A DNA stretch of 64,000 nucleotides from Rhizophagus irregularis (lineage: Eukaryota; Glomeromycota; Glomeromycetes; Glomerales; Glomeraceae). A program made the translations under genes and the position numbers. The stretch is taken from positions 620,001 to 684,000 of the forward strand of contig NC_089430.1 in assembly GCF_026210795.1 (NCBI RefSeq). The letters run 5' to 3'. The notes under the pieces were generated by a model. That model saw only the letters and a program-made list of their open reading frames with translations. It did no database searches and had not been told where the DNA came from. This document shows positions 1-64,000 of the stretch, one piece after another; position 1 is the stretch's first letter; every line of letters begins with the position of its first letter.

Positions 1-663
1 TAAATATATGTGTTTAGCATATATGTACGCCGAGATATTAACGATTTTGTTAATTGAATAAAACTCTGACACAAAAATTTTTAAAATTATAATTCTTACC
101 AAAAGATGATCTTTACAGGTATTATTGGGCTCTTTTTACTTTACTTAACAAGTTTTTATTTGCCATTTCTGTTTTAAATTGAATAAATTAATAAAATCAA
201 TTTTAAAAAGTAATTAACAAGTAGAATAAAATTAGTATAGTAAAAAACAAAAAAAAACATCTCAAAAACTCTAAATCATAACTCACATTTTTATTTTGTA
301 TATATTTTTACTAAAAAAAAGAAGGAAATAAGGTTAAAAATAAATGAAAAAAGATTTTTCTTATTAATAAAAATTATTAATATTTATTTTCTTACTTACT
401 GATTAAAAAAAACCTGCTGTATATGCCTATAAACTTTTCTAAGTCACCTAACAAAAATCTGATTGAAAAGTGATTGAAAAGTGATTGAAAAAGAAAGTAG
501 TTGCCATTGTTATTTTTGAATAAACGTTAAAAAATTTTTTTTATTTTTTGATAGATTTAGATCATCTGATTATGTAACACATACAATTTAAGCTTGTGAA
601 ACATAATTCTTGTTAAAATGTGCAAATCTTTATGTTTGGCTAATTTCACGAATTGGCAGATAT
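1..663. other. AT-rich stretch without gene
   Basis: No ORF of note and no recognisable gene. It holds homopolymer runs and three tandem copies of an 11-bp unit (GATTGAAAAGT) near 460-492. Confidence 0.6.
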
Positions 664-1095
664 AAGCAGTATTAAGAAAAATTTGCAAGAATTTTCCTTG
701 ATACTGCTTAATTTTTAAATTAAAGCCTTAATACTAAATTAGTTAAATTAGAATTAAGCACAATAAGCAGTATTAAGAAAAATTCGCAAGAATTTTCCTT
801 GATACTGCTTAATTTTTAAATTAAAGCCTTAATACTAAATTAGTTAAATTAGAATTAAGCAGTATTAAGAAAAATTTGCAAGAATTTTCCTTGATACTGC
901 TTAATTTTTAAATTAAAACCTTAATACTAAATTAGTTAAATTAGAATTAAGCAGTATTAAGAAAAATTCGCAAGAATTTTCCTTAATTTTTAAATTAAAA
1001 CCTTAATACTAAATTAGTTAAATTAGAATTAAGTAGTATTAAGGAAAATTCATGAGAATTTTCCTTAATACTTGCTTAATTTTTAAATTATAATT
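664..1095. repeat. 92-bp hairpin-containing tandem repeat
   Basis: Five tandem monomers start near 664, 765, 857, 949 and 1031, mostly 92 bp apart. The first spacer is 101 bp because of a short insertion, and one monomer lacks 10 bp. Each monomer opens with two inverted arms (AAGCAGTATTAAGAAAAATT and a near-complement ending in ATACTGCTT) around a 5-6 nt loop, so each unit can fold into a stem of about 20 bp. A degenerate further unit lies near 1160-1190. No coding potential seen. Confidence 0.85.
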
Positions 1096-1611
1096 TATAA
1101 AAATGATTTATAATTGAGTTTTGAATTTAGTATTATCAATCGGACTTTGAACTTAAAAATTAAACAGTATTAACAAAAATTCTTGTGAATTTTTTAATAA
1201 TTGTGATTTTACATCAGTGAGTTTTTGGGTAGTACATATTAGCAGATACTAGTATTGTTTGATGCTTTAAAGTGTAGAAAAACTTACTCTATCACACGTC
1301 AAATAAATAAAAATTGGCTGATTTTAGCTATATTTGTCCAATTTGTGACTTTTTACAGCTGTATTACCAATTCTTAACCACATTTTTCAGTTTTTTCACT
1401 ATACAAAAAAATTGTATATTACATTATGAAATATATATTTTTATAAAAAATTATATTGTAATATTGAATTAAAATTTAAAAAATATTTTATTAAGCAATA
1501 TTAAATAAAAAACTAATCTTAAATAATTAAATTTTAAACAAAATACATTAAGAATATAAATTTACTTGTAATTTAATGTAATACGCACAATTATAAAAAA
1601 TTAATAACTAC

Positions 1612-2990
1612 ACAAATATTAACTGTGCCTTCATTAAAATAAATATTCAAGTAGATTCTAAGCTGCTGAACAATTTTTAATTAATAAAAGAAGTCGATTT
1701 ACTTTGGCTAAAGTGCTCAAAATACGCTCTGAAGTGACAAAACGGAAAAAAATAAAATTCGTAAATGAGTACCGTTGTGAAAATCGTGAATAACTCATCA
1801 AGTATTAACTGTACCTTCGTAAAAATTAATATCCAAGTAGTTTTTGACCTGCTGAACAACTATCAATTAATAAAAGAAGTCGATTTACTTTGACTAAAGT
1901 GCTCAAAATACGCTCTGAAGTGACAAAACGGAAAAAAATAAAATTCGTAAATGAGTACTGTTGTGAAAATCGTGAATAACTCATCAAGTATTAACTGTAC
2001 CTTCGTAAAAATTAATATCCAAGTAGATTTTGACATGCTAAACAACTTTCAATTAATAAAAGAAGTCGATTTACTTTGACTAAAGTGCTCAAAATACGCT
2101 CTGAAGTGACAAAACGGAAAAAAATAAAATTCGTAAATGAGTACTGTTGTGAAAATCGTGAATAACTCATCAAGTATTAACTGTACCTTCGTAAAAATTA
2201 ATATCCAAGTAGATTTTGACATGCTAAACAACTTTCAATTAATAAAAGAAGTCGATTTACTTTGACTAAAGTGCTCAAAATACGCTCTGAAGTGACAAAA
2301 CGGAAAAAAATAAAATTCGTAAATGAGTACCATTGTGAAAATCGTGAATAACTCATCAAGTATTAACTTTACCTTCGTGAAAATTAATATTCAAGTAGAT
2401 TTTGACATGCTAAACAACTTTCAATTAATAAAAGAAGTCGATTTACTTTGACTAAAGTGCTCAAAATACGCTCTGAAGTGACAAAACGGAAAAAAATAAA
2501 ATTCGTAAATGAGTACCATTGTGAAAATCGTGAATAACTCATCAAGTATTAACTGTACCTTCGTGAAAATTAATATTCAAGTAGATTTTGACATGCTAAA
2601 CAACTTTCAATTAATAAAAGAAGTCGATTTAAGTTGACTAAAGTGCTCAAAATACGCTCTGAAGTGACAAAATAAAAAAATAAAAGTCGTGAATGAGTAC
2701 TGTTGTGAAAATTGTAAATAACTCATCAAGTATTAACTGTACCTTCGTGAAAATTAATATTCAAGTAGATTTTAACCTGCCGAACAACTTACAATTAATA
2801 TAAGAAGTTGATTTACTTTGGCTAAAGATCTCAAAATACGCTCTGAAGGTAAAAAAATTTGTAACTTAATACTATTGTATAATATAAAAAATGTAAATAA
2901 TTCCAAAAATATTAACTGTACTTTTATGATCTTAACAGTTTTAAACTTACTAAACTACTTTTAATTAAAAGAATAAGATTTACTTCAGCC
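1612..2990. repeat. 186-bp satellite array
   Basis: About seven head-to-tail monomers; the landmark AAGAAGTCGATTTAC recurs at 1688, 1874, 2060, 2246, 2432 and 2618, exactly 186 bp apart, then with decay at about 2802 and 2968. Central monomers are nearly identical and edge ones degenerate, as unequal exchange would give. The 60-codon minus-strand frames in each monomer are repeat-borne and not credible genes. A solitary diverged monomer occurs near 58.91-59.06 kb. Confidence 0.9.
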
Positions 2991-3430
2991 AAAATGCTCA
3001 AACCATACTTTGAAATATATGTAAAAAAATATAATATTTGTTTATATTTTAAATTATGAGTTATTTAATTTAAATGTATTTATATTTAAGAAAAAAATAT
3101 TTTAATTCTATTTTATAAAGTATTTAAAAAGTATTTTAGTAAAGTTTTTAAGGCAAAAAAATAATTATAACTGAAATAAAAAAAAAAATCTAAGTTAATA
3201 AATAAATATTAAACCGTAATACATAATCACATGTTATATCAGATATATTAAAATCGAAAAATCCTATTACAAATAACCAAAAATTGGCAATTTCATGTTA
3301 AAAATCAGAAATATTATAAAAATATTTATTAAAATCGGAAATATTATATTAAAATTGCCAAAAAATCAGACAGCCATATTAAAAAGGGCAAAAATCTGAT
3401 TTTTATTTATTTGACCTGTGTATATCTGTA

Positions 3431-3745
3431 GAAAATATGTTATAAACGTATGAATTTTAATATACTGTAGAATAATACGTATACCGTATCCTTTATTTAC
3501 AATATTTTTGTGAACCGTATACAAAATATTGATATACAGTAGAAATGATATACGTTATAGACGTATGAATTTAATATACCGTATCACACAGTATGTTTAC
3601 CGTATACTTTATTGTATTTTTTACTAAGCACATTTTGCGAACAGTATACATTATACTGATATGCCGTATGTAAAAATGCAAACTGTATCAAAAATACGTA
3701 TATACAGTATAAAAACTGTATACATATTTTTTATAGGGGAGTATT
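3431..3745. repeat. Two-copy repeat rich in GTATAC/ATACGTAT palindromes
   Basis: Two imperfect direct copies, about 3431-3540 and 3541-3670, share a motif order of ATAAACGTATGAATTT, ATATACCGTAT, a CGTATAC step and a TGATATACAGT end. The trailing part to 3745 adds more ATACAGTAT steps. No gene seen. Confidence 0.6.
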
Positions 3746-4226
3746 AAGGCATAATGTTTTGACTTATATCACCAATTTAACTCATAATTCTAATTTATTG
3801 AATTAGTTTATTATAGATTTATTGATATTTTTTTTTATCTGTTATATAATATTTAAACTAATGTACGATTGTGATAATACTACATTTTTGGAAGTAGGTC
3901 TTAACATTTCACCAGGAAATGCTTCGCATCCAGTAACAGTAGATTCCTGGATATTTTTTGAATTTAGCCAAACCTTTCCATTTCATCTGAAGCGAATTGG
4001 TCATTTATACTTTATCTGTAATTAAAATTGTTATTGTAATAAATAACCGGTAACTTAAATCTATTGAAATTAACTTTTAAATTAGATTACAAATTATTAA
4101 AATATTATAAAATTGAATTTAACGATATTTGATTGATTTGATATTTTTAAAGGTAAATTCAATATTTATAGATAATATCATTTTGATATTATTTTGATAC
4201 TGAATTAATATTAAAATAATATTATA

Positions 4227-4410
4227 CAGTCAAACCTTTATATAATGATATGTCGGGACATATATGAAATTTTTAGAAAATATCATTATATCAAAGTTAT
4301 ACCGATATTTATATGTCCTCACATATAGTGGGAAAATAAAATTTTATCGGTATATCAAGTTTTTAATAGTATATCGGTATATCGAATATCGGTATATCGA
4401 GGTTAGACTG
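4227..4410. mobile_element. pogo/Tc1-like MITE, 184 bp
   Basis: Terminal inverted repeats: the left end starts CAGTCAAACCT and the right end read inward starts CAGTCTAACCTCGATATA. Both ends are flanked by TA, the target duplication of Tc1/mariner/pogo elements, and the CAGT(C)AAACCTCGATAT style is typical of pogo/Tigger ends. The interior is made of ATCGGTATATCG steps and has no ORF, so this is a non-autonomous copy. Confidence 0.7.
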
Positions 4411-4426
4411 TATTGATATTGCATTT

Positions 4427-5170
4427 ATTAAAAAAAAAAATCATTATTGTTATAACAATATCAAAATGATATCGTTTCGTTATATCAAAACGATATCATA
4501 TTAATATCGTATTTACTTTCTATTTTTCATTATTGTTATAACAATATCGAAATGATATCAATTTGATGTTTCATCAATATCGTTATGATGTCGATTAGAT
4601 AATTATAAAGTGATATCTTTACGATATCATATTGATATTGAATTAATGTTGGAACGATATCATATTAATATCGTATTTACTTTCTATTTTTCATTATTGT
4701 TATAACAATATTGAAATGATATCAATTTGATGTTTCGTCAATATCGTTATGATGTCGATTAGATAATTATAAAGTGATATCTTTACGATATCATATTGAT
4801 ATTGAATTAATGTTGGAACGATATCATATTAATATCGTATTTACTTTCTATTTTTCATTATTGTTATAACAATATCGAAATATTGATATGATATCGATTT
4901 GATGTTTCATCAATATTATTATGATGTTGATTAGATAATTATAAAGTGATATCTTTACGATATCATATTGATATTGAATTAATGTTGGAACGATATCATA
5001 TTAATATCGTATTTACTTCCCATTTTTCAAAAAATTCATTGTTGTTATAACAATATCGAAATGATATCGATCTGATATTTTTCAAATAAATATCTTTACG
5101 ATATTATTTTGATATATTGAATTAATATTGAAATGATATCATTGCAATATCATAATGATATCATTTGCAA
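4427..5170. repeat. 164-bp GATATC-rich tandem repeat
   Basis: Landmark TTCATTATTGTTATAACAAT recurs at about 4526, 4690 and 4854 (period 164) and near 5035 after a small insertion. Each monomer carries many ATATC/GATAT palindromic steps and a TTGTTATAACAA palindrome. No coding potential. Flanks back to 4090 and on to 5220 are similar but degenerate. Confidence 0.85.
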
Positions 5171-5410
5171 ATCGATATTGCCACGATATTTATTTAACAT
5201 CATTATTATATCAATTTGGTATTGTTTAAAAATTCAAGGTTTTTGTAAAGTATTCTTTTCCTTCTGTATTAATTTTATATTTTTCTAATTTCCATTGATC
5301 GGTCATCAGTGAAATCAAACCTACGATCTTACTATAATCAGGAATCCCAGTGATCTACCAATTAAATAAAGGTGATCAACTCTCAATTAGATTTATTTGA
5401 TTTCATTAAT

Positions 5411-6810
5411 TACTTCCTATCACGTGATCCATCTATTTATATTATATCATGTGACTTAATTATCACGTGACTTACTATTATTATTAACCTAGACCAGGGG
5501 GTTTAGGCTTCTTATCCTGGACCTGGGGGGTCCAGACCTCTTATCTTAGACCTTGTGGCACAGCTGATCATTATCAGCCTCATTTGTTTATTTACCACCA
5601 TTTTTTTTTTCACATGAAATAAACGCTATGCTCACTCTCTCTCTTACCTGCTCTTTCATTTGGTTTTTTTCTTTATATTATTTTTTTCTACACAAATTAT
5701 TTTTCTTTTTTTTTATAATAAATATTTTTTTATTACCATTATTTTCATAATAGTGTTTATTAGAACAATAAAAAATCTTTTTTATCAAAAATTTTAAATC
5801 TAATAAATACAAAGTGTTCTTTCTCTAATAATTACGCTTTAACACTTGCAATAGGTAAGTTTATTCTGGTTTCTTTGAGTTTTAGATTAAATTATTACGG
5901 TATGTATTGTTTGAAACTTTTTTCAACTAAAGTTTGTAATTTTACTAACATGTACGTGCTTTTTGTAGATTTTCATGGTATAATTTTAGCATTCTGATTA
6001 AATTAATTGGCTTTGGTTGGTATGTTGAAAATAAAATTGTTTGAATACTTGTATTTACAAAATTTCAATGGAAATTTGTGAAATATTTTCACTTTAATAA
6101 GTAATAATGGTATTTTTTTAATACAAGGTTATTTTGTAAGGAAAGAATAAATAATAATATAATAGATAATTCTTTACCTAGTTGTCAAATATTTGATAAA
6201 CACTTCTAATTTTTGGTTTAGTTTAATTTTTTGTCATAAAATATTCCAAGAAAAATGCTTATACTTCGTATCTCGTTGTGAAATATTGCTTTAATAAAAA
6301 AATTAATTTAAAAATCTTGAAAAATTTCTATAAATGTTACGCGCGTATTAGCGTATAAGTATTATAAAAAAATTTATGAAAATTTCTAAGATAAAAATGT
6401 TACACGCGTATTTATAATGTATATATTATAAAAAAAAATTTATGCTGATAAAAATATTACACGCATATTAATGTATATATTATAAAAAAATTTATGAAAA
6501 TTTTTCTAAGATGAATGTTATAGTTGTTACGCGTGTATACAGTAACATCGTGAAAAATTTTCTAAGATAAATGTTATGCAAAAATAAGTCTTTGTCCAAT
6601 GGATTTCAGTGGTTGATTAAACCAATCATATTTAAGGAGGGTCTAGGATAAGAAGCCTGAACCCCGGGGGTCTAGAATAAGAAACCTGAACCAGAGGTCT
6701 AGGATAAGGACGCTCTTTTTTATTATGTTACTTTTATTATGTGACTTTTATCACGTGATCCCATCATAAATATTATATCTTATCACATGACTTATAATCA
6801 TATGCCATTT
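5411..6810. repeat. CACGTG-rich segment bounded by inverted repeat clusters
   Basis: The left cluster (about 5490-5560) has three near copies of CTAGACC-GGGG-TTTAGGCTTCTTAT; the right cluster (about 6640-6715) has three copies of the reverse complement (TCTAGGATAAGAAGCCTGAACC). Outside both lie TCACGTGATCC / CATGTGACTTA motifs at 5421-5475 and 6750-6795. The inner part has a CT-rich block and a donor-like AATAGGTAAGT at 5849-5859, hinting at a transcribed unit, but no ORF. It could be a decayed transposon or solo LTR; I cannot decide. Confidence 0.45.
6335..6590. repeat. Degenerate ~75-bp tandem repeat with ACGCGTAT motif
   Basis: About four imperfect units, each with GTTAC(A/G)CGCGTATT, TATATTATAAAAAAATTTATG and TTTCTAAGAT(A/G)AATGTTA. 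No coding potential. It lies inside the inverted-repeat-bounded segment. Confidence 0.55.
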
Positions 6811-6855
6811 TCTACTTATCTATTTCATATGATCAAGTCCAATATTTACTATTAC

Positions 6856-7281
6856 TAGGGATGGGAACAGTTCGTTCAGTTCCATTTCGGTTCCCCATCG
6901 GTTCCATGTCAGTTCCCATTAAGAAAAATATAAGCTACATGTGTCAAATTAAAGATACAAGTCGAACATATATTGATTATAAATTAAAAAAATTTTGATT
7001 GGTTAACAATCAATAGTTGGTTCATGATCATCATAATTTTGACGTTGATCATATTTTGAACCAGTTTTTAGAACTGGTTCAGAACTGGTTTGGTTCAATT
7101 TTTAAAAGCTATTAAAAATTGATTTGACTTATAAATTTTCTTTTTTTTTATTTATTGTAAAAATATTAGTGTTTCTCTATTCCCAATAAGATTTTTGGCT
7201 CATATAAGTTTGAAACTCACGAGATTTTGATCAGTTCCAAAAACTGCTCAAAATTAAGTAATTGAACTGACCCCATTCCTA
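6856..7281. mobile_element. hAT-like MITE, 426 bp
   Basis: The left end TAGGGATGGGAACAGTTC and the right end read inward TAGGAATGGGGTCAGTTC form a TIR with 15 of 18 matches. A perfect 8-bp direct repeat, ACTATTAC, flanks it at 6848-6855 and 7282-7289, the target duplication size of hAT elements. The interior has repeated GAACTGGTTC steps and no ORF. It interrupts the decayed exon-intron fragment that continues at 7290. Confidence 0.85.
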
Positions 7282-7289
7282 ACTATTAC

Positions 7290-7760
7290 ACCAGATGAAA
7301 AATATGACCAGACTTTTGGATTGAGGTAAGGGAGGGCTGAGGGAAAGCTTTTTTGATGTCATTTTCTTAATAAATTAGTAACTAATTTACTTTTTCTTTT
7401 TTATAGAGTTTCTGGACAAGAAATATTACCAGATGTTAGAGTTAAGGTAAAAGAATGTTAGGGAAAGGGTTTCATAATTTTTTTTAATAAATTTAACTAA
7501 TTTATTTTTTTTCTTTTTATCCACCTATTACAGCCTGATACATTGGCGCAAGTATACACAAATATTTAGATGTTTAGCTTAATGCATGTAGAGGGTTGCC
7601 AGATGAAAATTATGACCAATTTTTGGAATTAAGGTAAGAAAGGGCTGGGGGAAAAGGTTTTTTTGTTATTTTCTTTAAAAAACATTGCTAACATTTCTAC
7701 TTTTCTTTTTTATAGGGTTTCTGGATGAAAATATAGGTAGTAGGCATCCGTGCAGATAGA
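7290..7760 (+). pseudogene. Duplicated exon-intron fragment of an unidentified gene
   Basis: Two copies of the same short block are visible. Copy 1: coding for PDEKYDQTFGLR, donor GTAAGG (7325), acceptor TTTTTTATAG (7406), coding for VSGQEILPDVRVK, donor GTAAAA (7447). Copy 2: PDENYDQFLELR (from 7597), donor GTAAGA (7633), acceptor TTTTTTATAG (7716), then a broken continuation. The intron starts GTAAG(G/A)(G/A)A(G)GGCT also match, so exon and intron were duplicated together. No long frame survives and the product is unknown. Non-coding sequence continues to 8239. Confidence 0.4.
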
Positions 7761-8239
7761 GTCAACCTTGATGCGCAAATGCAAAGCTAATGAAATCGAC
7801 AATGGATCTGGAATAGGGTTTTTTTTATTGCAATAGCGATTTAATATTTTGACATTGTTAAAATGATATGTCAAACATCTTTTATAAAGGCATTTATGCC
7901 TTTCATATATTGTATATTTAAAAAAATTATTTCTTTTATTAAATGATTCAAAGAGATATTTATTAATATAATCAAATGTAAAAAAAAATTATCAATTGTT
8001 CGTAATAAATCAAAAAAAATATACAGTATACAAATTCAAAATTGGCATCAAAAATATTATCTTCGGTATTAAAATCCTCTTAATTGTTTCCATCTTTTGT
8101 ATGAGTTTATTATGAATAAAATGATGATATTTAGATTGATTCCTGGCTATGCATCACATAAATAATGTAGATAGTTGTCATAATGAGTATCAGAACTGCA
8201 ATCTCATCACCGTTATCATCATATTTATTTTTTTGTTTA

Positions 8240-8272
8240 GGCTGTTCTAAATTAAAAATTAGTTTAACGTCC
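8240..8272 (+). repeat. Left terminal inverted repeat of the DDE transposon
   Basis: Pairs with 25511-25543 in inverted orientation with about five mismatches over 33 bp. The core ATTAGTTTAACGTCC is perfect. Confidence 0.75.
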
Positions 8273-8422
8273 TTTTTGTCAGAAAAAATTAAGGGGGAAG
8301 GTATGATTTAAACAAACATATTAAATAAACATATATATTTATGTATAGAAAAAATTAATTTTTATTATTTATTCATTTCTTTTTCTCTTTGTCCTACATT
8401 AATTTTTCCTTTTGTTGGCCAA

Positions 8423-8703
8423 TTATGACCTTTTTCCCTTACAAACTTCACAAAAAGAATATATTTTTTGATAATTTTTTATCAAATTTTTATTTGGCTC
8501 CAACAATCCACCTTTTTCGCCACAATAGTAACATATAGTTTCTGTATTTAAACATTTACATGAATAGTATACTGCTTCTACAGGTGTTTTGCAGTTAATT
8601 TTTTGTCTAATATAAACAATATCAAATAATGGGTGGTTTTCATAAACAATGGGTGATCTGCAATGATAGACTATATATGCCTTCAATTAAAATTTTAAGC
8701 TGT
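8423..8703 (-). pseudogene. DDE-like transposase gene, cysteine-rich tail (part 2)
   Basis: Continues the tail cut by the LINE. The 87-codon frame reads HPLFDIVYIRQ, NCKTPVEAVYYSC, TETICYYCGEKGG and IYSFCEVCKGKRS, completing CxxC pairs begun at 21.3-21.7 kb. Both sides of the LINE read in the same frame once one 14-bp duplication is removed, with a single TAA at the seam. A further degraded reading continues to about 8380. The 3' TIR at 8240-8272 lies 150 bp downstream, so this is the C-terminus of the transposon gene. Confidence 0.65.
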
Positions 8704-9259
8704 TTATTTATTTATTTATTTATTTTATTACTAAAAGAGTGTTGAAATCCAGTCTATTACAAATAAAAGAAAAAAGAGTTCGAGAAGACTTAAAACTAAT
8801 ATATATGTATAGACCTTTGTTTGTCATCCTCTACGGGACCCCACTCTTCGATCTGTACTATTTGATAAAGTAGGACTATGCTAATAAATCAAATGGAAAC
8901 CATAATAAAAACCATCTGAGAGACTAGCAGCTATCTAAAAAAAGAAAAGTTAAGGGCGAGTAATATAGTCTAACTTTATCTACAGTATGTGACAAGCGAA
9001 GAGGTTATATAGTGTAATAAAACAAATTGTAATCAAAAGTAATAGAATCTATGAAATTAATTGATAAAGAATTGATCCATGGTAGATTATGACGGAAATT
9101 ACTGTTAGTTAAATAGATCCAAAATATAGAATCGTCAAGATTTCTAATAGAAGTCATGAATGGATTAATATATCCAACATTTGTTATATTATAATTAGTG
9201 TTGTCACCGAATGTCGAGTTATCATTGTTGGTTTGACGTCATTTCTTTCATTGTTTTGG

Positions 9260-10753
9260 TCATTTTAAAAACGAATTTTTAGTAATACCATTAATTTTCT
9301 TATGGTCTTTCCATTTAATATTACGAGCTTTCCATAGTTGTTCATAAATATTATGATGTAAATCAACTAAAAATGAAAGGAGTATATGTTTGATTAATTT
9401 TTTGTGAATTTTTGCGTCTTTGAACGGTAATAAGAGACAATCCGGGACTAGATTAATCAGGAGGCAATGTAATTCTGGTGCATCATAAATTGAATTGATA
9501 GGGGAATTGAAAGAAGTAAATATAGGAATATCAAAGTCGATATTGTTAATATTGATCTTTTCTTTATCCATGTTATTAATAATATATGATCGAAATTTTC
9601 TGTTCATGGTTTCTGAATATGGATTTCAAAATATCTATCGACTTTGGGCAAGTCCAAAAATGTTCATTAGATTCTGCAGCAGAGGAACATAAAAAACATG
9701 TGTCGTATCCATTAAGGATATCTGGATAATTCCGATTGAGAGCGTCCAACGTAGGTAAAGTATAATTTGAACATTTGATACGCCAACCAACATGTTTACT
9801 ATACGATTCACTTGTTACTTTTTGAAAGGGGTTATGATTGATCCATAATTGTGAAAACTCCCAGTTGATGATATGATTAATGGTGAATGATTTGAGTGCT
9901 TGCAAGGGTTTGAGTGAAATGTGACGTTCTAAGTTACGGAAGTTAATCAGTTTCTTTAATGTTTTCCTAATATTACGATCAATGATAGTATCATTGTTAA
10001 ACATGATATAACCTTTTTGTGCTTTGACGCCCTTTGGTGAAATTGAAATTATCCTATTGGAATCACATCCGTCTTTGGCCAATTTATCAGCTTTATCGTT
10101 ATATTCTACTCCTGAATGTGCCCTAACTTTCGTGAATTGTACCTGTAAATTCAATTCAATTATGATTTGTTGGACTGCCTGCCAGAGAATAATATTATTA
10201 ATCTTTTGCTTTCGTCTTGGTGTTAGCTTATAATTCAATAACGATGTGAAAGTATCGATTGTACATTGGCTATCTGTAAAAATATTAATTAAACTATTAG
10301 GTGGACAAACTATAAGACATGTTAATACTGCCATAATTTCAGCTCTAGTAGAACTGGGCCATTGTGTAGTTACACCAGAAAATTCTATATTTAAACTAGT
10401 ATCCGAAGTAAATATCCACCCAAAACCCATACGAGGATTATTATCATCTATTTTTAAAGAACCATCAGTATAAAATTCTAGATTTGTGAAAGAAGCTAAA
10501 TTATTAATTAAAATATAAAATTCATTAAAAATATCATTAGGTAATAATAAACCATTCACTAATCTATGATTAATGTTAGAAGGGATATATAAACGAGGGG
10601 TAATTGATTGTGAAGTAATAATTCTATTTCTAAATGAGGGGTCTGTTCTAATTTTGAAATCTTTAAAAGTGTCTGCGCGTAATTCACTGTCAGACTTATG
10701 TACAATAAAAATATTATTAAATCGATTATTATCTTTTTTATGTATATTAACGT
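9260..10753 (-). pseudogene. LINE ORF fragment: RNase H domain and C-terminal zinc knuckle
   Basis: The frame 10753-9576 encodes an RNase H type I domain: EFYTDGSL (first Asp near 10466), SSTRAEIMAV (Glu), NIFTDSQC (Asp) and KVRAHSGVEYNDKADKLAK (last Asp). It is followed by CFLCSSAAESNEHFWTC, the zinc knuckle common at LINE C-termini. After a frameshift near 9600 the C-terminus continues in a 115-codon frame to a stop at 9260. Its role in an active LINE would be removing RNA from the cDNA hybrid. The first five codons of the 397-codon frame are LTR-derived, so its ATG at 10769 is not native. The 3' UTR spans 8728-9259. Confidence 0.8.
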
Positions 10754-11301
10754 TGTTACCCCTAGTCACGTGTAGAGTTACAATTTACTACGCCAGAAGA
10801 TCATGTGGAAAATTAGGATCTACTGTGCCCAACTGTGCCAAGCCGACCTAGCCGCAGCCTATTTAGCCTATTATTTTTATTATATTTATTATATTAATTA
10901 TATTTAATATAATCGATATAATTATTTTATTTATTATATTTAATTTATTTATTATATTTATTATATTAGTTATATTTATTATATTAGTTATATTTCTTAT
11001 ATTTATTATATCTATTATATTTATTATATCTTTATATGTAGTAACTTTTATATAAATAACGTTGGTATTTTCCTTCGTTAAAAAGATAGTTCCTTCAGTT
11101 CGAATTAGTTTATCTTTAGTTCCATAATTCTTATTCTTGTAATTATAAAGTTCTATAATAAAGTATAACCTTTTACACTATAAACGAACTCCCTATTTTA
11201 AGCGTGTCTTGTTTGATTGGATTTCAGTCATAGTTAAACGTACTTAATCTCCCTGACTGCAAATCATAGTTAATCTATTCAACGTACCTAATCGGTTAAC
11301 A
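10754..11301 (+). repeat. 5' LTR of Gypsy element
   Basis: Starts TGTTACCCCTAG, ends GGTTAACA. It contains a CACGTG box near 10767, a long TTATTA-type AT tract, a TATATAAATA box near 11050 and ATAATAAAG near 11155 as a possible poly(A) signal. It is nearly identical to 19746-20293. Confidence 0.92.
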
Positions 11302-11303
11302 AG

Positions 11304-11320
11304 TGGTGATTCCTGCCAGG
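11304..11320 (+). other. Putative primer binding site
   Basis: TGGTGATTCCTGCCAGG begins two bases after the 5' LTR; TGG at this place pairs with the CCA end of a tRNA. The tRNA species was not identified. Confidence 0.55.
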
Positions 11321-11344
11321 TAAAAGGCTATACTGTGAATTAAC

Positions 11345-11550
11345 AATTGATTTCTTTTCTCAGACGAACTTGAGAATACTTGCAGACGTACTTGCAGACG
11401 TGATTTCTTTTCTCAGACGAACTTGAGAATACTTGCAGACGAACTTGCAGATGTAATTCTTTTCTCAGACGAACTTGAGATATTTGCAGACGCACTTGCA
11501 AACGAAATTTACTTTCTCAGACGTACTTGAGATATTAGCAGACGTACTTG
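11345..11550 (+). repeat. Tandem repeats in the Gypsy leader
   Basis: About four units of 50-65 bp, each with TTTCTCAGACGAACTTGAGA, a short link and TTGCAGACG(T/A)ACTTGCA. They lie between the primer binding site and gag. Repeated CTCAGACG(A/T)ACTTGAG steps could form short stems and might act in packaging or translation. Confidence 0.75.
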
Positions 11551-11574
11551 CAACAATTTGAATTTTGAAATTGA

Positions 11575-14500
11575 ATGCTCTTTTACAATTTATCTAAAGC
11601 AGAATTAAAGTCACATCAAAGAAAACATCGTAGAGGAAGAACAATCAACCAAAAAGAAGTTTACTGTATTCAGTGTTATCCAACAGATTCTATTCCAGCT
11701 GACAATATCCCTGACGGATTTGAGAAATTTTGGCTCTGGATTTCTATTCAGTACACAGCAAAACAATATACTGGAGCAACAGTAGCCGCTTTTAAAGTAT
11801 TAAAAACTGAATTCTTTATAACTACACAACTCAATACACTTGTCGGTATAACTACTAAGATCCTACAAAGTATAAAGTTTCGACAAATAAATACTTCTTT
11901 ATTAGAATTATCTTTTTATTTACATAAATTATTTGAATTAACAAACGGATTCAAGAGTTTACCAACCAATACTCAAGTGACCAACGCATATCAAATTTTT
12001 CATAATATACCAGTAAATAATAACACCAACATGAATGAAGGTCAGATGAAAGATCTTATGAAGTTAGTTTGGGGAACTGACCCAACTGATAATAATAACC
12101 CCAGAAATGTTGGAAACCTCTTGGAAAATACTTTGAATAATAATACAACTGCCATTACTACTGCGTTACAAAATAATCTTAATGCCCTCAATGCTCTTAC
12201 AACTGCCAACCAAAATCGTACAACATCTAAAGTTGTAGATGTTCCCTTTTTCTATGGGCGTGATGATGAAGATCCATACGAATGGTGTCGACTCTTTGAA
12301 GCTGCCTTTGCAGCTAATGGATGGCCAGATAATCGAAAAATTGCTTTAGCCGCTGGATTTCTTAAGGAAGCTGCCCGAGATTGGTATGAAGAGGATAGAG
12401 GAAATATCAACCAATGGCATGTAGATGACAATGCAAATAACTTTGATACCCGACTTATAAACTACTTTGCAACTGCTGCTCGAAGGAATCAGTGGACCAG
12501 AGAACTGCAAAATATTAAACAAGGAGACAATGAATCAGTAGAAAACTACTCCCGACATTTTAAGAAGTTGTTAAATAAAGCTACTCAAGGAGAAGCTTTA
12601 GCTGCAAGATACCAAATTAACTACTATATTAATGGTCTCAAGTCCTTTTTAGTTGGACAGGTAGTAATTGGAAATACTAATACTTTGGAAGCAACCATTA
12701 CCCGAGCCAAGTTAGTAGAATTAGGTGTAAATACTACTCTTTTAACTACAACACCTGTAACTACTAGTACTACAGAACCTATTCCAACTACTACTACTGT
12801 TAAACCAACTCCACAAGTGGATGAAATGGAAGCATTAACAAAACAAATGCAACAACTCGCTCTTAATTATGCAAATCTTTCATCAGTTTTAATGGTTCAA
12901 CAAAGCACTCCTCGAAATACTAGACCTAGACCTAATAATAATAACAATCAAAATCGTCAAAATGGTCAAGCCCCTACTCAGAATTCCTTTAATCCAAATA
13001 TCACTTGTTTCAGGTGTGGAAATGTAGGTCATATTTCCAGAAACTGCCAAATGGGAAGATATACCAATAATGGAAATATTAATAATAATAATAATAATCG
13101 CCCTCGCCAAAGAGCACCAGTTACACCTATTAATTATGCAGATGATGAAGCAGAAATTTACTATGATGAATATGAGAATGAATATGAGGAAGAATGGGAG
13201 GAAGAAGACGAATATGAAGCATATGTCACAACTCGTTCTAGATCTGTTCCATATGAGATATCCTCTCCTAGAGGAAAAAGAACAAGATTTTCAGAATCTC
13301 AAAAGGAAGACCAATTACGTACCCAACCTATTCCCCCAGTAACTCCTTCTACACCCATGGAAATGGATGCTACAGCAGAACCTTCTACAAAAAGAAAAGT
13401 AAGAACCAAAATGGTCCCTGCGCCTATTGAAAATGTCAATGAATTTGATATAGCTAAATATATTAGTGACCTTCCTTGTGGTCTATCTATCGGTCAAGCA
13501 ACAGCCCAACTTCCTGTTTACAGGAAAGGATTAATTCAAAGTATGAGGAGAAAGCGTGAAAAGATTGATAACAATAATTATATTGGAGAAAGTTACTATG
13601 GAGACTCCAACTCAGAAGAAGAAACTCCCACTACCGCTGCTAAATGTGAATTTCATATTAACCAACAACCAGTTATTGCAGTAATTGATAGTGGAGCTGC
13701 AGTTAGTATTATGACTACTGCCATGATGAAAACTTTGAAATTAACTATCGATGGACCTTCAGAATATGTAATTAAAACTGCCAATGGAACTAGAGTTAGG
13801 TCATTGGGAAAAATCCAAAACTTACCCCTAAAAGTCAGAAATTTAATTATTAAAACCAATGTTCAAATCATAGAATCAAGCGATAGTGTTTTTATTCTAG
13901 GAAATAACTGGATGAGAAAGGTAAATGCTGCTCTTGACTGGGACAAGAAGACACTAACTATCAGATACAATGGACGATCCACAACAGTCCCTGTGATTTT
14001 TACTCTCCCAAAACCTATTAAAATGAAGCAATCATTTGAGTATGATGACGAAGAAGAATATGAGTCTGAAGAGTTAGAAGAAGCTCAAATCTATATATCT
14101 GATTTTTCTGGTTATTCAACAGAAGAATCCCTTGAATTTAACCCATGGGAAAATGAAGTATCTCCTGCCCACCAAAATAATGAAGATGAAGAATTGGAAG
14201 AATCAAATCCTGCCATTTATTTAGCTCAAGCAGAAGTATATAGTGGAGAAAAAGTCAATCCAGACTTACATTTAGGACCGTTAGACTACCATCAACAAAG
14301 CCAATTTCAACAACTCTTGAGTGACTATGCAGATATTTGTGCTAAAAGCCAAACAGAAATTGGAAAAACAAATGTAATTAAGCACAAAATTATTACAAAA
14401 GATGCTACTCCCATCTTTCAACCACCCTACAGATGTAATCCTAAATATAGAGAGTTTTTACAAGGAGAAATCACAAGAATGGAAAGTCAAGGTCTTATAC

Positions 14501-16560
14501 GAAAATCAGCCAGCCCTTGGGCTTCACCTGTGGTAATTGTTGATAAAAAAGGAGGAGAAAAACGTTTATGCATAGACTATCGTAAATTGAATGCTGTCAC
14601 CAAAGCAGATGCTTACCCATTGCCTCGAATTGATGATATGCTTGAATCTTTTAGTAATGCAACATGGTTTACCACATTAGATTTAGCCAGTGGTTATTGG
14701 CAAGTAGCTATGGATTCAGCAGATGTTGAAAAGACTGCTTTTATTACTCCATTTGGACTATATGAATTTTTAGTAATGCCCTTTGGTTTAGCTTATGCGC
14801 CTGGAACTTTTCAATGACTAATGAATAGAATACTCCAGGAGTATCTAGGAAAGTTTGTGGCAGTATACTTAGATGATGTAATCATTTACTCAAAAGGAAC
14901 CTTAGAACAGCACTTGGATCACCTTAGACAAGTATTTGAAACTCTTAGACGAGCAAATTTGAAAATTAAACTTAAGAAATGTTACTTCTGTCTTGGAAAT
15001 ATTCATTTCCTAGGACATGTAGTCGGACGAGAAGGTATCCGGCCTGATCCAGAAAAAATTGAGAAAATTAAAACTTTTCCGGTTCCAACAAATCTAACAC
15101 AACTTCGCTCAGCATTAGGCTTATTCTCTTACTATCGAAAGTTCATCAAAGATTTCTCAAAAATAGCCAAACCAATGTTATTACTTTTAAAGAAGGAAAC
15201 TCCTTTTCATTGGACTGAGAAACAGCAAACTGCATTTGATTATTTGAAGGAAAGATTAGCTAAATCCCCGATCTTAACATACCCTGACTTTGAACAACCC
15301 TTCATTATTCATACAGACGCATCTGGTACTGGACTTGGTGCTGTGTTATTACAAATAAGAGAAGATGGAAAAGAACATGTAGTCGCTTATACCAGCAGAT
15401 CTTTAAATAAGGCTGAATGCAATTACCCTATAACCGACCAAGAATGTCTTGCGATAGTGTGGGCTATCAAACATTTCCAACACTACTTAGGATTAAAACC
15501 TTTCACAATTGTTACTGACCATTCTGCTCTAAAATGGTTAAAGACATCCAAAATCCCAAAAGGCCGCCGTGCGAGATGGGTCATGGACCTTCAACAGTAT
15601 GACTTTAATATTAAGCATCGAGCGGGAAAAGCGAACGCAAATGCAGATGCATTATCTAGAATGTTTGAAGAAGATAGCCAAACTCTTAGTTGTTTCATGA
15701 TTTCTATCGAAAAAGAAGGACAAATTAATGCAAATGAAAGTTCTACTCCAGTACACGAAGAGTACGATGCAGATTCAGAAGATGATTATACTGATAGACC
15801 TGCTCAAAGAGCTATTGATTTGTTAAATCGTTGTGATAATCTAATATATGATATGCAAAGCTACATTGAAGAACGATCTGAAAATAACTCTCCTATTAAT
15901 ATTGTTTCAGGAATTCGATATGATTTTGACAACCCCAATGGACCTCATCCAGAAGATTGTATTTGTAAAGTTTGTCAACCTCCTCCAGCCCGTTCACCAT
16001 CACCATATAGTTGTTGTAACGAAATTATTTGTCAGTGTAATGAAGATAACTATTCGATTGATACAGAAGAATATAATAATTCGTGGGAAAGACAAATTTA
16101 TGGAGATGCATTCTCTGATTATTCAGAAGAAAATCAGATTAATATTGAAGAACATATCGCCTGGACCATGTGTGGTATGAACCGTCAAGCTCTAGAAAAT
16201 ATGTATTTGGAAAATATAAAAATTAAACAAGTAATCGCCGGTCAACAAATCAATCATGGTGGAAGTCGATGTACTATGGAATGTGATACAGAAAATCATC
16301 ACGTGTATACATATTGTACGATGTGCAAGAAGAATCTATTTTATGGAACTACTATGCACGACTGTATCATTGGATTCACTTTAGGAAAAATTAGGCCAGA
16401 TATGAATCCCAAATTCCTTATTAATAATCAATGGTGGAAAGAACCTCAAGCAGTACAACTTGAAAATAATATCAATTATCTTAAATATATCGAACGATTA
16501 ATGAATGATTTACCAGTTTACAAAGCATCTTTGGAACCTTTCATTGCCAATTTGGACTAA
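11575..16560 (+). pseudogene. Gypsy gag-pol (Gag, protease, RT, RNase H) with an in-frame stop
   Basis: One frame runs 1080 codons to a TGA at 14815-14817 inside the RT and continues in the same frame to 16560. Gag has a retrotransposon-gag core around residues 225-340 (EWCRLFEAAF, ARDWYEE, ESVENYSRHFKKL) and a CCHC knuckle CFRCGNVGHISRNC at about 478. The protease has VIDSGAAVSIM (Asp about 705). The RT shows LCIDYRKLN, TLDLASGYWQV, FGLAYAPGTFQ and YLDD (14866-14877); RNase H shows HTDASGTGLGAVL. A Cys-rich spacer (CICKVC, CTMECD, YCTMC) precedes the integrase. The TGA falls where Gypsy RTs usually have a sense codon, so it is either a nonsense mutation or, less likely, read through. Confidence 0.88.
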
Positions 16561-17916
16561 AAGTCCACCTCTTTTACATATTATAATTAACAAAGTATCA
16601 AAGGGTGAAAGCGAAAGTGTCCGCATCGTGACGAGACAGCCTAAATTTTCAAAAATGGATATTGAACATTACAATAACATATATAATTATTTAAAATATA
16701 ATCAATTACCTTTTACATTAAATAACCAACAACAACAACAAATTCAAAAACAATCAGTATATTTTATTATCAAAAATAATTTCATTTATAAAAAGGATAA
16801 AAAGAGACAAAATAATTTACTACGAGTAATTAGAAGACATGAATTGGAACCAGTTCTTTTTATGTTCCACAACGATCCTACTGCTGTGCATTTTTCAGTT
16901 GACACAATGTTTGACAAAATTCAATCAAGATATTATTGGCCACAAATGTACAATGACATCAGAGCTTATGTCATGTCATGTGACTCTTGTCAACGAAGAG
17001 GAAAACAAAAGACAAAGTTACCTTTACATCCTATTCCAGTAGAAAGTCCTTTCATCAAATAGGAATAGATTTTGTAGGACCTTTACCTATAACTAAAAAT
17101 GGAAACAAATATATAATTACAGCAATGAATTATTTAACAAAATGGCCAGAAGCACGACCTGTAAAAGAAGCTACTGCAGAACAAGCTGCACTTTTTATTT
17201 ATGAAGAAATAATTTGTCGACATGGATGTCCAGCAAAAATATTATCAGACCAAGGAACTCATTTTAGAAATCAAATAATTGAAAAATTAATGGAAAAATT
17301 TCAGATAAAACATTTATTTTCAACACCATACCACCCTCAAACAAATGGACTTGTAGAAAGATTTAATCGTACTTTATCAGAATCTTTAGCAAAATTATCA
17401 ACAGATCATATTGATAATTGGGATAATTATATTGCACCAATTTTATTTGCTTATCGTACTACAAAACATTCGACTACAAAAATCGCACCTTTCTTTTTAT
17501 TATATGGACGAGATGCTAAACTACCAACTGATTCATTAGAAAATAATGGAAATCCAACTTTAATAAATCACATAGAAAATTTAGTTGACCAACTACCTCA
17601 AGAAATCGAAATAGCTAAGACAAATATTGAAATATCTCAACAAAAACAAAAAGAACGACATGATAGAAAATTACGTCATCAAATAAAATTTTCTATTGGA
17701 GATAAAGTCTTATATTATGACGCAGCAAAAGAAAAGCAATGGACTGGAAAACTAAATCCAAAATGGAAAGGACCATACTATATTCATCAAGTTGGAGAAA
17801 AAGGAGCGTACAAATTACGAACTATAGATGGAAAAGTCTTACGAACTCCTGTAAATGGAAGTTTATTAAAATTGTATCACGATCGACAAAATTGGGAACC
17901 AATAATTGTAGTATAA
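16505..17916 (+). pseudogene. Gypsy integrase, in two overlapping frames
   Basis: The frame 16505-17062 carries the HHCC zinc domain (HNDPTAVHF to CDSCQRR) and is +1 relative to pol, overlapping it by 56 nt. The catalytic core continues in frame 16987-17916 with GIDFVGPLP, ILSDQGTHF and NGLVERFNRTLSESL (D, D, E), then a GPY/F-like end (GDKVLYYDA, PKWKGPYYI). The switch back must occur near 17040-17060. Integrase joins element cDNA to the host chromosome. Whether the two frame changes are programmed shifts, removed introns or damage cannot be told. No chromodomain is apparent. Confidence 0.82.
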
Positions 17917-18131
17917 TTAGTCACGATTAAGATCTACAACTCGTGGCAAATAGTTAATTTTATTTACAAGTGTTACAGACGATCAAAATGAATTTGCGAC
18001 TCAATGCCCCAGAAAAATTTATTAAAAAGATGAAAAATTTTAGAAATTTTATTGTGAAAAACTTAATGAAAAATTTATTACAAAAATATATTAGAAAATT
18101 ATAGGGAAAATCAGAAAGAAGAAATTTTTTT

Positions 18132-18828
18132 TTAATCAACTTCTTCATAACTAGGATTAGAAGTAGAACCGTTTGACAAAATTATATTACATTCCTCAAA
18201 AAGCATTTGTTTTGCTTCTTCAAATGCTGCTTCAGCACGACCTCTACTACTCTGCAAGCTAATATTATGTGAAATTAATTGACAAACTCCTTCTTCAAGA
18301 CCTTCTATTGTTCGCTGCTGGTCGATAATTAATTTTTGGGCCTCCCATAATTTTCGCTGCTCTCCAGCCCAGATTTTATTTTGGAATTCTATCTCGAGAC
18401 TCTTATGGGTCCCCATTTCCAGCAAGTTTTCAAATTTCTCTTGAAGATCTTCTTTTTCTTCCTTAGCTTTCGTAAGGTCCTCTATTAGAAATAAAAATGG
18501 AGATTTATGGTCACTCCAAGTTAGTTAAAAACTAAGTGAATAAGGTCGATAGTACAAAAAAGTTCTACAGGTAGAGGCCTTTCAAGACTTAAATATCCTA
18601 GAAGTACAAGTACCCCGTCTACAAGCTGCGCAAAATCAACCTTTCAAGAACCGGATATAAGGTCGAAACCCTGTCTACAGGCAATCATACCGTTCAAGAG
18701 ACATCTTAAGAACCTTGCGTACAATACCCACCTTCAAGTTGACGAACTTTCATTTTACGCGCTTCTTTAAGTCTTTGAAATCTTGCTCGAGATTTCTGAC
18801 GTGAGGTATTAGATCGACGACAGGTCAT
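18132..18828 (-). CDS. Antisense spliced bZIP-like gene inside Gypsy element
   Basis: Exon 1 is 18828-18732: ATG, then a basic stretch RRSNTSRQKSRARFQRLKEA. Donor GTGGGT and acceptor CTAATAG define a 250-nt intron (18731-18482). Exon 2 is 18481-18132, and the exons join in frame (97 + 350 nt, 148 residues). After the basic region comes a charged coiled coil (VRQLEEDLTKAKEEKEDLQ and on), then an acidic tail ending NPSYEEVD. A basic region plus heptad coiled coil is the bZIP layout, although the N-x7-R spacing is not canonical. It lies antisense between integrase and 3' LTR. It may be a captured host regulator or an element regulator; a plain coiled-coil protein is the alternative. Confidence 0.6.
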
Positions 18829-18829
18829 G

Positions 18830-19320
18830 TTAGATAGATAGGTAGACAAAGAAAACTTTGGAAAAATTTTGGGATAATATCAAAGATTTTACGTGAAGAT
18901 AAGAAAAAGAGAAAGGGAAAAATTTAGACCTTATATAAGAAATAGGCACGACGCGAAAACACGTTAAAATCAGGCACAACAAAAATATCACGAAAAATCA
19001 CGACGCGAAAAATTATGAAAAATGTGGACGCATAAGACGCGCAAAAATCACTTTTGAAAATATTTCTGGAAAGTTCTAGAGAAAAATGTGAAGATATTTT
19101 TAGAACAAGGAAAAATAATCTTAAAATAGAAAAAAAAAAAACGCGGTTAAATAATTTAAGCGCTAAAAATAACTGATAGATGTGGTGAAACATGACAAGT
19201 AATACAAAAATCTTATCAGAAATAAACAAAAATCTAATCAGCAAAATGATCTACAGAAATTTAAAATATATATATAGATGCGGATAAGTTGACAAAAGAG
19301 TTTAAACCGCTTGAAGAAAA
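18830..19320. promoter_or_regulatory. Putative divergent internal promoter region of the Gypsy element
   Basis: About 490 bp between the antisense bZIP-like ATG (18828) and the sense ORF ATG (19321), with no ORF that looks real. ATATATATATAGATG at about 19267-19281 is a TATA-like box 40-55 bp before the sense ATG. GACGCGAAAA and CACGACGCG steps recur between 18950 and 19045. Promoter activity is inferred. Confidence 0.35.
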
Positions 19321-19734
19321 ATGGATTTTTCAGAAATACTAGAAGATATTCAACAAACTACTTCAGAAGAAATTAATTTTCCACCGCCACCCTACATGGA
19401 AGATGAAGATTTCCAAGTTAAATTTTCTGCAACTTTAAGAAGTGTAACGAAGTCAATACGACTAAAGGACACACAATTGGCTATGATTAACTCTTTCTAT
19501 TTGGGACAACTCCTAGACCAACTATCAACTCCTAGCGAACGATTAAAATACAAGCATAAAATGTCACTACATTATGCAACAATTGTAAAAAAGACTTTTG
19601 ATATTTTTGAGTTTTTTCCAGAACAAATCTTAAGGACGAAGAAACTAGACGTCCAGGTTATTAGGAAAATTACCAGACCTCAGATAAGGAAACTTAGAAA
19701 TAATTTATTGATTTTCGCAGGAGCTGCAAATTAA
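19321..19734 (+). CDS. Small accessory ORF before the Gypsy 3' LTR
   Basis: 137 residues from ATG to a TAA that abuts the purine tract. No known domain. The N-terminus is acidic and proline-containing (EEINFPPPPYMEDED); PPPPY resembles a late-domain or WW-binding motif. The remainder is basic and probably helical (SIRLKDTQLAMINSFYLGQL, ITRPQIRKLRNNL). It lies 1.4 kb after integrase with its own TATA-like sequence, so it is probably made from a separate transcript. An envelope is excluded, since no membrane segment is seen. Function unknown. Confidence 0.5.
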   Translation: MDFSEILEDIQQTTSEEINFPPPPYMEDEDFQVKFSATLRSVTKSIRLKDTQLAMINSFYLGQLLDQLSTPSERLKYKHKMSLHYATIVKKTFDIFEFFPEQILRTKKLDVQVIRKITRPQIRKLRNNLLIFAGAAN

Positions 19735-19745
19735 GAGGAGGAACC
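19735..19745 (+). other. Polypurine tract of the Gypsy element
   Basis: GAGGAGGAACC directly before the 3' LTR, the plus-strand priming site. The second Gypsy-like element has the matching AAGAGGAGGATAAA before its 3' LTR. Confidence 0.7.
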
Positions 19746-20293
19746 TGTTACCCCTAGTCACGTGTAGAGTTACAATTTACTACGCCAGAAGATCATGTGG
19801 AAAATTAGGATCTACTGTGCCCAACTGTGCCAAGCCGACCTAGCCGCAGCCTATTTAGCCTATTATTTTTATTATATTTATTATATTAATTATATTTAAT
19901 ATAATCGATATAATTATTTTATTTATTATATTTAATTTATTTATTATATTTATTATATTAGTTATATTTATTATATTAGTTATATTTCTTATATTTATTA
20001 TATCTATTATATTTATTATATCTTTATATGTAGTAACTTTTATATAAATAACGTTGGTATTTTCCTTCGTTAAAAAGATAGTTCCTTCAGTTCGAATTAG
20101 TTTATCTTTAGTTCCATAATTCTTATTCTTGTAATTATAAAGTTCTATAATAAAGTATAACCTTTTACACTATAAACGAACTTCCTATTTTAAGCGTGTC
20201 TTGTTTGATTGGATTTCAGTCATAGTTAAACGTACTTAATCTCCCTGACTGCAAATCATAGTTAATCTATTCAACGTACCGAATCGGTTAACA
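19746..20293 (+). repeat. 3' LTR of Gypsy element
   Basis: 548 bp, differing from the 5' LTR at two places seen by eye (CTCCC versus TTCCC near 20184, and CCTAAT versus CCGAAT near 20281). The final TAACA is followed by the target duplication ACGT. Confidence 0.92.
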
Positions 20294-20297
20294 ACGT

Positions 20298-21306
20298 GTA
20301 AAGTGATTGTAAAATTAGAAAAATAGCTAATAATGCATTTGGGACAAACGTCACCAATATAGAATGAATTATGAAGTTCACAACCAGTGCAAGGTGTAAG
20401 TAAATTAGGTGTGGAGTGAGGAGTTATATTATGATTAAGGATTAGACATATCTTTAAAGGGGATATGATGTTCTAAATAGACCTTTGGTGAATCTCCAGG
20501 AAAATGTGATTTTTCCAAAATTTTTCCATAAACTATACATGACACTCGTGGCGACCAAAAAGCAGCCCATTGATTTTTACAAGGAACACTATGATTATTA
20601 CATTTAATTATTTTAGGCTGTGGAAATCCAAGATCAGGTGACATATTATCGGATTGAGTCATAAATTGTAAACGATTTGTTGAAGGATTTAATACGATAT
20701 TATCTTTAAGAAAATCATACCATTTAGGTCGACGCCCTCGATTATTTTTTAATAATTTCTTGATCTCTTTCCAAGTTTTAAGAAAAGCACCGTCATTGCT
20801 AATTATTTGATCCAAGAAGAAAATATTCTTGTTCTTCAGTGATTTAACAAAACCAAAATATTTTTTGGGGTCAACGATGAAATAACTAATTGGATGTAAA
20901 CCACCAGTAACATTATATTTAAAATTTGTATTAAAGGATAAGTTATAGAAATGGAAAATGCATAATAGATTTTCTAAACGATTAAAATGTCTAGAAGGTT
21001 TGTGAAAATATTTAGTCATTTCACTTATATCATTTGTCCAAAGTTTACATTGTGATGTTAAAAAAAGGAATTCTATAACTTTTGACGTGACTGGGTTATT
21101 GATTTGTGCATTTAATAAGGATGCTTGGGAACGCAATTGTGAATCCCAAATATTCAAATATTGGGGTATATCGGATTATGTACCACCGAATTAAAAAAGG
21201 ATTTTGGTAATGATAGGGAGTGTTTAAAAATTGAACGTAAAATTCTATTGAATTTGTTACATTTGTTTGGTTCAATAAAAATGTGTTGCATTAAATATTC
21301 TATCCT
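20298..21306 (-). pseudogene. LINE ORF fragment: RT thumb-like region and zinc motif
   Basis: Reads IEYLMQHIFIEPNKC and SLSLPKSFFNSVVHNPIYPN, which resemble the post-palm region of LINE reverse transcriptases. A frameshift near 21155 leads into a 240-codon frame starting NIWDSQLRSQASLLNAQI. After a second frameshift near 20460 comes CTGCELH-(x)9-CPKC, a CxxC..CxxC zinc motif. This frame runs off into the Gypsy insertion at 20297 and continues at 10753 without a stop once the 4-bp duplication is counted once. The catalytic palm is missing, so the copy was dead on arrival. Confidence 0.65.
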
Positions 21307-21883
21307 AAATTTTAAGCTGTAATTTTTTGTTATCTTTAAGAACATTCCTGCTGAATATACACCTTGGTTTGTTGCAATATGTACAAAAAACAAAATCACG
21401 AACGCGATTATTATTAATTAGACCAGTTGGAATTGTTTCTTTTGAAGAATTGGATAAATTTGGCAAATGCTCCTTTGTTTCAGTTCCATATAAATCATTA
21501 AAATCTCTATAGTGTTATAAATCTAAAAATATTTTAAAATATTTTAGTTCATATATATAATTTAAAAATAGATCAATTTTTTTAAAGATATAAATGCAAT
21601 TCACTAAATATTTCTTTTGGTAATTGTATTGGCAAACAAAAGTTATATTCAAGTTCACCACATTTTTTTATCTAAAATTAATAATTTTTTAAAAAAAAAT
21701 TAGAATAAAATATTTAATAAATGAATAATAACTTTTATAAATTCAATTTGTACATACTTGAAAACTATATGTACGAATACAACAATGGGTTTTAATAAAG
21801 TCTTAAAGAATTCCATGCTTACTCAATGCATTTCTTAGTGAAGTTTCATGTAATTCTAAAGTTTCGTCTATCTTATAAATTTT
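21307..21883 (-). pseudogene. DDE-like transposase gene, cysteine-rich tail exons (part 1)
   Basis: An exon 21883-21758 follows acceptor ATCATAG and encodes KIYKIDETLELHETSLRNAL, an in-frame TAA and CCIRTYSFQ before donor GTATGT. The next exon starts at 21671 after TTTTAG with KKCGELEYNFCLPIQLPKEI. After a degraded stretch, 21520-21307 encodes HYRDFNDLYGTET and FCTYCNKPRC-YS, a zinc-binding CxxC-type motif. The tail is cut at 21307 by the LINE and resumes at 8703 in the same frame, with one stop at the junction. Cys spacing suggests a zinc ribbon; the function is unknown. Confidence 0.6.
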
Positions 21884-21977
21884 CTATGATATTTAAAAAT
21901 AAATAAAATTAAAAATAATTTGTTAATATTTATCAAACCAAATATATTTATTATATTATTCATAAAACAATTCTTAC

Positions 21978-23740
21978 TTCAAATAATTCATCAATTTGCA
22001 TTCTATAAGCAAGTTTATAGTGCTGAAAGCTTTTTTCATTAAGTGACAATCGGATAGTTCTCTCTTTTAATAAAGATTGCACCTCTTCAATAGATTTTTG
22101 CAATTGAATTGCTAACTGTTTATTTCCTTCAGCTGCCAAGCAAATTTCTTCTAATGTATTTTTACTTTTAAATATATCTTCTAAAATATCATCCATCTTA
22201 TCATGTTGCAGTGTTACTCCTTGTAATGCTAAATTTAATATTGACATTACACGCTCTGCAGGGTTCATCCAGCTATGGTATGGTGCAGTTCTAACACTAG
22301 CCAAAAAATCAAAATTACTACAAAGAAACAAACAAATTAATGAAATTTATACAGATCCAAATGTTACTCTATGATCAGGACCACCATCAGTGTATAAGTA
22401 TTACCTACATTTGCATAATCGTGTAAATGGTGCCGATTAGGAGATAATAAAAGCATTTCAGGTAAATTTTCTTGATGTTGCTTTTTAATATTATTATAAA
22501 TTTCAGTGGCATGTTGTATTGCTGTACTTGGTTGAAAAGTTGTATCTTTATATGATACATAAACTTGTCCATGATAAAAAGATTCATTAATACTTTCTGG
22601 TATATCTATGAATAATGTTACTGATGGTGTTAAAGATAGTTTCGTATAATCATGATCAGATGATGTTAAATCCACATTTTGTGGCACAAGTGATTTTTTA
22701 TTACGAACTCCAGTTGAAGTTGCAATTCCTTCTCCAATTGCTATTTTATGTTTGTCATCTGCACAGATAAATGAAGTATATTTTCGAAATTTAATTGAAA
22801 ATAATCTCATGTATTGAAAAAGTGCTGCACAATAGTGTGCATCTGGATGGAATTTTGATAGTTGCCGTGTTTGTATTTTATATTTTATATTGAATCTTCC
22901 AGTATATTGTGAAGCAGTTTGTGTAGCAGGATTCTTTGGCCAGAATTGAAGTCGGATATATTCATCAGATGGTATACATATTTCTGAATTTAATGGAGCA
23001 CCATATTTTGATTCTAATTTTTGTATAATTATTTTTTTGAGATCGGATATAGACATTGCAATAGGCAAATATAAAACAGAACTGGCCCGTCTATAACAGG
23101 GCGGACATCCTTATATCACCTTGCCGATCATTTGCCGATCTTATAGTAAATTGGGTGATATCAGACTTTAAAACTTCGGCCAAAGTCACAGAAGTTTGGC
23201 CGAAGCTTGAAACTTTTATGGGTTATAGTTTAACTGATTTAAAATCAATGGCCGAAGTAATCATTCCTAATTTTAGGTAATCAAGAAGTTATGGCTAAAT
23301 TTATACTTGCAATTATATTTGTTATAATCTATATAATAAATAGAAATTTTCAAAATGCAATTTCTCAATCAATTTGGCGTAAAAAATTATAAAATTACTA
23401 TCAAAATGTTTGTCTTGACGAGATGAATCTAAAAAGCTATAAAACATTAAATTTTAATCACTGGTTGTCACAATATCATTAAAATAATTTCAATTTTCTA
23501 ATTATTATTAAAATTCTGCCCATTTTTGGGTTTTAGTTAATTTTTGGATTTGAAAACATTAATTTTCGGACTTTGGATAAATTTTGATAACAAATAAAAT
23601 TTATATAGTTAAATTTGCAAAAAAATAGTATTTTTTATGTGATAATATTTAAAATAGATGATCGGCAAAATGATCGGCAATAATGTGATAATATGAGGAT
23701 GTCCGCCCTGTTCCCGTCTATCATGTACAGCTGGAACTAT
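21978..23740 (-). pseudogene. DDE-like transposase gene, catalytic core
   Basis: The exon begins after acceptor TACTAG with IVPAVHDRRASSVLYLPIAM, where the MITE at 23095-23712 interrupts. It then reads about 230 codons to 22364 with PSDEYIRLQFWPKNP, YTGRFNIKYKIQTRQL, ICADDKHKIAIGEG (near 22757), GVRNKKSLVP and HGQVYVSYKD. In another frame at 22371-22394 follows TDGGPDHRVTFGSV, then a TAA in place of a sense codon. An open frame from 22331 has TAPYHSWMNPAERVMS (Glu near 22256). ADDK, TDGGPDH and NPAER are candidates for a D-D-E triad; this assignment is inference from motif style. The exon ends at donor GTAAGA. The frame break near 22400 and the stop show decay. Confidence 0.65.
23095..23712. 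mobile_element. MULE-like MITE, 618 bp
   Basis: Perfect outer inverted repeats start AACAGGGCGGACATCC; after short divergence both ends share TTGCCGATCATTT(T)GCCGATC. A perfect 9-bp direct repeat, CCCGTCTAT, flanks it at 23086-23094 and 23713-23721; 9-bp duplications are typical of Mutator-like elements. The interior holds GGCCGAAG(C/T) steps and no ORF. Excising it with one duplication restores an open reading across the transposase exon. Confidence 0.85.
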
Positions 23741-23832
23741 CTAGTATATAAAATTAATAAATTAATACAAATGACATCAATATTAAATAAACAAAAAATA
23801 AATTATTATTATTATTATCATTATTATTTTAC

Positions 23833-25456
23833 CTCATTAAAATAATTGTTCATTTCATCCCAAAAAATATCAAATTTTGTGCCTTTGAATCCATTATTTA
23901 TAATTTACTCTTAAATCTAAGATAATTTCTGGATCTTGTAAATCCAATACAGTTTGGATCCGATCTTGCATTTCTTTTGTTAATTCATTTGATGATGATG
24001 ACGAATCTCCAGACAAATCTTGTAATAATTTATTCCAAATTAATGGCGTTAACTTTGCAATTAAGCTGTACTATAAAAGTAAAATAAAAATTAGGTTATA
24101 TAATTTTATAACTGAATTAAATTAAAAGCTTTCTTATACTAACCTTTTCAATTACATTTTTCTTCATTTGTCTTGTAAAGAATATTGGTACCATTTCATT
24201 TGCTAATAAAATTAATTGAGACTCTTTAGTTTTACTTCTATCATCAAAATATGGTAATTTCCAAATAAAATTTAAAGTTCCTAAATAGTTCCCATGATAA
24301 TACCGATATAAAGTAAATGCAGAATCAACTTCCAAATTTAAAATAAAATCGTAACGTGCTCGCTTATCATCAGAAAGATAAGTATCAAGTGATATTAATT
24401 CATAATAATCAGAATTGTGAAGTATTGAAGAAATATCATCATATTTCTTATCAAAGCTTTCTTTCTTTTCACGTATTTCTATCAAAATATTATCAATTTT
24501 GTTGCGTATAAAATCTACACTCAAATGATTTTCTTTAACACTCTGATTTACTTCTTCTAAATACTTTATATACTTTCTTGCATTATGACATAAATCAAGT
24601 ACTGAAAAGACAAATTGTTTCCATCTTTCTGCACTAGCCCATGGTTGAGATACACATGATTCAACTTCTTTAACATATCCATCTAACTTTACCACAGATA
24701 ATTGTTCTTTTTTATGCTTTCCAGTAAAATAAAATCTGTTATAATTGGAATTAATTTTATATTCTGGTAAATTTAAAATTATGTTTGGCAAATTACATCC
24801 ACGATCTTTTAATTTTGCATGATGTGGGTCAAGATACCATAGTAAATCAATAATTAAACAATTAATAAATTTGTCTCCAAATGTTTCGTGCATACCTCTG
24901 GTCCATCCTAGTGAATTTTGTTGTAAAATCCATAATATATCATTAAATAAAAAGTCCCGTCTTGTTGATGATTTATGTGCTACTGGAAGACAATATCTTT
25001 GACTATTCACCATTAATATTGGCAAAGGATTAACATGTGGTACTAAATCAGGTTCAATGTCTTCCAAATCTTCCAAAATATATTTAACTTGACATGGTTC
25101 AAAATTTTTACAAAATGATAATTTCATATCAAGTTTTCTAATATTGGCCCAATGTTTTGTTATTGGGTTGTAGAATTGTACAGATATTCTCCGATCATTA
25201 ACTGTATAACCCGTACTTCACTCAGCAAGTCTTCAAAATTTTTATTTTCTTCAATATCTATGGCATCATCTTGTAACAATTTATTGTGCTTATAAATGGC
25301 AACAATGAAATACATTATGATGACAGAAATAGAGTTAGAGTTAACGATAAAAAAAAGATTAAAATATAGGTCAGATCGTGTGGTACATGATCCAATTTTA
25401 TCATATCTGTGCGAGGTGCGTTGCTTGGTTAAAACTATCAAATCATATACAGTCAT
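23833..25456 (-). pseudogene. DDE-like transposase gene, N-terminal exons
   Basis: A long exon runs from about 25.3 kb to 24144 (336 open codons from 25127, with more coding-like sequence upstream after an apparent frameshift near 25205). It ends at donor GTTAGT. A 73-nt intron follows and a second exon starts at 24070 after acceptor TATAG and ends at 23833 before donor GTAAAA. Exon 2 encodes LIAKLTPLIWNKLLQDLSG, a serine run, LDLQDPEIILDLRV and, after an apparent 7-bp insertion near 23.9 kb, GFKGTKFDIFWDEMNNYFNE. Exon 1 has conserved-looking blocks such as WILQQNSLGWTRGMHETFG and YLDPHHAKL. The region probably serves DNA binding or assembly; no known domain is recognised. The breaks imply it is no longer functional. 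Confidence 0.6.
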
Positions 25457-25510
25457 GTGACATATATTATGTTTATTTAAATCTGAAATTTTTCAAAAAA
25501 AGAGGGGGGA

Positions 25511-25543
25511 GGACGTTAAACTAATTATTAATTTGGAGCGGCC
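25511..25543 (-). repeat. Right terminal inverted repeat of the DDE transposon
   Basis: Starts GGACGTTAAACTAATT and ends GAGCGGCC on the plus strand; it is the inverted partner of 8240-8272. It lies just upstream of the first recognisable transposase exon, as expected for an intact element boundary. Confidence 0.75.
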
Positions 25544-26453
25544 TAATTAATAACTTAATGTCTAAAATTTTATTTGCATATTTTTACAGGATTTTCAATA
25601 TCAGGTGTCAATTATGCATACTACTGTGCCGTACTACTCATATAAAAAGTCTCTGCGTATAGCTCATAGTAAAAAAATTTTTCGCCACCTGACCCCTATA
25701 TATATTTCTGGATCCTAATGCACCATTTGCAAGAAAATTGGAATATTTGACAAAAAAAAAAGCAAAATTTGATTTTAATTGACAATGTTATAACAATGTT
25801 GTGAAATGTTACAATAATATTACATTTGAGGTGTAAAGTAGCATTTTCCCAAATTTTCATAAAATTTGCTAAATTGGATAATGTTGTAACAATGCTATTC
25901 CAAAAAATTGCTCAGCGTAATGCAGCATTTTCCATAATTTCCTACCATTTTTCAGGAAAATGTGAAATTTGCATTTTTTGAAATTTGGACAAGGTGCTCC
26001 TTTGACCTGTGAGATATTGCAAAAATCAAATGTGATGATTTATATATATTTAATAATTAAATAAGTTACAAAAAAAAAGAATTATTCAAATTACAAACTA
26101 AAAAACTTGTAAAATATTCTACTACTTTAACCTTAGTGTTTAAATAATTCTAATAAAAATAAAGAGAATTTGAATATTTAATAATTTATAAGAAATAAGA
26201 ATCATTTAAATTACAAACTAAGAAATTTGTAAAATATTTTACTACTCTAACTTTAGTGTTTAAATAATTCTAATAAAAAAAAAATATACATATAAAAAAA
26301 ATTTGTTAAATGAACAATAACATCAAATCATATCATTTAAAAAAAAAGTTTTTAAAAATAATTCAAATTAAATCTTTTTCATTATCTGAATAATTAAAAA
26401 AAAAAAATTAATTTCATATAAAATTATTTGCAAAATTATTTTATTTTTCTATA
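25544..26453. other. Intergenic stretch with a 120-bp direct repeat
   Basis: No gene seen. Two direct copies lie exactly 120 bp apart (about 26050-26160 and 26170-26280), sharing AAATTACAAACTAA and TTAGTGTTTAAATAATTC. The rest is AT-rich and includes the 3' flank of the kinase gene. Confidence 0.6.
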
Positions 26454-29400
26454 TTACATACCTTCATTAATAATGATACAATCTCTCAAACTTCCGCTTT
26501 CTTGAATTTCATTCACTTTTCCACTAGTAGAATGACTTAAATAATATACATGTGTATCTTCATTTTCAAGAATTTTATTCAATTCTTTACTAGTAAAACT
26601 AAGTAAGCGACTTGTATGGCATACTTGTGGATGAGATTCGGTAATTAAATTGTTACATTGAATTGATGCATTTATAAATTCCATAATATTGCTTTTTAAT
26701 TCTTCATTTATATCACTTATATCACTGATTTCAGGATTAAAAATCCAATTTTTAATGATATTTTTAACTTTTAATGCAGATGGCCTTTCTAATGGATCTT
26801 CATTCCAACATTTTTTCATTAAATCTATATAGCATTGTGGAGTATTTTCAATAATTTCAGGACGTTCACCTTTACAAATACTTAAACTAAGTTGAATATC
26901 ATCATATTTTCTGTCACTAAATGGTGGAACTCCAGATGTAAATTCCCACATAATCATAGAAAAACTATATATATCACTAGCTGGAGTATATGATTTACCT
27001 CTTAAAATTTCAGGTGCCATAAATGGTATAACACCATAAATACTATCTTTGTTTAAAAATGATTCCAAAGGTTGACATAATCCTAAATCACTAATATAAA
27101 TTTCATCATCTTTATTTTCATCATCTTTTAAATTATTTTTATACTTATTATGTTTTAAAATATTACCATCATGAAAATCACAATGAATAAGATTTTGTTC
27201 ATGTATTTTATGAAGTCCAGAAATAATTTTATATAATATATATAATCTCTGTTTCCAATTATTTTTAATTATTTTTGTTAAATTTTCTCTTAAATTGCCT
27301 TTATTTGCATAATCCATTATTGCCATATATTTCGAATCTGGATTTCTTGTAAATCCGTACAAGTTAATAATTTCAGTTGAATCTAAACAACTTTCATGAT
27401 ATTTCCACTATATAAAAAGTTAAAAGATTATTAAAATAAATTTATATAAATAAATTATAATTTAAGTTTAAAAAAAAAAATAAATAAAATGTTATAAATA
27501 ATATATATCTTACTTCTTTTAAAAATTTACTTAAATTTTCATTTAAATCTTTGGGACATTTAAGAACTACTTCCATATCACCGTTTTCTTTTAACCAAAT
27601 AGCTTTATAAACACTACCAAATCCTCCTTCATTAAGATATTCAACATCCTTAAATTTTTTATAAGGAATCCATTTTAATTTTTTTTCTAAAATAAAATTA
27701 TCCATAATTATATTTCCACTTTTTCCAAATCTAAATAATTTTAAATAATTAAAATTCATTAAAAAATTACGTTGAAATCGTTGAAATATTAAATTTTAAA
27801 AAAAATAACATTAACACTTACCCTAAAATTTAATAAGAAATTTTAATAAATGATAAATTTTAATTTATTTTTTACATAAATAGTAACGTAATAATAACCA
27901 AAATTTGTAACTTACTAACTAAAGTAAATAAACAAATATAAAGAATTTAGTTAATTAAAATTATTTGTGAATATTAAATACAGTAAATATACAAGGATAG
28001 CAATATCTAATAACTTACAACCTAAATTAAATTAGAATCTAGTTAGTTTAAATTATATGCAAATATCACATAAATATATAATAATAAAATTACTTGTTAC
28101 TTACAAAAATCTAAATAAATTATCAATCAATTTTTTTTAATTAATTTAAATATATATTGAATATAATAACAAAATTGAATAAATAATTTATTACAACTTA
28201 CGCTCTACATTATTAAATAACAAATTTAGTTTAAATTATATGTGAATATGATATAAATACGTAATAATAGAATTAATAAACAACTTACTTCCTATATTAC
28301 CAAATAATTTATAAATAAAGAATTTAGTATAAATTATATTTAAACATCAATTAATCATATAATGACAGAATTAAATTAAGTAACTTACGAACTATATTAT
28401 TAAATAAAGAATTTAGTTAGTTTAAATAATACATACATATGCATAACAATACAATCAAATAGAATAGTTTATATAACTTACAATCTAAAATTATTAACGA
28501 TTATTTTTAAATAAAGGATTTAATCAATAAATCATATACAGTCATCATATAAACAATGTAATAACATAATTTATAACTTACAATCTATAAATAAAGAATC
28601 AAATTAGTTTAAATTATATATAAACATTACATAAATATATAATAATAGGATTACTCACTTTCTATATTTTTGAATAATTTTTTAAACGAAAAATTTAGTT
28701 AATTTAAATTATATGTAAATATGAATTAAATAAATAAATTATAACTTACCATCTATTAAATGACGAATTTAATTTTTTTTTTTCGAATTATTTGTAAGTA
28801 TTTTATAAAGAAAATAACTACATTTAACCGTGAGGAAAATTAACCGGTGGGCAGAATTACACAATTCCAAGTCAACTCATTACCAGCATTAACATTAATT
28901 CCTTCATTTACCGGTTAATTTTCCCCCTGGCTAAGATCCTTATATAAATATGTGATAGACAAATTACCTTCTAGATTATTGATTTTTTTTTTTAAAAAAA
29001 AAAATTTAGATTAAATCATATGTAACAGGTATTATATAAATACATAGAATAAAATAACTTACTCTCTATATTATTAGCAATATTTAAATAAAGAATTCAG
29101 TTAATTTTAGTTAGTTTAAATAATATTATATAAATGTCAAAATAAAATTAAATAAATAACTTATAACTTACTAACTAAAATAAACAAATAGTATTTTTTC
29201 AAATAGAAAATATAGTTAAATTAAATACAAATGCTATACATGTAATAGAATAAATAAATAACTTCTAACTTACCAACTAAAACATGTAATAATTTGCGAA
29301 AAATTTAATTAGTTTATATTATATGAGAATGCAATAAAATATATAATGGTAGAATAAAATAAATAACTCACTCTCTAGTATATTATTAAATAGTTTTTCA

Positions 29401-32400
29401 AAGTAAAGAAGTCAGTTTAATTTATAGTATGTATTATAAATATACAAATACAAATAACTCACGTGCTGTATTATTAAAGAACAAATAATTTAGTTAGTTT
29501 AAATTATATAAATATCATATGTAATAATAGAAATAAATAACTTACAATCTAAATAAATTGTCAGATATTTTAATAAAGAATTTGTTAGTTAACATAAATT
29601 TAAATGTTATGCAAACGTATAATAATACTATCGATAAATAAGCAACTTACTCCCTATATTATTAAATATTTTTTTTTAAATAAAAAATTTAGTTAGTTTA
29701 AATTATGTATGTGTAAATATCAAATAATATATAATAATAAAATCAAATAAATAATTATTACTTACGCACTATATTACAATTTTTTAAATAAAAAGTTTTA
29801 AATATATTAGTGAATATTATATAATAATAGAATAAATAATTAACTTATAACTTACAAACTAATACAAGTAAATTGTTCAAATAATTTTTATAATAAAGAA
29901 TTTCGTTAATTTAAATTATTTGTAGATATATAAATAGAATTAAATAAATAACTTGTCACTTACGTGCTATATATTAAATATTTTTAGATAATTTTAGTTA
30001 GTTTAAGTTACGTATAAATTATGGTAAAAAATAAAAATAAAAATAACATACGTGCTTATTATAAAAATAATTTTTAATAAAAAATTTAGTTAATTTAAAT
30101 TCATATAAAAAGTATGCAATAATAGAATTTAATAAAGTAACTTACGATCTATATTATTATAATAAAGAATTTAGTTTAATTTAAATTATATATGATAGTA
30201 TTAATGGTATGATAATAGAATTAAATAAATGATTTATAACTTACCATCTAAAAGAAATTGCCAAATAATTTTTTAATAAAGAATTCAATTAATTCAAATT
30301 AAATATTTGTAAATAATAATAGAATTAAATAAATAACTCACTCTCTATTATTAAAAAATTGAAAAGTTAATTTAAATTATTTACAAGTATTATATAATTG
30401 CATTATAATGTAATAATTAAATAAATAATTTATAACTTACCAACTAAAATATTAATTTTTTAAATAAAGAATTTGATTATTTAACTGAAATTATACGTAA
30501 ATATTATTTAAATACATAACGATAGAATAACTTACTCTCTATATTATTAAAATAAAAATTTAGTTTATAATTAATTTAAATAATCACGTAAATATTTTAT
30601 ATAAATGTATAATGGTAAATTAAATAAATGACTTATAACTTACCAGCTATAATAAATTTCCAGATAATTTGTTAAATAAAGAATTTCGTTAGTTTAAAAT
30701 ATATAATATATGAATATATGTAAAATTTCATATAAATATAATAGAATTAAATTAATAACTTGCCAACTATAATAAAATTACAAAGTGATTATTTTAAATA
30801 AGAATTTCGTTAGCTTATATTATATACAAATATTCTATAATGAAATTAAATAACTTACTTCCTATATTATTAACCGTTTTTAGAAAGAATTTAGTTAGTT
30901 TAAAATATATGTAAATATCATATATCATAAAGTCCGCCCTTTTTGCACATAATGCTAGCCAAGAACATCGTAATGTAGCCCAAAATTGCGAACTTTATGA
31001 TAGATCTGTAATAATCAAATCAAATAAATAACTTACTCCCTGTATATTATTAAATGATTTTTAAATAAGGAATTTAGTTCAAATTATATAAATATTATAT
31101 AAATATGCAATAATAGGAATAAATAAATGACTTATAACTTACAATCTAAAATAAATTACCAAAGTTAGTTTAAATTATTGTAAATAGTGTATAAATATAT
31201 ATGTATGATAGAATTAAATAAATAACTTACCAACTATAATAAACCACCAAATAATTTTTAGACGGAAAATTTAGTTAATTTATTAAATTACAATATTAAA
31301 TATATATTTAAAATAATAAAATTAAATAAATAACACATATTTAACTTACGTCCTAAGAAAATTACCAATATTTATTTGTGATTAGTTTAATTATATTAGA
31401 TATCATATAAATAAGTAGTAATAAAATAAAATAAACAACTCACTTGCTAAATCATTAAACCGTTTTTTAAAAAATATTATAAATTTTTGTAATAAGGGCA
31501 GCGTAATATATTACGTAACGCCCGTAATCCAACAACAAATTTCGGGTGATATCAGCGTAAGATAGGTAACCAATTAAAATATAATATAATTATATATCAC
31601 ATGATTTTATTATGTGTCCAATTCTCGTAATAAATGTCAATGTTCCTAATAAAATTAAATAAATGACATATAACTTACATGCTATATTATTTTTTAATAA
31701 TAATAGTTAGTTCAAATTATATATGAAGCGTAATAATGGAATTAAATAAATAACTATAACTTACTATCTAAAATAAATTACCAATTAATTTTTTTTTAAA
31801 TAAAAAAAAATTCAATTAGTTTAAATAATATGTATATATCATATATAAATATACAATTGATAGAATTAAATAACTTGAAATAAACTCACTTTCTACATTA
31901 TTAATAATTTTTTAAATAAAAAAATTTAGTTAATTTAAATCACATGTAAATATTTCATAAATATGTAATGGTAGAATTAAATAAATAACTTACCAACTAA
32001 AAAAAATTATGTAAAATAAAAAAATTAATTAGTTAAAGTTATATGTGAATATTATATAAATATATGATAATAAAATTAAATAAATAATTTATTACGTACC
32101 AACTATATAAATAAATTACCAAATAATTTTTTTTTTAAATTAAATATTTTTTTTTCTTTTAGTATATTAAAATATTTAATAAATAAAATTAAATAAATAA
32201 CTTACATGCTATATTATTAAAATAAAGAAATAATTAGCTTAAATAATGTCGTTAAATATGTAATAATGGAATTAAATAAATGACTTATTACTTACACGCT
32301 ATATTATTAAATATTTTTTATATAAAGAATTTAATTAGTTTAAATATTATATAAATATTTTATAATAATATTAAATAAATAAGTAGAATAACTCACTCTC

Positions 32401-33203
32401 TATATTATTAAAATAAAGAATTTAGTTAGTTTAAATTTATATGTAAATATCTTAATAAACATGTACTAATAGAATTAAATAAATAACTTGCAACTTACCA
32501 ACTAAAATAAATTACCAATAAATTTTTCATTTTTTTCTAGTTAGTTTAAGTTATATACAACTTAAAGACATAGATAACATATAACTTACACCCTGTAATA
32601 TTATTATTAATTAGATAAAAACATTATTACAAAAATACATGATGTAAAAAAAATTAATTATATTACTTACAATCTAATTATTTAAATAAAGAATAAAATG
32701 ATTAGTTTTGAAATATGCGCAAAAATTAAATAAATAATAAAATTAAATAACTTACCATCTATAACATCATTAATGAATGAATAATTATTTAAACAAAGAA
32801 TTTTGTTATTTGAATATTATGCAAAAAATATGGTAAAAAAATAAATAACTGATAATTACTTACTAACTAAAGTATTATTAATCATGATTTAGTTATTTAG
32901 AATATGATAAAGATAAGTAATTTTCAATTATTATTCGAATTATATTAACTTACGATCTAATTATTTAAATGATTATTAAATTAGAAATAATTCAAATTTA
33001 TATGTGAATATTACGTAAGGTAAAATAATATGAAAATTGTTTAAAAAATTATTTCAATATTTTATTTACCTTCAGATTCCTTGGTACTGGTACTTGAAAC
33101 TAGTTTTGGTATTTATTACAAATTCGTTTCAAAATTTAGAATATTCTAATTTAAATTAAATATTCATGCTATTTCTTTTACCTTCATCGTTACCATTAGC
33201 CAT
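26454..33203 (-). CDS. Tyrosine-kinase-like protein kinase; 54-exon gene with 3-nt microexons
   Basis: Exons: 33203-33182 (ATG, 22 nt), 33099-33070 (30 nt), 48 exons of 3 nt, one of 6 nt (28110-28105), one of 1 nt (27822), 27730-27514 and 27407-26454. The total is 1374 nt: 457 residues plus stop, in frame throughout. The kinase domain has G-loop LNEGGFGSV (about 100-108), Lys125 in VVLK, HCDFHDGNIL (Asp217, HCD in place of HRD), DLG (Asp247 region) and MAPE (about 270-273), as in Rhizophagus kinases of this group. The pre-domain FGKSGNIIMDNFI...KWIPYKKF also fits that family. The last intron (106 nt) is phase 0. Probably a cytoplasmic Ser/Thr or dual-specificity signalling kinase. The kinase part is firm; the microexon part rests on splice motifs and frame. 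Confidence 0.82.
28828..28930. mobile_element. Small palindromic insertion in a kinase intron
   Basis: Arms GAGGAAAATTAACCGGT (28832-28848) and ACCGGTTAATTTTCC (28910-28924) are inverted around about 60 bp. The host intron (28971-28753 side) is about 215 nt rather than about 95, so this is an added MITE-like piece. No ORF. Confidence 0.6.
30923..31002. mobile_element. 80-bp MITE-like insertion in a kinase intron
   Basis: Ends TATCATAAAGT and ACTTTATGATA are perfect inverted repeats; the inside holds GCCCTTTTTGC and no ORF. The host intron is 175 nt against about 95 for its neighbours. Confidence 0.65.
31487..31650. mobile_element. Insertion with GCGTAATATATTACG palindrome in a kinase intron
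   Basis: The intron between the microexons at 31679 and 31444 is 232 nt; the excess is a GC-richer block with GCAGCGTAATATATTACGTA and CGCCC on both sides. The exact ends are unclear. Confidence 0.45.
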
Positions 33204-34199
33204 TATAATAATTATGTTTGAAATTCTTCCTAAAGAGACGGTGTATAATATATTCTTTATTAAATACCTTTATTAATGTGGGTATATATACAGGATAACC
33301 ATACAGAATGCAAAATGCAGACGCCAAGTAGGTAATCGGTTTCAGAACAATAAGGACGTATTGTATGCATTATGTGCAATTATGTCGATCACAAGCCACG
33401 ACAAACAAGTTTTTTTTTTCTTAAAAATGATGATCAAAATATTCTTTGAAGAAAAGCCGATTAAAAAAAAATTTACTATGAAACTACATACTGTTATTTT
33501 TTATTCGCAAAAGTAACGGTAACACACATTTCAGATTTGTCAACCATCTTAACTGCAAAAATTTCATGATAATCTGAACCGAGTGAGGCGAAAGTCCAGA
33601 TTACGTTGTAATATAGGTTTAGTTAATATCAATAATTTAACGTAAGAAATAAACTTTTTAAAGGTAATTTTCTTGAGTTTGCTTTAGATGAGAAGAAAAT
33701 ATAACTTCTTTACTATAATTATTAAATATTAAAAGATCAATCAAGCGATAACGTTGATCACTTTCTAAGAAAATTTCGAATGATAAACGCTATTGTACAT
33801 ATATATTTTATTTTGGCCGCATATTGATTCTTTAAAAGAAGACGGTATCCGTTAAAGTTCGTCACGTTTACTTTCTCAGGGTCTTTTTTATTATCAGTGT
33901 CACAAAGAAAAGGAATAATTGAAAGGATTTTTTAAAACATATAGAAAATCATTGTTTAAATTTGAATGTTAAAAATTTCTTCAATGTGATAGTCCTAAGA
34001 ATTAACTATGGAAAAATTTTGCATAATAATTCAAAATCAAATAGTCTTGTTAATTTAGTTATGTTAATATGAAATCAATTTAATAAATTGATAAAGTGAA
34101 CAAATTAATTTATGACTTATGTAATATGTAATTGTTATTTGTTGCTGACTTAGCCAAGTTTTTTAAAAAACTTGTTGTCACCTGATCACCACGTTGAGG
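33204..34199. other. Upstream flank of kinase gene; no gene seen
   Basis: About 1 kb with no convincing ORF. Immediately 5' of the kinase ATG (minus strand) is an AT-rich leader with ATATATTATACACC near 33240-33253 that might be a TATA-type element. A palindrome CAAGTTTTTTAAAAAACTTG lies at 34156-34175. Confidence 0.4.
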
Positions 34200-34915
34200 T
34201 GCAGCAACATTGATCAGGGGGGAAGGGGAAAGCGAAAGGAAAAAGGGAAACGGAAGGGAAAGGTAGGAAAGGGTAAACGAAGGGAAGGGTAAGACGAAGG
34301 GGAAAGGTAAGACGAAGGGGAAAGGGTAAAACGAAGGGGAAAGGGTAAGACGAAGGGAAAGGGTAAGACGAAGAGAAAGGGTAAGACGAAGAGAAAGGGT
34401 AAGACGAAAGGGAAGGATAAAACGAAGGGGAAAGGGTAAAACGAAGGGGAAGGGTAAAACGAAGTGGAAAGGGTAAAACGAAGGGGAAGGGTAAAACGAA
34501 GTGGAAAGGGTAAAACGAAGGGGAAGGGTAAAACGAAGGGGAAGGGTAAAACGAAGGGGAAGGGTAATACGAAGGGGAAAGGGTAAGACGAAGACGAAGG
34601 GGAAAGGGTAAGACGAAGGGAAAGGGTAAAACGAAGGGGAAAGGGTAAAACGAAGGGGAAAGGGTAAAACGAAGGGGAAAGGGTAAGACGAAGGGGAAAG
34701 GGTAAACGAAGGGACGAAGGGGAGGGTAAGACGAAGGGGAAAGGGTAAGACGAAGGGAAAGGGTAAGACGAAAGGGAAGGATAAAACGAAGGGGAAAGGG
34801 TAAGACGAAGGGGAAAAGGTAAGACGAAGGGAAAGGGTAAGACGAAAGGGAAGGATAAAACGAAGGGGAAAGGGTAAAACGAAGGGGAAAGGGTAACGAA
34901 GGGGAAAGAGAAAGC
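34200..34915. repeat. Purine-only minisatellite (GGGGAAAGGGTAARACGAA)
   Basis: About 35 irregular copies of an 18-21 bp unit, GGGGAAAGGGTAA(A/G)ACGAA, with G-run length variation. All three minus-strand frames stay open for over 250 codons (F/P/L/R/S-rich) because the unit has no stop on that strand; simultaneous openness argues against any of them being a protein gene. It is markedly G-rich against its surroundings. Confidence 0.85.
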
Positions 34916-36329
34916 GAGAGAAGGGAAGGGGAAAGAACAAGGAAATAACACACCACCTACACACAAACCCACACGCAAACTTACAAAACTTACACACAAC
35001 AACCCACATACCTATAGGAAGACGTAAAGATAAGAGGCCTAAGAGTATAGACAGAGAGAAAACAGACCTAAAAAAAGAAGATAAAGAAGACCTAAAAAAA
35101 AAAAAAGACAAAGAAAAAAAAAGGATAAAGAAAATCGACATATTTATATTATTATTCAAATTGTGAGTAATGATAAAACTCGCATCATGTATTACATGAG
35201 TAATTTTTTCGCGTAAGTAATATGACCGATATGAGTAATTACATATAATCAAAAAAGGAAAATGCAGGGGTGAAAAGGATGACGTCGTGGGTGGAAGGGA
35301 GGAATATTACATGGGTTAACTATCAACTCCTTCGCTATGTTCCGGACAATAAAAGAGTGAATCTATTCCTAAGATTTGATATTACTCACCCCCTAAATTA
35401 AATTTTTGATTGGTCAATTTTTTAATCAGCTAATTTTCATTTTGCTGCAACGCAACTTTTCGCAAAAATTTTCACAAAGTATAAAAATTTCCAATATAAC
35501 TTTTTTCGCAAAAAACATTTTGTTAAAAATTTTGCAACGTAGTATTTTTATCTTACATAAACAATGATACATAATAATTTAAAAATTTTTATATAAAGTT
35601 AAGGAAGCACCGTTAAATTCATTATGTATTTTAACAAAACTACGCCTGCCAAGCGACAATGACAAATAAAATAAATAAAATAAAAGAATATAAAAAACAA
35701 TCAGAAATAAAGAAAACGAAAAAGAAATAAAAAAAAACAAAAAAAAAACGGACGAAAAGGATATAAAAAGAATAATGGGAGAGGAAATTAGGAAAAACAA
35801 GTGTAAAGAATGAAACCAATAAAGTAAGGGATGAAAAAAATGAAATCAAGATGTCAAGAACGAAATGTAAAGAGCAAACCCATGATGAAGATAAAGAACA
35901 AAACGCATAATGCATGATGAGTTAAAAGAACGAAATAACAAAGCCCACGAAATTAAAGAACAAAATCCGTAATGTTGAAGAATAAAACCCGTGAAGTTAA
36001 AGAGCAGTATAAAGTAAATGAATTTAATTAGTAAAGAACAGAAATTAGGAAACAAAACAAAGAAAAAGAAAAATAGAAACGTACGAGAAGAACATAAGAC
36101 CTAAAAAAAGAGAAAAGGAATTAAAAAACAAAAAACAAAAAAAAGGCAATCAATACCAAAAGAAAAGAAAAAAAAACCAGAATGAAGTTAAAGAACGAGA
36201 TCAGTGAAGAAAGCTAAAGAACGAAACAAGAACAAAACCTGCAAAGTTAAGTGCGGCATAAAGTAAAGGAATGTAGTTAGTAAGGAACAAATTAAGAAAC
36301 AAGATAAAAAAGAGAAAAGGAGAACGTAC
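34916..36329. repeat. Purine-rich plus strand with short degenerate repeats
   Basis: The plus strand is mostly A and G for about 1.4 kb. From about 35840 to 36250 a unit like GTTAAAGAACRAAAYC recurs about ten times. On the minus strand there are splice-like signals, e.g. TACTAAC followed by TTTGCAG ending at 36239. Open frames at 35579-36055 are compositional. No gene could be supported. Confidence 0.5.
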
Positions 36330-36662
36330 TTTAATTCCAAGCGAGAAAAACCCAAAGACCTAAAAAAAGAAAAAGAAAATTAGAAATGGAAAGCTAAAGA
36401 AGAAAAATACCTTCGCCGCAAAACTGGAGAACCTAAAGATCTAAGAAAAAGAGAGAAGGATTAGAAATGGAGAAGCAAAAAAAAACAACAAAAACAAAAC
36501 AAAAGAGAGAGGAAAAACATACCTTTGCCCGCAAAATAGAGAAACCTAAAGACCTAATAAGAAAGAAAAGATCAAAAAGAAAATGAAATTAGGAACAAAA
36601 TAAACGAACAAAAAAAAGAAAGAAGCGAAAAAAATATACCAGCCGTTCGTCGCTAAAGATAA
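36330..36662 (-). pseudogene. Tandem exon-intron repeats, unidentified spliced transcript
   Basis: On the minus strand three exon-like blocks share a start (G/A)TCTTT(A/G)GGTT: 36553-36523 (31 nt, donor GTATGT), 36440-36411 (30 nt, donor GTATTT) and 36359-36330 (30 nt, donor GTACGT), each after a pyrimidine-rich tract ending in TAG. They would read VFRFLYFAGK, IFRFSSFAAK and VFGFFSLGIK. A fourth block near 36662-36650 (CTTTAGCGACG, donor GTATAT) may belong. No start or stop context was found; this may be a decayed or non-coding spliced gene. Confidence 0.4.
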
Positions 36663-37863
36663 ATTTTCAAGCTACATTTAACAAATAAAATAATCACTAA
36701 TGATGAAGTTATTTTCACGTATTCTTTTTTCTTAATAAAAAATCGATATATCACATTATAGCCCGAGCAGTAGCAAATCTTATTCGTCACACACTTTCTC
36801 ACATGTGCGAAGTCAAATTGCGTAATGCCGACCATTTCGTTCAGGTAATGAAATTGGATTTGGCTAGAACTGAAAAAGAAGCTATTGGATATTTTTAACA
36901 AAAGATTTAAAAACAGCGGAATAAAAGAAACGTTGTGGCTCAGAGATGAATGTTTTGTCACGAATAAAGATGATTCTTTTTTTTTGAAACAGCATGTCTG
37001 GAGTCAAGGATGTAGTTACGTCACTTTCGCGAGGGCGTTATGAAAAACAACATTCGACCCGTCCAAGGTCAGAAACTGGATGCAGAAGAAGAGCCACCAC
37101 GGAAAAATGAGACAAATCAGGAAGACGGTAGGAAGACGAAAAAGTCATATACGAAAAAACTAGCGCCTTACTCCTTACTGCGCCTTAATTTGATACGGGC
37201 GAGCTGTTCTTGTAGTAGTCCCAATACAGTTGTAGATAAATTTTCTTAATGTTACGAAAATGTTATAATAGTAGTTGAAATACTTTGTGAATAAGTTCAA
37301 GGAACCTTTCGTTCAATTAAAAAAAATTTTTTTTTTGCTCTCGTATGTCATGTATGTCATGGGAGTTACCTACCTACATCACCTACAACAAATCAGTTGT
37401 TGCCTGTTGGACATAAAGTTATAATTATTGGCGATCGGTCTTGGCATCAGTAATCTCCATATTTCAATTATTTCAATTATTTTGTAATTATAATTGTCTT
37501 TTATCACTCTAATAAACAATGAAAATTTAAAATTAACTGAAATCTTCATATTCAACAAAAAAACTAATTTTAAAACCGATTGTTGCAAATTAATTAAATC
37601 ACTTACATCACTGCGCTCCCATCATCGTAGCCTTGGCAAAAAAGATCATAATTTGGTACTATATCCAATATCATATTGACAGTATGAAATCGAAGTTTAA
37701 GAAACCTACTCTAATCATTCCTCTTCCTTTTTCTTCATCTTATTCCTCAGTTTGAATTTCTTCATTTTCTAAAAAGTTATGGAGAAATATTAACAATCAT
37801 TAACATGCAAAATAACAAATCAATACCTGTAGAAATAAGAATGAACGAGCGTTCATTTTTTAG
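36663..37863. other. No supported gene; dispersed repeat at 36774-36845
   Basis: 36774-36845 resembles 57782-57865 in the same orientation (shared CGTCAC(A/G)CACT and TTGCGTAAT, and a TTCAGGT end). The short frames here (for example 37040-37249) match nothing recognisable and have no supporting context. Confidence 0.4.
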
Positions 37864-38186
37864 AATAATTCTTTTTATGGAAGAAACTCTCCAGAAAATT
37901 TGTTATTTGTTGAGACTAAGTCCCTGATAATCTCCAAGCAAGGGGTATTTGGTCCTAATACTTTATCCATTTTTAATGTAAAATTGGGATTAAAATACTC
38001 CAACATCGTTTAGAATATTATTCAATAGCGAAAGCGGTAGATGATGTTCGAAATGTTATTAAGGGTGATATGACTCATGACCAAAAGAAACGGGCTACGA
38101 CTATCACGATAAAAAAGACGATAGGTGTGAAGGCGGATGAATTACACCAAAAAAACAATATTTCTTCTCAACTCAATAATATGTAG
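37864..38186 (+). pseudogene. Terminal exon of an unidentified protein, frameshifted
   Basis: After acceptor TTTTTTAG, codons read NNSFYGRNSPENLLFVE, KQGVFGPNTLSIFNVKLGL. Then a 1-nt shift near 37990-38000 leads to LQHRLEYYSIAKAVDDV, VIKGDMTHDQKKRATTIT and a TAG at 38184. Codon use and composition differ clearly from the AT-rich surroundings and look like real, probably helical protein. The shift is at an AAAA run, so an assembly error is possible. No family recognised; upstream exons not found. Confidence 0.4.
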
Positions 38187-41100
38187 AATTGTTACGGCCA
38201 CATTCTCCAAGAGGTAAATAGCTACTTGTTATTTTGTGTTAATTGTAGATGTTCGAAACCATGATATAAATTTAAATATGGTCGAAAGGTTGTCTATATT
38301 GTTAAAGTTGATCATCCTATGAGCGCCACAATGTAGTCAAATAAAATTATTACATTTTGATATTCAAATTGATGTTCTCTGAAAGTCAGCCTTTATTTTC
38401 GGTGGCAGGTAGGAATAAACTTGAAAATTCTCTATGCAATGATTCATACACCCGAAATGCTGCACCTCATGAAAATATAGTTTAAACATAGTTCTATAAT
38501 CAATATCGATATGATAAAAAAAAAGAAAAAAATTCTTAATTTACAATTTTCTTATCACCTCTGATATATGACGTCACTTGTGTTATGATAAATTGTTTCG
38601 TCAAAATATTTTTAATTTTTTTTTCTTATTAAAACGAAATCCTGAACTCAATACTTTTGAATCTTAAAAAGTTATATATGGAGTATTAACATAACTGTTG
38701 ACGAATGAAGTAATTGTGATTATCAACACATCTTTGGTGGGGCAGGTGGGTATAAGAAAACCACATTTTGTTTGAAATTAATATGCGAGTAAATTGGTAC
38801 AAGATTTCTGTGAAACAAGATGAAAAGAAAATTAAATATGCGAGTAAGTTGGTACAAAAGTAAATTTATATGCGAGTATATTGGTACAAAAATTTCTGTG
38901 AAACTTACAAAAAAATAGGTTTATTTGTGGGAGTTTGGTATCCGGAAGTTTCACAAGTTTCACAAGAGAGCAAATACAAGAATTTGATTGGGGATGAACA
39001 TGGTTTTGTCTACAATTCTGGGCGGGTTAATAAGAAATAATAATTTTTTTTAATAATTTCAGCTGAAATTAAGATCAACCATATAAAATTCTTGATAAAT
39101 ATTTCAATGACTATATTTATTTAGGGAAATTTTCTTTACATGGTTAATTCTTTTTTTATTTAACATATATGTATATATATATTTTTTGATTTAAACTATT
39201 TAAAACTGCAACTTCCTTATCATTTGATCATCGGGTTTAATTTCCAATGTCCGAATGAAATAGAACTTTTAGCCAGTTGTACAAGACTTGAAATATTTAT
39301 CATGACGATTTTTTATGGAAAAATAAAAATTGTTTTACATGACGCACCAATTAAAAATAAAATTATTCATTGATATCAAAAAGAAAAAATTTTATAAATT
39401 TTATTATATTTTGCTTGTAAAAAAATCTGGAAGAAATAAAATGTAGAGTTTCCGCCATTAAGAGTTATTGTACATATGATATATAATTAATTTAGTATTA
39501 TCAATATATATACACTTTTTTATATGAAAATAAATATGGCTTAAATCAGATTTGTCATTAGCTTAGTATGGATTTCAATAATTTATAGAGATTGGGATTT
39601 TCGAACAAAGAGATCAAAGGGACGTGATACAAGCACGTGATTTTGGTGATTACGAAATATTACGCAATCAACACATGCGTCTTTTGATAATTTGATTGGA
39701 AGAGGAAGTGTGTTGTACTCCATGATGCTTCACAGAACAGAATAGCAAAAAAGAAAAATTCGGTCTATCAGATAATGCAAATTCGTGTGACAAAATTTGC
39801 AATCATATTTTTCCGAATAAAATTTTTAATTATAGTTATCATTAAAAGAAGTGGGGACGAAAAAAAGAAATCAAAAAAGTATTCTTAAAAAATTATTTAC
39901 ATGATACATATTTTATATTTTGAGATGAATAACATTGAAAAAAAAAATTTTTTTAGAAAAAATTATTATTTTTTTTTTATTATTTTTATTTACAGTATTT
40001 CACGCTAAAAAAATCAATAAAAAAAATACCGTCAAACTTCTGCCATTGGATTCTTTTTTCTTTTTTTCTAATTTGTTTATATTGATTATGTTTTTATTGT
40101 CATGATGCAGGTGAAATGAATATATCAAAACATGTATCAATTATTCCTTATTAATTATAAAAAAAAATTAAACTGACGACAAAATTTTGATAATCCCTCC
40201 GGATATATAATATTTACTGTATAAATAAAAAATTTATATTATTATCATCGGTATCATCGGTTTTATTCTGTGATACTTTAATTGCATATCTTTTTTAAAC
40301 AAGTTTTTTTTTTTTGGACTCAAATTAGGATAATACATACTTTTTTTATTCATTTGGTTTTTCATTTAAAAACTTTAAAGACAATCAATTATTACTAATA
40401 AAGATTTATATTATTAGATTGTAAAACATACTTTTCTTTTTTAATATAATTAAAATTTCTTTGTTATCAATCGCTTAATCAATTTCTAATGTTTTTCATT
40501 GTGTGAGAAAATAATTTTTTTGATTTATAATTTATTGTTAAGAATTCTATAAATTATGTAATATTACCTTATCATTATCTAAAAAAATTGGCGTTTTTCG
40601 TTCGTTTCATGATTCGCATTTTCTGTGAAAAAAAAAGGTTAGAATAAAATAAAATAAAAAAAATAAATAATATATTTAATATTTAAATTATAATAGATCG
40701 ATTATTTATATTGTTTTTTAATTTAATGACTCATCATCGGACATTCGGACCCTTTTTTTTCATCAGTTCCTTCTTTTTTCCATCAGTTTCTTTTTTTCTA
40801 TCAGTTCCTTTTTTTAAAAAAAAAAGATTTTTTTTTTGAATAATTTTTCTTTTAAAGTTACTCCTATCGCATTTGATCATTAAAGTTTAATTAAATAAAT
40901 CATTTGTACTACCATCATTATTAAAAATTATTTACGTTTATTCATAATAATATTTTTCGAATAAATTATAATTATAAATTTTATTTTTTATTTTTTTTAT
41001 ATAATTATTTAACTTTTGAAACCAAAAATTTACAATGCGACTAACAAATATATTTCCTATATAAAAAATAATAAAAAAAAAATTTTATAAGACAATTATG

Positions 41101-42712
41101 AAAAAATATATCTGACATGAAAAATTTGATATTATTTTTTTAAATTTTTTTTAATGGGAGTACAAAAAAAAATTTCTTTTGTTCCTCTTTCGATTACCTT
41201 TTAAAGAATTCATTTGGGTATCACGAAATGTCATACAATGAAACTACAAACAAATCGATTGGAGATGAGTATATGAAAGATGATGCACATATCCAAAAAC
41301 AATCCAACAAATGTTTCCAAATTAGGATTAGGCTTACAAAACATCGATTTAAACCAAATATGATTTCATATAAATATATATCAATATTTCAAATTCGGAA
41401 AAAAATTCGACTCATCATTTTCATTTAAAGTTTTTTTTTTCTCTTTACGTGCAAATCTTTTTCAGCCCACTAAGAAATAAATAAAAAAAAAAATGTAAAT
41501 AAAACAGGTTTTTTTTTCCCAACCACCATTAGTAAATAAACCTTAAGTATTTTAATTAAAAAAGGAAAGTGCATATCTAAGTGGCTTATCTAAATAATTT
41601 ATTTATTATTTTATATATATTTATTTACGCAATAACAATAAGTTTAAGTTTCTTTTCGGATCAAAAAATCAGAAAATTGGAAATATTGTTAAACTATACT
41701 AACTCCGTGGGAATAAAAATATTGACCTGCTGATAATTTGTCATGGTACGTTAATTGTACGTTAATTGCAGATAAAAAAATTGCAAGTCCTAATGGTTCC
41801 GAAAAATAAAAAAGAAAAAGGAAAATAAGTTCCTATCTTGATATTTGTGACTATACTATTTGTGGTATACTAAACCCATCTTTGATAAGATGTTGTAAAA
41901 GAAAAGAATAGAAAAAAAAAGTTCATGGTTTCATTGTTTTAAAAAATGAAAGATCTGCAGATAAACCATCGTAATACAAAAGTATACAACTGATACGTTA
42001 TACGTTACCGCAGTTCATGAAAAAAATCTCACAAAACAAGTTTTTTTTTTTTTACAATAAAAACAATATTTCGTATTCTTATCTCTTTTCTTATCTTTTT
42101 TTTCATTTAACCCAATTTGTTCTTTTTATTTAAATGTTTACAGGAGAAAAAAAATTGTTTCAAGATTGATAAAAATTTCTTGATATATTCAAAATCATGT
42201 TTTTTAATTATTAATTCGTGATTATTCTTTATTATTTGTAATCCTGTAAATATATTATATGATAATATAATAGTGATCTAATTTATGATTTATATAATTT
42301 TCTCACGTATATGCGTAATGCGTTACATGCATTTCAATGCGTTATATTAAAGTTTTTTGAATGATGATGAATTATTATTATTGTTTATTATTATTATTAT
42401 TATTTTGATATTTACAGTAATCTCCAAAATAAGGAAATTGAATAAAAGTGCATGTCAATCAATCAATTTATAGTTCATTCATCGTTTATCAATTTTCTTC
42501 AAAGATAATCTTTACCGAATATATAAACGTTAAAATATTACTTATAAAATTAATAATGATGAAAATAGTTATAAATAGGCCTTACAAAAGACCAAGGGTT
42601 TTTTTTTTTCCTCAAAAACAATAAAAAAATATTAAAAATAATTAACTTTTGATCATATTAAAAACAATACAAAAAAAAACAAAACAATCCCCAAATTTTT
42701 TTAATAAACGTA
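38187..42712. other. Long AT-rich stretch without supported gene
   Basis: Holds three copies of ATATGCGAGTAAATTGGTAC near 38782, 38838 and 38870, and four copies of CATCAGTTYCTTTTTTT near 40765-40815. A 66-codon plus frame at 41228-41428 begins plausibly but then turns low-complexity and is not supported. TATATAAACG near 42520 might serve the gene at 42713. Confidence 0.5.
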
Positions 42713-43357
42713 ATGGAATCAGTCTCATTTTCATCGGATCATACTTCTTATGATTGTTGTATTTATCAGTATAATCAATATCAACAACATCAACAATACC
42801 AATTATACCAACATTGCCAACAATATCAATTAAATCAACATTATCAACAACCTCAACCCCAACCCCAACTTCAATACCCTCAGCATCCTCAACATCAACT
42901 GCCTCAACAACCCCAACAACTTCAACAACTTCAACAATTTCAACAATTTCAACAACCTCAACAATTTCAACAATTTCAACTACCCCAACAATTTCAACAA
43001 TTTCAACAAGAGCCTCAACAAGAGCCTCAACAACCTCAATATGTTCCTCAACAACCTCAACAGCCTCAATATGCTCCTCAACAACCTCAACAACCTCAAT
43101 ATGCTCCTCAACAACAACAACATTATCAACAACAACAACAACAACAACAACAACTACTATTCCAACATCTTACCTCCAGCACTATGACAACAACGGTAAT
43201 TACAAATGACGGCAATCGGTACGATCTGGAGGCCGTATCGATCACTAATGGAGTGGCTAATTCAGCAGCCACAATATTAAATAATCAAGAAAATGTGAAT
43301 ACCGTTTATGTAAACGGTATTCTATATAATCACTTTCATTTTATTACCTTTTTTTAA
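42713..43357 (+). CDS. Q/P-rich low-complexity protein
   Basis: 214 residues from ATG to TAA. A short Ser/Cys/Tyr N-terminus (SFSSDHTSYDCC) is followed by about 130 residues of Gln with Tyr, His, Pro, Leu and Phe, including repeats QQPQQPQYAP, and then a non-repetitive tail with TVITNDGNRYDLEAVSIT and NNQENVNTVYVNG. The second open plus frame here (T/S-rich) is the shifted reading of the CAA repeats. Such Q/Y-rich tracts are seen in transcription co-regulators and prion-like proteins; no DNA-binding domain is visible. A single-exon gene is plausible because the tail is compositionally normal and the frame ends cleanly. Function unknown. Confidence 0.55.
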   Translation: MESVSFSSDHTSYDCCIYQYNQYQQHQQYQLYQHCQQYQLNQHYQQPQPQPQLQYPQHPQHQLPQQPQQLQQLQQFQQFQQPQQFQQFQLPQQFQQFQQEPQQEPQQPQYVPQQPQQPQYAPQQPQQPQYAPQQQQHYQQQQQQQQQLLFQHLTSSTMTTTVITNDGNRYDLEAVSITNGVANSAATILNNQENVNTVYVNGILYNHFHFITFF

Positions 43358-44373
43358 ATTTTTAAATTTTTTTATTTTTATTTTAATTTTTTTTTATTTT
43401 ATAAATTAATTTATTGTATTTTTTATTTCAAAATAATAAAAATAAAAATTTCGTTTATTTAAAAACAAGCCAGTATTTTTTGAACTGTAAACTGTAATTC
43501 TAACTGAAATTGTTAACGTATTACCAAAATAGCTACAGTAATGCCTAAAAACTGCGCCACAAATCGATCATGTGAAAAATTCTTTTAACCAAAAAAAATG
43601 GAAAAATTTCACAATCGGCAAAACGTTTATATATGAGAATACAGCGCGTAAATATTTTAGGAATCTGAAAGGAAAGATTTTTTCTTTTTTTGTATATTTT
43701 CTCTTTGAAAAATTATGAATCTTTCTTTAAAAAAAAACAGGTTAAATTTTATTCTCCACTATGTATAATACGACCATAATTACCCAAATAAATTCAAAAT
43801 CCAAGCCATTGTATCTTTGAGTATGCCAAATACTTATGAGGCACTAATTGTTTGATATTTGGTAATTTTCAAAAAAAAAATTAAATAATTTATTTGCAAC
43901 TTGTGATTAATTTTTCACTTTTGCATCGCCGCTTCACCTTACATAAGTCACATGATGTGTTACACAAATTTTTTGTATTGTTCAATTACTGGCCATTAAC
44001 TATTTATTATAATTATTTATATGATAAACTAATTCTAACATTTATTTCAAGAAAAACAAATTATACTTAGAAAGCTGTTGTATCATTATTATTATGAAAA
44101 GAAAGGATGGATGGTAATTATCGTTATAGGAATTAAAAAAAGAGAATTCCATATACACTTGATTAGGTGATTCATTATTTGTGTAGCTATAACTGATTTT
44201 GAGCTTTTTTCCTATATCTTACACTTCTTAGTAGTTTAACAATTTCCAGATAATTACAAGGTTTTTATGAATTCTAATTATAATTCAAAGTGATACCGTC
44301 TATTTGTGTCACCGGTACCCACGTCCATCATTTGGACTATTAGTTTAGGTATAGAATGAAATTTAAATAAAAT
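43358..44373. other. No gene seen
   Basis: 3' flank of the Q-rich gene with several ATAAAA steps, then AT-rich sequence up to the 15-bp duplication preceding the LINE copy. Confidence 0.5.
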
Positions 44374-45404
44374 AAAGAAGCGCCAAGAGAGTTTTATAAG
44401 TTATATAATCAATGGAGTTATAAGGCAGAATTTTTATCCTTGGACATGTGTCGATATTATAGATTTAATAATTCAATGGAAAAAGTTGATTGGTGTCGTT
44501 CAATCAGAATTATCATGAAAGCTTTTAATGATGAAAATACAGATAGGAATAATTTTGATAATGCTTATAAAGTCAAAAATTTTTTGGAAATTTTACCTGT
44601 GGCGAATTTATTAAATAAGCGTAATCCAGAATTATATCAAAGTGGAAGATGTATACGTTGTAATTACACAATTGAAACATGGACACATATCTGGATATGT
44701 AATAAAGCAGATACGTCTATCATTCAAATAATTAATGCAGCTTTTGAAATTTTAAAAGCTAAGTTAGATGAAAAAGATTTTAGGATACATTATAATTACC
44801 ATGCACGTTTACTACGTATTTTGAATGAAAAGCCGAGAGTGGTTTTTAATGGTAGAATCTTTCATGAAGCCATTAAAGGCATAGTTAATGAAAGGTTGTT
44901 TTTGGAGATGGAGGATAAATTTTTTAAGGACGCTATAGCAAGTTTTGTAGAGGATATACATGATATGGCCAGAAAATTCATGTGGAGTGAGCGTTGTAAA
45001 AGTTTTAATGAATGGGAAATAAAGCAGGGCATAACGAAACAAATGAAAAAAAGTGAGTAAACTGTATAAATCTTCATTACCTAGCTTGGGTTATGATGAG
45101 AAAAAGAAAAAAAAATTTATTTCTGATGTTTTGCAAAGGTGGACAGGGTATTATATTAATAATGATATAGCAGCTAAAAGTATTTGGTATGAAATAGGTG
45201 TAGAAGATTTATGGAAATATAATAGTTTAGTTACATTTAGATCTTCTAATTATGCTTCTAATTTTAGTATTCTAGATTAGTTCGGTTAGTATAGTTTTTT
45301 TTTTTAGATAGATGCTTTATTAACAGATGTTTACGTCTATATTATAATAGGTTGTTTTATATAATTATTATAATATTAATAAAGTTTTAAATTGGAAAAA
45401 AAAA
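44374..45404 (+). mobile_element. 5'-truncated LINE copy with poly(A) tail, 1.03 kb
   Basis: A perfect 15-bp direct repeat AAATTTAAATAAAAT flanks it (44359-44373 and 45405-45419). The 3' end is AATAAAG...TTGG followed by an A run. The body is coding to about 45280. It carries the C-terminus of a LINE ORF only. Confidence 0.85.
44377..45280 (+). pseudogene. LINE C-terminal protein fragment with zinc knuckle
   Basis: Open from the truncation point, through MCRYYRFNNSMEKVDW, then NFLEILPVANLLNKRNPELY and CIRCNYTIETWTHIWIC, the C-terminal zinc knuckle of LINE ORF2 proteins with RNase H. The 206-codon frame stops at 45060; a second frame (45053-45280, GYDEKKKKKFISDVL to SNFSILD) continues it, implying one frameshift. 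It resembles the plan, not the exact sequence, of the LINE at 9.3-10.7 kb, so it is another family. Not functional. Confidence 0.7.
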
Positions 45405-45560
45405 AAATTTAAATAAAATCGTAAAAAAACAAGTGAAGATAAAACGAGTTTTTACTTCACATATTTAAAAAATAATAAAAAAATATTATGTTAAATTTCT
45501 ATTTGTGTAGTGAGTATAGTAAGTATGAGTTGAAAATATGCCGCATAGTAAACTTTTGGG

Positions 45561-46321
45561 TAGTGCTCCTTCCGGGTCAAGTCGGGTCGGGTTTTGAGGA
45601 AATATTCGACCCGATCTGAATAAAAAAATATAAGACTCAGATTTATTCGGGTCTCATATTTTCGTAACCCGACCCTTGACTCGACCGAGTATAATTTAAC
45701 TCGTGTAACCCGGGTTAGACCCGAACATTTAAGTAAAATGGGTACTAACTGAGGATTTCTTATAATAATAAAAAAATTAATTTCCTTTTATTTGAAAAAA
45801 AGGTGACTTAGTGATTAACCACTAGTAGCCACCTGAAATTTGTATCATGAATGGTTATACAAAACATGTAACACTAGCTCTTATTTTTCTCCTTGACTAA
45901 TTAACTAAAAATACGAATTTTGAACCTGGTTTAATATACTGTAATAAAAGTCAAAGAATTAGGCAAAATAATTAGCAGATATTCAAATCAAAGATAAATT
46001 GGAATTCTAAAGCTATCAGAAAAATATTATTCTCAAAAGCCAAAGGTTAATTTTTTTATTTTTCTGCTTAAGCTATGCTTAATATTTGTTAAAACTAATT
46101 CTTGGCTTAATTTTGGCCAAAATTATAATTTTGCCAGAATTAAAAACATCCGGGTCGATCCGGGTCAAACCCGGGTCAAGGAAATTTATGACCCGACCTG
46201 GCGGGTTGGGTCATGCGGGTCATGCAGGTCACGAGTCATTAAAAATCGTTAGTACCGACCCGATTTAAAAGTCGAGTCAGGTCAAATTAACCCGGGTCGA
46301 CTCGTATCGTTCGGAGCACTA
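45561..46321. mobile_element. hAT-like MITE, 761 bp
   Basis: Ends TAGTGCTCC...GGAGCACTA with a perfect 8-bp target duplication CTTTTGGG at 45553-45560 and 46322-46329. Subterminal regions are crowded with GGGTC / GACCC steps (CGGGTCGGGT and complements), probable transposase-binding repeats. The 60-codon frame at 46086 is repeat-borne. Confidence 0.88.
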
Positions 46322-46333
46322 CTTTTGGGACTA

Positions 46334-46472
46334 TTAGCCGAAAAATGGAGCTGAATTCCTGATTGCCGATCATCCGGATCCGGTTTAATCACAGAAAATC
46401 CACTGGAATTCCACGACGATCTACGCCTGAGCCGGGTCCGGATCACGTTGCGGCTAATTATTTTTCGGCTAA
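46334..46472. mobile_element. 139-bp MITE with TTAGCCGAAAAAT ends
   Basis: Inverted ends TTAGCCGAAAAAT and ATTTTTCGGCTAA, flanked by CTA on both sides (46331-46333 and 46473-46475), a 3-bp duplication as in PIF/Harbinger-like elements. The interior is GC-rich relative to the flanks (GATCCGG palindromes). It sits 4 bp from the duplication of the neighbouring hAT MITE. Confidence 0.65.
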
Positions 46473-46475
46473 CTA

Positions 46476-47951
46476 CACCATTATTGTTTAAAAAGGTGAA
46501 ATCATCTAATTAATAAATATATTAAAATAAAAGAATAAAAAATATAATTTAATATTATTTGGAAAAATTATTTTTGGTTAATACTTAATATAATTGATAA
46601 AAAAAATGTATAGTTATGTTGAAAAAATTATCTATTATTATATGAAAGTTCTTAATCGAAGCTTTTATTTATATAAATTCCATTAATTTTTGTCAATTTT
46701 TTTTTTTATTTTATAATGTTACAACGATATATAAAAAAAATCAAATGTTGATGTATAAATCAAACCGTAAATTAATATTTTATGTTTGGTTTATATTGCC
46801 ATTTACCAAATCTACTGTATAAGTAAAGATGGAATCTGTATCCGTGCGAGAAAATAAAATACGTGTTCACAAGATAAATGTTTGAAACAAAACAAAGAAT
46901 ATTTTTTTTAAAAAATAAACAATAATTGAAATAATAGGTTAATTATTTTACATAAAAAAAAACTTATAAACGTCATCGTTGTTGTTTATTTTTACATCGC
47001 CGACGACTTTCATGATGACTCAGTAGATGAGGATCCATCATTATCAGTTAGGTTCTAATAGTGTTAACTTAATAATGAACAATTAATTAATCGATAGTAT
47101 GCTAGTTATCATTCTTTTATTAGATTTGACTTTAGATTATCTATGGAATTTTGTAAGAATGATAAAAATAAATAATTTAATTATATATTAAATGTTAGCA
47201 AAAAAAATATACAGTATATATATTTCGTCACTAATAACGTGACAAATTTAACGTGGATATCACGTGATTAATAAGGCAATCCCGCAGAAAGAGGGTGACA
47301 TTTTGGCGTAATTCCCTAATTGTCACACGTCAATCGTCCCTAAAATTTATAATATACACCAATAAAAACAGTACGCCGACCACGTGAAAAATTGTGACAT
47401 TATCGAAAATTTATTTATATTATTTTACTTTAATAGTTGACTACACTAAAATAAAATGAATAAAATTTTACTTTAATAGCACTATAAATTTTAAATAACA
47501 AACTATGTTGTTTGACAAATTTTTTAATAAATTACTTCCAAATTAACTCTAGTCCTACGGGCTTACCATATTACTTAATAAAAATTTTGAAATCCTTTTT
47601 ACAGATATTTTTTTTTTTGCACCATGCGCAGCAAGTATAATCAACACCCGGTAAACCTGGCATCATAAATTGCTAAACGTTAGCTACACACAGAGGCGCA
47701 GAACGTGATCAATAATAACTTTCCCGAAAAAATTCCGTATATTACATGATTGCAGAATTTTTTCAGGTGTTACTGGGGTCGCTATCAATTGTTGCTTATA
47801 TTGAAACTCTCCAAAATAAAATGGTTCAATGTTATACATAACCAGTCGACTTATTTAATAATCCAAAATCTTAAATATTAGTAATATTTGAATAATAATT
47901 GGTAGTTTAAACCAAGTTAATCAGAGATAATACTTGCACGGAATGATAAAC
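46476..47951. other. No gene seen
   Basis: Mixed AT-rich sequence; the GC-richer patch 47220-47400 has CACGTG and GTCACACG motifs but no ORF. Confidence 0.45.
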
Positions 47952-48256
47952 TAGTGTTCCGAAAGGGTCGGGTCAAACCCGAGTTGACCCGACTTGTATT
48001 TAGGAGTCGGGTTGGGGTCGCATGATTTGATGACTCGTAACCCGCATGAACTCGACCCGACCCGTCGAGTCAGGTTACTTTCTATTATATTTTTAACTAA
48101 AAATTTCAATTTTAAATACAACTTGACGGGTCGAACCCGGGTTATCCGAGTCAGACTATAGTCAAGTCAAGTCGAATCCGAGTCGTTACTTTTACACTCG
48201 GGTCGAGTTCGAATACACCTCAAAACCCGACCCGACTCGACCCCTTCGGAACACTA
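47952..48256. mobile_element. hAT-like MITE, 305 bp
   Basis: Ends TAGTGTTCCGAAAGGGTC and, read inward from the other side, TAGTGTTCCGAAGGGGTC. The interior GGGTCGGGTC / GACCCGA steps relate it to the MITE at 45561-46321. Flanks share GATAAAC but the 8-bp duplication is imperfect, as in an older insertion. Confidence 0.75.
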
Positions 48257-49247
48257 TCAGATAAACTAAGTAATTAAAAATTCTATATTTTCAGTATATA
48301 CTTATTAATATATTAAATTCTGTTTAAATTCTCCCTCAAATTCATCTTAAAAATCTATTATATTCGAATTTTTCAACTATTCTTCTCGCCTCATATTTTA
48401 AACTATATATTTTTCTAAGTTATTTGACTAAATTGTAATAACGTAGGATGCCTACCTTCCCATTTATCAAAGGATAATTTTAAAGATTTGATTTAATATT
48501 ATTACGAAAATAACCAAATCTAAATAACTTTTTCTAATGAAATCCTAAAATAAACAATCCAATTAATTGTTGAAATTTTTCTAATTCTAAAAAATACAAT
48601 AAAAATTATAGAATACCATTAGATCCTTTTAAATTATGTAATTAAAAAATTATTTAACTTTTAACAATATTATTATTAAATAAAAAATATTGTTACAAAA
48701 AATTGATGTTACGCGAAAATAAGGTGATAGTCAGATGATGGATGATGATTTTAAAATTGTTATTTAGGAAGGAGATTTTATTCTGTACGTCTTATTGAAT
48801 CCAGAATTTTTTTATTGGACAAAATCATATTTGTTACAAATTTACATTTATTATTAATTTATCGTAAAGAATCAAAATTTCAATTTAATAAGCATTTTTT
48901 TTTTTTCAGAACGTTTCGACATTTATCTTATTACATCCTGTTTGATATACAGTATACTTGTATTATTGAATTATTTTTTCCCTCATATTATTTAATCAAA
49001 ATATTACCATAGCTTGTGAGTGAGACTATTGTGGTCAGTGATTACACTTATATCACAATTAATCACAATAGAAAACATCGTTAGTATGATGTTACAATAC
49101 TTCATATTTTCAACGAATGTTTATCGGTTGGACGTGTTTTGATATTTAAATATTTAGCTTTATTTATAAGCAAATAAAAAACAATAAACAAAATAAATCA
49201 ACCCTAAAGTTAAATATTAACCTATAAACTCTACAATAATACTAATA
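48257..49247. other. 3' flank of F-box gene 1; no gene
   Basis: AT-rich. From about 48781 on it is duplicated downstream of F-box gene 2 (54145 on), e.g. ATTGGACAAAATCATATTTG in both and again near 53190. Confidence 0.5.
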
Positions 49248-51880
49248 TTATATGCCTTCATAAACACCATGTATATTATCAAATTCCGTTATTTTAACCC
49301 CTTTAGCTTTAATACTATTCAATAACATTGATTCCTCATCATCCCATTGTCTATTCAAATTAATCAAACCAAGAATTTTTAAACTATTGTTACTTCTTTC
49401 AATATAATTTAAAACAACTTTAAGAAAGTCTAACTTAATAACGTTATTCAAACTAATTATTTCAAACTTATTATGACAATTTTTTAAAAATTCCTTGAAT
49501 TGGAAATTCTTATCACGATTATAGTAATAATAAATAGAAATTTTACTAATATTAATAGGTATATTATTTGATAAATTTATAAAAAATTCAGCATCATATG
49601 TAAAAATATAAAAATTTAATATTCTTGTTCTTAAATTTCTAAAAAATGGTAACACTAAACGATTAAAACTTAAATAAGTTCTTATTTCTAAAAAAATAAG
49701 ATTTGAACAATACATTGATATATTTTCAATAGAAAGAATTGTCGGATTTCTAATTAATAATCTTTGTAATGATGCACCTAAATATTTGATCATTAATGAT
49801 GTGACATTAGCATCCCAACTAATGCGTACAAATGATAATTCCTTGAGCTTAAATTGAGCAAATTTTAAAATCTCACATTGATCTAATGATATACCTTCAC
49901 AATTATCAAATCTTAAATACTTCAAATTATATAAATTATTAAAACTTTTTAAACTAGCATTACTAAAGTTAGAATTTGTGAATTCAATATTAACTAAAGA
50001 ATTCTTTTGAAATTCTAAAGACAAAAGAATATTATTTAATAAAGAATGACAATCCAATATCTTAAATTTTTTAAGTTTGTTTTGCTCTTGAATAATTGTA
50101 CAAATCTTTTCAAAAGTAGTAATATCGACAAAATTTTTATAAAGATTAATTATTAATTCTCGCAAATTATTCGCCATATTACTTAAAAATTCTTGTTCAA
50201 TTTTATTATTACTAGTTGTGCCATTTAAATTTAATGATAACGAATTTAATTTTGTTAAATTTGATGTGAAATTTTTAACATTGAAATTTTTAAACGCTTC
50301 TCCATAAAATAAATATGTCGAAATATCTAATTGTTTGATGTTTTTACTTTGACGTAAAATTGATTGATGAAATATTGGAATAATATCATATACTTTATTA
50401 TAAGGAATCAATAAACCTGAACAACATCTTACAAGACAACTATCAATTACGTTATCTATTGTAACATAATCATAGTTTTCCAAATATTTCGGATATTCAA
50501 ATAATGGTTTGCATTCTTCATCCAAATTAATATTATTAATTTGGTTTAGTTCTAGTTTATTTTTCAATTGTAAAATTTCTTCTTTATTAAAACATAAAAT
50601 TAAGGTCGTGATTATCGAGTACTTTTCTTCAGTTATATTTATAAAAGGATTTGCATAAAGTAAAGGAATCGTTGATTTACACCAAAATCGATTAACTAAT
50701 AAACAATTAAATAAAGTTGAATGATTATTTTTAAGATGTTGTAAAATGTAAAAAATACAATCATCTGTTAAATAAGGTAAAGTCATCTTGAAAATTTTAG
50801 GAAGGAAAGAAAGTTTTTTACGGAGTATCGGAGTAAATAAGTCATTATAAGCCTAATTTTGGATATCACACGGTTGTACATAAATTTTGTAACATTCAGG
50901 TAAACCCTGTAATAGGTGACACACTGACACTACCGTAATGATTTTCTCCAAATTTTCTTCGTTATGTATTTATATCAAGTTGAACTTCGGTTGTACAATA
51001 ATTTGTAGTAATAATTGATATTCAGTAAATGATAAAATCATATATGGCTATAGCCGCTTTGTCCGATTAACATGTTGGCCCGGAGAATAAAACATAGCAG
51101 ACATGAAAAATAGTTCGTAAAAACAGGTCGATCTTTTTTGATGAGGCCTTGTCAATATTTATACTGTACGTCTGTCAAATTTAATACTGCCCATATATCA
51201 ATTATTTTTTTTGTATAGAATTAAACGGCAATCCCGATTCTTAGATAAATTATAAATGAATTTTTTTGATATAAGTAGCCTCTTGTAACGATAGAAAAAA
51301 TGTGTCCTGTAATTAATAAAATTGATATTTTTACCGACTGTTCTCTAAGCTATCTTATTGTACCATTCGTATATAATTTGAATTTCCAACTTAAATTTAT
51401 CATTTCCTTATTGTTAACCGATTTGTGTATATTTTCGTTGGGGATTGGTCGCTACAACAGGCGCGCCGAGAGAGACAGTATCAACAGATAATTCGAAGAA
51501 TTTTAATACAACTCGTTAATTTTATCCCTCTATAACTTTTCGTTTATCGCCCGTTTCTAGTGGTAACAATATATAGGGTTTGGATAATTCTTTTATTGCT
51601 AATATTATCATAATTATTTAATATATCTCCACCGTATAATATGTAATTTAATTGGATAAAAATAGATTATATTTTAATGACTTGAGATCTTTGGTGTCGA
51701 TCAATAAGTCCGATAAATAATTAACATAAAAATATATTGAAATTAAAATATCGATTATAGAATCAACTATTTTTTTTTTTAAATTTTTACAAATAAGTCA
51801 GTCGAGTCCATTATTTAACTATAAATCATCAATACACAGATGATTTACTGTATGTGATTTAATAATATATGATCACCTGA
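48781..51880. repeat. Segmental duplication copy A (F-box gene 1)
   Basis: Matches 54145-57312 in the same orientation over the 3' flank, the complete gene and more than 1 kb of 5' flank (e.g. GGAGTATCGGAGTAAATAAG, CACACGGTTGTACATAAATT, AACTTCGGTT). Small indels are frequent and the coding part is better conserved than the flanks. Confidence 0.85.
49248..50786 (-). CDS. F-box / leucine-rich repeat protein 1
   Basis: 512 residues, single exon. The N-terminus MTLPYLTDDCIFYILQHLKN...LFNCLLVNRFWCKSTIPLLY is an F-box (about residues 1-45), the part that binds Skp1 in SCF ubiquitin ligases. The rest consists of irregular Leu/Asn-rich helices and strands with repeated NLKYLRF, NLIFLEIR and KLKELSF segments, as in degenerate leucine-rich repeats that choose substrates. 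Start chosen at the only upstream Met before the F-box; the upstream frame is closed. F-box families are hugely expanded in Rhizophagus. Paralogue of 54607-56136. Substrate unknown; probably cytoplasmic or nuclear. Confidence 0.85.
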   Translation of the reverse strand: MTLPYLTDDCIFYILQHLKNNHSTLFNCLLVNRFWCKSTIPLLYANPFINITEEKYSIITTLILCFNKEEILQLKNKLELNQINNINLDEECKPLFEYPKYLENYDYVTIDNVIDSCLVRCCSGLLIPYNKVYDIIPIFHQSILRQSKNIKQLDISTYLFYGEAFKNFNVKNFTSNLTKLNSLSLNLNGTTSNNKIEQEFLSNMANNLRELIINLYKNFVDITTFEKICTIIQEQNKLKKFKILDCHSLLNNILLSLEFQKNSLVNIEFTNSNFSNASLKSFNNLYNLKYLRFDNCEGISLDQCEILKFAQFKLKELSFVRISWDANVTSLMIKYLGASLQRLLIRNPTILSIENISMYCSNLIFLEIRTYLSFNRLVLPFFRNLRTRILNFYIFTYDAEFFINLSNNIPINISKISIYYYYNRDKNFQFKEFLKNCHNKFEIISLNNVIKLDFLKVVLNYIERSNNSLKILGLINLNRQWDDEESMLLNSIKAKGVKITEFDNIHGVYEGI

Positions 51881-51892
51881 GTGGGATGAGCG
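50787..51892 (-). promoter_or_regulatory. Upstream region of F-box gene 1, conserved in copy B
   Basis: Shares about 1.1 kb with the region upstream of F-box gene 2, without ORF. The first ~150 bp (TTTACGGAGTATCGG, GCCTAATTTTGGATATCACA) are the most alike and may hold the core promoter. It lacks the 154-bp MITE present in copy B at 56298. Confidence 0.4.
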
Positions 51893-52215
51893 TGCATTTA
51901 ATCACATGCACATGTCTTCTGCAAAAACTGGAATAAGAATATTTTATTTAGTATAAAAACAATTGCCTATTTACAACTTGTAGGGGTAATAGCCACCGGT
52001 CCTAAAAGACTGCGGATCTCTTGGTCCTACATTTCAAAAAAAAAAGAAATGTATTAATTTATTTAATAAAAAATTACATCACTAGACGAACTTACCTTTC
52101 AAAAAAAAAACTCTGGTTCGAGGTCTATCCAATTATCAAAATAAAAAAATAATCTGTTTAAATAATATAAAAGACAAAAAAGTTGTTACGCAAAATTTAT
52201 CTCTTCATCTAAAAC
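51893..52215 (+). repeat. Inverted repeat, left arm
   Basis: Inverted counterpart of 58080-58394: shared CACATGCACATGT, CAAAAACTGGAAT, ACAACTTGTAGGGGTAATAG, CACTAGACGAACTTACCTTTC. It lies at the outer edge of duplication copy A. The arm at 58385 on the minus strand has a 76-codon frame, closed in this arm; no domain recognised. Confidence 0.7.
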
Positions 52216-54144
52216 CTTCTAAATAAAAATTTCAACAAAACAAAAAAAATGGGATGTAAAGCTCACAACCGAATTACTAATAAAAGAGGAAATCCAAATA
52301 ACAGATTCTAAAGAATGAAAATCCTACCTTGCTAAAAAAGATGTGAAAATGAAATCAGAGGTTCTACTGCGCCGCGACCGACCGATGACGGCAGTATGAC
52401 GGCCAATGACACCCACTCAGGCGCAGTGGGTGCCTTTGCTCTGAGCAATAACTTATTCGGATTAGATCAGCATATAAAAAGATTCTTTTTTTTTGCCTTC
52501 TGCCATATACCTATTTATATATTTGCTTGGAGCTACGCCAATGTCGGTGTATAGCAAGATCAATTTATGAAGGAATTGTTTTTTTTCCGTACAGCAGAAA
52601 TTATTCAAAATTTAAAAAAATTTTTCATAAAGAAATTCTTGGTTCAACATAAATAAATTATAATAATTAAACTTCCTGCATGAAAAACTTTTGTATAGAT
52701 ATTGTCTGCTACCGTGATCCATTTAGAAGGAAAAAAAGTTTAATTATTCATGCATCTACTGGAATATTCATTCCGAGATGCAAAATATCTTCTTGACCCT
52801 GTGCGATACTCCTTCTTAACATAGTCTACTATATATAAAATAATATGTGCGAATCAAGTCAGTAACACAAGGAGGGTTCTAAGATACTCACACGTCACAT
52901 TTTACGCCTCGGAAATGATTTAACTTATTCGGATTAGATCAGCATAGAAGTATTACTGTCGGGCGTATATGTCATCAATTCTATGAAAATTCTTGGTGTG
53001 ACTTTAAATGAATTATAAATATCGAGTTTTGTTAAATCGGACAATAATTTTAATATTTCTTACCCGACTTATAATTATGTAATATACCGTTTATTGCTAC
53101 AAATTATTTTTTAAATCTAAATTTGTAGTGTAGCGATAAAGTCGTTATACTACAAACGATTTAATTTTTTAAAATTACTTCTAGTGGACAAAATCATATT
53201 TGTTACACTTTTACATTCTTTAATTTTCGTAAATATACTTGTAATTTAAAATTTTGATCGAATTCTATCATATAAAGCGTTCAAATATTTTAAATCTAAA
53301 TTTGTAGCATAGCGATAAAGTCGTTATAAACGACGTTTCTTCACATCATCACACTTAGTTTAACACTTATTTTCCCGTTATATTTCGCATACATAATTAC
53401 ACTTATGATTACATACGTTTATCATCACACTCGTTTGGCAAATATATTGAATTATTTCCCGTTATACTTACATACTTCACAATTTCCAAATCGGTCTGAT
53501 TTATATAGATCAAATTTCAATTTTTTCTTACTTGAGGTAAATTATATTTTAATATTGGCTGTATTAAATTATATAATGGGTTTGGTAAACTCAAAATCCC
53601 AAGGTACAGTACATTATCCCGACACTAAATCCGAAACGTCAAAATCCCGAATTGCCATAATCCCGATGACACTTCATAAGCTTTATTGTTAAAGCTGTTA
53701 AGGAATAGATTGTTAACAAAAACTTAACAGTTCAACAAGTAATTAAAACAAGCGGACGTACTTCTTGCTTTTTATACTTATTTGTCATAATAATAAACAG
53801 GGTACATATAAATAAACTTTTTTCATAAAATGTATAGACTTTGATTAATTTAATAAAAGCATTCCATTTGGAGAAAGATTTGAACTTCAAGAATATTCTT
53901 TCCAGATGTAAAAATTACCTTCTTGACCCTTTACTATTCGCCTTCTTAACCTACTATATGTAAAACAATATGTGCGAGTTAGAAACTTCTAAGATACTCA
54001 CTACATGAAATTTTACTTACGTCACTTTACGCCTCATTCAAAAATGGAATGATTTGAATTGAGCACTTACTATAGAATAAATATCAGTAACATAATGTCT
54101 TAATCGTAGAAAAATCTTAAACTAATCAACAACAAATATGTCCT
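52216..54144. other. Region between duplication copies; repeats but no gene
   Basis: GAGCAATAACTTATTCGGAT occurs near 52441, part of it again near 52920, and a related copy near 58405. A block 52740-53300 is repeated at about 53870-54240 (TATCTTCTTGACCCT / TACCTTCTTGACCCT, CTAAGATACTCAC, GTCAC...TTTACGCCTC). AGCGATAAAGTCGTTATA occurs twice (53132 and 53309). The 95-codon frame at 53405 has no recognisable features. Confidence 0.5.
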
Positions 54145-54606
54145 AATATAATACTCCTGTACGTCTTATTAAATCTAGAATTTTTTATTGGACAAAATCA
54201 TATTTGTTACAATTTTACATTTATTAATTTATCGTAAAGAAATCACACTCGAATTAAAATTTAAATTGAATACACAATTTTTTTTTAAGAACGTTTCGAC
54301 GTTTATCTTATTACATCCTGTTTGATATATACTTGTATTTTTGAATTATTTATAGATTATTGTGGTCAGTGATTATTACACTTATCACAATTATCACAAT
54401 AGAAAACATCGTTAGTATGATATCGGTTGGACGCCTAATGAACAAATATTGAGATTAGTAAAATCTTTAAATATCAAAACTGATTTAAATTCAACGAGTG
54501 TAACAAAATATAAAAATTTGGCTTTATTTATAAGAAAATAAAAATAATAAACAAAAACAAATAAACCCTAAAGTTAAATATTAACCTATAAACCCTAATA
54601 CTAATA

Positions 54607-56136
54607 TTATATGCCTTTATAAACACCATATAAATTATTAAATTCCATTATTTTAATCCCTTTAGCTTTAATACTATTAAATAACATTAATTCCTCATCA
54701 TTCAAATTTTTATTCAATTTCTTCATACCAAGAATTTTTAAACTATTATCACTTCTTTCAATATAATTTAAAACAAGTTTAAGAGAGTTTAACTCAATAA
54801 TACAATTTAAATTAATTACTTCAAACTTATTATGACAATTATCTAAAAATTCCCTAAATCTGAAATACTTATTAGAATTATGATAATAAATAGAAATTTT
54901 ACTAATATTAATAGGGATATTATTTGATAAATTTACAAGAAATTTATTATTATATGTAATAACACTAAGATTTAATATTCTTGTTCTTAAATTTCTAAAA
55001 AATGGTAACGCTGAACAATTAAAATGGGTATCAATTCTTATTTTTAAAAAAATAAGATTTGAACAATACATTGATATATTTTCAATAGAAGAAATTGTCG
55101 GATTTCTAATTAATAATCTTTTTAATGATGCACCTAAATATTTGATCATTAATGATGTGACATTAGCATCCCAACTATTTCGTGCAAATGATATTTCCTT
55201 GAGCTTAAATGGAACAAAATTTAAAATCTCACATTGATCTAATAATATACCTTTACAAGTTACAAATCTCAAATACTTCAAATTATATAAATTATTGAAA
55301 CTTTTTAAATTAGCATTACTAAAATTAGTATTTATAAATTCAATATTAACTAAAGAATTCTTTTGAATTTCTAAAGATAAAAGAATATTATTTAATAAAG
55401 AATAACAATTCGTTATCTTAAATCTTTTAAGTTTGTTTTGCTCTCGAATAATTGTACAAATCTTTTCAAAAGTAGTAATTTCGACAAAATTATTGGAAAA
55501 ATCAATTATTAATTCTTGTAAATTATTTGCTATATTGCTTAAAAATTCTTGTTCAAATTTATTACTAATTCCATCAAAATCTAATGATAATGAATTTAAT
55601 TTTGTTAAATTTGATGTGAAATTTTTAACATTAAAATTTTTAAACGTTTCACTATAAAATAAAGATGACGAAATATCTAATTTTTTGATGTTTTTACTTT
55701 GACGTAAAATTGATTGATGAAATATTGGAATACTATCATATATTTTAATATTAGAAATTGATAAACCTGAACAATATTTTATAAAACAACTATCAATTAC
55801 GTAATCTATTTTAAAATAATCATAGTTTTCCAAATATTTCAGATATTCAAATAATGGTTTGTATTCTTCATCCAAATTAATATTATTAATCTGGTTTATT
55901 TCTAGTTGATTCTTCAATTGTAAAATTTCTTCTTTATTAAAACAAAAAATTAAGGTCGTGATTATCGAGTAATTTTCTTCAGTTATATTTATAAAAGGAT
56001 TTGCATAAAGTAAAGGAATCGTTGATTTACACCAAAATCTATTAACTAATAAACAATTAAATAAAATTGAACGATTATTTTTAAGATGTTGTAAAATGTA
56101 AAAAATACAATCATCTGTTAAATAAGGTAAAGTCAT
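54607..56136 (-). CDS. F-box / leucine-rich repeat protein 2
   Basis: 509 residues, same architecture as the gene at 49248. The F-box MTLPYLTDDCIFYILQHLKN is identical for the first 20 residues; the body is conserved (NPFINITEE, CSNLIFLKIR, SDNSLKILGM) with scattered substitutions. Both end YGVYKGI / HGVYEGI. Intact frames in both copies imply that both are kept as genes or that the duplication is recent. Expected role: substrate adaptor of an SCF ubiquitin ligase. The 5' flank has gained a MITE about 160 bp upstream of the ATG, which may alter its regulation. Confidence 0.85.
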   Translation of the reverse strand: MTLPYLTDDCIFYILQHLKNNRSILFNCLLVNRFWCKSTIPLLYANPFINITEENYSIITTLIFCFNKEEILQLKNQLEINQINNINLDEEYKPLFEYLKYLENYDYFKIDYVIDSCFIKYCSGLSISNIKIYDSIPIFHQSILRQSKNIKKLDISSSLFYSETFKNFNVKNFTSNLTKLNSLSLDFDGISNKFEQEFLSNIANNLQELIIDFSNNFVEITTFEKICTIIREQNKLKRFKITNCYSLLNNILLSLEIQKNSLVNIEFINTNFSNANLKSFNNLYNLKYLRFVTCKGILLDQCEILNFVPFKLKEISFARNSWDANVTSLMIKYLGASLKRLLIRNPTISSIENISMYCSNLIFLKIRIDTHFNCSALPFFRNLRTRILNLSVITYNNKFLVNLSNNIPINISKISIYYHNSNKYFRFREFLDNCHNKFEVINLNCIIELNSLKLVLNYIERSDNSLKILGMKKLNKNLNDEELMLFNSIKAKGIKIMEFNNLYGVYKGI

Positions 56137-56297
56137 TTTGAAAATTTAGGAAGGAAAGAAAGTTTTTTTACGGAGTATCGGAGTAAATAAGTCATTATAA
56201 GCCTAATTTTGGATATCACACGGTTGTACATAAATTTTGTAACATTCAAGTGAACCCTGTAATAGGTAACACTACCTGCTACCGTAATGATTTTCTC

Positions 56298-56451
56298 TGT
56301 TGTAGACCAAATCAAACCATGTCCCAAACCTTACCATCGGCCTAAATTAGGAGATCATCGTTGGTACAGTCTTAAGGCATTATTAGATTGGGCCGATAAT
56401 TTAGACCGATGGTAAGGTTTGGAACGACATAGTCAAGTTTGGTCTACAACA
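56298..56451. mobile_element. 154-bp long-TIR MITE with empty site in copy A
   Basis: Arms TGTTGTAGACCAAA and TTTGGTCTACAACA, with longer internal matches (AACCTTACCATCGG / CCGATGGTAAGGTT), so nearly the whole element is a hairpin. TCTC flanks both sides (56294-56297 and 56452-56455) while the paralogous site near 50941-50950 has TCTC once and no element, proving insertion. Confidence 0.88.
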
Positions 56452-57312
56452 TCTCCAAAATTTTCTCGTTATGTATTATATCAAGTTGAACTTCGGTTCT
56501 ACAATAATTCGTAACAGACATGAAAATTAGTTCTTACTATTATATTTCGTAAAAACAGGCCGATCTTTTTTTGATGAGACCTCGTCAATATTATTTATAC
56601 TGTACATCTTGTACAGTACATCTGTCAAATTTAATACTGCCCATATATCAACTATTTTTCTTGTATAGAATTAAACAGCAATCCCACATCTTAGATGAAT
56701 TATAGATGAATTTTTTTTATATAAGTAACGATAGAAAAAATATGTCCTGTAGTTAATTAATAAAATTGATATTTTTACCGATTGTTCTCTAAGCTATCTT
56801 ATTGCACTATTCGTATATAATTTGAATTTCCAACTCAAATTTATCCTTTCCTAAAAATCATTGTATTGTTAACCGATTTGTGTATATTTTCTTCGGGTTT
56901 GGAACTGGCCGCTACAGACGCGCCGAGAGAGCAGTATCAGCAGATAATCTCTTATAACTTTTCTTTTATCACCCTTTTCCGGTGGTAGCAATATCTAAAG
57001 TTTGGCTAATTCTTTTATTGTCAATATCATCATAATTATTTAATATATTTCCAACGTATAATATGTAATTTAATTTATAAAAATAGAAATAATAACTATA
57101 TATACTATATTTTAATGACTTGTCGATCAATAAGTACGATACTTTATTTAATTAACATAAAAATATTTTCAAATTAAAATATCGAATCAACTGATTTTTT
57201 TTTACATCATCCAATTTCTCTAAATCCAAATTTCAATGATTTTTTTTAATTGAGATTAATTGATTCAGTCGAGTCCATTATTTATCTATAAATGATTTAA
57301 GTGATTTAATAA

Positions 57313-58079
57313 TACAATTTTCTACAATAATTTTGTATATTTTTTTTTCTTTCAGTTAGCGGCTGAATTTTAATTGGATAACGACAGTAAACCATGATTG
57401 TATTAATGCAGATGAAGATGAATTGGGCCGTTCCTAATTTTTTGTGGCGCAGTAGAATCGTTAGTTCAACAGCGTAACCTGATCAAAATTTCACTATCAC
57501 GTGACTTTGGACCGCATTACGACATTATGCACTAACGTGTGAAAATAAACAATGACGAATAATATAAGCTTTTGCCCACTCGAAAAAAACTAAGTCCCTC
57601 AGATAAATATAGTTTGGGTGAACAGTAGAGGGTGTGATTCCTGTGATGAATATTTTTCACTTTCTCGTGATAGTGAAAATTTGATGGTGTTACTGGGGAA
57701 AATAAAAAACTTTATGCACGAAAAATCACGTGACATTTTTCATCACCGGCGTCCTTTCCATTTTTCATAAGTGTCTTGGAGTAACAAAATCCTACTCGTC
57801 ACGCACTATCCGTCACATATGCGCCACACTTCAAGTTGCGTAATTTCGAGACATTTTTTTCAGGTTAGTTAACCGAACAACGTTCGGTCCATAACCAGCC
57901 AATCTTCTTTTCTTTTAGGCAAATTCTTCGATTTCACTTTCACATCTTTTTTTAGCCAGGTAGCATTTTTCATTCTTTAGAATCTTTAGGTTATTTGGAT
58001 GTCCTCTTTCACTAGCAATTCGGTTATGGTGAGCTTTTTATGGTGGTTTCCTTTTTTTGTTTTGTTGAAATTTTATTTA
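57313..58079. other. Intergenic stretch; dispersed repeat and MITE only
   Basis: Apart from the element at 57470-57695 and the repeat 57782-57865 shared with 36774-36845, nothing coding was found. Confidence 0.45.
57470..57695. mobile_element. 226-bp inverted-repeat element
   Basis: The left end CAGCGTAAC...ATCAAAATTTCACTATCACG pairs with the right end read inward CAGTAAC...ATCAAATTTTCACTATCACG. No clear target duplication. The inner sequence has no ORF. Probably a MITE. Confidence 0.6.
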
Positions 58080-58394
58080 AAAATTTTTAGATGATGAGAT
58101 AAATTTTGCATAACAGCTTTTTTGTCTTTTATATTATTTAAATTGATTGTTTTTTTATTTTGATAATTGGATAGACTTCGAACCAGAGATTTTGAAATTT
58201 TTTTTTTTTGAAAGGTAAGTTCGTCTAGTGATGTAATTTTTTATTAAATAAATTAAGACATTTCCTTTTTTTTTTGAAATGTAGGACCACAATCTTTTAG
58301 GACCGGTGACTATTACCCCTACAAGTTGTGAATAGGAACAAATTGGTACAATTCTCATTCCAGTTTTTGCAGAATACATGTGCATGTGATTAAA
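58080..58394 (-). repeat. Inverted repeat, right arm
   Basis: Partner of 51893-52215. On the minus strand it holds an open stretch (YSAKTGMRIVP, GVIVTGPKRLWSYIS) with a donor-like GAAAGGTAAGTTCG, but the other arm has stops at matching places. Directly after it, TTGCTCTGGGCAATAACTTA repeats 52437 in the direct orientation, so the junction is complex. Confidence 0.65.
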
Positions 58395-58587
58395 TAAATG
58401 TTGCTCTGGGCAATAACTTATTCAGCATATAAAACGATTCTATAGAATTCTTTTTTTTCCCTATGCAATATACATAAAAAGCAAACAAGAAATGTGTAAA
58501 TCGTTCCTTTTTTGGATAATGCAGACTGGCATTGCCCTTGAAGATGATGCATAGAGCTAATAGTAACTATATCCCTATAAAAAAAAA

Positions 58588-58757
58588 ATGTCCAGTTTTT
58601 GTTCAGAAATCGTCCGCCTATATTTTCCGGACAAAAACAGGATCTATAAACATCCGGAATATTGCAATATTCCGGACATTCATAAATAAGGAATTCGTCC
58701 AGTTTTTGCCATATATTTGTCCGTCATTTGTCCAAATTTTGATTATTCATAAATAAG
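58588..58757. repeat. Short direct repeats around CCGGAATATTGCAATATTCCGG core
   Basis: GTCCAGTTTTTG occurs at about 58589 and 58690, ATTCATAAATAAG at about 58680 and 58744, and a perfect palindrome with ATTGCAAT centre lies near 58653-58674. The 74-codon frame across it is repeat-borne. Confidence 0.5.
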
Positions 58758-58911
58758 TAATTTGCTTATATGATTTACTTTATAGTTTTTTTAGCAGTAT
58801 TATTTATTTATTCAAATTAAAAGCATAACAATAAAAATCATAGACTATTTATTATATTATAAAAAAAATAACTTTATTATAAATTAATCAATTAATACGA
58901 TATGCCTCCAT

Positions 58912-59055
58912 TAATATTATAATCTACTTTCATTAAAATTAAGATACAAGTAATTTTAACCTTGCTGAATAATTTTACTTAAGCATAAAAGAGTAGTTTC
59001 ATTTGAATAAAGTGATGAACTTACATTCTAAAGTTGGAAAATAGAAAAGTAAAAT
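58912..59055. repeat. Solitary diverged monomer of the 186-bp satellite
   Basis: Follows the satellite monomer in order: TTCATTAAAATTAAGATACAAG, TTTTAACCTTGCTGAATAATTT, ATAAAAGAGTAGTTTCATTTG and GTGATGAACTTACATTCTAAAGT match the 1.6-3.0 kb array with many substitutions. Confidence 0.55.
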
Positions 59056-59219
59056 TTAAAAATTAGTATTCAATTAAAAAATGCAACTTACTCTATGCAT
59101 ATCAGCGGGTTTGTTTCATTACCTATAATTATTGAATTTTGTTATATGAATAAAAATAAATGTTGCGAAGTTAATGCTTAGTATGATGTGCATATAATCC
59201 TAAAAAAAAATTTAAATTT

Positions 59220-59301
59220 GTCGCAATTTTATTTCTGGCCAGAATTAACATAATTTGGCTGAACTTAATTCTGGCCAAAACTTTATAATATTATTTGCGA
59301 C
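59220..59301. mobile_element. 82-bp palindromic MITE
   Basis: Ends GTCGCAA and TTGCGAC, with inner arms TTCTGGCCAGAATTAA and TTAATTCTGGCCA. Nearly the whole unit can fold on itself. No target duplication could be fixed. Confidence 0.6.
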
Positions 59302-59546
59302 GGAAAAAAAGAATACAAAAGAATATGTATTCTGTAAAATATATGTTGCGTCATGCTGCGGTCTTTGATAATATTAATGGGTTAACATTAAGTGTAAATA
59401 AAAAATTGATCATCCAATTGCAAAATTGGTTCATATAAACAAAACATGATGACATAATACATATACAATTTAAGAATCATATGTAAGTTTGTATCACACT
59501 TGATTTCAAAAAAAATTTTTTCTAACACTAATTTCAAAATAACAAA

Positions 59547-59828
59547 ATGGAAGAAGATAGTACTTATCCAACAAGTCGTTTTATTAAACTTTATGATAAA
59601 AAAAGAACTTTCTATTACAAAATCATAAAAGAGGGAATATATCCTCTTACCAATCAACTTCATTACACCAGAAATCCAAAACATCCAATTCCTCACAATT
59701 ATATTGTTGAAACTCAATATGGAAAAGCAAACCATATTGTAAAATGTTCAATTAATTATGTGGAAGGAAAACCTTTATTTAAAGTCAACTTTGGAGAAAA
59801 TTTTGCGAAAGATGAATTTTGTGAATAA
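59547..59828 (+). CDS. Small hypothetical protein
   Basis: 93 residues with normal, non-repetitive composition: RFIKLYDKKRTFYYKIIKEG, HYTRNPKHPIPHNYIVETQY and INYVEGKPLFKVNFGENFA. Basic N-terminal half; no signal peptide or membrane segment. Followed by TAATAAG and an A-rich flank. No family recognised. It may be a small gene or the last exon or remnant of a larger one, because it lies about 270 bp before a retroelement. The overlapping minus frame is the less likely reading. Confidence 0.4.
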   Translation: MEEDSTYPTSRFIKLYDKKRTFYYKIIKEGIYPLTNQLHYTRNPKHPIPHNYIVETQYGKANHIVKCSINYVEGKPLFKVNFGENFAKDEFCE

Positions 59829-60254
59829 TAAGAAGTTAATAAATGATTGAAAAATTCAAAAGTATTATGAGAAAAAGAAAAGTTATTAGTAATAAACCCG
59901 TAAACTACTATACTTCTATGAAGAAGGTAAAGGCAAGCCCGGTATAGGTTACTAAATAAAAAGAAAATTAAATGATATTATAAATATAAGAAATAATGAA
60001 ATGTTATTATTTGATATATGAAAAATAATTTTATTACAATAAAAGAATAATATGAAAGATTATAAAAGATAATAATGAATTATATGAAATAAATGATGTA
60101 ATAATGATGTAATATAAAAATAAAAAGAAATTGCGTAAGCATGTTGCGTAAACAATATAAAACGTAATAAAATATTTAATTGGAAAGAGAGAACATGAGT
60201 TCAATTACAAAAATGAATAAATAAAATAAAAATTATACTGCGACAAGTCATGTG

Positions 60255-60405
60255 TTAAAAGCGCAGTAAAAATCATGTGATTAAAACGCAGTAGAAAAAT
60301 AAAATGTTGTACAAATCACGTGAGTAATGTAAATCACGTGATGAAGCGCAGTAAATAAAAGAAATAAGAGAAAGTATAAGTCACGTGATAAGGCGCAGTA
60401 AAAGA
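60255..60405 (+). promoter_or_regulatory. Repeated TCACGTGA / GCGCAGTA boxes in LTR
   Basis: GCGCAGTAAA or AACGCAGTAG occurs four times and TCACGTGA (or TCATGTGA) four times, alternating, upstream of the TATA modules. CACGTG is the usual bHLH/E-box target; the pairing suggests an enhancer-like U3 array. Confidence 0.5.
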
Positions 60406-60689
60406 AATATATAGCTACCCTTAGGCAGAGGCGACTGATTAATAAAAATATAAATGAATAAGAAAATAATAGAAGAAATAGTTGTGTCGCCAGGGGCGTT
60501 ATGTCAACAGAAATTTTAGTACGTTGATCGCTTAAAAATCCGTGGCTATCCAATTATAATAAGAAAATGTAAATGTATTATAAAATAATATACGAGAAAT
60601 AAAATAATATGAAATAGATTTGAAATAAATATTTTGAAAGTTAATATAAGAAAAAGATTAAAAGTTATTAAAAGTTTAATGTTGTGTAT

Positions 60690-60802
60690 AGAACTGGGAG
60701 AACCCGGTATAAATAAGAGCACACTGGGAGGACCCAGTATAAATAAGCCTTTGTTAATGATCATATTAGTCTGACACTGGGTGGCCCCAGTTATAAATAA
60801 TC
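60690..60802 (+). promoter_or_regulatory. Three tandem palindrome-TATA modules in LTR
   Basis: ACTGGGAGAACCCGGTATAAATAA, then two further modules of the same design, with TATAAATAA at 60708-60716, 60738-60746 and 60792-60800. Each TATA is preceded by an imperfect palindrome (ACTGGG..CCCAGT). They look like triplicated core promoters. Confidence 0.6.
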
Positions 60803-61052
60803 CCTAGCTTTGATCACAGTTTATTTGTGCAAGATATAGAAATTTTATAAATAAAATTGCGATTATAGATTATATTATAGAATGTATAGAGAAATTATAG
60901 AATCAAAGCTGGAACTTTGAAAATATTAGAATTTAAATTGTGTTTTAAAGAAGTAAAAGATAAAAATAGTAATTTAAATGATGTTAAGTTAATGATAAAA
61001 TTTTATAAAATATAAATAAAAGTGAAATTATAAAATGTTTAAATAAATAAAA

Positions 61053-62000
61053 ATGTCTGATATATACGATGAATTAGAAGAGATTAAAAGAAGACATGAA
61101 ATAAAGAAACATAATGAATCAAAAGAAGAATATCAAGCAGATCCTTCATGCTTAAAATGTTATAGAACTGATGAAATAGAAATAAGAGATTGGTTTAAAA
61201 GATTTTGGAAAATTTTTCAAAAAGTAATACTGGAAGCAATGAGTTATAATAGAAACACATATACAAAATTAATGGAATATATAGTATTGACAAGAAAGGA
61301 TGGAGAAGAAAGTTATCCATCTAGTAAAAAGAAAAGAAATAAAGAATTTGAGAAAATAAAAAAAGAAGGAGAAAAACTGTTAGATATAGTCGTAAGGTCA
61401 ATTAAGTATAGAAATAAATCAGATTATAGAAAAATAGGAATTATATCAGTAATAAAAGTAATATGTGAACATTATATACTCAGTGAAGATAACGAGTTCA
61501 TATTAGATGATCAAACAGAAGAGAATTTGTTAGGGAATAAAGAATTGTTGATGTATAGATATATAATAGAAGATGATGAATTGGATATAAAATTTGCAAA
61601 ATTTGAAGAATGGTTGGAAGAAATAGAATTAGTAACTATTAAGAATAAAGGATATGGTACTATGAGAAATTTTAAAGAAATATTACATTTAGAAGAAAAT
61701 ATTGCAGAAGAAGAAAATAGAGAGAAAATCAAGAAGTTTCAGAAAAGTATAACATATCAATGGTGGGATGGAAATAAATATCCAAAACCATGGATGAACG
61801 ATGATTTAACAGATAAGATAATAGAGAAAATTGTAGAAACAAAAGGTTTTGTTGAAGAACAAAGTGACGTAGGAGAACTAGAAAGTTCAGATGATGTGGG
61901 AGAATCAAGTTCAAATGAAGGAGACGAACATATAGAAAGAATATACAGAAATTATTGGTTAAAGAATGGTTGTAAAATTGATATTGAAGAAATAAGATGA
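61053..62000 (+). CDS. Gag-like first ORF of the second Gypsy-like element
   Basis: 315 residues, strongly Glu/Lys-rich. The N-terminus contains CLKCYRTDEIEIRDWFKRFW, which parallels CIQCYPTDSIP...FEKFWLW at the start of Gag in the first element, so it is taken as a Gag homologue. No CCHC knuckle seen. Heavily AT-biased codon use (AAA, GAA, ATA). An acidic stretch (ELESSDDVGESSSNEGDEH) precedes the C-terminus, which ends with NYWLKNGCKIDIEEIR. Its role would be particle formation; this is inference from a short similarity. Confidence 0.5.
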   Translation: MSDIYDELEEIKRRHEIKKHNESKEEYQADPSCLKCYRTDEIEIRDWFKRFWKIFQKVILEAMSYNRNTYTKLMEYIVLTRKDGEESYPSSKKKRNKEFEKIKKEGEKLLDIVVRSIKYRNKSDYRKIGIISVIKVICEHYILSEDNEFILDDQTEENLLGNKELLMYRYIIEDDELDIKFAKFEEWLEEIELVTIKNKGYGTMRNFKEILHLEENIAEEENREKIKKFQKSITYQWWDGNKYPKPWMNDDLTDKIIEKIVETKGFVEEQSDVGELESSDDVGESSSNEGDEHIERIYRNYWLKNGCKIDIEEIR

Positions 62001-62048
62001 ATAATAAATTTTAGAGTAGAATATGAAATAATAAAAACTAAAGAATTT

Positions 62049-62339
62049 ATGAAATTTTACAAAACTATTGAAGAATTAGATGACAAAGGAATAGAAGAAG
62101 AGTTAAGAATATGGCATTATATGTATACAATAGAATGTCCAATGTGTAACAAAATAATATTAAAGAAAGAAGCAATAAAAGCGGTAGAATATAATAAAGA
62201 ATTTATAGAAAGAATATGTAAAAGTTGTTATGAAAAAGAATTAGAAAATGTAGAAGATGAGAATGAATTAGATGATGAAACAGAAATAGAGAAAAAATTA
62301 GAACAGTTAAAAAATCTAATCAAAATTTTAGAAATTTAA
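62049..62339 (+). CDS. Small Cys-containing ORF of the second element
   Basis: 96 residues; ECPMCNKIILKKEAI...RICKSCYEKE gives a CxxC-x(n)-CxxC zinc-ribbon-like pair, followed by an acidic helix. It may be a remnant of a longer Gag-Pol frame, or a separate protein; no family recognised. Confidence 0.4.
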   Translation: MKFYKTIEELDDKGIEEELRIWHYMYTIECPMCNKIILKKEAIKAVEYNKEFIERICKSCYEKELENVEDENELDDETEIEKKLEQLKNLIKILEI

Positions 62340-62372
62340 GTTTCTGATGGAGAATTATTAAGATTAATAAGT

Positions 62373-62804
62373 ATGGGATATAGAGATGTTGATATATTAA
62401 GTGCAGACTTTATAAGAAAATTTCAAGAATATAAAAATGAAACAGAAAAAGAAATAAGGAAAATATTAGATGAATATTTAAAGAAATTTGAAATTGAAGA
62501 AAGTGAAGAAGAAGTTGAAAAAGAAAATGATGATACAAATGATTCAGAAAAGATTGGAGAAATATTAGATCCAGAAGAACATGAGATTTGGGAAGAAAAT
62601 ACTGAAAGTTTTGATGAGAATGAATTTGAGAGCGAAAATGAAAATGTTATAAATACAGAAGGTTTTAGTTTAAGTCAAAATTCAGACTTGAATAATTCAT
62701 TGAATATTGAAGATTCTGATAGTGAAAGTGAAATATCTGATTATAATTTACAAGATTTATTTCAAGAAAATTTATTATTAAACATGGCAACATACGTTAT
62801 TTAA
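62373..62804 (+). CDS. Acidic ORF of the second element
   Basis: 143 residues, extremely Glu/Asp/Asn/Ser-rich (ESEEEVEKENDDTNDSEKI, NIEDSDSESEISD), N-terminal helix with EYKNETEKEIRKILDEYLKK. No catalytic motif. Possibly an acidic linker left after loss of pol. It sits immediately before the integrase where protease and RT would be expected. Confidence 0.4.
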   Translation: MGYRDVDILSADFIRKFQEYKNETEKEIRKILDEYLKKFEIEESEEEVEKENDDTNDSEKIGEILDPEEHEIWEENTESFDENEFESENENVINTEGFSLSQNSDLNNSLNIEDSDSESEISDYNLQDLFQENLLLNMATYVI

Positions 62805-62816
62805 TTTTAATATCCT

Positions 62817-63895
62817 ATGGGTGGCGTGTCACATTTTTGGTGCATGCTCCGAGAATTATCAGCACATTTTGGGATTCAAGCTACATATGAAAAAGTAAAA
62901 GAAAAATATTGGTGGAAGAATATGAAACGAGATGTAGAAAAATATGTAAAAAGTTGTGATAATTGCCAAAGAAGAAATAATCCACAAGGGTTACATGAAT
63001 TACATCCAATAGAAGTAAAAGAACCTTTTCATATGATTGGGATAGATGTGATAGGACCATTACCAAGAACAGAAGAAGGAAATAAATATATAGTAGTAGC
63101 AATAGATTTCTTTACGAAATGGCCAGAAGCAAAAGCAATAAAAGAAGCGAATGCAAAAGAAATATCAAAATTCATTTATGAAGAAATAATTTGTCGACAT
63201 GGTCACATGGATGTCCAAAGAAAATACTTACAGATAATGGATCAGAATTTAATAATCAATTAACTAAAAATCTTACCAAAAAATTTAATGTTCAACATAA
63301 ATTCTCAACTCCTTATCACCCTAAAACAAATGGATTAGTAGAACAATTTAATAAAACATTAATAGAATCATTGGCAAAATTAGTAAAAGAAAAATTAACG
63401 ATATATAGAAATAGAGAATATGAAGATAAAAATTGGGATCAAAGAATAGCACCAATATTGTTTGCATATAGAAGTAAAATACAGAAATCAAGTAAAATGA
63501 CACCATTTTATTTGACTTATGGAAGAAGAGTAATAATACCAAATGATGAAGAAGTTAAAGGAATTACAATGATTAAAAGAATAGAACATATAATAGAAGA
63601 ATTACCAATAAAAAGACATGAAGCAAAGAAGAATATTGAAAAAGCACAAGAACAACAAAAGAAATATCATGACAAAATTGGAAAACAAAAACAAAATTTT
63701 CAAATAGGAGATAAAGTATTATACTTTGATGCAGCAAAATACAAAACACATACAGGAAAACTAGAAGAAAAATGGAAGGGACCATATTATATACATGAAG
63801 TAATAATAAATGAATCGTACAAAATTAAAGAATTAAATGGAAGAATTTTAAGAAGACCACTCAGTGAATGGAGAATTATTAAAAGAATACTTTGA
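62817..63895 (+). pseudogene. Integrase of the second element, frameshifted by an 8-bp insertion
   Basis: The first frame (62817-63263) has the HHCC domain (HFGIQATYEKVKEKYWW, CDNCQRR) and GIDVIGPLP, FFTKWPEA. After RHG at about 63201 an 8-bp insertion (TCACATGG, copying the preceding ACATGG) shifts the frame. The second frame (63191-63895) carries KILTDNGSEFNN, NGLVEQFNKTLIESL and the GPY/F-like WKGPYYIHEV. Asp, Asp and Glu of the active site are thus all present but in two frames. The rest is well conserved with the first element's integrase, so damage looks recent. Confidence 0.8.
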
Positions 63896-64000
63896 TAGAG
63901 AAATATTTGAACCATATATAATAATATAATATGTTTGAGACCCGAATTCAATTCTTAATTTATGGGACATAAATTTTTCAAGAGGAGGATAAATGTAATA

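Follow-up and report, generated by a model that had tools for sequence, protein, structure and literature searches.

A probable array of consecutive one-codon exons ahead of the kinase domain in a gene family of Rhizophagus irregularis

The kinase gene and its array of tiny exons

The window, a stretch of 64,000 nucleotides from the genome of the mycorrhizal model fungus Rhizophagus irregularis DAOM197198, for whose assembly Nanopore RNA-Seq has been reported (PMC10234402), contains a kinase gene on the minus strand. As read from the sequence, exon 1 (33182..33203; ATG GCT AAT GGT AAC GAT GAA G, MANGNDE) and exon 2 (33070..33099; VSSTSTKESE, followed by a G) both end in phase 1. At the other end of the gene, kinase exon A (27514..27730) reads FGKSGN...WIPYKKF...LSKFLKE, and kinase exon B (26454..27407) reads from WKYHESCL to IIINEGM and a stop codon. 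The publicly available model, P0003, shares the KE-WKYH junction but has a different end, and it and the other listed homologues carry precomputed PF07714 and/or PF00069 kinase domain assignments.

Between exon 2 and exon A lies an array (27731..33069, minus strand) of 48 three-nucleotide exons, one 6-nt exon (ATTTTT, 28105..28110) and one 1-nt exon (G, 27822..27822), each flanked by its own putative intron, most of them 75–125 nt long. The starts of the triplets run from 32956 down to 27918 with a spacing of 77–125 nt, except for four wide gaps of 178, 183, 218, and 235 nt; one of these gaps contains the 6-nt exon and two contain an inverted-repeat insert within an array intron (28824..28934, with imperfect repeats, and 30920..31005). 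The donors comprise 37 GTAAGT and 7 GTGAGT, with GTACGT, GTATGT, GCAAGT, and GTAATT occurring once each. The array is AT-rich. In this 5.3-kb stretch, AG-N3-GTRAGT occurs 44 times on the minus strand, compared to 0.056 expected from a first-order Markov model (maximum 1 in 500 simulations), and 0 times on the plus strand. All of the elements that the original prediction had described, including the 48 AG-NNN-donor triplets between the 5' exons and the kinase exon, were found in place.

The 151 nt of array exons, flanked by one base from exon 2 (G) and one from exon A (A), gave 51 codons with 0 stops, reproducing the open reading frame claimed for the gene. The decoded peptide runs DLNDWFETSF...YFRKHFCFR and then enters FGKSGN, where the 1-nt exon puts the kinase frame back; an example peptide of this reading is IAEIENDPPLLR. 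The decoded N-terminus, MANGNDEVSSTSTKESE, is hydrophilic as judged by eye. Phase 1 requires exon 2 to start at TTTCAAG (33099), and the same VSS start is seen in some paralogues. The absence of stops in phase 1 differs from the shuffles (0 vs 3.2, P = 0.013); phase 0 is likewise open in the window array, and the window alone is thus compatible with both phases.

Reading frame and exon length across the kinase family

The first kinase exon is present in at least 150 copies in the genome. The array was present in all 22 loci examined, 20 of which are the closest paralogues and one of which (L019) was chosen for having an array, and we infer that all of the family members share it. The anatomy proposed for the window gene holds; the original prediction had noted one gene only, and the gene belongs to a large family. 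Array size varies between 8 and 76 micro-exons. The distance from the start of exon A to WIPY is constant in 21/21 parsed loci, and a 1-nt frame-restoring exon was found at the equivalent place in 22/22 (the 21 with a kinase exon and L040). A weaker second site, TTAG-T-GTAAAT, lies nearer to exon A in 7/21 loci and would break the frame if used as an exon. Upstream of the array, an end of the form KES[KE]-G in phase 1 was recognised in 7/21 loci, including the window, and the pattern had no match in the remaining 14. Further arrays lie at 2292 kb and 4548 kb of C1 and at 19 kb of C2.

Frame statistics were computed for 27 arrays with 809 triplets and 782 junctions. In the required frame, only 2 of the 782 junctions create a stop (one each in L029 and L035), compared to 29.4 in shuffles (lowest value 16 in 2000 shuffles; z about -6.7). 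In contrast, no depletion was observed when one triplet was skipped (25 stops vs 28.3 shuffled), when the triplet order was reversed (33 vs 29.1), or in the other frame (112 vs 88.9). These results support the earlier claim that the triplets act as phase-1 coding exons, ordered and joined to the kinase; with the length tests below, they give strong but indirect support to the inclusion of the triplets in the coding mRNA.

The exon length is similarly constrained. A pattern of three successive units with 3-nt exons matched 2944 times genome-wide, compared to 22 for the reversed control, whereas the pattern with one 4-nt exon matched 3 times (control 0) and that with a 5-nt exon twice (control 8). 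Locally, 503 units had 3 nt, 8 had 6, 1 had 4, and 2 had 2, and the 44 units scored as 1 nt are taken to be mostly AGA triplets; these sizes are all within the microexon range of up to 30 nt. A frame-blind parse, which favoured 3-nt exons and was trained on the same arrays, gave a total length of 1 mod 3 in 17/21 loci, and 18 were without an in-frame stop.

The introns have spliceosomal ends, with GTAAGT/GTRAGT donors, AG acceptors, and a branch-like motif. CTRAY was found in 540/762 introns, compared to 182 after shuffling, these counts being non-independent because the introns are related. Because triplets were searched for with a set list of donors, the donor strength is biased upward.

The 17 public gene models examined left the array out or apparently misread it, and the annotated N-termini of many R. 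irregularis kinases are therefore probably wrong. P0003 and P0001, the latter its relative in R. diaphanus, take a Met inside exon A as their start, and the proposed alignment of the decoded N-terminus to public proteins gave no match at E<=1 and no protein containing it, among two candidates. Four models (P0013, P0018, P0024, and P0039) contain G-, I-, L-, and M-rich runs, followed by LSK-FGKS or LSK-SGKS, and apparently take arrays in another frame. Since the donor GTAA|GT always offers a GT 4 nt further on, a gene finder with no means of producing a 1-nt exon would be driven to phase 0.

Divergence of the arrays and origin of the units

The ends of the arrays are conserved, whereas the middles differ even between kinases that are 86–91% identical: for the 12 closest pairs in this range, among 15 genes, the identity of the array peptides was 0.14–0.26, compared to 0.20 for random. 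The triplets also diverge faster than the introns around them. At 97.5% intron identity, control 3-mers agreed in 93% and coding triplets in 62%; at 92.4% intron identity, the values were 83% and 35%. The slowest-changing triplet position corresponds to codon position 3 in phase 1. This third position still changes faster than the introns, suggesting that point mutation and selection may explain the change only in part.

The units stand in tandem arrays, and intron similarity within a gene drops with distance. In L038, 8 pairs of units, 11 units apart, have identical introns and triplets, indicating a block duplication. Searches for an uninterrupted counterpart of the two decoded peptides, all of them capped or weak, yielded none: one scored 92 of 5810 candidates, the public-protein search had 2, and the empty result of a third carries no weight. 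From the range of array lengths, the block duplications, the decay of similarity with distance, and the lack of an uninterrupted copy, duplication of whole units of intron and codon appears to have taken place, with every copy contributing one codon and the codons then changing fast. A derivation of the middle units from the first ones found no support: the first introns resemble each other and not the middle ones.

The original prediction had instead proposed that introns entered a pre-existing coding stretch of about 150 nt in one wave, with one intron per codon. Between paralogues, the introns at the start of the array and its last two do tend to occupy matching positions, the window peptide is non-repetitive, and no recent unit duplication was seen in the window array, where 0/44 introns had their best partner in their own array, the outside pool being larger. 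A fixed ancestral stretch is nevertheless difficult to reconcile with arrays of 8 to 76 micro-exons, with block duplications, and with the distance-dependent similarity, and no uninterrupted homologue emerged from the limited searches; such a wave is improbable as the origin of the arrays, and intron gain may be the source of their conserved ends. The arrays could also serve combinatorial alternative splicing, in which each mRNA retains a different subset of the symmetrical 3-nt exons. The frame would survive the skipping of any of them, and stops after a skip are rare (25/755); those that do arise are not avoided relative to the shuffles, a weak test because such stops are rare anyway, and we regard this use of the arrays as unlikely.

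Two further explanations concern whether, and in which frame, the triplets are coding. If the same exons were read in phase 0, the triplets would be whole codons and the way out of the array would be a 5-nt exon, AGTAA, whose donor lies 4 nt further on. The window array, which has no phase-0 stop, would permit this, and the composition of P0013, P0018, P0024, and P0039 corresponds, by an inferred mapping, to the commonest triplets in phase 0. However, L026, L031, and L033 carry TGA triplets in phase 0 and no stop in phase 1, avoidance of junction stops is confined to phase 1, the least-changed triplet position is the phase-1 third position, and a phase-1 end of exon 2 is seen in 7/7 loci where this exon is recognised. 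The stop and position tests, rather than the window alone, lead us to reject phase 0 for the family overall, as a very unlikely reading. Still harder to sustain is a non-coding minisatellite, in which tandemly repeated units sharing a conserved AGNNNGTAAGT core would occupy a long 5' intron or intergenic DNA and the kinase would start from an internal Met. The internal starts of the public models P0001–P0003, the tandem kinship of the introns, and the AT-richness of the array would all fit, whereas stop avoidance that depends on frame and adjacency, the near absence of 4- and 5-nt versions, and the conserved 1-nt exon would not. Moreover, exon A is conserved upstream of the Met and has no Met before WIPY in 14/21 loci, and in the window exon 2 spliced straight to exon A runs into a stop.

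Taken together, it is very probable that a hypervariable segment of these kinases is encoded by consecutive one-codon exons in tandem units of intron plus one-codon exon. Each unit would consist of a complete spliceosomal intron of about 97 nt, with a strong GTAAGT donor, usually CTRAY, and an AG acceptor, and of 3 nt in phase 1. Every unit is predicted to be spliced in order, probably by intron definition, and the terminal 1-nt exon would move the frame to that of the kinase. Because the signals would reside in the intron alone, the triplet would be free to be almost any codon, and because a unit is one codon, its gain or loss by recombination between similar introns would never break the frame. 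At the start of the array four or five units (often LxDWF) are fixed, as are the two at its end, while the middle grows, shrinks, and swaps residues fast, so that each paralogue has a segment of its own, about 7 to 80 residues long, which plausibly recognises partners or non-self.

Relation to known tiny exons and possible role

Nothing comparable to these runs of 3-nt exons was encountered in the open-licence literature searched, in agreement with the original prediction, which knew of no gene with tens of such exons in a row. Drosophila homothorax reportedly has an alternatively spliced 3-nt microexon, of the same size as those of the array; it is a single microexon, with no long run mentioned. 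Micro-exon genes of schistosomes and tapeworms share with the arrays their runs of frame-preserving micro-exons, each of which is longer than one codon. The exons of aphid bicycle genes also exceed one codon, and both bicycle genes and schistosome-type micro-exon genes encode secreted proteins with a signal peptide. Introners likewise consist of introns of one family, which are inserted singly and scattered over many unrelated genes, whereas the R. irregularis copies were found in tandem, one codon apart.

Single-nucleotide exons needed for the frame are described for Arabidopsis APC11 (PMC4674806) and Fusarium CYP621A (PMC12940212), each as one tiny exon per gene or orthologue group. In R. 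irregularis, unlike in these genes, the frame-keeping 1-nt exon stands at the end of a 3-nt exon array in 22/22 loci examined. The bicycle genes are described as divergent genes with many small exons, the internal ones nearly all of one phase, and megacycle as having more than 100 microexons (PMC9168663); the present arrays differ in having one-codon exons and homologous, partly tandem-duplicated introns, and in leading into a kinase domain. In the same fungus, the SP7-like effectors are tandem-repeat proteins with one conserved intron before the first repeat (PMC11333574); these, too, are repeat-built, and the available parts of the SP7 and AGL papers describe neither one-codon exons nor such arrays.

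If the arrays are spliced as predicted, tens of consecutive 3-nt exons and a final 1-nt exon would be reliably recognised. Exon-definition models do not readily allow such exons, which would strain ideas on the minimal working exon size, and both this size and the order of splicing would become testable within one transcript. The arrays would also offer a simple route to a hypervariable region, through gain and loss of units with no possible frameshift.

A second array was found ahead of a coiled-coil AIG1-GTPase gene, with another intron family and another phase. Codon-exon arrays could tentatively be regarded as a dedicated generator of diversity for kinases and at least one AIG1-type GTPase gene, a possibility to which we give somewhat less than even weight. 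Recombination between introns would then insert, delete, and shuffle single residues without a frameshift. The outcome would be a large repertoire of recognition surfaces that sense self/non-self or the host, and one genome would contain thousands of 3-nt exons. Rough scaling gave an estimate of 4,600–5,900 such exons genome-wide, either from the 2944 genome matches, given 407 matches per 809 triplets in the 22 loci, or from 9493 single matches minus 5234 in the control, given 741 per 809.

Triplet exons upstream of the kinase exons

The gene on the minus strand of the window (OCT59_011583 of Rhizophagus irregularis, public protein P0003) begins with exon 1 (ATG at 33203, MANGNDE) and a small exon 2 (VSSTSTKESE), followed by 48 triplets, each flanked by AG and a donor, with one 6-nt exon among them, and, 3' of this array, a 1-nt exon and two kinase exons. 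The pattern AG-N3-GTRAGT occurs 44 times on the minus strand of the array, compared to 0.056 expected, and is absent from the plus strand of the same stretch; the array of 3-nt exons before the kinase exons claimed in the original prediction is thus borne out. Array splicing is predicted here from the genomic sequence. Two array introns contain inverted-repeat inserts, at 28824-28934 (25-nt arms, 84% complementary) and 30920-31005 (24-nt arms, 83% complementary); inverted repeats of at least 12 nt are absent from a third long intron (31446-31681).

The genome (146.7 Mb, 32 contigs), in which the window spans C2:620001-684000, was searched with the decoded protein, with the best 92 of 5810 candidates scored. 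Nine of the 10 loci cut out, the window's own included, showed a run of at least five triplets on the kinase strand within the flank taken; the flank of L014 had none, and the fuller stretch of the same locus, L026, has an array. With the first kinase exon as query, at least 151 matches were obtained (best 150 of 3448 candidates scored), most starting at residue 1. Arrays were examined in 22 loci: the window, the 20 other places that ranked highest, and L019, a locus chosen for an array seen beforehand; array size ranges from 8 to 76 micro-exons across the kinase loci. Arrays of 3-nt units at C1:2291971-2294423, C1:4548054-4552629 and C2:19061-23445 have no kinase exon nearby among the matches listed, and may represent unlisted members of the kinase family or other genes.

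A genome-wide count of two one-codon exons in succession between GTAAGT donors gave 2944 hits (22 for the reversed pattern); the pattern with a first exon of 4 or 5 nt was found three times (control 0) and twice (control 8), respectively. In the kinase loci, 503 exons are of 3 nt, eight of 6 nt, one of 4 nt and two of 2 nt, and 44 were scored as 1 nt, which we attribute mostly to AGA triplets, where the exon itself offers the AG. The array exons are almost exclusively of frame-preserving size.

Reading frame of the arrays as predicted to be spliced

Splicing of the triplets would produce codons that straddle the junctions, and avoidance of stops would then be confined to adjacent triplets joined in the correct phase and order. 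In the 22 loci (20 further kinase paralogues with the window and L019; 27 arrays, 809 triplets), phase 1 yielded stops at 2 of 782 junctions, located in L029 and L035, compared to a mean of 29.4 and a minimum of 16 in 2000 within-array triplet shuffles. When one triplet was skipped, 25 stops were observed at 755 junctions (28.3 shuffled), and when the order was reversed, 33 (29.1 shuffled); the third frame gave 112 (88.9 shuffled). Among the 30 junction codons with an expectation of at least 4, the three stop codons were the most depleted, at ranks 1-3. For the window array alone, phase 1 gave 0 stops compared to 3.2 in shuffles (P = 0.013), a weaker test than that of the 22 loci.

Alternatively, the triplets could be read as whole codons, in phase 0. 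The window array is also free of stops in this phase, but five triplets in the kinase arrays are themselves stops, three of them within arrays wholly open in phase 1 (L026, L031 and L033). Public protein models P0013, P0018, P0024 and P0039 have N-termini in which G, I, L and M abound and which seem to be translations of arrays in phase 0; gene-prediction software that cannot define an exon of 1 nt would be forced into this phase. P0018 and P0039 are R. diaphanus proteins, suggesting that arrays occur in that species too. Models P0001-P0003 start inside the first kinase exon (exon A).

Both ends of the arrays fit phase 1 as well. A splice parse of 21 loci, which is blind to frame although biased towards 3-nt exons and trained with the same arrays, yielded a summed length of 1 mod 3 in 17 loci; in the exceptions, L027, L031, L037 and L041, the parse placed unusual additional exons or overlooked the 1-nt exon. 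In-frame stops were absent from 18 loci (exceptions L029, L035 and L041). In all 21 loci where a kinase exon could be recognised, the 1-nt exon lies 66-93 nt upstream of it, and is A in 19, T in L027 and G in the window. A second, weaker TTAG-T-GTAAAT site lies closer to the kinase exon in seven of the 21; its use besides the 1-nt exon would disrupt the frame. Relative to its WIPY motif, the start of the kinase exon falls on an identical base in 21/21 loci; in 14 of them no Met precedes this motif, so that an internal start, as annotated for the window gene, is unavailable to those 14. The search pattern for the end of exon 2, KES[KE]-G in phase 1, identified it in 7/21 loci and missed the remainder; GTAAGT is found at none of these seven ordinary donors and at 736 of 809 array donors, for which the donor list was preset. 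At L040 (C17:4226817-4236816), an array with a 1-nt exon seems to be followed 3' by unrelated sequence, and the WIPY motif was not found after it within the stretch tested.

Divergence of the arrays and a proposed mechanism

The decoded segments often start L-x-D-W-F/W/Y and end F-E. The first four introns have their best match in other genes at an equal index in 11, 9, 9 and 9 genes, respectively, many of the remainder being shifted by one, and the last two in 19/21 and 17/21; the middle introns show no positional order in their best matches between genes. Among 15 genes, the array peptides of the 12 kinase pairs with the most similar exon A (86-91% identity) are no more similar than shuffled peptides (identity 0.14-0.26 compared to 0.20).

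Units were compared with their best partners in 447 pairs. Where the introns were 97.5% identical, 93% of the control 3-mers and 62% of the coding triplets were identical; at 92.4%, the values were 83% and 35%. Within the triplet, conservation was highest at the middle base, the third codon position of phase 1 (0.88, compared to 0.71 and 0.73), as expected from selection for residue change in phase 1. Base composition contributes to this conservation, with random pairs agreeing at 0.45 there compared to 0.29 and 0.25. Even the third codon position changes faster than introns, which counts against the present reading, and point mutation with selection may therefore not be a complete explanation.

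Array introns carry a strong donor, an acceptor and often a branch-like motif (CTRAY in 540/762, compared to 182 shuffled), and we therefore propose intron definition, by which they would be excised one by one. Each tandem duplication of an [intron + codon] unit would add one residue and could not shift the frame, which would explain why nearly all array exons are of 3 nt. In L038, eight unit pairs 11 apart have identical introns and triplets, and the decoded peptide repeats 11 residues; smaller duplications occur in L027, L030 and L034. Similarity of middle introns within a gene is 0.60 at distance 1 and 0.50 beyond 20, compared to 0.52 between genes. Counting against unit duplication, none of 44 window introns has its best partner inside its own array, so the window array would be old or differently homogenised. 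A variable segment adjoining a kinase suggests, by a further step of reasoning, a recognition role.

A second array, earlier reports and other features of the window

At C1:1723.6-1731.5 kb (L020/L021, C1:1721500-1733499), 67 triplets lie between introns with sequence unlike that of the kinase-array introns, indicating that the architecture is present with at least two intron families. One frame, phase 2, is free of stops (0, where shuffles averaged 1.6; P = 0.045, uncorrected for three frames) and decodes to MDERLWEELEESLKGLLPPTPPPPPLPGRLPLGTKPSPPPLPGRLPIKKIINERYERPRRRHAIKG, with the start codon itself split by an intron. Three further triplets with unusual splice sites in the gaps bring the total to 70, with the frame still open. 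Downstream are a long coiled coil and an AIG1-type GTPase domain at C1:1733655. This intron type recurs at C17:3901-3903 kb (3901350-3902841), with five exact matches to CAATTAAATTACCAGNNNGTRAGT.

Searches of open-licence literature turned up neither one-codon exons in series nor any microexons from R. irregularis. Earlier papers describe a single 1-nt exon in Arabidopsis APC11 (PMC4674806), another in Fusarium CYP621A, self-described as the second example (PMC12940212), and more than 100 microexons in aphid megacycle genes (PMC9168663). A paper on the R. irregularis assembly (PMC10234402) reports 2,533 kinases as well as Nanopore RNA-Seq; the word microexon is absent from its main text.

Elsewhere in the window, ORFs at 11575-17916 (plus strand) resemble, by eye, gag-pol of an LTR retrotransposon. 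Two paralogous minus-strand ORFs at 49248-50786 and 54607-56136 (512 and 509 aa), which start MTLPYLTDDCIFYILQHLKNN, appear F-box/leucine-rich-like by eye. A low-complexity repeat at 34110-35252 (PFPFVLPFPLRFTL-like) leaves several minus-strand frames open and shows strong GC and AT skew.
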